Source: Branchiostoma lanceolatum | Taxonomy: Eukaryota; Chordata; Leptocardii; Amphioxiformes; Branchiostomatidae | Reading direction: 5' to 3' | DNA length: 64,000 nucleotides | Assembly (NCBI RefSeq): GCF_035083965.1 | Contig: NC_089738.1 | Location: 12,302,734 to 12,366,733, forward strand | Shown: one piece after another, positions 1 through 64,000 of the stretch | Position numbering within the stretch: the first letter of the stretch is position 1 | Layout of the letters: each line of letters begins with the position of its first letter | The notes under the pieces: generated by a model | What the model was told of the DNA's origin: nothing | Seen by the model: the letters and a program-made list of their open reading frames with translations, nothing else | The model's database searches: none | Position numbers and translations under genes: made by a program

Positions 1-793
1 GTTAGATTTCCCGGTTTACGCCATGCGCGGTGTCTTGCTCCGGTTGAAAGTTGCGACCCGGACGCTCCGATCCCTTGTTGTTTTCGGTGTGGATGGGTCT
101 TCGTGAGTTCAGAAAATCCTAACGCTGCCAACACGCCATAAAGTGGCCAAGGGCGCTATACGCACTAGCGAGCGACTCGGACGCAGGGATCAACTCGGGG
201 AGCTTTATTACACACGTCAGGCGGATTCCCAAGATGGCGAAGGAATAAAGGAACACCGTGAACACGTGATCCTAACATGACGTCATCTGTCATCATTAAC
301 ATAAACCTAACATAACTATATGGCGTAAATACACAGGACTGGAAACAAAATACATATTGGTCCATGAATATCTGTAAATAATAAGAAAAGGGATCGCGTT
401 TCCATCGTAAATCATACAATATCGTATCTACACACTGACTGTAGAGTGTTTTAGGAACAGTTGCTGAAATTTAACGACTACAGGCTTTACACTTTGTGCT
501 ATAAAAATGAGAAAACTTCAACATTCTTACCGATACGTTCGACCAGATAGAGTATAATGTGCTTTTCATACACTACAAGCGTCGGTTAATTTGCTGGAAC
601 TTACTGAGTGTATCTAACCTAGCCATGGGTACCATTGGTAGTATCACTCTCAATCCCTATTTCTCAGCAATAATGATATCCAGCCTAGATTCTCAAATCT
701 CAACCTCAAAAGCAGTATCCCCTAGTTTTACAAGTACAAGTTCAAGCACGAGTCTAAATATATTCTATTTGAAAACCTCAAGATGTTCCATAC
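1..793. other. Left edge: intron or 3' region of the Patched-domain gene
   Basis: This stretch follows the fifth exon (donor at 793) of the minus-strand Patched-domain gene. No further exon could be recognised. The rest of the gene must lie to the left or in exons too short for me to find. Confidence 0.4.
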
Positions 794-1870
794 CTGGTGA
801 GGTTGACCGTGTTGACCATGTCTTTGACGTCCTGATCAGTTAAGTTACTGATGACAGTCTCGTTAAAGCTCCACAACTCCAGAAGACTTGTTGAGAAGCA
901 AACTCCATTCAGTCTGAAAGTAAAGAGTGTGCGATATACTAAACTTAAAGACTAAATAAACACGTAAATCATAATAAAGAAGAACAGTTTCGTGAATATC
1001 AGAGTTAAGTTTCCTTCAAGAGAGCTTAACTTGGATTCTTCCTCTGAAACGTTTTGCATCCTACTATGCCAGGCCCGCCGCTTGTATGTATCAAGCAACG
1101 ATCGTGGCGTATCGGCCTATGATCCGTCGTTCTCGCTGCGCTAGCTCTGGTCAGCCGTAATCAGCCAACCACGTCGTCGCCTACAGCCAAGGTAAATCCC
1201 CCCCCCCCCCAACAGCAGGAGAGGGAGTATTGGATTGGTTTAGGGCCGGCCAGCGCTAGCGTGGCAAAAAGGACGGATCGTAGCCCGGTACGCCAGGGTA
1301 GTTGCTTGGTATTGCACAAGCGACTGGCCTGGCATGAGAGCTAGGTAACTGAGCTTTTGTAATGCTATAGCTACTGCCTCTGAATAAATGAGAATATTAA
1401 TCAAAGTCGAAGACATACATGTAGCTACCTCTCTTGAGTAAATAAAAGATGTACTCACTTGTAACAAATGTTCTCCCAGGACGGAACTGTTGCAACATTT
1501 ATTTCCTTGACCTTCTTGTCAATTTCATACATCTGAAAGAACCGAGGTCAGACAACGCCATTTTCAATGTTAGCTCCCAATTCATTTCCAATGCCTTTTT
1601 TGTTCATTAGCACGCATTACTGTCAAAACCAATCAAACAAACAATAACATAACATAACATAACAAAGCGTTGGTTACATCTTTTGTCTCTGCATCATTGA
1701 CACGACAGGTCATGCAATCAAACTAGCTCATATGTGTACAATACATTTTAGTATACTACTATACTTTTTCAGATCATTCATAGGTTATGTTATGATATAT
1801 ATATCATATATATATATATAGAGAGAGAGAGAGAGGGATTAAGAGAGAGATAAAGAGAGAGAGAGGGAGG

Positions 1871-1933
<63 letters not shown>

Positions 1934-4896
1934 AGAAAACTGGAGTCCGTGCTACTTTTATCATATGATTTTATTCATCTATTTCGCACACATACCCCTC
2001 TGATGCTGTCTGCTGTTAACACGTTATCGTCCATAACCAGGATGTACTGGTACCGGCCCGAGAGGCTGGGGAAGTTCATAGCGACGAAGGCCGCCTTATC
2101 CAATATGGTGGAACCTGGAATGCGAAATAATACATGGTAAATCAAGATCTTGTATACCTTGTAGTGCCTAGTGGTACATGTGTCAGTGAGTTTCCTTGCT
2201 GTTTTTGTAGCAGGTACATTTTTGCAGGGGGTGTGTTGCTAGCCCTTCTCCTTTACGTTCATAAACCTTCATTTTAGTCCCTTCCGAAAGATGGGTGCAG
2301 CCCCAACCGAGATGTCTTGGCACAAGATTGAGCCAGGGTCTCCCAGTTAGCTACTAATTAAAACGAGGAGCTCAACTGTGAGGCTGCTACCAGTTGAGCT
2401 AATCAAGATACTCAACAACCCTAACCACAAGATCCACTAAAACCCTATTCATGCTGAGCCCGACAATTGTAGATTTGCACATGCTTGTTCTGTATGTTGG
2501 CCCTGACAATTATAGGGTTGATGGTATATCAAGAATGCGTATTGTTGTTAAGCGAAGTATCTAAAATGAGCAATATCAAACTGATAGCCTTTGCTTCATA
2601 GGTGTCTGGGCACTTCGGCAGTGGGGGTATATTTTTGCTCTGGAAATTCAGCAGGACAAGGGTTAACACCTTGGTGTTAAATTCATAAGATCTCAGAATG
2701 GTACTGACCGTCAGGGACCCAGAGGTTGTTGTATGCCGTCTCCTGGTAGAACTTGATGAACCCGGCACAGAAGCCGCCCGTCATCAGCAGGGGCAGCAGG
2801 ATGGCGAGCCAGTGGAACCGGCCCACAAACCTACCGACTCTGCGGAGTGAAGTTATCAACAAAGTAAAACATTTGTGAATGGTGACAATGAGTTGGTCAC
2901 TAGTTAGAAAGCGTGCTGTTTGCATTGTATAATCAGTAAACTATCTTATGACAAAACATAGCCAGCTAGCTCAGAACTTGAAATTGGTCGATAACGTAGC
3001 ACAACAATATCTCGTCCACTTTTTGTATTATTTCAAAAATTGATATTCGCTCTCGTGAGGATTTGATTTGCAGACTACTGTGGCTACTTATGCGGAAATT
3101 GTACGCATCTATGTCTTTGAAGTGGAGAGCACTAGAAGGAGAAAGACAATAGCCAAGTGAACAGCAATACTGGCCACGGTCAGCGCTACGTTACATTTTT
3201 CTGGCAAAGACAAACTGTGTAGGTACTTAGTTTGAGCCACTGCACAACAGAGTGGACCCCTAATCTTATCCATAAGAGTTATGGACTCTTAAACATGCTT
3301 GAAGTATGCCTCTTTTCAAACGCACGTCCCTTTCGAAAGTCTCCTTTGACAGCGAAAGAAAAACTTTAGGCAAACTCATGTCTCGGTGACTGACTTCTCC
3401 TTTGTTTCAAGGTCATCTGATAGCCGCATGTTTTAAGTGTATATTCTAGTAGGCTGCGACCAGACTGGCTTAGGTAAGCGCCCCAATGTTAAGCAGTGGT
3501 CATACCACATAGTTTGACTACCCTGATTAAACATAACATAAAACGATAAATGAATAATACAATGAATCAATAGATACAATTGTATCTGTGTTTGAATGTA
3601 TGGTAGGATCGTAGCGTGGCGAAAGGGAATGCACGAAGAGAATGTACATTTTACGAATAAAGTATTTGTCAAATACAGGACAAAAACGACCCATCAATTT
3701 TCTGTATCACTTGGTTTTTAAGAATTACCAAACAGGAATACAGCTCAACCCCATGAACAAATGAATATAGAGTATACATCACTCAATAAAATCATTCAGG
3801 CGCATTATCCAACTAATTGGTTGGTTTTAACAATATTAACACGTTATCCCTTGGAATGCAACAAAATAGTGCTTGCAAACAATACCTTCCAATGAGTTTA
3901 TCATAATTATAATTAATAATACATCTCTAAAGATGATATAACGTTATACTACGTAACCCAGTTTGCATGCAACCTTTTGTATTGTTAGTCATATCGGCTT
4001 ATAGTTATCGACTGAACAAATTCAATATGTTTTGTATGATGTGGTCTGATTTTATCACCAATAACAATGTTTGACGTTTTTAGTATAGCGACAAACGATG
4101 ATCGATATGGCCATTCACAAGGATGATTCGTTTTGTATACAAAATTCAACCGAACATACAATATGGCAACCACAAAGCTACTAGAACTCATAACAGTGCA
4201 CGAAGAGACGGCAAGGAAGGCGAATTTATTCCTTGTTAAAGCCATGATACTCAAACAGATCGAGGGTTCTCTAAAATCTTTCTAAAGCTGTCATAGGACA
4301 GACGTAGTTGTGACTCAATTGGGCACAGCAAGAATATACCATGACCATACCGACTATTCAACTACGAAGGTAAACAAAGATGGTGGAAACCAATACCCAG
4401 TACATTCCAGTTCCTCTTAAAACATACAACACAAGGAAAACTTCCCCCTTTTCCCCAAAAAATGGTCTACCAGACTTGAACACTCATACACATGTGTTGA
4501 ACAAGAAAATTGAACCTAAACGCCTTACGCTTAACGTACGTATCTTTCTGGTGAATAGAGAGAGGTTGAAACAGTCTTCTTTGCCCCCCTCCCCTAACAG
4601 TACAAAAAGTGGGGAATGTGATCTCACCTTGTGAAGAGTTCCTCCAAACCGTGCACCATAATGTAGCTGACGGATTGTAGACAGGCTTGGAAACACATAC
4701 AGCTGCATTCGCAGGTGCCCGAAGGACAACATCGCAAACAACACCTGCTACAGCAATGCCTCTGTTCGGAGTTTTCGTCTTTGTCTGGAACTGAGTCTAT
4801 CAACACCACCCCGCCATTCTGTTGGTCTACTTTCTCCGAGACAGTCGGTAGATGTCCGTTTGTGTCAGACGACTTCTTCTCGGTGTTTTCCGCCAT
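794..4896 (-). CDS. PTCHD3-like: Patched-domain (PTCHD3-like) protein, 5' part
   Basis: Five exons join in frame on the minus strand: 4896-4628, 2839-2709, 2114-1996, 1532-1459 and 913-794. The gene continues beyond the left edge, so only about 171 residues are visible. The N-terminus is cytoplasmic and has 11 cysteines between residues 48 and 72. It is followed by LEELFTRVGRFVGRFHWL, a first membrane segment (LAILLPLLMTGGFCAGF) and the family motif LWVPDGS. The first extracellular loop contains FPSLSGRYQYILV and NGVCFSTSLLELWSFNET. This order is typical of Patched-domain proteins (PTCHD3 and nematode PTR relatives), RND-type multipass membrane proteins with a sterol-sensing domain. That domain would lie outside the window. 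The cargo is unknown; sterol or lipid transport is inferred from the family. The start is the first ATG of the long first exon, which opens into a CpG-rich 5' region. It is transcribed divergently from the GH31 gene at 6593. Confidence 0.85.
1060..1345. repeat. Dispersed inverted-repeat element
   Basis: The two ends are related in opposite orientation (...CAGGCC...ATCAAGCAACGATCG... and ...GCCAGGGTAGTTGCTTG...). Relatives occur at 38875-38970, 39335-39480, 51105-51400 and 51645-51700. The form suggests a non-autonomous DNA transposon. It lies in the intron between exons 4 and 5 of the Patched-domain gene. Confidence 0.5.
1797..1936. repeat. GA microsatellite with AT-rich leader
   Basis: A short TA-rich tract leads into about 115 nt of GAGAGA with a few interruptions and a terminal G run. 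It lies about 60 nt from the donor side of the third Patched-domain exon. Confidence 0.85.
2300..2405 (-). repeat. tRNA-derived SINE head fragment
   Basis: On the minus strand the sequence reads TTAGCTCAACTGGTAG, a good RNA polymerase III A box within a tRNA D-arm, followed by a degenerate B-box region. It does not fold as a complete tRNA, so it is read as an old SINE head inside an intron. Confidence 0.4.
3951..4018. repeat. Copy 1 of a ~65-bp duplicated segment
   Basis: Begins CGTAACCCAGTTTGCATGCA and is about 90% identical to 5479-5541 in the same orientation. One copy is in intron 1 of the Patched-domain gene and the other is upstream of its first exon. It contains the palindrome TTTGCATGCAAA-like core. 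Confidence 0.7.
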
Positions 4897-5478
4897 GGTT
4901 CCCTTCTACACTGTTCGGCTTGTCGCAGAAAGTGCCTAGCCACATACGTCGTATGTACGACACGGTTACGACAGCAAATAGGCACACTCGTAGGAAAGTC
5001 GCGGATGCGCCATACACATTTCAGCCGTTTTGTGACGGGACAGGTTGTCTTAGTTCGTTGTCGATGCGGTTGGTTCTGTCACAGATTCACTGAAAAATAC
5101 GTCGTATGTGACTACGGCTTAAACATTTCTTCCTCCACCGCTACCGCTGCTATGCCTCACTTTCTACGCACCAGATATCAGTGCCCGGTAAGCATTGTTG
5201 TCTGTCTAGGAGGTAGTAAGATCGCGTTTCCTGTAAGCTTTATACCCGGCACCTACAATGACAACACACCTTGCAAACCGTACTGACCTGTATAAGGGTC
5301 AACGTACTCTCCATAATAAGCCATGCGTATCGGTTAAGCTTTTGACAACAAAAGAAAGGGAGTTAGCCCCCGGCTACATAACACCTATAGGATGATGTCA
5401 CAACAGATGTTAGCGACATTCTCTCTGTGTCACTGTAATTTATACTAATTCTACGCTTAGCTTATTGGCAAAAGAAAA

Positions 5479-5541
5479 CGTAACCCAGTTTGCATGCAAC
5501 CTTTTGTATTGTTAATCATATGAGTTGATAGTTATCGACTG
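5479..5541. repeat. Copy 2 of a ~65-bp duplicated segment
   Basis: Direct repeat of 3951-4018, placed upstream of the first Patched-domain exon. Together the two copies bracket exon 1 at a spacing of about 1.5 kb. Confidence 0.7.
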
Positions 5542-6034
5542 ACAATAACGAAAAGTTAACGAAGGTTATGCTCAAATGTCGCACATGTTTGTAGTCATTC
5601 ACAAATATGAGTGGATCCTACGGGCTTTAATGCTTACTGCATTGAAGGAGAATTTGCTTTAATTGGGAGGCACAATCTGCTTTGTCAAACGCTATCCGCT
5701 TGCTTGAATAAAGATATAACTATCTTAACTATCTTGTAAGGAGGTAGGGCCAAGAAGAAAAAGGGATGGTATGTAGGGATTATCTCTTTTTTTTAAACGC
5801 TACTATTCGAGAAGAGCCTGGCATGCTAGAGAATTCCGCCAGGGGAATGATTTACCTTCTCTTCAAAGTTCAATGCAGCATACGATCTTAAAGGTCAAAT
5901 TAGAAAGACCGGTGTAGGCATTGTAAGAATTTGTTCGTATTGACACTATTCTTTGTTGCCTCATGGCGTAACACACCAGGTCTGTACTGAAGATCTAGAG
6001 TACAAACGACAAAGCAGGACAGATTTACTTGATC

Positions 6035-6310
6035 CTCTCACACCGGGACGGACCCCAACTCTTTTCGATAAGCGTGGTGAGTGTTTTAACAAGCTCAGTG
6101 AGTGTCTCTCCTAAATTAAAACTGGACCTCAATATATAAGGTCATAACCGAAGTATGTCCCTAACCGAACCTAGGTATTCATTACTGAGTCGAGGGGAAA
6201 ATGTGTGTAAAGTGCATCTGCTTTCTCAAGGGCACAACTTTGGGACCAGGATTCGAACTCAGTACCTCCAGGTTCTGGGTCAACAACACAAACCACAAGG
6301 TCATCGTAAG
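6035..6310 (-). repeat. tRNA-derived SINE
   Basis: On the minus strand a B-box-like GAGTTCGAATCC is followed by body sequence shared with copies at 10960-11215, 41590-41775 and 44270-44555 (GCCCTTG..AAAG, TTACAC, CCTCGACTCA, GGACATAC). Its tRNA head ends close to 6310. It lies just upstream of the GH31 start. Confidence 0.65.
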
Positions 6311-6592
6311 TGGAAGTGTCATTTACGATAGTGGATGCTACCTGAAACGTCTGACCGTTGGCAATTCAATCAAGTTGCTTGAGTAACTTATCTGGCGTGA
6401 ATTGACATTTTGTACGAGATTTTGGACAGACAATCTTTAAAAACTTGTACAACCGGTACAAGAGGCGTGATTGGTTTAATACTTGACCCAATATTTGCAT
6501 TGCTAGCCGCAAGCTGCCATTGTGTTTTTTTTCTCGGCATACATTACTCCAGAGTTCACATCGCGTGGCATTCTGAGGGGAGTCCATTCAAC

Positions 6593-9500
6593 ATGGCCGC
6601 GAGGTTAACGTGTCCTAAATTCTTCCTGCATGTCCTGTTATGGACGATCCTGTTCACGACATGTCGTGCGTTTACCGTGAGACAGACAGGCGACGGAGTG
6701 GACGTCCTTCTCGACGGAACGTTGCTTCTACGCCACGAGAGAGCCAACCCCGCCATCTTGGTCGGGACTGGCACCACGATTTTCCGCGAGCTCCACGGAA
6801 ACTTCAACATCTCCGACACCGTGGACTCAAAAATTGCGCTGCCAGACGTTGACGTCACGCAACCCTCTTCTTCGGAGTACAGGCTTGTCTTCTCCTCTGG
6901 AGGAAACTATCAGGTAAACGGTTTTAAAGATCACAAAGTAACTAGTACATGATTTGTGGAGACATACTTATAAGTAATTTATTGCTACGCAAATGTTGTC
7001 AACTCTTGAACAATGGTCACAGGGGTCAAAAAGTCACTTAGCGCATTATGGCTTTTACAGTATTCTGGTTCACACGATAAGAAAACAATTTTCTTTCTCT
7101 TTTAATCCTTGTAGTCGTGTGAAATATCTATGATCAAGGGGTGACAGCAAATACAATGTAGGCAGTGGGTGGTTGATACTCTATTTGACCTGTCAGGTAC
7201 GAATAAGGTCACAGACGAGTTCAAAATAAGGCTGGAGTGGTTCGCGTCTGTATCTATATTTAGAGAGACAAAGATAGAAAAAAACACACATAGCAGGTTG
7301 AAACGTACAATATACCATACAAACATGATTGTGTAAAACTGGACCCTATATCTGCTTGGAGATCAGGCTTTCCGCTAATGTTGTGAAGAAGGTGGACAAA
7401 AAATGCTTTCCTTACAAATGTGATATGAAAAACATCTTGTGTTCAAGAACATAAAAAACAGGATTTTCAAAGTAGTTTATAACTTTGATGGAAATATAAA
7501 GGCATTTAATATATGAATTTAGAATTACAGGGAAAGCGAAAAACCGTGAAACATATATATAGAAACGCCTTTTCCCACATTTCTTTGTTATCCATAGCGT
7601 GTCACTTTGGAAATAATTTTTAGTTGCAACAAATGTATTTCTCTACAGACTGAGATGAAACTGATGACTGGGAACGAGGGGCACGATCACGTGATGAACA
7701 TCTCGATCCCAGTTGATTTGGACAGGACGTGGCTGAGACTATACGCTGATGACGGTGAACATGTCTATGGCGGTAAGAGCCAATAGAAAGGGTCGACGTA
7801 GCTCTTCTCTTAACTTTTACAGGTGAAAACCCACTCATCAAAACGTGGGGCTATTCATTAGCCACTGGCTGCAGGAGGGGTCTTCTTTGCAGGCAGACTG
7901 CCTCCAAAGAAGACCCCCCCCAGTGATGTACGTAGAACATCAGATAGATCAATGGACTATACATTTTTATTTTACTTTTTTGTCTAGGTTATCGTGTCTC
8001 AGACTGTGTGTTGCCTTAATTAGCATTCGGGCACGAGTTTGCAAATAAATATTAAAAATTATTAGCAATTTGGTCATCCCTGTCGCTAAAGAGATACTCA
8101 CAGCTTAATAGAAACAAATTAATTGAAAATTAATTTCTTTTGCAATGACAATTTTCCGTAGGTGGCGAGCAGTTCACCTACTTCGACCTGCGCGGACGGA
8201 GTTTCCCGATCTGGACCCGGGAGCAGGGCGTCGGTCGGCAGCCGGGCACGTTCGTCACCGACGAGGCCAACAGACGCGACGGCGGCGGGGGAGACTACCA
8301 CACCACGTACTGGCCTCAACCAACCATTGTGTCTTCGCGGAGGTACTTCTGCCATTTTACTACGACAGATTACATGGTCATGGACTTCACCGAAACCAAC
8401 GCCCACGTTATACAAATATGGGGCTCGCCGGGTGTAATCCACTTCGGCTCCGCCGCCACCTTTCGGGAAATCTCGGAACAGATCGGAGAACTGCTCGGGA
8501 GGCAGCCGGAACTTCCCGACTGGGTGCACGACGGCGCGATTCTCGGCGTACAGGGAGGGACAAGCGAGGTTTTGAAGTACTTAGAACAAGCTGAGGGTCA
8601 AGGGGTCAAGGTCAACGGTCTTTGGATCCAGGACTGGGCGGGGAGGATCAGAACGTCGTTCGGAAGACGACTGTTCTGGAACTGGGCTTGGGACGAGGAT
8701 CAGTACCCGGGACTTCGAGAAGAAATCGTCAGACAGAAAGCACGAGGGGTCAGATTCCTCGGGTACATCAACCCTCACCTCAACAAACTCGGGGATCTCT
8801 ACACAATCGCGGATTCACGCGGATACTTCGTGAAGAACTCCACGGGACAGACGTACATTCAAGACTTCGGCGAGTTCTTCTGCGGGACCATCGACCTGAC
8901 CAACCCTGACGCTTTCCAGTGGTACAAGAACGAAGTCATCGTCAAGAACATGATCGACTTGGGACTGACCGGGTGGATGGCGGACTTTGGAGAGTACCTA
9001 CCGCCTGACATGGTGTTCCACAACGGCGTGCCTGGGAGAGAGATGCACAACCATTACCCGGCACTCTGGGCCAAGTGCAACAGGGATGCAGTAGAAGAGT
9101 CTGGCAAGCTTGGAGAAATAGGTATATTGTCTTTTTCTGCTAAGTCCATAGAAATTTGAAAAACTTTGTAAACTCTCTATGTTCGTTTTTTATTCGAATA
9201 TTCGTTTTAGGCGACTTGAAAACTAAAACAAATCCCTCGCAAAGTAGACTTTTCAAAAAGAGTTAGATGTATTCATAAGGCAATCAAAACAAAAAGTTTG
9301 AAACAAAATTGAATCACTTTCCGATAATACGTAGACTTTAAAACAACAGAATGTATTTACTAGATACTATTGCATCATTGCTGTGCGACTTTCAGTGTTC
9401 TGGATGCGGGCTGGCTTCTCTGGCAGTCAGAACTATTCCGTGATGTCCTGGGCCGGAGACCAGTTCGTTGACTACAGCCTCGGCGACGGGCTGGCCTCGG

Positions 9501-12331
9501 TCATTCCCGCGGCGCTGTCTCTCGGAGTGTCCGGTTACGGACTGTCTCACTTCGACATCGGGGGCTTCACGAGGTAGGGTTATAGACCGATCCTGACTGT
9601 CCATAAAAATTAACAGTTTAACTAATGATATCATGTCAGTCATTCGGTTCGACCAATGAGTGAGTAGCTTCATGTCCGTCAAATATTTGCCTTTTTGATG
9701 TTTTTATTTTGCTTTTCTATGTTTTGACGGAGGGGTGTTGGGCTATGAGATCAGCCTATTGTCATGTCTTTCAGTATCGTGTTGCATTGTTTTGATGAGA
9801 TATGTAAATAAATTCTAACATAAAGAATAACACATTTAACTTATGAAAATATCACCTTTGACCCGCGCATGCCCTGTTGGATCCATGAAAGGCTTATTGT
9901 CGTTCGTTCACAGCTTGTTCGGGATAACTCGTACGGAGGAGTTACTGATCCGTTACACAGAGATGGCGGTCTTCACACCGATGATGCGGACCCACGAGGG
10001 TAACCGACCAGCCGACAATTGGCAGGTAAAACGTTTTTATTTCTTTTGGCTGTTTATGTTTGACAGTTGTCTCTTTACTTTATGGTAGATCGGGAGTTGC
10101 GTTTGCTTCCAATTTAAGAAAGTAGCCATACATAATCTCCAAGCAGATATAAGGTGGCTATAAAACCGTAGATCTGCTTGGAGATTAGACATACCTACGG
10201 CATGACTTTATCATGGCTCACCAACTCTCACTTTATATGGACGGCGCACAATACCGACTTCTTACAGCCTTTGACCCGCTGATGTCAAAATCGCAAATTC
10301 GGTTACTCTGTTTCCTTGAAATAAGATGTTAAAATCATTTCTGCCATAATGCATCCAAAAATCTTTTTTCTTAAATCTGTTGTAGCAGCGACACCTAGCT
10401 GCAATACACAGTCAATATTGCCCTGAAGAAGATGACATTCGGTCACCGAAACTTCGGTTTGCTATTGACGCATTGGTTGTGTACGAATTGATTTGTTATC
10501 TTCGCTAACGTTACTGTATAATGTATATTTCCAGGTGTACTCGTCTGACAGCACGTTGCAGCACTTCGGTCGACTGGTGGGTGTCCACGTCAGCCTGAAG
10601 GAGTACATCCGGGAACTCGTGCAGAACAACACCCGCTACAACTTCCCCGTCCAGAGGCCTCTGTTCTACCACTACCAGGATGATCCAATGGTAAATTGTA
10701 TCTTTTATTACCTAAATGAACCTAGGTATCGTTTTGGCGTGTATGTATGTGTAAATTGTGTATGTATGTATGTGTATGTGTATGTGTATGTGAGTGAGTG
10801 TGTGTGTGTGTGTGTGTGCGCGCGCGCGCGAGTGTGTGTGTGTGCCTTGTGCGCGCGCGCGCGCGCGCGCGAGTGTGTGTGTGTGTGTGTCTGTATGTCT
10901 GTGTGTGTTTCCCATAATTTGTCTAGTTTCGTAGAGGCCATGAATGAATTATGAGGACATTTGGTTCGATCAATGCGCACCGAGATGGACCCCTTCTCTT
11001 TTCGATAAATGTGATGGGTCACGCTCGAGTTATGGCTTTCCTCAAACACGGGACCTCCATTTAACGTCCCATCCGAGAAGACCTCCTTAACATTTCAACA
11101 CCTACATGTGGAAATAGGTGTACGAGATTCGAACCAGGGATTCGAACCCAAAACCTTCATTTGATTTTAGGTCAACTTCCGTAACCACAAGACCACCTTG
11201 CCACCTTCATAATACCCGTCTTCTCCCCAGGTGTACAGCATCAAGTACCAGTACCTGTTCGGCCCGGACGTGCTGGTCGCACCTGTGTACAGGGAGGGTG
11301 TGGACACCTGGCAGGTGTACCTGCCTGAGGGGGACACCTGGGTTAGCGATGTTCTCTTTCTATTCATTCACTACAAATTCCTTTACACAGTATAGTCTCG
11401 TGCAATGCAAATAATGATGGAAAGTATTTTAGAGAAACCGTTTTTGTTGATATTTGAGTTGAAAATGCTAGAAGCAATAATTACTACATCAAACTAACGA
11501 CGATGTAAAAAAAACACTTAACTGCATGTCTGGCAAAATGCATCTGATCATGTCCACATGCATACATAGTTTTGATGGAAAGCTAGTTATTTAAGTGCTA
11601 AAAGGAACTAATGAATGCATATTTCTCGGCTTGAAAGATGATTGCGGTTATAATGAAATATCATCATCAAGTTGGTTTAAATTCTTACTTTGTTAACAGG
11701 TTCATCTGTGGGGAGACAGTAGCTATGAAGGTGGTCAGACGGTGACTGTTGACGCACCACTCGGGCAGCCGCCATTTTTCTTCCGAGTGTCCTCCAAATG
11801 GGCATCCCTGTTCAGGACAGTTGCTAGTGGTACGTATTGTGACTTTGAAAATTCTCGCCCTCTAGTTGTACACAGAGAGAGAGGGAGTAAGAGAAAGAGA
11901 GGGAGAGGGGAGGGGAGAGAGAGAGAGATAGGGAAATGGTAGGGAGATGGAGAGAGAGGGTGATTTGGGACGTTTTGGATGACAAAAATCTATCTTTTTT
12001 ACTTCATGACTTGTGTGTAGAACGTTCTAGAGTGATGTCCACAGCCACCATACATCGGCAATTGATTGATCGTTTGTTGATTGATTGATTTATTGATCTA
12101 TTGCTCCCACTGACACATACGAAATGTCAAAGAAGACAAGTTTTCTACTTAAGGTTTGATTTCTGTGACATTTTGCTATTTTATCTTCATAAGAGAAAGA
12201 TGATAATTTTTTCGTTTTCATTTTTAGACAACCCTCTGCCAGTGAATGGAACGGGTCTCCACAGCGACATCCTGCCTTACGTCACAGTTCTCATCGCCAT
12301 AGCTGTCTTCTTCTGGTTCCGGAATCAGTGA
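6593..12331 (+). CDS. yihQ-like: GH31 sulfoquinovosidase-like alpha-glycosidase, membrane-anchored
   Basis: Nine exons: 6593-6913, 7649-7772, 8162-9121, 9396-9573, 9914-10025, 10535-10690, 11231-11341, 11700-11829 and 12228-12331 (731 aa, all phases consistent). Residues 1-26 form a signal peptide. GGGEQFTYFDLRGR and PIWTREQGVGR are hallmarks of the YihQ branch of GH31. The nucleophile is D423 in WMADFGEYLP and the acid/base is D490 in MSWAGDQ. Relative to E. coli YihQ (numbering from memory), the sulfonate-contacting Q288, R301 and W304 match Q305, R318 and W321 at identical spacing, while Y508 is F526. The expected reaction is release of sulfoquinovose from sulfolipid glycosides. The last exon adds a hydrophobic segment (about 712-728) and a short tail. 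The bulk would therefore be lumenal or extracellular, tethered by its C-terminus, unlike cytosolic YihQ. A digestive or lysosomal role for algal sulfolipid is an inference. AATAAA lies at 12418. Confidence 0.9.
10137..10186. repeat. Short hairpin element with ATCTCCAAGCAGAT termini
   Basis: AATCTCCAAGCAGAT and its reverse complement ATCTGCTTGGAGATT face each other across about 20 nt, giving a near-perfect hairpin in a GH31 intron. Single copies of the same motif occur near 7352, 37972, 39604 and 40760. Confidence 0.7.
10384..10500 (+). repeat. Hammerhead-like dispersed repeat, copy 1
   Basis: Starts with GCAGCGACACCTAGCTGC, then CCTGAAGA (core CUGANGA), a weakened stem II and CGAAAC. The usual GUC is changed to TTC. 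It is in sense orientation in a GH31 intron, about 80 nt before the exon that starts at 10535. Confidence 0.6.
10738..10905. repeat. GT/GC alternating purine-pyrimidine tract
   Basis: Runs of TGTATG, GTGTGT and two blocks of CGCGCG alternate for about 160 nt in a GH31 intron. Long GC/GT alternation is the classic left-handed Z-DNA-prone sequence. Confidence 0.85.
10960..11215 (-). repeat. tRNA-derived SINE
   Basis: The minus strand carries GGGTTCGAATCC (polymerase III B box) preceded by GTGGTTACGGAAGTTGACC, a tRNA-like head. The body shares TTTCGATAA, ACACGGGACCTCC and ACGTCCCATCC with the copies at 41590 and 44270. It sits directly before the exon at 11231. Confidence 0.75.
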
Positions 12332-12417
12332 TTAGACAAAATTGATTTCCTCTGATTTGAAAAAAAAAAAAAAAACACACAAGAAATTTAGTCTCCTCCG
12401 GAGATGGTCAACATGAC

Positions 12418-12423
12418 AATAAA
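12418..12423 (+). terminator. Poly(A) signal of the GH31 gene
   Basis: A canonical AATAAA lies 87 nt after the stop codon at 12329-12331, just after an A-rich run. It is the first such hexamer downstream, so it is the likely cleavage and polyadenylation signal. Confidence 0.5.
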
Positions 12424-12825
12424 TTACCGAAAATGGGAAAATATGTCTTGAGTGCCCTAAGTCTTGTAGAAGTGACACTAGTGAGATAGCCATGGTTGCA
12501 GTTGTAAAAGTGATGCTGAAATGTAGTTTGGTAGTTGCCGACGCGACACTTTGATAGCCAACTTGGTAAGTGACACTAGTCTGCCACAATGGTATCAGAG
12601 TAAAAACAAGAGTCTTAGGACCCAAAATCTCCATGAAACTTTTTTTTGTATTAAACCAGTTCCCCCCATTCTATATCGCTCAATGGTATGACCCCCGGCC
12701 ACCTGCAGCTGTCGGGGGCTCAGGTTCCACAGTGACCTACTTTCGCTATCAACACTAACAGCTGTTAGAAGTGCCACAATGGCCAACACTGCAAATATAG
12801 ATTTTCCCATTACTTAGGCAAATTA

Positions 12826-13745
12826 AGTCCAATTTGCATAATTTGCACTTCATTGTATACATCCCTCTCTAAGCTACCTGCCCAGTAAATAACATGAAAA
12901 TCTGTCGCTCCTTTCTTCAGTTATTCTCCTTTGAAGATTTTGACAAATACGCCATTACAGTTCCAGTGACACATACCAGAGGGCCCAAAATCGACCTTGA
13001 CCTTTCTCCTCCCCACACCTACCCACATACCAAATATCATTTCAATCCATCCACACGTTCTTCAGTTATGCTGATTTTAAGCGTCCGGTGACACATACAT
13101 ACAAACACGGTGACACAAACATACACACACGCGCACACACACACAAACACAATAACTTCGCATGATTTGCACTTCAGTGTGTACATCTCCGTCCAACCTA
13201 CCAGCGTACCAAATAACATGAAAATCTGTTGTTCCTCTCTTCAGTTAAACCCCTTTGGAACATTTTTACAAATAGGCCACTGCAGTTCCAGGGACACAAA
13301 CCAGGGGGCCCAAAATCGACCTTGACCATTCTCCTCCCAGCGCATACCCACATACCAAATATCATTACAATCCATCTACACGTTCTACAGTTATGCTGAC
13401 TTTAAGCATCCGACGACACACATGCAAACGATTTACCTCCTAACTTATGCAAATTCGGTCTCATTTGCATAGTTTGCACTTAAGTGTGTACAACTTGGTC
13501 TAGCCTACCTGTGTACCAAAGAACATGACGATCTGTCGATCCACTCTTCAGTTCTTCTACATTTAAGATTTTAACAAATACGCCATTGCAGTTCCAGTCA
13601 CACATGCCAGGGGGCCCAAAATCGACCTTGACCTTCCTCCACCTAACACCCACCCACATACCAAAAATCATTACAATCCATGTACAGGTTCTACAGTTAC
13701 GGCGACTTTAAGCGTCCGGTGACACAAACATACACACAGACACCA
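12826..13745. repeat. Threefold ~300-bp tandem repeat
   Basis: Three units start near 12826, 13160 and 13445. Each holds TTTGCACTT, ATGAAAATCTGT-like, CAGTTCCAG, GGGCCCAAAATCGACCTTGA and CCACATACCAAA in the same order, and ends in CGTCCGGTGACACA or similar with a CA-rich tail. A related fragment in reverse orientation occurs at 46850-46990. Confidence 0.8.
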
Positions 13746-13829
13746 AACGCAAGCAAAACAGTATCTCATGAAAAAGCCTTTTTTCATGGAGATAATAAAA
13801 CTCTTCGTTCACACCTATGACTGTACGTG

Positions 13830-13930
13830 TAGTGCAAAATGAAGCAGTCAGGATTGCCCTGAGGAAGGGGACAGACGGTCACCGAAACGTCGGTTGAATA
13901 AAACACCTGGGTGTACACTGAGTCTTTTTG
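13830..13930 (+). repeat. Hammerhead-like dispersed repeat, copy 2 (intergenic)
   Basis: Reads CCTGAGGA, a stem II of GGGGAC/GTCACC with one mismatch, then CGAAACGTCGG and TGAATAAA. The core residues match the hammerhead consensus. It is the only copy outside a gene. Confidence 0.65.
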
Positions 13931-15059
13931 TTAAGTGGCTTTCACGGACACAAATTCAATGGTAACACTTTGTACACTTCTTTTCTTTGCATTTGAGTTT
14001 TTTAAAGAGAAAGAAGAAAAGGCTTAAAGTTTCTCCATGGTGTGACGTGGTCATTTTTGTGTCTGAGGCGTCCATGAGTTGGAAAGAGGTTGAAGGTCGC
14101 ACCTTAGCACATGTGCATTTGCGAATATACATCTTGTGAATACTACCAAGAGAATAATTTGTAACGCTCTAACATGTGATTGGTACCGTCTATGAGGAGG
14201 AAACTGAATAGAGAGATGGCGAAGATATTTCCCAATAAGCAGACGGAGTATTGTTGATGTAAGCGGTGTCGTTTTTTTCGTAATGATTTTGTAAGTCGGG
14301 TCGCATGCAAGACGTACGTCGGGCCGCGCTCACAGTGCGTAGTAGCCTATTTCCCGTGAAAACATCAGCTGGGATGCGCTAGATATAGCCCTTCACACAT
14401 GCCGTGAGAAAATTTTCCGGTCAAAAGAAAGCTATGATATAGCAGACTTCAAGCCTTATCTACATTTCCAACTTCCGAAGAGAGCGTAGAACTAAATCAG
14501 AAGGTACATTCGTGAAAACGTCTCACGGCGTTTGCCGCTTGTAACGCGGAGCTTGAAGGGCCCATGAACAGTATGAATACATTTCTTGTCCAGATATGTT
14601 CTTTAGATTAATGTGTTCAAAATTCATTTGTTAAAACATGACCATTCTCTGGCAACCAGCAATGAAGCGCCGTGAGTTCGAGCGCGTAAAAAAACGTCAT
14701 AAGCTAGGGCAACCCCCCTTACAATCTTTCTTTTTTGATAAAGATAAAGGTGTATCATTTTGAGAGGTTGTAATGGAGTATCAGTCATCAAGATAAATAG
14801 TGTTTTAAGTCCAGAATATGCTGTATCATATGTTTTTATATTTATTTCGGATCACGTGATTAAGTCTATCATGATGTTAATTTGTTTTAGATTTATGTCA
14901 TAACACTAGTAACTTTTTAATGATATGAAATAAACCAATCATCAATCAACTTGATGTCAATTAGGATTTTACCACGGTAAATATTGACTGAAAGAGGTCA
15001 CATATATGTGGTAACTATCTTCAAATAAAGTTGAAATATCCAATTGATAACTAGAGTTC

Positions 15060-15910
15060 CACGACCTCATACCTTCGCCAAATGATTTTAACCTTTATGA
15101 CTGACGTATCAGGAGTATTTCTCATCAATTATGAATCATACCAGTTGATCTTCTTCACCCGAAAAACAAAAGTCACATAACTTCCAAATGACACAAGTAT
15201 GAAATTGCCATCATTTACCTGTATGGAATTATAGTAGTTTCTCATTAATTATGCAAATTAGGCCTACATTTGCATATTTTTATCTATCAAAATTCCTCAG
15301 TAACAAATGTCACATATTTCAAGTCATATCATGGAACACAGCGGGTTTTTACAATTGTCTCATTGATTATGCAAATTAGAATCTGATTTGCATAATTATC
15401 GTCCAATCATACAAAGCATCACGTAGGCTATCTACATACCAAAAATCATGACCATCCATCAAGCCCATCTTGAGTTATAGTATTTTCTCATTAATTATGC
15501 AAATGAGGTCTTCATTTGCATAATTGATATCTATTAATATTTCTCTCCTCCTCAGTTACATATGTCACATGTTTGAGAGTCCTATCATGGAATTTGGCGG
15601 ATGTATAAACTTTCCTCATTAATTATGCAAATCAGATACTGATTTGCATAATAAGTATCTAATCATGTACATCATCGCTCAAGCTATCTACTTACCAAAA
15701 ATCATAACCATCCATCAAGCCCTTCTTGAGTTATTCCCTTTCAAAGTCTTAACCAAAACCTGCTCCTGCAGTTCCAAAAAAGCCGTTAGGGGGCCAAAAC
15801 CTTTACAACTTACTCTCTGTCCAAAGAGCTATCTACCACTCAAAAATAAGTTCCATAGCTTGTCCAGAACACGAGATATCGAAACAGGAACTCTGTTAGG
15901 TGTGTTATGA
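15060..15910. repeat. Tandem repeat array with paired ATGCAAAT octamers
   Basis: Four units spaced 118-128 bp each hold ATGCAAAT and its inverse ATTTGCAT about 16-18 nt apart (first motif near 15251, 15369, 15497 and 15624). Each pair can form a hairpin. The octamer equals the POU/Oct binding sequence. Flanking text (TCATTAATTATG, CCATCAAGCCC) is shared among units. Confidence 0.75.
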
Positions 15911-16483
15911 ATACAGAATATGATATTGTACTACATATGAGAATATGTCAAGGGAATCGTATTCCTTTAAAATGACAGACTTTACAGGACACTATACATT
16001 AAAGTAATTTCTTCACTTTCTTCTCCTTCATTCTTCTTTTTTAATTTTCAAAAGTGCATGAGTATAGCTTTCCCCTTCCTCTCTTTAAAATCCTTGGGCA
16101 AAGTTTGCTTTTAAATCTGGAGTTTGTGTGTTTCTTACTTTAATATTGAATCTAAGCTGTGTTCCGAATTCAACAATAAACACAATAAATACGTAAGCAA
16201 GTAGAAGACAAGAGAGCGTTTATTGCATCAAATTTGCGCAACATTGACTGAACAGTCATACATAGCTTCTAAAAATAGCAAAATTAAAAGAATATGTAAT
16301 TGATAAACGTGACACCGTTTTCACGGGTATTAATATGACTTTATGAAATATCTTTAACTTAGATATTTACTGGTACTATGTTCATATCCGAAGGTGTAAT
16401 AAAGTTCACACTAAGACAGAAGAGCTTAAGAGTGACTTTCTCTCCATATCATTGAGTCTGCCTGATATAACCAACTCTAAGGA

Positions 16484-16489
16484 TTTATT
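16484..16489 (-). terminator. Candidate poly(A) signal of the hephaestin-like gene
   Basis: AATAAA on the minus strand, about 250 nt beyond the stop codon at 16740. A second copy lies near 16217. Either could serve; the nearer one is preferred. Confidence 0.4.
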
Positions 16490-16739
16490 TAGTAGGTTAA
16501 ACTTTTCAAGATTTCGCCGAATTTATGTAAATAAACTAAAAATGCACACTTGTAATATGTTTAGATATCAGTTATATTGCCAAAATGATGCCCCTCATTC
16601 CATACTCAAAGTTGTAGATACTTTTTCCATTACTGATCAACTTTTGCAGCCAGTACATTTAATTTTTGATGTATAAAAAGGCTGAAATTTACATCTTCTT
16701 TGAAAGCAGCAGATTGAATGAGTCTCTATCACACGTGGA

Positions 16740-19700
16740 TTATAAGTCAGTAAGAACTGCCGCATTATTGTCGTATCCGTGCATCTCTACGTTTCTTCCA
16801 GTGCCCTTGCTTCTCTTTCGGGTGACGAGGCATCCGATCATCAAGCCGACGAGAAGCGTTACCACGCCGACGGCTCCCATGATCACGAACGGCTGCCAGG
16901 TCTGAGTCCATTCCACTGGTTGTCCTTGGCGACCTCCAGGACTCTCATCTGGTTTAGTGGTCTTTACAACCTCTGAAAGATAAGAAAATCAGCAAATTTA
17001 TAGAATAGGTGCACGTGTGTTCTTGCAAAAGTCACAAATAAACGTTTAGTTACCTACGAAGTATGAATGCTTCTAACATGACTAAACTATGCTTCTAGTA
17101 GGCCTTTCAATGGCCAGGACTCCTAGCAGCTTGGTGGACAACACCTCTAAGTCAGGATAATTAGAAATATCGTATTCTAATAATGTATGCAATTGTACCA
17201 ACATCGACTATTCATCGTCAGAATGAGAACTGTCTGTTACCATAGTGTTGGAAGCTGTCATGTGACAGAGAATCATAAGCTCTTACTATTGGACTGATTT
17301 TCATAGTGACAAAGAATCCTGAGCTCCTACATGTATTTAGTAGCTCTTTGAATAGAAATGGTTATCTCTAGTTAGAGGTGCATTGCCATAGGCTCTTTGG
17401 GAGGAGGTCCAATCAGCCCGTGGCAGCAAGAGAATGCGTAACACAGCCTACGGATTCTTCTGTCATGATGGAGCAAGTTTCATTCATAAAGCAACTATCA
17501 TTATTCTCTTGAAATAATTCCAGTATGTAAGACATACCGGGCGTTCCTGTAGTCTTGGTATCGTCCTGTTGTTCCCTAGATTTGATAGTGAAGAAGGCCA
17601 TCATCCCTTTGTCGAAGTGATCCGCCACGTGGCAATGGACGATCCACGTTCCAGGATTCTCTGGCCTCATCCGGGCAGCAGCAAACTCACCTATAGTCAC
17701 ACGACAGAAGGAATCATGATCAGAATAGGTAGAATACGGAAAGCCGAGATCGGTGCGATGGACAAGCGATCCCCGGCCGAGCCATAGCAACGACTTTCAA
17801 AATGGTACATACTACTTTCTCTGCTTAGCTTCTATCAATTGGAAAATAGTATAATGTTAGTTGAAAACACACCACTAGTATGTATTAGCCCCATATATAC
17901 TAATTGCACAAACTCATTTGGCCCAAGGGCTGTTGAAGGGGAGAGAGGCGCCGCCCTAGGCACTATCTGGAGCGGGAAGGACTTTATCTCTAACTTTGAC
18001 AAAACTATGAATCATATAGAATGCCTACAGCTGCAGCAGATTGAGAGAATGCAGATCGTTTGTTCCACCACGATAGAGGCTACTGTGATTGATTGTCGGT
18101 AAAATTACCCATGGTCCTTTCCATTTGTGTACAAAGGAGGTGAAGCCTCGCAACCGTCATTGTTACTTTCGTTATTTGTCCGTTAGTTGGTAGTTAATTG
18201 GCAAGAAACATTTGATACATAAGATTATGTCAGAAAAATCAAACCTGGGAAGAGATCCCAGACGTCTCCACGATGGTGCCTCCTGTTGTCTGTGGTGTGG
18301 ATGAAGGTCTGTCCGTGGAAGTGCACGGTGTGAGTGTCCACCTCCGTCCCCATCCCCATCAGGTACCACACGACGTCCTCATCCTCAACCATCTCCAGAC
18401 CCAGGAGGTTGTGCAGTACGTAGCCGTTCACAGCTGCGAGTAAGAGAACTGATTAACTGCATATCCATGTATTCATTGATACAAATAGAGCAATCACGGC
18501 TCCAACTGTGCATGCGCAGCGAAATGCATTGTGGGTAATGTATCAAAGATACATCGAAGATCAAAGGCCCATAACTTGTGAGCAGTTTTTGTCTAGCTAG
18601 ACAATGATTAATACATATAAATGTCAAGACGTCTCAAAGGCCTTCACCTTTTATATGTAACCCACAGTGTCTTTCCCTGCGCATGCGCAATTGGAACCAT
18701 GAAACTCCTTATACGGTAGCCAGCGCTATTGTTTTTAACGAAGCTACCAATGATTTACCCTAGAAATAACTGTTGCTATGACAACATATCAGAAAGAAAA
18801 AGGTATAGTCATACCAAACATATGGTTGGCTTCAACGAAATCAGCGTTGTCCGGGTCCACTTGAGCTGGGGTTCCACAGTGATTCTGGATGTTCTCGTCC
18901 AGGTACCAGCTGTTACTCTCCTCCGTCCCCGTAAACATCATGACGAACTCGCGGTCCACGTCTGATCGGCGTCCGTAGGCACCGAGCGTCCCTTGCCGAC
19001 AAACCACGAGCGGACCGATGAGACCCGAACTGGTGTCCTTGACGGGATCGACGCTGGAGTAGTAGGCCCACGGGATGCAGTTGTCTGATTTCTGTGTAGG
19101 ACCCGCTCTAGGTGGGACGAACCATGTGTATGCGTACACGCCATTTGGCTCCACGACATCGTCCCCTTTAGATACCCCCGATGTCTTGTCCTCATACAGC
19201 GCCCCCTCGTCCCACTTACTGTACAGCAGGCCGTGAGGGTGCATGGAGTACGGATGTGACGCCATGTTCTTGAAGTAGACCACGATGACGTCACCTATTT
19301 CCGCCTCTATCATTGGTCCAAGCATACCGAGGTGCTGGTCCCTTGGTCCTCTCTGTTTTTGGACTGTGAAGGTCGGATCTGTGTACTCCCGATATATGGC
19401 CTTCTTGTACTGTGATCCAATCATGGTCGGTCCTGAATAGATCCGGTCGTAGAGAGAACTGCATGTGAAGAAGAACATTAGCATATCATAGCCACCCTTC
19501 GTATATCAAAATAAAAACTATTCCGTATTAGTAAGTAATACAATCAAATGTTAAACTTTCTTTTCCGCCCAACCGGAACAGAGGATGATACAAACTTCCA
19601 GGTACATTTTCTGCGCTGCCGGATGGTCAAGAGTCATACGTGAGTCGGTCAGTGTTTTTAAAGAAGGCAGAAGTGCTGGTCGAAAATTAATTCCTACCAG

Positions 19701-22700
19701 ACATACATTTGCACTTTGATAAACAATAATGTACTGTTTATTGAACGAAACTAAAGAGTCCCACCCTAATGCACTTCTTGGATATTAAAGCTATCGGTAC
19801 ACAACCAAGTCTTTTATTCACACCGACGTTTCGGTGACTGTCTGTCACCTTCCTCAGGGCAATACTGACTGGTAATATTTCACACTACAGCTAGGTGTCG
19901 CTGCTTACAGATGCGGTTCCGAACTTAATGTATTTACATGTATACGCAGTTATGCGGTGTATACAATGCGATCCCAAACGTAAATGAGTGTATGTCATGC
20001 GTACATGTTGTTCTTTATGACCTCACCTGCTGTCACTAGTAACGATGTCTCCGTAGATGTTTCTTTTGTCCACCGCGTAGTCCCATTCCTCTTCTACAGC
20101 AGCGATGTAGAATGTGCGGATGGTCCCTGTGCTGTGGAACCAGAACTGTGGACCGTCTGCACCGCAGGTCTCCACAGACACTTTGGCCTTCATCCCGGCA
20201 CTGTAGTGGTCATTGGTCACGCATTTGATAGCCCAGTCACCTGAAACATGGAAACAAAACAAATTAAGATAATTAGTTTGATGGTATCGGTACTGAAGCT
20301 ACAGACACATAAAACAGAATTGAATGCATCTTTTACCAGTTAGACTTAGTCTAGTTTTTCTATAATTTGACATTCCTCATATTGTAAAACACAACTTATT
20401 GGTATGATGAATCTAAATGGGATTCTATCTCCTGGTTTAGCAGCCTGTAAATGGCCTTGCTGCTCTGGTGGTGGTAACGATTATGTTCTGGTCAATTTAC
20501 AACCAAGCGTTTGCCGTGAGCTTATTTTCGTTCAAAACGAAGCATAAAAGTGACATTTCAGGCATGCTTGTTTCAAATCAAAACAAGGTTTCAATAGACG
20601 TAATGAGATTACGTCTACAATGAGATAACGTTTCGTACCTTCGTTATCTGGCACCATCTCCAGAGTCTCTGTGGACCCAGGGAAGATGGAGATGGAGTCC
20701 CTGGTCTGTCCGTGGTACTGGAAGGTCAGACCGTGGAACGCCAAGGTGTGGATGTCAACCTCGGTCCCCAGACCCATGACGTACCACGTGACGTTGTCGT
20801 TTGTGCACATGCTCAGTCCGGGCAGGTTGGCGTACATATATCCGTTGATGCCTAGTAAGAGAGGTTTTAAAAAGTTGTAAATCATACATTTCTAATGAAG
20901 AAATAACGACGACATTAACCTGTAATACATTATTTCAGCTTTTCCAAACCTATCTCAAAGAAGGCAAAATTAACATTAAAACGCACCATGCATAAGATTT
21001 GACTCTGCAAAGTCTTCATCTTCTGGATCGGCGACAGTTCCAGACCCTGTAAAGTCCGCAATGTTTTCGTCCAGGTACCAGCTCTGATTCTCATCGTAGA
21101 CAGCGAGCATCAGAAAGAACTCTCGGCTGGAGCTGACGTCACGCTAGTAAGCAACAGAAAAAACCCTCATACCTTTTTCTGCATACTAATTGCGATCTTT
21201 GTCTTATTTGTTTTCAGCTGTTATCATTCTCTTCTTACGCGTAATGACTAGATAAGAAAAATCCTCTTTTGGTCCTATCTAGCTAGTAATATTACAATAT
21301 CAGGGCGAAACTTGATACATAATTCCCTTGCCGTCATTGAGGCACCGATACAAGCTTAACAAGTATAGTATGATACTACTAGTATTAGCTCGCCGCTTAG
21401 TTTTTTCTAAATCTAAAAACAATCGATGATAAATGTGCCTTGGTCCTTGGTAAGTCAACTTACCCGATTCCCTTCGCTGTCCAGTGTTCCTGCCTTACAG
21501 ACGACCATGGGTCCGACCAGTCCGGAGTAGGCGTCCTTGACCAAGCTGACCCCTGACCGGTACAGGTTCACTAGACACGTGGGGTCCCGCTCTGTTGGCG
21601 CCACGGACGGAGGGACAGTCCACACATAGGTGAAGGTTCCACCGGGCTCCACACTTCCACCTGATGACTTGTTACCTGAAAAATGGTACAGCACACTAGA
21701 TTTAGCTTTGGAAATTCCACTGTAGCATCTAGAGCAAGGTACGCCTTTCTTGCAGTCGAAGAATAATCAATCGACGATGTTATAAAAGCAACTACACCAG
21801 TAACACAACAGTGGATCATTACTCACCACTTCCATATGACGACCCCTCGTTCGACTTATTGTAGAAGACGCCGTGTGGCTCGATGCTGTACGGCCTGTCC
21901 GCCATGTTTTTGAACGTCACCATGATGGTGTCCCCGACCTCTGACCTGATGACCGGTCCCAGCATGCCTAGGTGCTGCTCCTCCTGAGTGCGGTTCTTGC
22001 GCACCGTGAAAGTGGCGTCGGTGTATTCCATGTAGAGAGCTTTCTTGTACTTCCCTCCGATACGCTCCGGTCCTTGCTCAAAGAATACTATCGAATCGCT
22101 GGCGACAAAGGAAGTTTAAATCAAGTATAATAATCATGACGGGTAAAAAAATACAATTCTAGACTATTAACTCGACAAGGACTAACCGGGGACGATACAA
22201 ACATCTAATAACCTTTTACTACTACCAATGTTCCGTCAATGCAAAACTATTACCTGCCGTCCTTGAGAAGACTCCCTCCTTCGAAGTGGTTTATCCCGGA
22301 AGGTGCGTAGTCCCAGGTCGCCATCTCTGCTGCGATGTAGTAATGGCGGACAGTCCCGTCCAGAGGTTCTTCGGGAACGGTGGCACCACAGCCGGCCACG
22401 TTGTACAAAGATTGCATTCCAGCTGAATATGGAACCATATACTAGCATCATATAGTACCGTGACGTTGACTATGATTAGCTTAAGATGAGACACAAGTTA
22501 AAATGAGCTGATGTACATTCTATGGCAAAGAATAGTGGAAAACCATACACACTCGCTGTAGCCGCATAGTTCCCGTTTAGAACTTTATTCAAGCCTAATA
22601 CATATAGCACGTTCTATGGTTAGTAATTTCAAGAGAGAGAACATGTCATTTTGTTGCAGCGCAGCCTGATCTGTTGATCCAGATTTTTTAAAGATCCCTC

Positions 22701-25700
22701 AACAGAGATGGGGGTCGATACCGACTACCGGGCACCTTTGACCCGTTGCTGACGTCACATCGCCACCCATGTCACGTGACATAGGCTTCTGGTCTGATCA
22801 ACTGGAGGAGGACCAAAGGACTGGTCGAAAGCTTGTTGGTATGTGCTTGTGTACGGAACTACCGTGTATTTTTCCTATACAGATATTTCTTCCATTCGTA
22901 CTTGTAAGACCCTCACCCGAAAAATGGTCTCCTACTTGACAGCTGACCATCCACTCTCCAATGTTTCGTGGCTCCATAACAGCGGTCGCAAAGGATGCTG
23001 GGAATATCCCTGCTGTGTCAGTTCTGAAAGGTTGTGTCAACATTTAAGTTTTAAAGACATGCCAACCAGCATTTGTACAATTCTATATATATATATGTAC
23101 CTGATATAAGTCACGACTTAGTATATAACAAGTGTTTAAAAGTGCTATGAATTGCTCAAATTAACAATAAAACATTTGTTAAGATACCTGTGAAATTGGA
23201 TGCTGACTTCGTGACCCCGGAAGTGAATGGTGTGGATGTCGACCTCTCCGCCCCTCCCCACCAGGTGCCACGTGACGTTCTCTCCCACACACATGTCCAG
23301 ACCGGGCAGGTTTCCGTACAGGTAGCCGTTTATACCGTGCATCAAGTTACTCTCCTGGAAAAGTAGCATCAATCATTAGAGGAAAATACAGTCTTGGTGA
23401 AAAGCGACGCGCGTAGGGAAAAACATAATCACGGTCTAGCTGTTTATCTATGCAAATCTAAAGTTTAAATTTTCTTCCATTGTTCCTGATGACTTGTATC
23501 TTGGTAGAAAATGAAATGACGCGTTTTCATGACTCCCAAAAAGGTTTTAATGTCAAAAATCTGTAAAAAAAACTCGTTACCAGGCAAAAAAGGTTGCCTA
23601 GCAACAGTTGCCATGGAACAGCAGGTAACTTAAGGAAATTTTCATTGGCTCTACCCCTAGAATTGTTTCTGTTGTTGTATAGAATGTTTATGCCAAATTT
23701 CATGCTTTTACCATCATGATAGTTTGCACAATTTTTGCACCGATCGCCAAGACGATAATGTGTTTTCACCTAAGGAAACTCTCACATACCTGAAAGTCTT
23801 CGTCTTCCTTCAGGGCTGCTGCCTCAGCTTCGGTGACGCTCAAGTAGCGTCCGATGGTTTCATCTATGTACCAGCTGTTGTTCTCGTCTAGGATGCCGAA
23901 GTTCAAGACGAAGTCTTTGTCGACTCCTTTTTGCTTACCGTCGCTGCCAAGGTAACCTGCGAAAGATAGAAGGGAAGGAAATTTAGACTAGTGTGAAGCA
24001 GTGAGACATGTTGAAGTATACAATTGCAAAAAGCAGCTGGTTAGAACATTTATCATCACTTCGCGCATGTATTTACTCAGTATGCGTCTTTGCCCACAAT
24101 GCGCCTTTACTCACCATGCGTCTTTGCCCACTATGTGCCTTTACTCACCATGCGTCTTTGCCCACAATGCACCTTTAATCATCATGCGTCTTTGACCACT
24201 ATGCAACTTTACTCACCATGCGCCTTTGCCCACCATCCGTCTTAACCCGCCGTGCTTATCTAACTACCACGCGCCTTTACAGAGTTGATGAACGTAGGTA
24301 GTGCATGGTCTACCTACACGTGCATGTCCATGTGTACACACATAAACATGACAGCAAACAAATCTTTGACCTTAACATGCAACAGGAGGTTTACATACAC
24401 ACCTGGTTTGCACGTCACTATCGTTCCCGTCAGGCCTGCGTTCATGTCCTTGTCGGCAGCGACGTGCGAGTGGTACATCCACGTCAAACATGGCGGATCG
24501 TCGTCAGCGGGAGCCTCGTTCTGAGTCACCTGCCAGGTGTACACATAGGTGCCGCCCGGTGGTACATGGTCGTCCGATTTGTTCGTACCAGACGTGCCGT
24601 CAAAGTAAAGGGCTCCTACATGTACATGTATGTGAAAGAACACCCTTCTCAATTATCAGTGTTGGTACACAAATATCGATATCTTTATTAGCAATGATTA
24701 GTTAGTTCGAAGTTTTAAGTGCGCGAGTGCAGTGTAATGCACTGTGGGTGATATGTCAATGTTGAAGGCCCCAGGCCGTTCTATGTATGATTATCGACAT
24801 ATGACCTACTATGTCTTACGTTGCAAATGTGCAATTAAAACGGCAAAGTAGCTTTTTTGGAGGGTTGGTTAGCCATATGTGAGTGTTCAGCGTAACGGGT
24901 GAAAATAAAGTGGCAGAACATAGAAACACAGCGGAAGTGTTCAAAAAACACTTGCCTTCACTGTTTTTCTCGTACAGGACTCCGTGAGGATGCATGCTGT
25001 AGGACCGTGAAGCCATGTTCTTGAAGTGCACAATGATGTTCTCCCCCACTTCTCCGCTAATGGTAGGTCCCAGGTACCCTAACCATGATGGGTGTTGTTT
25101 CTCCACGGTGAAGGTTGCGTCCGTGTATTCCCGGAACAACGCCTTCTTGTAGACGCTGCCGATCCGGTTTGGACCCGGTTCTAAGAACACCGCTGCGTCA
25201 CTGAAACGGACAAGGAAAAGGCATGTCTCAGTTCAAATCTTCGAACGTAAAGTGCAAACCTGGCTTCTGATTGAAGCCTTAGTTGTGCCTGTCTTACACA
25301 AAAGATGAGCCCTTTCATGATTTGTTGCCGCCTCAGTATCGTCTTCACCGTTATTTAAGCCCCTATGACAAATTCAGGACATTCACACGACTTGCTCCAG
25401 ACCACTTCCCAACCAAGGTCGAAGCTGGGTTGGAAGTAGCCTAGCTAAGTTTGCTACTCTGATTGAATCCAAGCAGAATAGGACTTTTCCGATGTTGAAT
25501 GGTACAGACGACTTTTAAAAACTAATAGACAACCTTGGCGACCAACTCCCAACCACAGATGACCTTTCTCACGACTAACTCGCACCATGGTCTGCAGAAA
25601 GTCGGGAAGCTATGGTCGGCTATGCGAGACGTGCTTAACACCTAGGTAAATAACGAAAAGTCACATATTGATCCCATTGTTGAATGAACGGCTACATACA

Positions 25701-27268
25701 TTTACATTAACCATGCCATACATACCATACCTGTCTACGTGACCTAAAACAACTTGAATGCAAGGTGGATCAAAACACAGGAATGCCCACACAAGAAACC
25801 TGGATGTTGCCAGAGCTGTCACTCCAACACAATAGAAATGTCACTCCAGCAGAATGAGAGCGCCTTTTGTACACCTATTTTTGCCTTAAACATTATCGAT
25901 TGATGTCGTTGCCGTATATATGTCGACGCAAAATTTAAACTCTTGGCCCGACACTTCTCTACTCCCCACCTATATATCCCGCCAAGCTTATATAGCAGGG
26001 TCCCGGGGACATTCTTTGATGTACCCGGAATTATATAGAATTATATCTTTATCTATAATGCTATTGCTATATTTACATTGACTCGCACGAAAATGTGTCT
26101 GTCTCTCCGAGCTAGAAGAAAATGTGTTTTTTCGTCAAAACATTCAAGAAAAAGTGACCAAAGTCTCCAAATATATTTATATCTAGCGACCTCTAGAATG
26201 CGACTGTCCCTCTTCCTAGGGCTGTATCATCAGGGTTTTTTTTTTTTTTTTTCAAAACAAAAACCACGCAGCTCGCGGACAGCCAAGAAAATTCCTGTAA
26301 TCCGTGCAAACTGCACACATTCTACTATTAGGCTCGCTTCCTCAGAACGTCGCCAAAAATGGCACCAGGAAAAGGTCGACCTTAGAGCCGGGCGGACGAT
26401 GCCCCAGTCCAGTTTACTCAGGTCATGTCTAGACCGTAGTAGCTGCCCCAGCTGAAAGCTTAGTAGCAAAACACCGAGACTTCAGTTACTTTTCTGCATG
26501 TACTCAGATATCATTGGTCATTGTAACTAGTAACTTGAAATGTGAAACAACCGTTACGTATACGATGTTCTTCGTCGTGGCATATTCTTGCTGTGATGAC
26601 ATAGTTACACAAACGTGATGCTCTTATACAATGTACGGCTACCCCCTAATACGTTACATATTAAAACTTGAGGAAAGCAACCAAACGCTACTTAAGTATC
26701 ATACATACCTGCAGACATGTTTATTAACATGAAGGCAAAGGTTAAAGTTGTACGTGACTCGATTTCGAAAAACAATAACTGAAAGATACATAAATACCAA
26801 CCTAAAGCATCAGTATCAACCACTTGAAGTTTCAGGATCTGTCACGCTTATGCAACCTCCGTAAATGAATAAACTGCTGTGTATCTTAGGGCCCGGTCAC
26901 ATACCGTCGTATAATCGTCGCAATATTACAAACTATGGGCATTCTTGAGATAATATATGAACTAATATGTCCTGCAAATTGCATCTGTCTTGTAACGGAA
27001 AAGGCTTTATTCGATCCTTGGAAGGGAAGGAACCCTACACTTTTCGAAAATATCTTTTATCAAAGTCGAGGCTTAGCTATGAAAGTTTATATGATTACCT
27101 GTCCGCAGAGATGGCAGTCTCGGTGATCTTGTTGAAGCCTCCAGGTGCGTAGTCCCACCACACTTCTTTACAGGCGACGTAGTAGTGTCTTTCTTTTGTT
27201 GCCGCATTTGTGCACGCTATAAGGTAGCCGCACAGAAGAACACAGACGCTCTTCAGGAAAGCAGACAT
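16740..27268 (-). CDS. HEPH-like: Hephaestin-like membrane-anchored multicopper ferroxidase
   Basis: Sixteen exons: 27268-27099, 25200-24956, 24615-24403, 23956-23790, 23354-23188, 23023-22917, 22422-22254, 22098-21827, 21675-21464, 21143-20987, 20851-20639, 20240-20027, 19458-18815, 18433-18245, 17690-17538 and 16972-16740 (1174 aa). It has a signal peptide (1-22) and six cupredoxin domains in three pairs. The trinuclear-cluster histidines are all present: MHPHG (H127, H129), MYHSH (H187, H189), HTVHFH (H1018-H1023) and HCHVADH (1065-1071). Each of domains 2, 4 and 6 has a complete type 1 His-Cys-His-Met set. A single transmembrane segment (about 1126-1148) and a basic cytoplasmic tail follow, as in hephaestin. 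The expected role is Fe(II) to Fe(III) oxidation at the cell surface during iron export. Oddities: exon 2 ends in a GC splice donor, and the domain 6 iron-site His is Phe (F983). An upstream in-frame ATG at 27292 is possible. The neighbour at 32364-41969 is a paralogue. Confidence 0.93.
18498..18698. mobile_element. MITE with GCGCATGCGC-type terminal inverted repeats, copy 1
   Basis: The left end reads GGCTCCAACTGTGCATGCGC and the right end GCGCATGCGCAATTGGAACC, which are inverted repeats around a ~160-nt core with no ORF. A second copy is at 35118-35282, and diverged copies are at 24718-24843 and 56050-56215. It lies in intron 13 of the hephaestin-like gene. Confidence 0.75.
19800..19912 (-). 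ncRNA. Hammerhead ribozyme-like repeat, copy 3 (best match)
   Basis: On the minus strand: ATTGCC, CTGAGGA, a perfect 6-bp stem II (GGTGAC/GTCACC) with a 5-nt loop, GAAA, then CGTC and GGTGTGAAT. Both core strands fit the hammerhead consensus. Stem I can form from GCC/GGU plus AUU/AAU. Stem III would be only the palindrome ACGU, as expected for a minimal or dimeric hammerhead. It is in sense orientation in intron 12 of the hephaestin-like gene. Activity is inferred, not shown. Confidence 0.55.
24065..24285. repeat. 18-bp minisatellite
   Basis: About twelve diverged copies of CACCATGCGTCTTTGCC and CACAATGCGCCTTTACT alternate, giving an 18-bp unit and a 36-bp higher-order period. It lies in intron 3 of the hephaestin-like gene. 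Confidence 0.8.
24718..24843. mobile_element. Diverged MITE, copy 3 of the GCGCATGCGC family
   Basis: Shares GTGCAGTGTAATGCACTGTGGGT and TATGTCAA-type text with the copies at 18498 and 35118, but its terminal repeats are degraded. Confidence 0.45.
25380..25560. repeat. Dispersed repeat shared with 62510-62670
   Basis: Shares CATTC, ACCACTTCCC, CAACCAAGGTCG, GCTGGGTTGG and TCCAAGCAGAATA in the same order with 62510-62670. It lies in intron 1 of the hephaestin-like gene and has no coding capacity. Confidence 0.6.
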
Positions 27269-29040
27269 GGTGGAAGTCCCGTGTACTGGCAAGTCAAGCT
27301 ACGACACGAACTACCGTTTACGCAATCCCACTTACGTATGTCCCCATAATGTGTACAATATGTGACTAGTGCTAGCAAACAGACATTTAGGGTGCGCCCG
27401 AATCTAGGGATGAAAGTCCATCGGTACAACTCGGTGCGTGAAGCGGCGTCACATAGATGACAGTAGGAGAAAGACGTATTGACGTAACCTAGTGACTTTA
27501 CATAATGAGATGGCAAAATACTTTTTGTATTTGAGGTTGTATTGGAGATGTTCAGGTCGAAGTCTTTGAAACATCTAATCTCTAAGTGTTTATTAAAGGT
27601 GTGCCTGAAATACAAGGTAAAACGTGTGTCTGTATACTCGTACGTACCACCAAAACGTCCGATCGGACTTATCTACAGGCGTATGGTGCCATAATGTATA
27701 TGCATAGGCTATGTTGTTGTTTTTGCTATCTGGTGTCAGATAATAATTTTAAGATCCTTGTAAGATAAAAGTAAATGATAATTGATAATATATTTATTAC
27801 AGACTCAACACACTTTTAACAGTACCATGTAGAAACACCAAACATATTCTATATTCTGAAATTGCTTTATTTTACCCTGCATTTGTACTTAGTAATGCTC
27901 GAAACTATAATCAGGTCCTAAAATACCATGCAGCAGCCTCTAACTGAATTTCAGATCGTACGTTCTTTGGCCTTTGTCTGTGCATTAGCGAGGAAGTATA
28001 CGACTTAGTGTTTTTTCCTGCCACTAAAAGTTTCACCTTAATTCGGGATTTTCCGTCATTCCATTTACAATCTTGGAATTATTATCTTTTTTTTTAATTA
28101 AACGTGTTGCAGGATTCTAGTCAGTTTGTATGCCAAAAGGGGTATGTACATGTACTCCCCGCCTTGAATGAAGACCCTTGAACGAACAAGATTGAATATT
28201 TGTATAACCTTTGTCTGGATAACGTAACTTTGATCCATGTTGTAAAGGTATGCTTTGAAATACAGCGACGCTTACAAGCTTACAAAATGCAGTTTACGTA
28301 ATTTGTATCAATGCAATTTGCTTGAACAACTACATGAGATATCATGGACAAAAAACGAATTTTTTTACGCTTTGTGTGTTTTGTCGTCTATTTAGTTTGG
28401 CGTGATATTCCCATTATAAAATCAAGAATAACAGAAATCCAATTTAGGACGCAGCGAGGTCGCAAGCGTGTCGCGGGCCCAGTGAAATAGGCATGTCTCA
28501 CTTCGCCGCGACCTGTTGGTCGATCGTTTGCAACTGACATTCGTAAACTTGTTGAGAACTGGTTGCCAAAGGACGTCAATGTCTTGTCTGAAATGGCGAC
28601 TGTTTTCAAAAGTTCTATAAAAACGCAAGTGGCAAAATGCCGACAATGGACGCGACTAAGACGCGAACTAGTCTCCCATATTGGCCCCCTATTAGTATAT
28701 ATTACGCTTCGTTTCGAGCATGGAAAGTGACTCGAGATCGACAGAATATATGTCGAGGTAACACCTATGTCGGCTAGAATTATGTATTTCACCCAGGCAG
28801 GCTACGTGGTATCTTAACTAGCTAGGTAGGCTGGGATATCAATGTAATTTGAATAGGCAAGGATATTATGCAATCATGGGGGTTGCTAACACACTAAGCG
28901 ACTTCCCACTAAGACTGGATTTACAAACGCATTTCCAAGCACATTAGTGGGCTCCGAGTACTCCGAGTACACTCGGAGTGTGAGTTTACTTGGAAACGCG
29001 TACGTAAACCAGGCCAAGGTAACTTGAAACCCGCACTCAC

Positions 29041-29155
29041 CTATCATATTTGTTGTGAGGCTAACCAGAACGAAGACAACGCGCAGCCAGTGGCGCTCAC
29101 AATGCACCCGGGCCTCACGGAAGGTCTCCATGCTAACTCCGGTGCCCAAATCCAC
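29041..29155 (-). CDS. Possible orphan first exon with hydrophobic segment
   Basis: A minus-strand open stretch starts with ATG at 29155 (or 29131) and ends exactly at a consensus donor (ATAG then GTGAGTG). It encodes 38 residues ending in WLRVVFVLVSLTTNMIG, resembling a signal or anchor sequence. I found no partner exon downstream, and its phase (1) does not fit the start of the hephaestin-like gene at 27268. It could be a lineage-specific gene, an alternative 5' exon or chance. Confidence 0.2.
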
Positions 29156-31879
29156 ACCTTTAACGTACAGGAATAGTGTGACTGAGCGACACCGAGCGAC
29201 ACCCTTCTATGTTCTTGTCAAGGTGCCTAGTAAACTACTCGTTTAACTTGTCTGAAGATATTTCCTTATGCCGTCACGCCTGAAGATATTTCCTTATGCC
29301 CTCACCAGAAACTTCATTGTCTATGTTCAGGCGGCGTTGCTTGCGTTACCTTACACCTGAACGATACAATGGGCTGCCAAGGGTAAGTTTACCAGTCAAC
29401 ACCAACCAACGTTTATCATTAGAAGACTCCGCGGTGTGTGGGACGAGGGGGGGGGGGCTGTAATGACATTGACAATTTATGACAAGTACATGTATGAAAC
29501 ATTTGTAGAGGGAATTCCTTCTCATCAGATCCTCCATACCGACACCAAAAAGTGTTGCCAGGGTGCATGTTCACCTATAATCAAATCCACTGTCTTTCCT
29601 TGCTAACATTGAATTCCAAAGCCTCAATAATAATGCTGCATATTCTTTACTCTTTTGATTTTCTGACTATCAATTTGTGTATTGATGCAATATCTTTACG
29701 ATGCTTGTATTGGGTCACTGTTTGTTTATCTTGCTTTATTTACTGGTGTACAAAACCTTAGTTTTAAGTTTCACCGAATGACTTTATGGAAATACATGTA
29801 GATGTATTCTCTTTTAGTCTTTGTCTTTGTTCGCTAAATTCGCTCACTCATTCTCTGACTCAGGCTAAGTGCGGGCGGAACGCAAGACAGAAGTCAGAAG
29901 TTCTTATCAGTCGTACTTTTCAACATGGGAATGGATATTGATAAGTAGCCCGGGCCGCTCACACTAATAAGCTCTGCATCATGCTTGTACCAAATCCATT
30001 TGTGTGTGCTCTCGTCAACAAGGAATAAACTAACTTACATCGCATCACGTGGAGCGCTTTTTTTATACACCACCTCGTCAGACTAAAGATATTTCTGGTT
30101 TCCATGTCTGTTTTTCTTCCAACGCCCCCTCCCCATTCTTCTACTTTTCTCTCCTGATTTCCGTAACGACGTTAGATTTCACTCAGGCTGACGAAGTAAT
30201 AAAGTAAGAAAAATAACGGAATTGGGATGGCTTTTGATGAGGTCCTGTCAGAACTATGAGGGTTGAATATTGTATCGATGAAAACCTCTATCAGAGGGAA
30301 GGTACCATTTCCACCATGCATAACACATGGGTCTGCATGGGGGGGGGGGGAGACTATTCAATTACTGGAATATGAATTTTTGAAGTCGCTCAGTTGAAAT
30401 GAAATCTTACAAAAATTGTTAATTTCTTATTCATAAAATGTAGTCTTTTCGAAAATCTCAACCGCAACTGGGATTGAGTCACTACCCGTACTTTGCCCCT
30501 GATCGGGTCATATGGGGGTCATTACCGACGAATAAGAAGTGATTGTCATGCGTTCTGCATGAAGATTTCCTAGTTATTTTGTTCCTCGTCCCACTGTTTA
30601 TACCTCAGCACGTCCGTGTCTTTCACGGTGATACACCAGAGCAGGTGTTGTTTACTGTGAGTCTGTGTTTTAGGCCAGACTCTGTCAATCTTATGTCTTA
30701 TGCATTGGGGTAAAAAATACATTTAGCCGAACTTCGGTCAGGTTGACAATTAGCGAAGGGTATTTTTGTACCGACTCAAACACATGTTCGTACGTGTTTT
30801 TACCTCGATTTTTACCTCGTGTACGGAGATTTTGTTTTCGGTGTGTCTGTTTGTGGGTTTGCTTGTGTGTCCACACAAACATAACTCCTATGGTTGTGGT
30901 AAATATGAGTTATAACAGTAGGGATTTTGCAGTCTTGTGATATCATACCATCTAAGTGGGATGCTATGCACATGTAGATATCTGTTCTGTTTTTGTATCC
31001 GTAAAGCCGTAATATCCGTCCTTCGGCGTAACACACCAGTTCTGCACTGAAAAATATTTCCTTTGTTGCGCTTTTCATGTATATTAATCAAACATGTTGT
31101 TAGCTGGTCAGGTTCCTCTCACTAGGGACGCAAGGATGACACACACACAACTTTGTAACTGCAACTCGTGCATTAACGTCATCCCGTACACACCAGAATG
31201 ACCCTCAGTACCCCAGAAAGATGTAGGACCGCCATGTTGTGTGGTCTGTCACAGTGTCTGAAAAACCGACATAAGGGGGCTTGGAAAGTTGAGTGAGAGC
31301 GAATCCCGAGTACGATCGATGCGTACGGGCAAATCTTGTGTCCGTTAGTCCTCGCGAATACGTGTAGGGGCGTTCTTATAAAAGAACAGGGGGGGGGGGT
31401 AACACCACCGCCCGTCACTGCTATAATAGAAAAACCAAAACATTATTTTTGACCCTCCTCCGTAGCCGACTCCCTTCATAAAATTGACTCTATTTGGCCA
31501 ATTTCTATTTTTCCCAGCGACCCGCGGAGGCTGGTAGAGCCTAATCCCCTATATCCTTGCTTAACATTTCAAATTCAAACAAGGTCAGACAACAGTTTAG
31601 GGTCCAAATGGATGAGAATGGGACGAATTTCACAATAGTTACACAATCGACGAAACAAATGCTCCCATTGTACAAACTACATTTTATCAATCAAGTCGGC
31701 TGTAACATTTATACAAATTCATATTCTGAAAATGCAATGAGTTTTAACAGAAAGTATGGTGAACTGTAAACTGCCCGCTGGGCGGTAATCCACACAAGCA
31801 ATGGTGATAGCCAGCCCACGACCACCTTGTTCGCCAAGCAATGGCTTATCACTTGTAAGCATTGGGCAACGATGTTTGT

Positions 31880-32250
31880 TTGTTTAACATACGTAACGCA
31901 ACGTAACATACATTTTACGTTAACGTGGTGCGTTTGATGCGTTATGTTAACGCGTAGGACTTGCATACGTTACATTAACGTCATGCCTTATGATAACGTA
32001 AAGGACTATGTTACGTTAAGCAGTGCGTTATGATAACTATGAATACGTTATGTTAACGTAGTTTGTTAATAGTATGATGACTTGAAGTGGGGTACATACC
32101 ACATTAACATAACCCATTTAAGTACGTAATTATAACCCCAAAACGTGACGTTTACGATAATACGATATTTTGATCTGAAAATGCGAGGACCATACGTACG
32201 TCACGGCAAGCATAGACCCAAAAACGTGACGTTTTTTACGTACGTAATTT
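31880..32250. repeat. Cluster of ACGTTA/TAACGT palindromes
   Basis: Degenerate copies of GTTATGTTAACG, ACGTTAACGT and AAAACGTGACGTTTT-like palindromes recur about every 20-40 nt downstream of the ceruloplasmin-like gene. Confidence 0.6.
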
Positions 32251-32363
32251 TGACAGGGAAATGATGCCATATTAATGGTCGCTCAATGCATATGCATGGT
32301 CGCTCAACGTTCGCCACCTTGCGGTGGAAAGGGTGTATAACCGTGAACTTTTATCGTTTGCGT

Positions 32364-35300
32364 TTAGGCGTCAGCAGGTTCTACGGTGTAAGTAGTCCGC
32401 ATGCCCAGTCCGAAGTGATCGCTGTTGTGGCAGTGCAGGAGCCAGGTACCGGGGTTATTCGGGGTCATGTGAACCGTCACAAAGGTTCCTGGGAAACAAA
32501 GAACAGAGAAATTAAACAACAACGACAACGTCATGCATGACGCTTCCAGACGTTTCTAAGCCGGTACGCTTCTGAATAAGAATAATGGTGCCAGACACAT
32601 GGTCGGTCCTTAAGTGTGCTCATGGTGTGGCGCCTCAAACATGTGACCCCAGATTATATTAACATTGGCCTCGAACGTTGACCCGGAAGTCCCGTGTTTG
32701 AGACGTTAATGAGCCCACCGCTTTTCTTAGAGAGTAGGGGTCCAGCTTGGTGTCAGTGGATAAAGCCTGAACGTTTGGTCCTACTAAACATGTGCTTATA
32801 CAGTGTATTATCAAAGTACAGAACTGGCTTGTTTCGACTCGAGGCGGTGGTTTGCAGGTCATACGACACAAACAAACAGACAAACAACGTTTTACAAACA
32901 AACAAACCCGAGCGCAACCTTACTTCCAAGTCTCCAAGTATCCTATTGCACCATTTCCTCCTTTCTTTCTGACACTATGCTACATTCACATCACTGCGGA
33001 CTCACAACAAGACAAGCAAACAAACAGACACACCGACTGATTACAATACGTCCGTTTTCACGGAGATAACGAACCCACCAGGAAATAGGTCCCAGACGTC
33101 CCCTCGCTGGCGCATGTCAGGTCCGGTGGTGTGGGTGAAGGAGTTCCCGTGGAAGTGCGCGGCGTGCGCGTCCACCTCCGTGCCCATCCCCATCAGGTAC
33201 CAGTCCACGCTCTCCCCCACCCTCATCGTCAGGCCCCGCAGGTTCCCCTGGGTCAACCCGTTGATGGCTGGAATCGAGAAATGAAACTAGTGATCATATA
33301 GCCACTGAAAAAAACACATCAGCAAAATCGGTCAGGATGGCAAGCTGAACAAGAGCCTAATACTTAAGCTTGTATGATTATCTGAAAATCGTTGTGAGAA
33401 GCTTTACCCCTATAGCTAGCGACCTTACATTCTGTAGCTGAATAGTCAGTATAACCGCCCTTCAGAGTAACACACCAGCTTTGCAGGCGAGCGGCGCTGC
33501 AGCAGCTGGTTACATTGCGCTGAACGACCTGTCACACCTAACTTTTTCATGCACATAACTGTTAGCATTATTGTATTATTGTGTGGGTGTAGGCCGTGTA
33601 TCCATGAGTCAGCTGTTAACTACAGCAAAGTTGGACCTGCGCCAAACCATACTTCCAACTTTCCAAGTATCCCCACTTTCGTCCTCCGCCACTCTGCAAT
33701 ATTCACACAACCGTGGACGTACACCAAAACAAACAAACTGATCACACTAACCTCAATGCAAGGAACAAAAATCTTGTGAAACATAAGCAAGCCATTTGTC
33801 TCACCGTGAAATTTGTTAGACGCCTGGAAGTCTTCGTCTTCATAGTCTACCTGATCCGGAGAGTTGCAGAACAACCTGACGTTGTCTTCGATGTACCAGC
33901 TCAGGTTTTCGTCAAACACGCTGAACAGGAGGGGGAACTCTCGGTCTACGTCACATCGGCTGCCGCCGGGAAAGAGCGATCCTTTCCGACAAACGACGAG
34001 CGGGCCGATCAGTCCCGAGTTCGTGTCACGAACCGGGTCGACACTGGAGTAGTATGCCCACGTGACGCAACTTCCGTCCGCCTCTGTTGGGCCAGACCTA
34101 GCAACCAATTTGACAAAAGGTCAAGTGCGAATACAATAAAACAACGTTCTTTGTAACAACCTAGCCGACGTTTCGGTGGACCGTCTGTTACCTTTCTCAT
34201 GGCAATACGAACTTGTTCTACGTCTCACAGTTTGAAGAATGCGGTCATTACTGCCCAGTGACAGGCGGTCACGGGAACGTTGGCAAGGTGTAAACTCTCT
34301 GGTGGTGTACGTAGAACTTTTTTATCCAGTGATGTACCAATCTGATGAAACTACTCACGGAAATGAAATATAGACTTATTACACATATCTAAATCAAGTT
34401 GTTACAAATGTTCAAAAACAAAGAAAAGGAAAATTTGACAAATGTGCAATTTTTACCTTTCCGGTACGCTCCACGTGTACGCCTTGGTCTCTCCTGGGTT
34501 CACTCCGACTCTCTGACCGGTTTCTCTCAGTCCGTTTTGGTACAGCGCCCCCTCGCTTCCCTTGTCGTACATTACACCGTGTGGGTGAAGCGAAAACCGA
34601 CGACTTGCCAAATTTCGGAAAATCACGACGATGACGTCACCGATTTCCGCTCGTATGATTGGTCCGAGTAGACCGTACGTTTCTGGTCTCGCCACCTCGT
34701 TTGTGAAGGTGCCGTCTGTGAATTCTCTGTACACGGCTTTCTTGTACACCGACCCAATAGTTGTGTCTGAAGCCCTTAGAAAGTCATGCTCGCCACTGTT
34801 GGTAAAAGAGGCAATTTGAGGGTTATAGATGTCGTCTCTTAATGATATTACTGCAGACTCGTTCAAAGCAAACTGTCATCATCACAGTATTCTAAAATCG
34901 CCATGTAATCTAATCTAAGAACTAGAAGTGCTGTAAATCTTGAAATCTTCACGGCGGTTCTATTTTCGCGGGTTTCGCGGGGACCTCTCAACGAATCCAA
35001 TGCATTACTGCTATACCACATATTGCGAGAACCTCCCACCAACTATTGAAAAAAATGTAGGTATTATGACAATTCAACAACGAAAGACAAATTTGACACT
35101 TTAATGAGAAGGTTCGCGGTTCCAACTGCAAATGTGCAGCGAAATGTGTTGTGGGTATTATGTCAAAGTTCCAGGCATACATATCAAGTACGGTCCAGAC
35201 AAGAACTGTTTACAAGTCATGGGCTATCTCCTTCTAAACATTATAAACAATGAATATCGCTGCGCATGCGCAGTTGGAACCATTAGCTTCCTTCTTATAC

Positions 35301-37782
35301 TTACTCGGTAACGTTTATAGGGTTCCCGTGCGCATCCTCCTTGACTTCAGCATAGTCCCATTCGAGCTCCACGGCGGCGATGTAGTAAGTCCCCACTTGG
35401 CCTTGGTTAAAGGTCAGGTCCTGGTAAGACCGCTCGTCCGAATAGCAGTCCTCCACTACATACTGAGCCTTCATTCCGGCACTGTAGTGATCATTGGTGC
35501 GACATTCTAGAGCCCATTCACCTAATATAACACAACACATCAAGTCAACGAGCAAAATCAAACTTCCAATTCTCCAAGTATTCTATTACACCACCTCAGC
35601 ATTACATGTTGCTGACTCGCACCAAGACAATACAATTTTCCTCGGGGGTTATTGGGCTTTTATCGATCACATGTATTTCCATAGCTTAAACCATGCCAAC
35701 AAAACATTTCCCTTTCCAACTATAGCGACCTGACATTTAGAATGAACATATCTTACCGACGTTGTCCGGAACCATTGACAGGGTTTCTGCAGTTCCAGGG
35801 AAAACCGCTATGGCGTCCCTGTACTGCTGATGGTACGTCAACGTTTGCCCATGGAACACCGCGGTGTGGATGTCCACTTCAGTACCAAGGCCGATCACGT
35901 GCCACGTGACGTTGTCTCCTTTGCACATGCGCATGGTGGGAAGGTTGCCGTACATGTAACCATTGATGGCTGGAAGAAGAAGAAAAAACGTTCGTTCTTC
36001 GCTCTTTAAGCTGTTTTAGAATACTAGTTCTTTGCACGTGAGTCATCACTTCAACAGTATTTTGAATACATACATGTCTGTGCGTTTGTGTGTGTATGTG
36101 TATGTGCACGTGCGCGCGCGTGTGTGTGTGTGCGTGCGTGAGCGTGTGTGTGTATTTGTGTGTGTTCTCTAATAGAATACGTCAGAACGAGATGCTAGTA
36201 AAATACCGTGCATGAGGTTCGATTCTGCAAAATCCGCGTCTGCGCGGTCCATTCCATCCGGGTCCTTGCAGAATTCCCGGATGTTGTCGTCGAGGTACCA
36301 GCTCAAGTTCTCGTCGATCACGGAGAAGAGCAGGAACAGCTCGTGATCCACGTTTTTCTGCAATGATTTAAAAAAAAAAGTAACTCCAAATGTTCAACAA
36401 AAGAACAAAATCTGTGCCAAGCATCTTTGGCAAGACTTCATACCACTTTACTGACAGTACTAGCGTATGCAAATAAGTACGAACACACAAGAACACACAA
36501 GATACTATCCAGACACGCCGAAAACAAAACTCCTGTACATATATCTTACAATCAGTATTAACGTCTCTAAAAATGAATTTATGGCCACAAAAAGCTGAAA
36601 CACACATAACCATAGAGCGCAAAAGTTCACCTGTTTTCCAGACTCAGTCAGTGCACCTCGCCTACAGACAAGCATCGGGCCGATCAGCCCGGAGGACGGA
36701 TCGGCGACGGGGTCAACGCCCGAGCGGTAGAACCTCGTCAGACAGGCGGGGTCACCCTCTGCCGGCCCGAAGTCCTCCGGGACGGTCCAGCGGTAGGTGT
36801 AGCTGTCACCGGGCAAGACGCCTAGTTTTTGTCCAAAAGCTGTAGATGTAAGATAAAGTTCTTTTCTAAAAATTGCTTTGGTCCGTTACGTCAAACCACC
36901 ATTTTAAATCCATTCTTCTAAATACCACTGCTAACGTTACACCCAAAGCATTCATCTGTCCTTATCTGAAAACTAAAAGAACTCGTTCTATCTCCAAAAG
37001 GTTTTGCGCAGTTAAGACAGTTTATCATTTAATTTTGAGTCTTTTCATCAACTTTTGTTGAATCCATTGGAAGGAAATATGAGTTGAAGGCTGCTTTGCT
37101 GAATTAGATTACTTATTAGTATATTAGATATTTAAGTTTTCCTCACCGTCTCCATAGAAACTCCCTTCGTTTACTTTATCATAGGCGACACCATGCGGTT
37201 GGATGCTGTACTCCCTGTCCGCCATGTTCCGAAAGGTCACGACGACTTCATCGCCAACCTCTGACCTTATGACCGGGCCCAGAATCCCCAGGTGCTTCTC
37301 CTCTGCCCTTCGTTCCTTTTGACCAGTGAAGGTGCCGTCCTCGTATTCCACGAACCGGACTTTCTTGTATGTCCCGCCAATTCTGTCGCCCGTGTTCTCA
37401 AAGAAAACCAAGGAATCACTGTAAATAAGAAAGAAATATGATTCAGATTTTGCTAGTATTACGACCAGTGATATTTGTGGCATGCCGTCAACAGCTGGTA
37501 ACGGAAACAAGATGGCGCCTGCATGACGACAAATTCTAACATGGCAGCTCCCGCAGCTCCCATGGTTGTCAGCAAAAACAATACAGTTGTGACATTAGTC
37601 GCACCTTTAATAACTATTCTAACTGTAAGATCATATAAAAAAATTCTATAAAACATACCTGTCCGGTTCTACTAGACTTCCTCCGTCGAACAGATTTTGT
37701 CCTGAAGGTCCGTAGTTCCAGTAGACGATCTCAGCAGCGATGAAATATTCCCGGGTTCTTCCTCCGATGTAGACCAGTTGTA

Positions 37783-37813
<31 letters not shown>

Positions 37814-40800
37814 TCCCTGCCACTTTGGTCCGCAGTCGTCCACACTAAACAATGCCTGCATTCCACCTAGGTTTGTAAGTGATACGTCATCCCATGTAGC
37901 TCTATGAACAGACACTATACAATGATGTGTAACAAAAGGTCCTGCCAGCATATGTTAGTAAAGCCTACTCTCCAAGCAGATGCAAGGATCCAGCTCAGTC
38001 ATAGTGTTTTTATTGCAATATTTGGTACACCTTTCTGGTAGTGCGACCTATTAGAGTTAGAAAGGTGCACGACTGACGATACGTATTGAATGTTGCAAAG
38101 ACACTCGTAAAACACTTAGACTGAGCGAAATCCTTACATCTTCCTCGAGAGTAAGAAACCCACTTGATCAAATAGACTCAGATACAAACTGTTACACTTA
38201 TACACTGAAACATCTAACGGAAATTTAATCATTTCAAACATTATTAGTCATATGCCCTTACCGCTGTAGTGATCGTTGACCTCACAATTGACCATCCATG
38301 TTCCGGGGCCGCGTGCTTCCATCCGAGCGGTGATGAAGGATGCCGGGAAGAGTGAGATGGCGTCGGCGGTGTGACGCTGGAAGTAACAGGCAAACAAACA
38401 AGATAAACCTCAGTATTGCATCACAGTTAGCAATGTTACACCCCATTTTAGTTACTTCGAATTCAATCCGAAACTCGCTTGACTAAGCCTTGACTCAGGA
38501 CGGCATCTTTTTTCGATGGGTCGAGATGGGTTTCTAAGATGGCCGACCCATGCCGTCAAAATTCAACATGGCGGCGCCCATGACACAAAGATAAAACAGA
38601 ATATTTTTGGTTAACAAGGTGTTCGTTTCGCTGTAGTACGGACCTGCATCGCCAGGCTCTGCCCTCTGAAGTGAACGGTGTGCATGTCGACCTCGCCTCC
38701 CAGCCCCACGAGATGCCAGCTGACCGTGTTGCCTTCGCACATCACAAGTCCTGGCAGGTTTCCGTACAGGTAACCGTTGATACCGTGCATCAAGTTACTT
38801 TCCTGGAAAGCATGATAAATGTGAAGCATTTCATCCCCTGATGCCTTGAAGAGCGCCACTTCTGTGCATATCAAGAAACGACCCTGGCGTACCGGGCCTG
38901 CATCCGTCCTTTTTGGGACGTCATTCCTGCGTTACCGTTGGCAAGCCGCCAGCCAATCCGATCTTTTTTCAATTTCACAGTAATAAAAACACAAGCATAC
39001 AGGAATAATTTAGGCCACGTATATGATCTGAAAGCGTTAAAACCTGGTAACTGCTATCTAAATCAGTACACGTAATACATAGGTACTATGAGATATAGGA
39101 ATACCATGAAATCTTCATCCTCTGTATCTACGGAGTCAGGATCTGTGCAGAATTCCCGGATGTTTTCCTCTAGGTAGAAGCTCTTGTTTTCGTCTGTCAC
39201 GCTGAACAACAGGACAAACTCACGGTCCACCTTCTCATGGCCTTCTGCAGTTAGGGCTCCTGGAAAACATGATTTAAGATGTTAGTATGTTTGATTTGAC
39301 CTGGAAACGCACAGGAAATGTAGGAAACACCCCCGGAATACCAGGCCCTCCGCTTGTGCATCTCAAGCAAAAGCTAGCCCCGCGGTCAGCCTGTACATGT
39401 GTTCTGTCCTTCTCGTTTTGTTAGCGCTGGACAGCCGTCTGCCAATCAGATACCTCCCCTCCTAATGTAGGTGGGGAAGTTACGATTCTTACAAATCTAA
39501 CGAATCACGGTAAATTGGGGATGTTCCCTGCTGAGACCATCCGGTGTCCGTCGGAACCGGGCTCAAAAAGGCGTCAAACACCGAGAATGAACCGAATCCT
39601 TACATCTGCTTGGAGATCAGAACAGACTGTCCTATTAAGATATCAAACGCATATTTAACATTCTACCTTTTTTGCAGATGACGAGAGGTCCTGAGAGCCC
39701 GGTGTAGATGTCTCGGCTGTGGTCCTGGTGCGAGTGGTACATCCACGTCAGGCAGTCGGGATCGTCCTCCAGCGGCGAGTCCACCTCCCGCACCCGCCAC
39801 GTGTACGTGTGCGTCCCGTTCGGAGGTACGAAGTCGTCCAGCTTGCTGGCCCCGCTGGTGCCGTCGTTATAGAGAGATCCTGCAAGAAATGATACGTGCA
39901 AATGATTGAACTGTTTCTTAACCGGGACGGGGGTTGATACAGACTTCCAGACACCTTTGACCTATATACATGACGTCACATGTAAGAAGGAATGGGTCAA
40001 TATTTCGTGAAAAATATCAAGCTACCGGTTGAACAGATGCAATTTCTTATGATAGAGAGGAAATTTTTATCAAGGCAAGTTACCATAACAAGTTTCATAT
40101 ATTTGAACGTGGCACATTTGTGCATGGTGTCATAAAACGTGGACTGTGGCATTTTTAATGGGAAAGTGTTGAAAGCAAAGTTAAGCTTTGGATGGCAATC
40201 AATACACAGAGGTAATCAATAAAAACATACCTTCTGACATCTTGTCATAGAGGACACCATGCGGGTGCATTGAGCAGTGCAGCTTTGGTAACAGGTTCTT
40301 GAAGTGGATGGTGATGACGTCACCGACCTCAGCCGTCAAAACCGGACCAAGAAATCCCAACCAATCGGGTCGGTCCTTCTTCACGGTGTAGGTTTCATCC
40401 GTGTACTCCCGGAATAGCGCCTTTTTGTAGACAGAGCCGATCCGGTTTGGCCCCCTCTCCAGAAATACACTCGCATCACTACAAAAGGAAAGAAAATTGA
40501 TGATACGACTGCCTTATTGTATTGATTTACCATTCATTAAAGTAATTGCAGTTAAAAGACCAAAGTTTCAAACAAATCGGCCCATCAGTTCCAAAATCCA
40601 GAAAAAGCGTTCGTCCTAAGATTCTAGATCCTTATTTTCAGGTTTTGGAGACTTACAGATCGACACCACCATCTTAACGATAGTATGGTAATGGTACAGC
40701 CCATTAGATCAGCTGTCGTTTGCCATGGTAGCTTGTTTCATACAAGATTGTTCCAATTAGCTGATCTCCAAGCAGAGTTTAGGCTCTCGCTACACTGCAT

Positions 40801-41969
40801 AAATGGAACAAGGTTTTAAATAAAAAAATGTTATTCCTGTTATTGCAACAGCTTATAGTTAGCCACACTGCAATCACCATGATTACTTCACGGAGGTTTG
40901 TGCCCTACGGACTCTTGTTACTTTGATGTCGCGCTACGTTATCCAGATGGCATTCTTAACGCTGACAGCCCATACAACACTGGGCCAACTGTTGTACTGT
41001 ACATAGTAAACCATGCTTTCTTAGATCCCCTCCAAATGGAGAAAACAGATTACGTGACGTCATCATCTGGCAAATCTTATCACGTTCAGCACATGGCCTT
41101 GGCCCTCGAAGAGTGTCTAGTCAGCAAAGTATTGTCCTCACCGAATCTGCGAACCTTGCTAAAGCTGTACACGAGATGCCAAGAACGAACGAGGAAATGG
41201 CATCTGGAAAGTAGGAGCTAGGACCCCTGCCAAAGAAACATTCGTTGTAGATACATGCATGTAGATAAAAGCGAAAGCGGTCCTCAGAACACGACAGGAA
41301 ACAGACTTTGGAACTGAAGTCAGAAACGCTAACATGCAAACAATCGTCCGATTTGTCGGCTTGGTAGATAGTAAAGCTGACGTCCACTAATTTTCCGCAT
41401 TTGCCCATTTAAACGCCACTTCAAGCTGACTTACAGTCAAAGACAACTTAGGGGCCCGATAAAATCTTAGACTGGTGTATGTGGACAGGTGGTCACTTAA
41501 GACAAGATGGGAAAATCATCTAAGGTACGAAAAGTGGGCACATTAGCCAGATGGTCCTTACGACCATGTAGATGTGGTCACTGATACAGGTTTGACTGTA
41601 TATTAACACGGGACGTCCAGCTTTATGTCCCATCCGAAGGACGTCCTTAATCGAAGCTGGGTACTTATCCTCAGCTGAGTCGAGTGAGGAAATTGACCAA
41701 TGGTAAAACACTGGGGCCTGCCAGGTATTCGAACTCAGAACCTTTAGATTCTAACCACAAGACCACATTGTCCCCCTTGAAATTAACTATATCATCTCAA
41801 AAGTATGTTCCTACCTGTCGTTCAGCAGAGGTAAGTCTGAGATCATGTTGTACCCAGACGGCGCATAGTCCCAGTACACCTCCTCTGCAGCCACATAGTG
41901 AACTCTTTCTACACCGAGAGTTCCACTCACAGCAAACAGAAGAAACACGGCTACAGCCAAGCTCGACAT
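32364..41969 (-). CDS. CP-like: Ceruloplasmin-like secreted multicopper ferroxidase
   Basis: Sixteen exons: 41969-41815, 40478-40231, 39879-39667, 39259-39105, 38802-38644, 38376-38262, 37866-37659, 37418-37147, 36839-36631, 36357-36207, 35969-35757, 35521-35305, 34795-34457, 34097-33805, 33267-33079 and 32488-32364 (1086 aa). A signal peptide (about 1-19) precedes six cupredoxin domains. Copper ligands are complete: MHPHG (H123, H125), MYHSH, HAAHFH and HCHNSDH (1064-1070) with M1075, plus His-Cys-His-Met type 1 sites in domains 2 and 4. The protein stops ten residues after M1075 with no membrane segment, so it is predicted to be secreted like ceruloplasmin. Its exon plan nearly equals the tandem paralogue at 16740-27268. 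Differences are an intron splitting domains 5/6 (34098-34456), a shifted intron 5 and no anchor exon. A glutamine-rich stretch (367-375) links domains 2 and 3. In the domain 6 iron site Glu is Ala (A977) but His is kept (H982). Confidence 0.93.
32915..33074. repeat. Dispersed repeat abutting a splice donor
   Basis: Shares CTTCCAAGT, TCCAAGTATCCTATT, CACCA, ATTCACATCAC, AAGACAAACAAACA-like text and TTTTCACGGAGATAA with copies at 33630-33755, 35550-35640 and 44700-44850. Its end lies within about 10 nt of the donor (33078) of exon 15 of the ceruloplasmin-like gene. Confidence 0.6.
34140..34212 (-). repeat. Hammerhead-like dispersed repeat, copy 4
   Basis: On the minus strand: ATTGCCATGAGAAAGGTAAC, AGACGGTCCACCGAAACGTC. 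CUGANGA is mutated and stem II has an extra base, so cleavage is unlikely. It is in sense orientation in intron 13 of the ceruloplasmin-like gene, with GUC about 58 nt before the acceptor at 34098. Confidence 0.55.
34230..34345 (+). repeat. Hammerhead-like repeat, degenerate antisense copy
   Basis: Reads ATTACTGCCCAGTGACAGGC, then CGGTCACGGGAACGTTGGC and TTTTTTATCCAGTGATGTAC. It faces the copy at 34140-34212 head to head and is the only antisense intronic copy. Confidence 0.45.
35118..35282. mobile_element. MITE with GCGCATGCGC-type terminal inverted repeats, copy 2
   Basis: Left end GGTTCCAACTGCAAATGTGC, right end CTGCGCATGCGCAGTTGGAA, with a ~120-nt non-coding core. It lies in intron 12 of the ceruloplasmin-like gene. 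Confidence 0.75.
36070..36165. repeat. GT/GC microsatellite
   Basis: TGTGTGTATGTG and GTGCGCGCGCGTGTG runs in an intron of the ceruloplasmin-like gene. Confidence 0.8.
41590..41775 (-). repeat. tRNA-derived SINE
   Basis: The minus strand has GAGTTCGAATACC with the same flanking body (GGACGTCC, CCCAGCTT, CCTCACTCGACTCAG) as the 44270 copy. It ends about 40 nt from the donor of exon 1 of the ceruloplasmin-like gene. Confidence 0.65.
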
Positions 41970-44582
41970 CTTGCACTGCTAACCGGGATCTCACTGACTG
42001 GTGACTCTGTAAATCACGCCATATCTGGAATGTCGCCAAATGGGAGTCGTCAGCATTTCACCGTGATTTCCCTGTTTATCTGATAATGACATGTGAGTTT
42101 TCTCTACCGTTGGAATATTGCTAAGTTAAGGCCACACTATCTAGATTCTTTGGATGACATCCTGGAGCGAACCAATTTTCGTCTAATTAAAAGTGCCATA
42201 TTAGTACACTGACATTCAAACACACCAGCAAAATGTAGACATTTATGAAGTCCGACGAACAGTTTTGTTGTCTTACAATATTCAAGCAGGCTGTTACAGA
42301 ACAAACAGCCGACAAGGGTTTAAAGCCCCTGTCACACTTGTGCATATATACAAGACAGCTGAATTTTGGTTGACACGCCAGTTTTTCCAAGAATACCTTT
42401 CGTAAGTGCAATCGTACGACGATCGTACAAGGAACGTGACTGGGCCCTTATGTAAGGTGTTTACGTTGGCTGTACATTAAGACTGACACAATCCATACAC
42501 AACGCTGTAAATGCCCGCAGGACGGGTTAGACACCAAACTGACGCTTTGAGGGCGAGGTCGTTTGAGGTCACTGTACGTCTCATACTTTTTGTCTGGCGA
42601 AGGACACAACAGATAAGCTCAAAAGGGCTATGCCATTACAAATTTCAAGGGGTGGCAGTAACATGTTTTCTCCTTTCGTCTTGCATTAACATCGCTTTAA
42701 AACTGTTCCTGTAATTCTACAACAGATTTTGCTAAAGCTATTATTTGAAATGGCCATAAGAAAGCTACGCTACTGTTGTCGATGATCTGGCGACTGAATA
42801 ATGATGACATTTGAATAGTTGAATGGTTTTACCGTCGTTGAAAAACCTGTTTTAATTTCCGAAAGCTCCTAAATGCAACTTCAGCGTCGCAGATACCATA
42901 CTTTGATGTATATTGAAAGGGTTCTTGAATGGCACAATCAACAATAATCTATTCCAAATTATTTATAGGGAAACAAATTTACACCATTTTCTCCGAGAAC
43001 AAAAGCTATCTACCACTTAAAAATCATGACTACAGAATATCCAGAACACGAGATATCAAACCAGGAAGTTCCACCGCAGTACCGTGAAAAGCCACCAGGA
43101 GACAAAAACCTAATCATTTCCAGTTTTTGTCACAAACGCATCGAATATAAAACCCATCTATCAAGCTGTTCTTGAGTTATCTTGGTGACGAACGGACACA
43201 CATACAGACAAACGCTGTCCAAAATATGTCCTTTTTGTCGAAGGTTACAACAAGTCATCATGGGTAACTGAGTTTATGTGCGCGGCCATCTTGTTTTCGA
43301 ACGTTGTTCACCGTAAATGTGGACACAAACTTGAAGCCTGCCTGACACGCGCCCAACCCATGTCTATTCATGCTAAAACGATGACGTGTGTCAAGCGACA
43401 CTCCCATTAACTTGTCCAACGAGATACGTAATACTATGCAACAATGTAGTAGTGACCTTGTAAAGTGTGTAGCGAGTAGCCATTTTGGAAACTGTTGTTC
43501 TGCCTATGTTATTATTGTTCTAAATCAAAGGACTGGAGTACGTTTCCGTCGACCTGGCTGTCCTCACCGTAAAGAACACCTCAAGATGGCGTCAACCACG
43601 TTTTAGTGCTGCATATTTGAAGACACAGGTGAGCAGTTTGATTTATTTCAACTGTCCCAAGACGACTCGATATTCAATATTCGCATGGAAGTGTAGAATT
43701 TACCCGTACAGTCTTGTTGAGTAGTAACGCCTGTTAACAAGGTAACTACGGTGTTTCTTTGTGTTACCAAATCTCCTCCACAAGCTTTTAGAATTCTGGT
43801 GGAACCAGAGGATTATAAATGTTATGAAAGGGCATTGACTTGTGTGAATGTTAGACCCCTTAAGGCACATTCCGGGGACAATAGTAGTCTACAACACACT
43901 TCGTTGTACGACACGGCAAGACAACGAGAAAATATCTGTACTTTTGTGTAAATTCGGATTCAATCGGTTGCACAACAAAGTGATGACAACAGAATGAATA
44001 TGATATTTGAAACCAAAGGACGGCAGGCAAAACTCGATTCAAAGCAAAAGTAATGTCTAATATTCAATTCCCTGTGCGTATTTTGAGGCTAACAGGAGAT
44101 TTCAACATGTTGCTAATGTTGTCGTTGTAAAGCTGAACTCAGCAGTGCAATTTCGAATACTAATAATTTCCTTTAAGTGTGGTCTGTTTGTTTCTTCGTT
44201 TGTTATGCATGACCGGTAAACCACCTATAATCGTAACGTATCAGTTCAGTATAGTACAAGCTGCGTAAGACCAGACTGTAAGGTTTGATCTATTTTCGAT
44301 AAATTTAAATGGGGTGGGTTCTTAAACGTACTGAAGTGGTGCCCTCTTCAAACACGGGACCTCTGGCGTTACGTCCCATCCTAGAGGACGTCCCTAACCA
44401 AATCTAGGTACTCATTTTCACCTGAGTCGTGCGAGGAAATAGGTGTAAAGTGCTTTTCCCAAGGGTACAACGTTGGGGCCTGCTAAGGATTCGAACCCAG
44501 AACTTTTGCATTCTAAGTCAATAATCCTAAACACAAGACTTGTCACATTTTTGGCAGACCTAGGTCGGCTACACAGTCAGCC
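41970..44582. promoter_or_regulatory. Divergent intergenic region between ceruloplasmin-like and AOS-LOX genes
   Basis: These 2.6 kb separate two start codons head to head and should contain both promoters. I found no clear TATA box and no convincing iron-responsive element next to the ferroxidase start. A fragment related to the 15.8-kb repeat lies near 43005-43075 (CTATCTACCACTTAAAAATCA, CCAGAACACGAGATATC) and a SINE occupies 44270-44555. Confidence 0.4.
44270..44555 (-). repeat. tRNA-derived SINE, best-preserved copy
   Basis: The minus strand reads tRNA-like head, GGGTTCGAATCC (B box), GCAGGCCCCAACG, AAAGCACTTTACACC, CCTCGCACGACTCAGG and GGGACGTCC. It ends about 30 nt before the first AOS-LOX exon at 44583. 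Confidence 0.8.
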
Positions 44583-47500
44583 ATGACGACCGAAGTAGAG
44601 GCTGGGAGGAGAGGTTCATCATGTGAGTATCAATAAATAAATTTCACATCTTATTGTCTTATACACTGTAAATGATAATGTTGATGATATTAATAACAAG
44701 ACGAACGAGCCAACCCGTACTTCCAATATCCAAGTATCCTATTACACCACTTCCGCCTTACATGCTACCACTCTGCAATATTCACATCACACCAAAACTC
44801 ATGCCAAGACAAACAAACACACCACCTACGTTTTCAAGGACGTAATGATTACAACACACATATGCTGATGACAAAACGGTAATCGTTTTAACTTGTGTAA
44901 ATGATGATTCTATCTGTACATCACTGAGATGCTTAAATGACAATATTGTTAACGCTTAACTTATAACGTGTGCAGACATCACAAAGGTTTCGGTCATAAT
45001 AAGATGAAAATGTCAGTACTTTTTACTTAGGCCCCGTTTTCACCAGACGACGATCACTGAGTGACCGTGTAGCGACCAAAGTAGATTTGTGTGTGACAGT
45101 GTGACCCTTGATTTAAGTTCATTTTCATAGTCGGAACATCATGCAACACTTAAAAGTATGATGTAAAAGACAACAAAGCACACAAAACGGAAAACAATCC
45201 GTTCTTTATCTATGAAATTCGTTAATCGATCTGTCGAATCTTTGACCGCTCAGTGGTCTCTCAGTGGTCGTAGTCTCTAGTGGAAACCAAATGGAAAGGA
45301 TTGAATACATCTTTTACTCCTTTTAGGGACAAATGAATCCTGGAGAATCCTTCAAGAGTATATCGGACACGAGGAGTTTAAAAAGAGGAGAAAAGAGTCT
45401 GTCAAGGTATTAACTTTCTGATTTCAAGAATCACTAAACTAGCCTTCACAAAACCTTGTTATTGAATCTCTTCGGAAGTGCTACAATGTGTACGAAATGG
45501 TCATGTTAATCGTTACTGATTTTATCAAAATATAGTCAGATTTCTATTCAACTACGAAATAAGCAGCATAGGTAATAGCAATCCTATCTTACCATCCGTT
45601 GTGATTTTCTTATGAATCAATCCTGTTTTCATCGACAGAAAAGTGACGGCTTCGCGGAGCAGGTACCGAGGCCCGTTGAGAAAAAGAAAGTCAAGTCGGT
45701 AGGTACCACATGGTTTATTTCGGGTACCTGGTTTATTTAGCATGCTAGGAGAGAATGTCCTTCCCATGCACAAAGCATAGAGTCTGTGCCAGAAGTGACG
45801 AAAGATAAACTTTACAGTTGTTTGCGTATCGCTTTATATTATACCAACAGTATATACAAATACTGTATATGTTACAGTGCATTGTGTTGTATTGGGTTGC
45901 ATTGTATTCTATTCTATTGTACGGTATTGTGTTCTGTTCGCTGTATTGTATTGATAATTGTTGTCATCACGATTTTAGATATTGGTTTGCCTTTGAATTC
46001 ACTTTTGGCCCCTAGCACCTTTTTCTAGAACGGTATCGCCGTGTTTGTGTGTTAATGTTGTAAATGAAATAAAGTGTTCATCAATATAATCATTTTTTAT
46101 TATTCTCAGTCTTTTAAGGCTTTAGTGCCTGTCCAACCACGTGCACTGCTAAAACAGCCAGGGAAGGTTGCCCTTCAGACCAAGCTACAGAAGCTGAAAC
46201 TCGCCGCCGTTGCAGGGACAACCACCGCCGCTAGACGGAGCTTCCACGGTCCCGGTATCGGCACGACTGGGTTCGCTGTGGTGGTCGACAATGTGAAGTT
46301 TCCCGAGAACGACTTCTTCCGTCCCCGCACCGTGTTTCCCGTCCGTCTGCGGCACTCGAACTGCTGGAGCGCCGACGACGCCGCGGCCGACGTCCGGGGA
46401 GTCGCCATCAAGTTTGGCGACACGGACGGGCACAGTTGTTTTGAGCTGGTCATGGATACAGGTCAGAGTTAATTCCCCAACATTCCTACACAATATACCT
46501 TGGGAAGGCTTTGCTAAGCAGAACTGAGGTTTCCAATTTCACATCTTCATAAATTACCACACTATTTACATATTATAGAAATAACTGTATAACTACCAGA
46601 TATAAAATCCAAATGTATGAAAAGTTTGATGTTGACTTTATGTCTGATTTTAGGTACAATGGCGCCATTTTGGGACCTACCTTCTTACGAGGAGTACGTG
46701 TCAGCCATGAAAGGAGGTCCAGAAAAACTGAAGGAATGGTGCTGGAAAGCTCCAATGAAGTAAGGCTGTATCCATAGAAGATGTAACGTTAGTTTATAGG
46801 TCAAAGAAAACAAAAAATGAAGGTTTTTTGTGTTTGTATGTTTGTTTGTTTGTGTTTCCGGATATTTTGGGCAGTAATAAGCTAAGTAGGTATTCAAGTG
46901 GTATTTGGTATGCGGGTAGGTCTTGGGATAGCAAATGTCAGTATTGATTATGGCCCGCCTGGCGGCTTTTCTTAGGACTGCAGCAGAACTGGATTTTGTG
47001 TCTTTTGTCCTGAACATGTACATGCTATGTTCTTGATATTTTGCTGGAATTTAGATTTTCATGTTAGGAACAAGTGGTGCAGGTTTGGACTCTCTGGCAC
47101 CTCGGCCGAAACGTCGGTGTGCATAAATACTTGGCTGTGTACCAAGGATTTTATTATCCAGTGACTTACCAACCTGATCAAATTATATTCACTGATATAT
47201 CCACTCTCTATTACAAGTTACTACATCCTGGTGGACGGGTTACGCCGGGCTCCCGACTCCTACTTCCAGCTGGTCTACAGCTCCCAGACTTGCTTTACCT
47301 TCGCGGCGAAGGATAACGTGCCGCGGTACGTCAAGTTCAGGATAATCCCGACCAACAAGGACCCAGAGTCCGGCCTCTTGAACTTGGAGGAACAGAGACA
47401 AGCATGGTGAGTACTTAAACTAGTGTGTTGCAATACATTTTTAAGGAACGTAGTCGACGAGGGACAAAGTGTCCAGCCACGTCAAGTTTAAGGTCATCCC

Positions 47501-50500
47501 GACTAACACTGATCCAGACTCCAGACTAGAGTCGGGCCTGTCAGACTTGGACGAACAGATACAAGTGAGATAATCCTTAAGTGATCGTCGTGTCCAATAT
47601 TCTGAAGACCAATATAATTATTTTTAGATGGAGAATCCAATTACAATTGACGGACAGCCACCTTTAAACGTAAAAAAAAACTAATCTTTCAAGTTGACAA
47701 GTTTTTGAGCTGGAAACATATACATGCTGTCATAAAATCATTTGAAACGCTTACAATGCATTATTTTTGCACTACTTTTAGGAACACTGCGCGGTTACCA
47801 GATGAGGAACGTCCCCAGAACTATCTAAGACTGGAATATGTCGAGCGACTGATGAAATCGTCCGTCATGTATCGTCTGCAGCTGCAGCTGCACACCAAGA
47901 AGGCATCGGACACAGCTAGCACCTGCAACCCGTACAGGTGATTACAGATGCTACGTTTAAGTTACCTCATTTTGGTACATGTATCAAGCCAAAAGCACAG
48001 CCATCGTAACCGCGGCTTCAATGAGGCATTTTGATCTAAAATCAAGGCTTCTTTACTACTTTACCTTTGCTGGCCTGGGACCCTTCCACGTATTTTTGAT
48101 TGAAATTTCAACCACGTTAGCGAAATCAAGGGTGAATGGAGCATTTGATTTCTAACACCCACATCCCACTGGGGCGGCGACCTCGCCGCTCAACAAACTT
48201 CATAGATAAAAAACGAATTAATAATGATTTTATGCTTTGTACTTTTTCTGGCCTTTTAGTCATACTTGTATATTTGCATGATATTCCAATTACATTACAC
48301 AATGATATTACACAAAGCCAATTTAGGCTGCAGCACGATTGTCGTCTAACAGAAAACGGGTCTTAACGGTTCAGAAGTAGTATAGTTCTTTTGATCAGTT
48401 ACGCAGAAGTAAACCCAAGTAATCAATTAACTCCTTGCAGATGTTGGGCACCGGCGGACCATCCGTGGTATGACGTAGCTGACGTCATCATCACCACCCT
48501 TCTAACAGACAACGTCACAGCGCAGACCAGTTTCAACATCGCCAACCTGCCGCCATGTTTGGGACTGATAGAACCCGAGTCCATGTACGACTACAACAGC
48601 ATCAACTACGTCCGGGCCAAAGTTTACTCCGCAGCACACGGCGCCAGACTCGCAAAGTACGTCATATTTGACTTTATCGGGTAATTGCGCCAAATTGCGA
48701 AATGCATTCGCAAGGTGGCATAAACCGGGCGCCAAGTTGTCGCCTGATATTGCAAAAAAAAATCGCCAGTGAAAAATTACGCAAATGTGTGCTAATGGGC
48801 ACAAAATGGCCCAATATCTCTTTTTTACATTAGTTTTTATTCAGTGACAACAAACGTGATTGAAACTGTATTCCCTCCTCATCACGATTTATGACTGTCA
48901 CATCAGCAGCGACACCTAGCTGCAGTGTGAAGTAGAATTATTGCTCTGAGGAAGGTGACAGACGGTCACCGAAGCGTCCGATAGGTACTAACTCATTGGT
49001 CGTGTACAAAGTGATGCTATTGTTTCCCAGAGGAATGCCTCCCCTCCGTGGTCCGATTGACTACGAGACACAACCCTACAGCGTGGAGATCAGGATGGGC
49101 TCGAAGCAGGGCATGCTGGGACTCATGAAGAGGAACCTGAAGGTTGTACTGACCGGGCCCGATAGACGCACGGAGCCCACGCGTTTTTCAGAGGTGGCGT
49201 TTACTTATAAACTTATAATGTTTGCCATAAGAAAATAGATTGTACAATACCCAAGATAGTACAATACCAAAGATAACAGTAACTCAACTCTAGTGTCTGT
49301 CTCTTAAAGAGAATGATTCTGAAGCAAAATAACGATCTAAGTTAACGTTGAAGCCGAAGTCTAATTGCAACAAACACACGAGCACGATTAAGAATAACAC
49401 AGTCAATACAAATACTTAACGTGTGGGACCGCATCTTTAGACAGTGACACATATAGCTGCAATGTAATGTGAACCAGTCAGAATTACCCGGAGGAAGGTA
49501 ACGGACGGTCACCGAAACGTCGGTGTGAATAAAAAACAAAGAATCTTGTTATTCAAATTCCAATACTGTAAATGTCCTTCCTCTAGGGCTACAAGACCGG
49601 AAGCTCCCAGGTGTTCTCCATGACCGCCATAGATGTGGGCGAGGTGATCATGGTGACGATCTATAACGAGGGCGGCCCGGCGTGGTTCGTGGAGAGTATC
49701 GTGGTGGAGGAGGTGCGGAGGGGCCGGTCTACGGAGTTCCCCGCGCAGAGATGGGTCACCGACACGGTCATTGTACGGAGGGGGAAAGGTAACGTATCAA
49801 GTCTATTTCAACTTCATCTTAGGGGTTACCCTCCGTCTGTGGCAAATTAGGAGGGAGTAGCGCTAGCCTCCATTGAAGTCCTTTTCCCCGCAGCGTTTTT
49901 TTTTTTCATTTTTTTTTCTTGGGGGGGGGGGGGGGGGGCGTATCTGCTTGGGATCCCGTATCCGCCGTACCCCTGTGTCCGCTATAGACCCTGTGTTAGA
50001 CACCCCCCCCCCCAAAAAAAAATGGAAAAAAAAACGCTGCGGGGAAAAGGACTGCAACGGAGGCTAGGGGGGAGGAGGTCCCGGGCTAAGGCGGGCAGGC
50101 TCCCAGGCTGGCCTGGAAAGTCTCAACTGTGGGAGACAACACGACCAGGCAGGGCGTTCCATTCGGGTATTTAATGCGGAAAGAACGAAAATCTGAATGT
50201 GTCTGTGCGAGCTTGGATGATCTAATATTTCTGGTGGGTATCTCTATCAGTATAAGAAATCGCTAAGAAATAAACAGAAAACCGAGAAGGGTGGAGAAAA
50301 CTGGTTGCCAGATCTTCTGTGGTGCCCCAGCGGTCAAATAGTTACTCAGGGAAACAAAAAGTTACCGCTGCTCAGTGGTGTCTGGAAAAGCATGGGTTCA
50401 TTGAGTTTATTTTCCGCTAAATTCACACTTAATCTTCTCTCAGCTTCCATAATGACGACAAGAGAACAGGACGTTCTTCTTCGGCTGCGCTTGTACGAAA

Positions 50501-53500
50501 TGCAAGAGCGTCGAAAGCAGTTTCAGTGGCGGCACTCCGACTCAGGATTCCCCGGTGGACTGGCTGCTAGCACCGTCGAAGAACTGCCCCCAGACGTCCG
50601 TCCCAGCGAGAGCATGTTACAAAAACTGTCAGGGATCACCGAAAAGCTTGCTCTACCGCAGAACTTTCTGAACATCCCTTGTCTTTTTGAGAAAGACAAG
50701 CACAATGTGGAGAATTTCGTCGAGTTCAAGAAGATGGTCCCAGAGAACGTTTACGACAGACAGCGACTGATCAAGCACTGGAAGTCAGACGTAGATTTTG
50801 GACGACAGTTTCTGAACGGGTTGAACCCCCTGATACTGCGCCAATGCAGGCAGCTCCCGGAGATGTTTGCGAAGAAGAGTGACGAGATCGATCAGCTACT
50901 GCCCGATGGACAGGCCTTGTTGAAAGAGATAGAGGTAAGAATACGGTCTAATACGGAAGGGGGTTATATTCTATTTCTACTGAGGGGTCGACAGATGAAC
51001 GACTATTGAGTGACCGAATTCTCTCTAGTAGTTAAAACGAATTTCGTTGGCAATAGGTTTATTTTGTAAGCTTTGTGTGTTTTGTCCAAATATAACTTTT
51101 GTCTCAAACAACGACCCTGGCTCACCGGCCTACGTTCCGTCCTTCTCGTCGCGCAACCGCTGGCCAGTCGTCAACCAATCAGATAATACCTACCCTCCTG
51201 TTCTTGGAGGGGAGTCACGCGTCAACCTATCAGATAGTACCTACCCTCCTGTTGTTTGAGGGAGAGTCACCAGCCAATCAAGTTGCCTCTTGACCGAAAG
51301 CGGCGATTCGATTGGCCGGTGACGATTGGCAAGGACCGACGCATAGAGAAGCATAGGTCTGAGGTCTATGCGCCAGGGTCGTTGCTTGGCACCAGAGGAT
51401 AGGGAAAATGTGACATGTTAATGTCATCGAACATATATTCAGTATATTCTGCCTCTACTCCATTTCCCAGGCCAGGCGTGTGTACATGGCGGACTATTCC
51501 ATTCTAGGCGGTCTCCGGGGCAACATCAGCGGCCGCGACGTCTTTCATCTAGCCGCGCCGACCGCGCTGTTTCATCTTAATGAGGTCGGAGACATGATTC
51601 CACTGGCCATACAGGTGAGGTAAAAGAATGGTTCTGAGTATATGACAAGCAACGGCCCTGGACCCGGCGTACCGACGTGAGACATGCCTTTCCAATATAA
51701 TGGTGGACTACTAAATTAAAGTTACAAACATTTTCATATAACTTGAGAATAACGAAAGAATATGGCAATATGTCTCTCCCTTTGTTTATCTATCTATTTA
51801 GTTGTTTGTTGTTTTCTGTTTAGTTGTATCAAAAACCAGGCCCACACACCACTATCTGGACGCCCGCGGACCCACAGTGCGACTGGATGCTCGCCAAGAT
51901 GTTTCTGCGCAATGCTGATGCGCAGGTACGTGTATCTCTTACGTTTGTAACATGTGCAGCCCCTACCAAATTAAAATTGTATCTTTTTCCTTTAGGGTTT
52001 CATGACTTGTATAGATTCAATGTCTCTGCAATTAAATTCAGATTTCACCAAATCCAACTTTTAATCGATCTAATAGCGCAAAATCCTCCCTGAAAAAGCC
52101 TAAGTGTTGCAATGCCTCAAGCAGCAATGAGGTTCTTCAGTTAGAAACGCCTACTTTAGCATTTCAGACATGAATGCTTTTCACTTGTCAGTAGACATTT
52201 TGCGTTTCCTGATAGACAAAATAGCAACTAGAAAATTTTCCAACCTTTGGCCTTTCGGACCTTTTAAAACTGTATACTGTTTGTTTTTTCAGGTCCATCT
52301 CTTTGTATCTCTGTTCCTCAAAACGAATCTACTGAACGAGACGTTTGCCGTCGCCACCTACCGACAGCTTCCATCAGCGCACCCTGTCTTCAAACTCCTG
52401 GCCCCACATCTGCGGGACGTGTTCGCCGCTAATATCATTGCGAGAAGAGAAGTTCTAGAGGTTTGTGTTTAACATTTTTCAAACCAATCAATGAATCAAT
52501 CTATCAACCAATCAATCTATCGGTCGATCAATCGATCAATCAATCACATGTAGAACGAACCGGCCAATGCGGTTTTAGGTAGGATGGCAGATATGGCGAG
52601 AGAAATGATGATAGTTATCTAAATATTCCATAAAACAACAAACATTAAAGTTATATCCTGCATCATCTATTTATCTATCATCATCTGTTTATGTATCTGT
52701 GGCTGAACATGCTGGTTATGTAGCAAGGGCTTGACATCATCAATTATCAAAAAAGGATTTGATTATGGAAACCCTAGCTGCTTCTACAAGAACTGCATAT
52801 CTTTGTATCTTTCTTTGTGCACATTGCCATACAGGAATGGTCTATTATTGGCTGAAGGTACCGGGTATAACGAATGCTTACAGTTCTGCCCCCTAGCAGC
52901 TTCTTGTAGACATGTATCTCCTTACGTCATTCTTCATGAACAATACATGTACTCCTATTCAGGAATGGTCTGTTATTGATGAAGTCTACTCCCTCGGGTT
53001 GAGGGGACGGCGTACACTGATCGCCAGAGCGTTCTCAAAATTCACCTGGCGAGACCTCGTCCTCCCCGCCTGTCTGCAGGACCGGGGCCTGGAGAAACTA
53101 CCGGAGTTTGTTTACCGCGACGACGCCATGAAACTATGGCGCGCCAACAGGTGACACAAAAGATGTTGATAATTCAACAGCAAGGCATTATAGAGTTAAT
53201 GACCCCCAGGTGTATATGGTGTCATAAAGCATATTCGGTCCCTATAACCACTGAATGAACAATCGAGTCTGCAAAGCGGACGAGGTTGCTTATGAGGTGG
53301 TTATAATAACCGACCCGTCATTATCATATAGTTATTATCGTTTAACGCTATCAATTAGACTAACACATGATTGAGACAAGTTCTGTAAAGTTATAACATC
53401 TAAATCAATGGTAACAGGCGTCACTGAAACGCAGGTTGAATAAAAAACTTGGTTCTGTACAGAAAATCAAACCTTTTTATTCAGTACTTTTCCAAACGTT

Positions 53501-56500
53501 TTTCCTATTCTATCTGCAGAACGTTGGTCGACCGCATCGTGTCGCTGTACTACGAGTTTGACGAAGACCTTGACAAAGACTTAGAGTTACAGGCTTGGAT
53601 CAAGGATCTCCATGACAACGGCTTGAACTGGGAGAAGGCCTTTCCCGAAAGTATGAATTTTTACCAAGCCATTATGTGGGGAAAACATTCAATTTCTCTT
53701 AATTTTACATGCATATGTTTGTTACAGGTTTCCTAAAATTGTAGCGTTTTTACTGGCGTCCATCGACACTGCCATGTTAGAATTTGACGTACTGCGGGCG
53801 CCATCTTGTTACCGTTTCCGGTTGTTGACGTCAACCGTCTGTGCCCACGTCAACTGTTGCTGTATTAGTTTGCTTGTCTCTATACAGATTGTCGATAATT
53901 ATTTCATGAAAACGATTGTTCGTACGCCAAGAATGAACTGTCGCCATCTTCGATCTATCAAACACTCCAAAGTTAACACGACAGTTTTGACAATATTAAT
54001 ATCTATTTTTAAAAGTATTTCATGGATGTATGAGACCTTCGATTTCTTGTTGCAGAGGTCCCGAGCAAACTCACCTCTAAGACGGACCTTGTGGATCTGG
54101 TGACGGGCATCATGTTCAACTGCTCGGTGCAGCGCCGCGCACTGACTGCCGGGATGCGTGACGTAGCCACCTTCATTCCCAACGTCCCTTTCGCCATGAG
54201 AGCCCCTCCGCCGACCAGAGCAGCTAGCGTTAAGATCTCTTCTTTATTGTCATAAACATTTAGTTTTTTTGGACATCTTTGTCTTCATCTGCCAAAATGT
54301 GTATAAATGTCTGTTTATCTCCCCATTTGAATCTTGTTGTAAAATCAGCTGCAAAATCATCCTTTACAAAAGTAACGTTACTTTTTATCACGTGATACGT
54401 TACTAGTATACCTACTCAATTCATACCACATTTACAGCTGATGAGGCATGATGAACTGTCATATCTATGTTGCATATACCGTGAAGATCAAAGCGTTCGC
54501 GGTGGTTTTGTTTTCGCGATGACTACTGCACCACGAGTTCATAATATCAGGAATATGACTCAATGTAGTACTAGTCTACTACAGAGTTGTTTCACCCGCA
54601 ACATTAAAACACTACAAAAACCTCCTTACCGCTTCTACCGCGAAAGTTCCGCAAAAAGTGATAAATTTACAGATCAATAACTTGTGTTTTATTATCTTTT
54701 TTAGTCGTCCAGTCGCGAAGGTGTTTCCTACAGCTATGACGACGACCGGGACGAAGGTCTGACGAGAGCGAACAAACAGCAGCTCCTGTCCGCGCTACCA
54801 GACAGGGACACCGCCAGGAAACAGATCGCTCTGGCCTCGGCCATGTCGCGAGTCACTGACAAGGGGGTAAGGCTCCCATAGAACTAGATAACGATCTCTC
54901 GGCGACCGTTTACCGTTGACGACCAAAAGTTAGCCAGATCGCTCAGCGACGTGGGCGTCATGGCGACCAAAGTTTACATGTCAAATGTCAGAGAATCGTA
55001 GATCCGTTCAGTAGTACAATGATTATTGCAGCAATGATTTCAAATTCAAGTCTGTCATAATTATGTTATAACATTTGTATGAACAAAATATCTACTCAGA
55101 TAGGATCACGCTTTTTTGTTGTTGTTTCGTTTTATTTATTTTTTTTGCTGTTTTGCATACATGGTACATATATGTGATTTTCGTATTATGTGGCGCCCTT
55201 CATTTTGCTTCAAGGTGTCTTGACATGTATAAGCATTCCCCCAAGATCGAACCCCTTAAATGTCATTTAGAAAACCATATAGACGGGCGTAAAAGCGAAT
55301 CATTTATTTCTCGGCTGATCAATCGATTAGAAGATCCCCCAGGAGACTGTTTCGTCTCTTCCGCTGCTTCAGGAACCATTACATTATGATACATTTTCCA
55401 TCTGTGATAACGTTTATTCGTTTATCATATTCCTGAATGATTATTGCACTGACAAGACGCCATATGTTAGCGATATTCTTTTTTTGATATTGCTTATTTG
55501 TTGCTTAACGAGAATCTGTTGGAAGGGGAAACGCTCGACTACCGACGATAGCATGCTCCTAACTAATTTTAACTGAGTACATGCTGTTGTTACTCGGTTG
55601 ATACAATGCAGACAATGCTATTGAAAAATGGAAACAACCAACAAACGGGAAAGACAACATAACAATGTTGTTTTTCTCCAAATCGTAGTATCGTACGTGT
55701 GTGATGAAAGGACGTCATGACGTACTTTTGGCAACGTCCAAGGTGACAGAGCCCTCAGACACAGTACTAGAAGGAGCCTATTTCAAAACTTTCAACTTGC
55801 TTTTGTGTCCGTATTTATGTCATTCCGTTATGTATGAGATAATCTTAAATCTTTATTCTTCTTGTGTTATTCCACTAGCCCATGCTCGGTGAATACCCCG
55901 GACGGTACTTCACCGATGAGCCGACACAAGCCGCCATTTCAGAATTCCGCCGAACACTCAAACAAATATCACGTCGCATCCACCAGAGGAACAAAAACGT
56001 AGGTTCAAAGTTCTACTCCTGTGTATCCAAAGGTTTTATGGTTCACGGTTTAAACTGCGCATGCGCGAGGACAGGTGAATTAAGGCCCCTAGACTCGTCA
56101 AAAGTTCTTGTCTACACCATACTTAACACATTTTCAGACGTGTTTTGATTATTTCTCAGGGGCCTTCAACCTTGACATGATACCCACAATGCATCATACT
56201 GCGCATGCCCAGCTGAATCTGTGGACTGTCAAATCAATGACTGTCCATCATATTTAGCAGTTCAACCAATGACAGCATCGATCGATGAGAGAGTGATTGC
56301 ATGTCTGTCGAATATTTCCATTTTTATGTTTTGGATGTCTACGCTTTGACAGAGGTCGGCAGGGCTACATGGGGGCGGTCTATTGTGACATCCATTGCCT
56401 ATTTCTTTTACAGCTGAAGAGCGTAGTAGCCCAAGAAGTTGTCGTGTCCTTTGGGGGAGAGTATAGCGAAATCTCAAAGGTGGCAAAGAGAACAACCGAG

Positions 56501-56566
56501 GTGCACCGCGCCATGCCTTACGAGTGCCTGCTACCCGAACACATACCGGCCAGTATCGGCCCGTAG
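44583..56566 (+). CDS. AOS-LOX-like: Catalase-related allene oxide synthase-lipoxygenase fusion protein
   Basis: Twenty exons: 44583-44622, 45327-45406, 45639-45698, 46110-46461, 46654-46759, 47218-47406, 47782-47937, 48441-48656, 49031-49193, 49587-49788, 50444-50934, 51471-51614, 51824-51925, 52293-52460, 52963-53150, 53520-53650, 54056-54228, 54705-54866, 55879-55998 and 56414-56566 (1131 aa). Residues 1-399 resemble coral allene oxide synthase: distal H106 in RSFHGPG, then RLRHSN, NLEEQRQAW and YLRLEYVERL, and the RxxxY proximal ligand R386/Y390 in YDYNSINYVRAKVY. Residues 400-521 are a PLAT domain and the rest is a lipoxygenase fold (FLNGLNP, WMLAKMFLRNAD, ATYRQLPSAHPVFKLL). Coral homologues make a fatty-acid hydroperoxide and convert it to an allene oxide. 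Here the lipoxygenase iron ligands are mostly lost (L774, R956, T960, displaced C-terminus), so only the heme domain is likely to be active. The open frame and clean splice sites argue against a pseudogene. The start ATG is inferred. Confidence 0.92.
46850..46990 (-). repeat. Fragment of the ~300-bp repeat family
   Basis: The reverse complement holds CTACCCGCATACCAAATACC and TTATTACTGCCCAAAATATC, matching units at 12826-13745. It lies in intron 5 of the AOS-LOX gene. Confidence 0.5.
47095..47165 (+). repeat. Hammerhead-like repeat, 3' half only
   Basis: GGCCGAAACGTCGGTGTGCA, then TGTGTACCAAGGATTTTATT and ATCCAGTGACTTACC. The CUGANGA half is missing. It is in sense orientation, with GUC about 105 nt before the AOS-LOX exon at 47218. 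Confidence 0.5.
47478..47575 (+). pseudogene. Duplicated, decayed copy of the end of AOS-LOX exon 6
   Basis: CACGTCAAGTTTAAGGTCAT and the following 80 nt parallel the last ~95 nt of the exon ending at 47406 (same order of VKF, IPTN, DP, SGL, EQ). A 9-nt insertion precedes the SGL part. Its donor is shifted so that splicing there would change the phase, and TAA follows. It looks like a dead tandem exon duplicate in intron 6. Confidence 0.75.
48905..49015 (+). repeat. Hammerhead-like dispersed repeat, copy 6
   Basis: GCAGCGACACCTAGCTGCAG, CTCTGAGGA, a perfect stem II (GGTGAC/GTCACC), then GAAG in place of GAAA and CGTCC. The A-to-G change should abolish activity. It is in sense orientation, with GUC about 50 nt before the AOS-LOX exon at 49031. 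Confidence 0.6.
49438..49545 (+). repeat. Hammerhead-like dispersed repeat, copy 7
   Basis: ACAGTGACACATATAGCTGC, then CCGGAGGA (CUGANGA with a change), a paired stem II with one altered pair and CGAAACGTCGGTGTGAATAA. It is in sense orientation, with GUC about 65 nt before the AOS-LOX exon at 49587. Confidence 0.6.
49863..50067. mobile_element. Large inverted repeat (fold-back element)
   Basis: The left arm (49863-49939: CTAGCCTCC, CCTTTTCCCCGCAGCG, T-rich, G run) and the right arm (50003-50067: C run, A-rich, CGCTGCGGGGAAAAGG, GGAGGCTAG) are near-perfect inverses of about 65 nt around a ~60-nt loop. It lies in intron 10 of the AOS-LOX gene. Confidence 0.85.
51105..51400. repeat. Dispersed inverted-repeat element
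   Basis: AACGACCCTGGC at the left and GCCAGGGTCGTTGCTTGGCA at the right are inverted. Internally CAACC..ATCAGATA.TACCTACC occurs twice. It belongs to the family at 1060-1345 and lies in intron 11 of the AOS-LOX gene. Confidence 0.65.
52765..52865 (+). pseudogene. Partial duplicate of the start of AOS-LOX exon 15
   Basis: ACAGGAATGGTCTATTATTG followed by GCTGAAGGTACCGGG mirrors the true acceptor and exon start (CAGGAATGGTCTGTTATTGA, from 52960) at a spacing of 128 nt. Upstream AGCTGCTTCT also has a counterpart at 52899. The copy lacks the rest of the exon. Confidence 0.6.
53408..53465 (+). repeat. Hammerhead-like repeat fragment, copy 8
   Basis: GGTAACAGGCGTCACTGAAA, CGCAGGTTGAATAAAAAACT, TGGTTCTGTAC. 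Only stem II and the 3' half remain. It is in sense orientation, just upstream of the AOS-LOX exon at 53520. Confidence 0.5.
56050..56215. mobile_element. Diverged MITE, copy 4 of the GCGCATGCGC family
   Basis: Ends CTGCGCATGCGCGAGGACAG and ACCCACAATGCATCATACTG followed by CGCATGCCCAGCTGAA. It lies in the last intron of the AOS-LOX gene. Confidence 0.55.
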
Positions 56567-59500
56567 TGTACATTGTATATATGTGCCAGAGTAGATATTG
56601 CCAATTCTACCGGTAGAGATCGTAATCGGAGTCTATGTCGACAGAGATCATAATCAGGATGCTAGCGATGTGTGAGCTCATGAGGGAAGTCTACCATTTA
56701 TAAATCATGAGTTTCAAGTCAATCCATTGATCTAGAGTGACATGAATCGAAGTTTAAAATTCTCTGACTGTCTTTCAAGTGAAAATCCACATGCACAGAA
56801 AAATTTGCAGACTCCGTTCGGGATCCCTACCGGTAGAATCTCAATCATGGGAATTTTCCTTCTCCACACATATATCTATATCTATTATACCCTATATTAT
56901 AGATACATTGGGAGGGAAATGTACAGCGTTTGCTGATGTTTATTCTTCTGGTACTACTTTTCCTGCCATTCTAATCAAAACACGTTACGCTTATATTGGT
57001 TGGGAAAAATGACCTGAATTTCTGTATCGAAGTTCGTACAGTGGGTAAATACGCACAGATTTTGTATTTTCTGTCTTTTTGATTTTGATTTTTCATTCCA
57101 ATTATTTCAACTTGGTAGCCAGGGGCTGAATTGACTGATAACAGTGCAATAGAGTTTTAGAATCGGGTCATCATTAATAGGAGCACTGAAAGCGTTAAGA
57201 ATACTTGATTGAAAAATTGCAAGACGTCAGCTCACTTTTAAGTTACACAATATTTGATTTTGTATGATTTTCTGTTTACCAAATGTATAAGCTTTTGTTA
57301 TTTACATTTCATTCATTTATCATATAAGCGGACTCCAGGTACTTATTTGATCATTGCAATTAGTTGACGTCCTGATCATATATTATTATACTAGTAATAT
57401 GTTAGAATCACAAGACTATATGATTAATCTCATGATTGTTCGTTATTTCCGATGTAACAGTACTTTTATTTAATGTATTGCTTTCCAGAGCACCGTAGGC
57501 ATATACTTTGATCATTATTGTATTCAAAATTAAACGCCGTACATTTTTATTATGAAACACCACACAAGGATCAGCTAGTATGATGCACTCAACGGCAGAA
57601 GCAAATGTTCTGGTTCTGCAGATGATTATTTTTATGAACCCCAAAAAATAATTGTATCGGAAAGTTACATACAATTTGTACTAGACAGCAGTTATGCTAT
57701 ACAACAACAATATTCTTAAAATCCCCGAACATCCTCCAGATACAAGAACAGTCAGATGAAGCATACTATATCACGAACGTCTAGTACCATACACATTATT
57801 TGATGATTGTTGTACATTTGTGCTTGAGTCCTGGTCAGCGTACATTTTTGTTATAAACTACAAGTCAAAGAATCTACTTGTATCATCATCAGCCTAATGT
57901 TGTAAATGCCATTTCAAATTTAAAGGTACATTCTTCAAAAATACTGTGCCCTGTTCGGTTGCATATATATGTACATTTGAGGCCAAGATGTCGTATTTAG
58001 AATTCCTATCTTTTAGTCGGATTATATTTCTCCAACAATAGTTCCGGGCATTGCCTGATCCCTAATGTCAAGTCTGATAGAACATTCGATCACTCGTACC
58101 CTTGTGAGTTGTACTAGAGGGACGCCGTGGTTTAAGGTGAATGTAACTTATCCGAGCAGCCATTCTACCCCGCCGACAATATGGCGCCAGGGTTAAATAC
58201 GGTAATGGAACGTACAACAAGAGTTAGGCCAGCGACAATGCGTTTCAACGGATCCCTTTTCCCGAAATAGTCTGTAGGCTCAAATTGATGGATGTTCAGC
58301 TAAATGCTGGTTTGACGTAGTCTCTACCAGACTAACTATACGCTGGCTATAGGGAGAATGATTTTCCAGGGGAGTTTGGCCACTATAGGGGCCGGCCCCG
58401 CAGGGGTGTGTTCAACTTTAATTGGACTGACTCTCCTGACCAATTAATCCTTTTTTGCCGAATTCTACCACCCGTATCCCCACAGAAAGGCCTGGTGGAG
58501 GCTGAACTTTATATGGCAATGTATAGAAGAAGAATATTTCTTATCGACGCAACAAAACGTACAGCGAATTACGTACAGCCAACTACAAACTACAAAATAG
58601 AAATCAATCTTAACATTCTACTCACTAAGCAATAAAGACTAACAAGATTGAATCATAATATCGTGTTTAAGTCAGGTGGAGTTAATCCTGGGTTTTAGTA
58701 TATTTTCTAGTAACAAAGAAAAGTGTTACTAATTTGCATATTTTTTTTTTAATAATGACAGTTGTTTATATTTGATTCTGCTTATTGCATGAAATCTGCT
58801 GTACTTAAGCACCAAAAAAATGTATATGTGTGGTTCGTTTGCATAGCTTTTTCAAGTTTACTATAGATTCCAGGACTTTCATTTGTCTGATTTCTGTATT
58901 TCTTATTCCTCCGTTTACACCATCTTGATTGTTTCTACTTCTTTCATTCGCCAAGCAGATTATTTTTCATACGTTAAGCGAAAATATGGGAAATAGACGC
59001 ATTTTGAAATAAAGATCTTGGTAAGAAAAAAATGACGGTCACCTTAAAAACAGCAGCTTTTGTCTTCCTCATTTTGAACATTTGGTCCGTTTCATGCCCT
59101 GTAATAAATCGTATTTGTCTTCGCAAAATTGCCGTCCTGGTTTTGAATAGCGTTGCCAACAAGCGATCCTCCAATCAATATACCATTTCCCCCTTCAGTA
59201 GATATTATCCGATGTACAAAGATCACCCCATTCCCATCAACGGGTTTATTGAATTCTAGTGGAACATCATGGCCAGCGTTGTAGAAGCACGTACTGCTGA
59301 ATTGAATGCATACACAATACATCACATATCACATTTTAACTTAGGGTCCGGTATCATACGGCAAAATGGTATGCTTGGAATAGTCGCGCATAGTTAGCAG
59401 CTGTCTCGTTACGGAAAAGGCTGTTGTTTAAGATCTTTAGATCCATTAACACAATTTAGCACATAGATAAGACAAGATGACCAAGATGAACCTATCGACA

Positions 59501-59877
59501 AAAGTTTGGATAATATCTTTATTATTGCTTCATCAATTTCATCGTTTTGTCCATTTGATACAATTTGTAAGCTTCTTTATTTCCTTTGATAAAATGGTGA
59601 CTTATTTTCTTATGATCATGTATTTCTGAGAAAGTAAAGTCTTACATATGTGGATAAATTTAAAATATGAGATATAAAAAGCTTTTGTTCATATGATACA
59701 ACCTGTTCAGGCTTGGCGATATACAAATGTTCTCATTTGTGTGATACATAAATGCGCGTATGTGTTTATATGCATTGATGATTTTACGTATTATTGTGTT
59801 CAAATGTAATGAAATTAAATTAATACTATGCGTTCTGCGTGAGTTGTGTACGTAATATAGCGTCACCGTTCCATGGG

Positions 59878-59945
59878 TTGTGACGTCCGCTACTACGTCA
59901 CAGGTGGTGGAGCATCCGAAGATGCATGGTGGTGACGTCACTGGA
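59878..59945. promoter_or_regulatory. Paired CRE-like sites
   Basis: TGTGACGTCCGCTACTACGT CAC forms an imperfect inverted pair, and GGTGACGTCACTGG 30 nt later contains a perfect TGACGTCA (CREB/ATF) palindrome. No adjacent gene start was identified. Confidence 0.25.
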
Positions 59946-61591
59946 AACCACTGCTGTACGCTCGTTTCAATTGAAGTTAATGAGCCTCCTTATTCTGCAG
60001 CAGACGATTCAGCGTCGCCAGCTTGGAAAATAATTAGCGTGAAATTCGACACCGGTAATCTGTAATGAGGAAATGAAATCTGTGTGGAGTCAAAACGTCA
60101 CGTCTTGCCTACAGAATCGAGCCATTTAGGACATCCTTTATGATTCTACCTGTCTTTCTAATGATGTGGTATAGATCGACTCTAATCCAACCCCACTTTA
60201 GACAGTACTCCTTTAAGATATGCTTCGTTATCAGTCACTATTTAAGGAAAATCAATCACTGAAATTGGGGTCAAAAGATCTTTCTAAAAACTTTATATAT
60301 TCTTTCCAATGCCAATGAAATGGAATCCCCAGCAGTCGCACTTATACATAATCACAGAAATCTGGGTCGTAAGATAATTCAGAGGGCTTATTGGCTATAT
60401 TAGGTACGTCCTTGGGGCGACTGGTGTCTCCTTTGAGAACATTATTGTATTCCTGTATAAAAACTGGAATCCTAGCCCACTAGTCAGTCGTACATTATGC
60501 ACTGATCTTCCAAGAAATGTTGTAAAAACAGAATCACAAAAATTTGGGTCAAAGGATCCTTTCTCAAGCGTATTGAGCTTCATGGAGAATGGCGTCTCCT
60601 TGTCAAGCAGCATTGCTTCATTCTCCAGCCACCAGAGACAGAATTCGGAGTGGGTTAGGCCTCAGAAAATTAATTTTCTGCTTCCGATCACGTAAGAGAT
60701 TCTCTCTTTTTTTTTCAATTTCGGTGGTAGTGATCAAACAAATGCAGTTCATGTCAATCAACAACGAAAAGCTGAAAGCATCAGGGCACTGGTATTTTCA
60801 ACAAATTATTGTAGTTATACAGAATCTTGTATGCATTGTACAAACACAGATCGAAAACTTTAAGTCCTTTGCCAGAGGTCGTCCCCCAAAAGAAGGCTAG
60901 GGTCGGCAGGTTGTTGCTGGCAATGGGTCTTTCGGGTGGGCGGAAACACAACATCTTTTTATATGTATATGTATGAATGGTTTATTCAATTAAAATACAT
61001 CGCAGCCTTTTGGGCTGAATTGCGTATCTTATTACAAATTAAAAACAAACAGATCATTGTCCTTAAATTTATATATAAAACACCTACATCAAGGTCTTTA
61101 CATATCAAATAGACTTTTACATTCTATGATCATCACAATCGAAGATTAAAAAACTTGACAAACACGTAGTAGTTAAAAAAATAGTTTTTCCCCTCATCAG
61201 ACGACCTATAGGAACGTTAACATGTATTCCCGGCAGACAACGAGGTTAATGGGGAGGAATATTCTCTAACTCGATTCGCTGCTTCGTCAATTCAGGAAGC
61301 GTGCGACAGCAGACGCAGGTGTATTATTCCAGAGGATTTTCCCGCTCCACCGCCATCCGAGTACCATTAATTACGCTAACCCGTAACCAATTCCCTCATT
61401 ATTGATTGACGAGGGTGTGACGTAGTCCAATGCGGTGCCCGTGACCCACGGCGCCGCAGCATACGGGAAATTGATCACTGCTTCAGAGTTCTGAATAGAA
61501 ACGGAAAAATCAATAATGGAACGGCTTGTCCCCGCCTGGTGTAGCATACAACATCTGAGAGAGGGGGAGGGGGGCATGGATACACGCGCAC

Positions 61592-61600
61592 CATTATATA
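61592..61600 (+). promoter_or_regulatory. Possible TATA box
   Basis: ATTATATAAGC lies in a less AT-rich local context, with no supported coding exon downstream inside the window. It could belong to a gene starting to the right, or be chance. Confidence 0.15.
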
Positions 61601-61746
61601 AGCAGGTGCTGGAAGTGTAGCCGCCAGAAGAAAGCATTACAATCTTATAATTATAACTAATATATAACATATTCGATGATATAAGGGGTAGGCGCCACAG
61701 TGTATGTTTTCTGGTATGATCTCAAATATATTTCAATTTCAAATTG

Positions 61747-61990
61747 GTAGCCTTGAGTGTAGTTGTAGAAGTGACACCAGTGTGGTAGCCTTGAGTGTAG
61801 TTGTAGAAGTTACACCAGTGTGGTGGCCTTGAGTGTAGTTGTAGAAGTGACACCAGCGTGGTAGCCTTGAGTGTAGTTGTAGAAGTGACACCAGTGTGGT
61901 GGCCTTGAGTGCAGTTGTAGAAGTGACACCATGCAGTGTGGTAGCCATGAGTCTAGTTGTAGAAGTGACACTTGTGTGGTGTTTGGCTAC
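61747..61990. repeat. 38-bp minisatellite, about six copies
   Basis: Copies of GTAGCCTTGAGTGTAGTTGT plus AGAAGTGACACCAGTGTG start at 61747, 61785, 61823, 61861 and 61899, with a last diverged one near 61941. Related sequence occurs at 12440-12770 beside the GH31 gene. Confidence 0.9.
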
Positions 61991-62509
61991 CACAATAGTT
62001 TCACTTTCTGCAATTCTTGAATACAGGAATAAAAGCTTGTTTTTCACTTCAATTCTTGTTACAACGTTCATGGTCTCTATATTGAAAAAAAAATTTGTCA
62101 ATCTTATCAATTAGAGTCTGCAGAAGATACCATCCATATAATTTACTTGCTGTGGCCTTATCTAGAAAATCGAAGTTTACAAGGCCATTGCTTGACGTTA
62201 GCCTCATTGTCGGCCCTTTCTGACGCATGCTACGATCTATACAGCCATTTAATGTGCCGATTACCTAATCGGCACATTGGAATTCTCTATAATTGGGTAT
62301 GAGGATCCTATTATAGGCTTAGATATCAATTACGTTAGACGTCGATACGCCAATGGTCCAACTAACGGTACTAGCTAATCGCCAGCCCTTTTGGGGTAGT
62401 TGTGATTGTGTTGAATTCCATTTGACGAGGCATCTACTGCTAACACAAAAACATCTGGAGATCGTGACTAGTTAGTTCAGCAAAGGAGGTTATGTAGTCG
62501 GTTAAGACC

Positions 62510-62670
62510 ATGTCACACATTCAGGACTTCCCCACAACTTTGCCCCCGACCACCTCTAACCAAGGTCGGCGCTGGGTTGGGAGCATCCTGGGATCCATCT
62601 AGCTCCAGTTCGCTCCTCTGATCGTATCCAAGCAGAATATGACTTTGATTTTTTCAACATAGTGTGTGAC
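62510..62670. repeat. Dispersed repeat shared with 25380-25560
   Basis: TTCAGGACTTCC, CAAGGTCGGCGCTGGGTTGG and TATCCAAGCAGAATATGACT parallel the copy in the hephaestin-like gene. Confidence 0.6.
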
Positions 62671-64000
62671 CAGCACAACTCGATAAAATTTTGATAAATC
62701 TTTATGATACGATATCTAGTACGTAAGTAGAAAATAGGAGAGTGGGGGTTTTATACATTACAGCATGAGATCGGACAAGTGATAAAGCATACACATGTCG
62801 ACTTCCAGCAATAGTTTCTCTTCTTTTAATTTATGAAATGTACACCCTCAATTAACCACATACTTAACATGTCGGTTTCTATCCTTTGTTTCATCTCTGA
62901 TTCCCATCTCACAAGTAACAAGTTTTCGTACAAAACACATCACCTGTAATCGGAGTTGCGTGGACTGAGAACTAGCCTCAGTTTTTTTGTCCACAGATTC
63001 GAGCAGACCTTACAGCTTGGGGGTTAACGACAAAGCGCTACGAGCAGTTCTACAATGGAACATCTTATAACGATTCGTCTATGTATTGTTGCAATCCTAT
63101 TACGTGATGTCTAGCGGGCTAGATCATGAACGGAAGCCACGTTTTATGTCTTTTTATCATGGGGGCAGAGTATTGGTTGACATATTCAGAAACAAAAAAC
63201 GATATATACAAGTACATGTAGGGATCAAATTTTCTTCTAAATGAAATATAACAAACGTACTTAACCCAAAACATCAGAATGGCACGTGCTCAACTGAAAT
63301 GACAAACGGTTACAAACCTTCCTCTTGCAGCCATAGCAACGTCACAAACATGACGTAACAGGCATTTCAAATAAACACGAGCTACTCTATTACAAGATAT
63401 TCACACCTCAAATAGCAACCAGCAGTTTTCCATCCTTTCAACATGAGCCGTAAGCCTGACAGGTGTAAAAGTGTAAACCAGCACATGTGTAGGCTACATC
63501 CACCACTTCCCAGTCGTTATTGCTCCATTTGTTGTGAGTAGTAAATATGTATTGAACATTATAATGTTTAGAAGGGTGACAATTTACATGGAAGTCATGT
63601 TAACATTCTGTTTCTGAGCGTGCAGTACAGTACTGTTCAACTAGATGGCGCCAATGTCAGAATATCAAAAAGCAGTTATAACGAATCTCAAGATCTCGGA
63701 AGTTTAAAGATTCTTCTTCCGGTGATTGTTCTAGCCTTTATTTGCCGTTACCATCTAGTTGATATTACCGTCTGTTGTGCACAATTTCGTAAGATACTTA
63801 TAGATGTATTTTCTACGTTTTGTTACGTTTTGAAAAGACAGCCTCAAAAGAGGCAAAATTCTTGACTTTGTCGTTCGCCCCACACCAGTGTGGGAGAAAC
63901 GTCAAAGTTCACACAGCCCTGTAAATGTTAGGGATAACACACAGAATCGTTACTGACAGTTACTTCGTCTTTCTTCGACAAACACAGCCACGCACTATCA

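Follow-up and report, generated by a model that had tools for sequence, protein, structure and literature searches.

Among the organic sulfur pools of photosynthetic membranes, sulfolipid is a major one; its sugar is presumably freed mainly by bacterial sulfoquinovosidases (SQases), the step being assigned to microbes. A GH31 gene in the window (the whole 64-kb stretch of DNA analysed here, to which all positions refer) raises two questions: whether an animal encodes such an enzyme of its own, and whether the pocket of this enzyme could still accept the sulfonate. To our knowledge, no animal enzyme of the YihQ/sulfoquinovosidase kind has been characterised. Some invertebrate genes have, however, been labelled automatically as YihQ-like or sulfoquinovosidase-like in public databases, hence the gene is less surprising than it might seem. 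The fold and the family are already known; what would be new, as far as we have seen, is an animal, apparently membrane-anchored member with the pocket motif QQRW-F.

Gene structure and genomic setting

Nine exons, joined in frame, yield a product of 731 residues without an internal stop (Table 1). The gene runs from an ATG to a TGA and has exactly the extent given in the initial annotation. All eight introns, 274–735 bases long, start with GT and end with AG. The exons are the sole tblastn matches of the GH31 protein within the window, and GC3 of the coding part is 0.72.

Table 1. Features of the GH31 gene and of its surroundings in the window.
Feature	Position	Strand	Content	Basis or remark
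Cysteine-rich frame	4624..4905	-	93 aa, no Pfam match	in head-to-head arrangement with the neighbouring GH31 gene
In-frame stop upstream of exon 1	6398			sequence
Exon 1	6593..6913	+	start codon, hydrophobic leader (about residues 1–26), start of N-terminal beta domain	ATG, GT donor, hydropathy
Exon 2	7649..7772	+	N-terminal beta domain	AG/GT borders, frame kept
Exon 3	8162..9121	+	remainder of N-terminal domain, first half of TIM barrel; Q279, Q305, R318, W321, predicted nucleophile D423
Exon 4	9396..9573	+	W471 (=F453), predicted acid/base D490, F521 (=S503), F526 (=Y508)
Exon 5	9914..10025	+	Y542 (=W524), H555 (=H537), THEGNRP block
Exon 6	10535..10690	+	end of barrel, start of C-terminal domain; PF21365 from residue 603
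Exon 7	11231..11341	+	C-terminal beta domain; PF21365 at residues 603–683
Exon 8	11700..11829	+	C-terminal beta domain
Exon 9	12228..12331	+	linker carrying a single NGT sequon, then a hydrophobic segment (about residues 710–728), short RNQ end, TGA stop
AATAAA, possible polyadenylation signal	12418..12423	+		87 bases 3' of the stop
Tandem repeat	15229..15734		unit 256 bases
Ceruloplasmin/hephaestin-like multicopper oxidase pieces	18000..42000	-	many, exon-like; perhaps several tandem genes
Tandem repeat	24072..24236		unit 17/34 bases
Probable animal PLAT/lipoxygenase gene	49587..51006	+	PLAT domain, lipoxygenase match under the Pfam cut-off	
Tandem repeat	61745..61980		unit 38 bases

Among the sequences compared, those nearest to the product are bacterial, the highest identity among the 138 rows of our comparison being 52% (L090, 582 columns), as would be expected if the locus were contaminating bacterial DNA or had been inserted from a bacterium very recently. 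The introns argue against this, their GC content being 0.38 versus 0.57 in the exons, and so do the hydrophobic segments added at both ends of the protein; moreover, a search of the plasmid collection with exon 3 found nothing close at the DNA level. In a scan of 20 frames, multicopper oxidase domains were found above the cut-off in four and just below it in one (18.8–40.5 kb), a PLAT domain in one (49.6 kb) and a lipoxygenase match below the cut-off in one (50.2–51.0 kb), with nothing in 13. The best matches of the minus-strand frames at 18.8–19.5 and 33.6–34.1 kb are ceruloplasmin and clotting factors V/VIII, and the PLAT piece has matches (E 3e-5) in two lipoxygenases that we take to be coral proteins, 11R-lipoxygenase and allene oxide synthase-lipoxygenase. 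Since these neighbours read as animal genes, contamination is unlikely, and given the introns as well, we rejected contamination or a very recent insertion as scarcely credible.

Placement within GH31

The GH31 TIM-barrel and C-terminal domains are both recognised above their cut-offs (PF01055, 149.6 bits; PF21365, 80.2 bits), and PF13802 lies below its own (25.3 bits, cut-off 27). Among the 58 solved-structure sequences listed, the best six are all SQases (YihQ, 769 and 767 bits; 8r56, 757; 6pnr, 678; 5ohy, 661; 5ohs, 659), the other 52 scoring at most 155 bits. The match to 5aed covers residues 27–696 (E = 3.4e-230), and 330 of 678 aligned residues (49%) are identical to E. coli YihQ (b3878; 5aed, 5aee, 5aeg, 5oht), including 166 of 319 in exon 3 and 41 of 60 in exon 4. 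The match to YihQ is a whole-length one. BmSQase (8r56) is matched over residues 26–693; it carries HHSDIGGY where the window protein has SHFDIGGF. The SQases of Agrobacterium (5ohs, 7ofx, also 5ohy) and E. rectale (6pnr) are matched over nearly the whole length at 659–678 bits. The PDB titles of 8r56, 5oht, 5ohs, 5ohy and 6pnr name SQ-type ligands: 8r56 is BmSQase with covalent SQ-aziridine, the E. coli and E. rectale enzymes are listed with IFGSQ, and 5ohs, whose sequence is that of the Agrobacterium entry 7ofx, is an SQase with pNPSQ.

An ordinary animal alpha-glucosidase, of the GAA, MGAM, GANAB or MYORG kind, would have the GH31 barrel in common with our protein. The solved enzymes of this type (neutral alpha-glucosidase AB, maltase-glucoamylase, lysosomal alpha-glucosidase, MYORG, sucrase-isomaltase), however, align in their catalytic part only and reach at most 91 bits (MGAM, GAA and SI at most 69) against the 769 of YihQ, so that the animal alpha-glucosidase type is not the closest one. 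On these scores we rejected this reading, which we consider highly improbable. A predicted structure of exon 3 (319 residues, pLDDT 73, pTM 0.65) points in the same direction: among the best 50 of 834 matches, PDB chains of SQases take the first 23 places, BmSQase leading (E 2.5e-34 to 4.9e-32, query TM-score 0.80–0.81), whereas the next GH31 chain has E 1.8e-15 and the other GH31 chains listed have TM-scores of 0.58–0.75. This is a weak check, because the model was built from 13 SQase-type rows, its rmsd to the SQases exceeds 5 Å (3.7–7.8 Å for the other GH31 chains), and Phe526, discussed below, lies outside the modelled piece.

The protein also scores 893.1 bits with the NCBIfam equivalog PRK10426 (titled alpha-glucosidase; cut-off 553), compared with 1247 for K-12 YihQ, 957 and 980 for two other SQase-type rows, 867 for the bacterial sequence L116 and 241 for YicI. 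Two genes with Gln in place of the presumed sulfonate-binding Arg301 of YihQ, L114 and L115, pass the cut-off too (969 and 965 bits), hence passing is no proof of a sulfoquinovose pocket. None of the 14 control genomes, E. coli included, had a PRK10426 match above the cut-off, which fits poorly with the passing score of K-12 YihQ itself; the E. coli control may be a strain without the gene.

Together, these scores and the trees place the protein with the YihQ/sulfoquinovosidase branch and apart from ordinary alpha-glucosidases, among which a placement would have refuted the initial annotation. When two alpha-xylosidase-type rows (E. coli YicI and an archaeal YicI-like protein), the only non-SQase outgroup, were added, it fell among the YihQ-like rows with support of 100/100 in both trees (55 rows, the odd L006 included, and 53 rows). 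We may conclude that, by sequence, it firmly belongs to the YihQ clade. Membership in the functional class is not firm, because one presumed binding element, Tyr508, is absent.

The predicted sulfonate pocket

With YihQ positions numbered from b3878's own sequence, the Q305, R318, W321, D423 and D490 named in the initial annotation are all present as numbered and correspond to Q288, R301, W304, D405 and D472; Q279 (=Q262) and H555 (=H537) are kept as well. We take R301 and W304 to be the sulfonate-binding Arg and Trp of YihQ, positions 262 and 288 to be those paired in SQases as Q/Q or K/E, and Tyr508 to make a water-mediated sulfonate contact as the fifth residue of the sulfonate motif QQRWY or KERWY. 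The bacterial-type pocket proposed initially therefore stands as regards the named Gln, Arg and Trp and both catalytic Asp; it is not identical, since Tyr508 is replaced by Phe526 and three further positions differ, F453W (W471), S503F (F521) and W524Y (Y542). Phe526 and the hydrophobic segments at both ends are points that the initial annotation did not contain.

These substitutions are rare. Among the 138 rows Tyr508 is found in 132, S503 in 131, F453 in 136 and W524 in 136; R301 is present in 115, W304 in 136 and a Q/Q or K/E pair in 136. By motif the rows divide into QQRWY (n = 85), KERWY (n = 29; presumably the type of the Agrobacterium SQase), QQQWY (n = 18), QQQWF (n = 3), QQRYF (n = 1) and unrelated (n = 2), and the QQRW-F of the window protein occurs in none of the 138. 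This set omits L133 and L127 (whose coordinates show them to be the genes of L008 and L017), L117, L120, L125 and L126 (genes of L116, L114 and L115), the unrelated L118 and YicI (L119). It contains L124, the non-SQases L006 and L007 and, judging by coordinates, two genes counted twice (L059/L091, L062/L114). The sole other row pairing R301 with Phe508 is L132, where W304 is also replaced, by Tyr; this QQRYF match, from genome G508, is listed with one internal TGA.

Of the 111 columns that are near-invariant (at least 97% among the 95 rows with R301, W304 and Y508), 104 are kept in the window protein. The seven lost are 115, 137, 205, 453, 508, 524 and 583, position 503 being below the threshold, and this number is the highest among the 96 rows with R301, equalled by L004. 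Such losses might be read as the mark of a paralogue that no longer catalyses and persists for binding or as a scaffold; with both catalytic Asp and the remaining near-invariant columns retained, we regard this as improbable.

A change of specificity is the main rival, because Tyr508, and perhaps its neighbours, presumably serve the sulfonate end. The protein would then be a former SQase with the fold and the catalytic pair kept and the pocket re-tuned to another substrate, e.g. another C6-anionic or a plain alpha-glucoside. It is in line with this that positions 508, 503, 453 and 524, near-invariant in the comparison rows, are all four changed, that the alpha-xylosidase-like L007 has Phe508 together with Trp453, and that three rows with Phe508, from two genes of one genome, have lost R301. 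On the other side, nothing is lost at R301, W304 or the Q262/Q288 pair, and the bacterial L116, which has both S503F and W524Y, retains the complete QQRWY. Re-tuning is thus an unlikely though sizeable alternative. A Phe526 pocket that still accepts the sulfonate is probable, though its binding may be weaker or its preference altered.

Among the rows compared, L116 is the only bacterial gene in which S503F and W524Y occur together, which hints that the two positions change together; unlike the window protein it keeps Tyr508 and Phe453. The two proteins have ten rare residues in common, the next best row having six (L006, L007 and L088 not counted). The Bacillota MAG that contains L116 (G006) has three YihQ-like genes with two sulfonate motifs, L114 and L115 having QQQWF. 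In Spirochaetota genomes, L101–L113 (open frames of 737–793 aa) have R301 replaced by Gln (QQQWY), with W304, Y508 and both catalytic Asp kept; the specificity of these proteins may differ. Eight QQQWY-type rows in one tree, L088 included, form a single group. L006, from plasmid p98 of Entomospira culicis, is a distant GH31-like protein in which the acid/base Asp is replaced by Arg and the HSDIGGY block is missing.

Proposed function and relatives

Hydrophobic stretches are located near residues 5–29 and 710–728, only RNQ following the second, for which the 19-residue mean hydropathy is 1.94 (at 710) and which has no counterpart in YihQ. The leader and the C-terminal stretch suggest that the protein is probably exported and tethered to the membrane, the anchor probably being either a transmembrane helix or a GPI signal. 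The six N-glycosylation sequons fit export and are unexceptional: the mean in 116 other rows is 2.0, and four of those have six or seven.

Taken together, a membrane-held animal GH31 enzyme of the YihQ/sulfoquinovosidase branch, cleaving alpha-sulfoquinovosides outside the cell, seems to us a reasonably likely reading. Its substrates would be alpha-sulfoquinovosides, for instance sulfoquinovosyl glycerol, which is the head group of sulfolipid freed of its lipid. Cleavage would follow the retaining GH31 mechanism, with D423 as the nucleophile and D490 as the acid/base, and the sulfonate would be held by R318 and W321 with Q305 and Q279; these roles we carry over from work on YihQ. Activity on sulfoquinovosides is likely. 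We infer export, the site of action, a location in the gut, algae as the food source and a filter-feeding host, perhaps a lancelet. The more specific reading, that this is the animal's own exported, membrane-anchored SQase, with a pocket remodelled to QQRW-F by coupled aromatic swaps, which frees sulfoquinovose from algal sulfolipid heads, is in our judgement an even call. If it is true, grazers would gain a direct route into the sulfolipid sulfur pool. The natural replacement of Tyr by Phe at the sulfonate site also makes it possible to test cleanly on which residues the recognition of sulfoquinovose depends.

A specific bacterial relative was sought and not established. L068, from a Ruminococcaceae MAG, is the partner of the window protein in all four trees that hold it, with support of 89, 92, 86/95 (in a group that also took in the very long row L006) and 99/92. 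Both sequences are long branches, the first tree being flagged for a possible false join, and without L068 the bootstrap for the place of the window protein is at most 61%. An AU test does not reject grouping the window protein with L116 instead (p 0.148). For one tree 43 of 117 rows were dropped by hand, further trees were built on hand-picked subsets of 57, 55 and 50 rows, and L001, L006 and L007 were left out of an 86-row comparison.

The pattern HFDIGG followed by Y or F gave two matches in 398 genomes of the phylum of G006, namely the gene of L116 and a site without tblastn similarity. Protein searches of draws of 291, 398 and 398 genomes yielded no further row with S503F or W524Y among the rows read; a first scan of genome contigs had yielded nothing, and Rfam gave no match. 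In a phage collection 39 records were found, the five listed having at most 50.1% identity, and the viral contigs contained one locus, at 37%.
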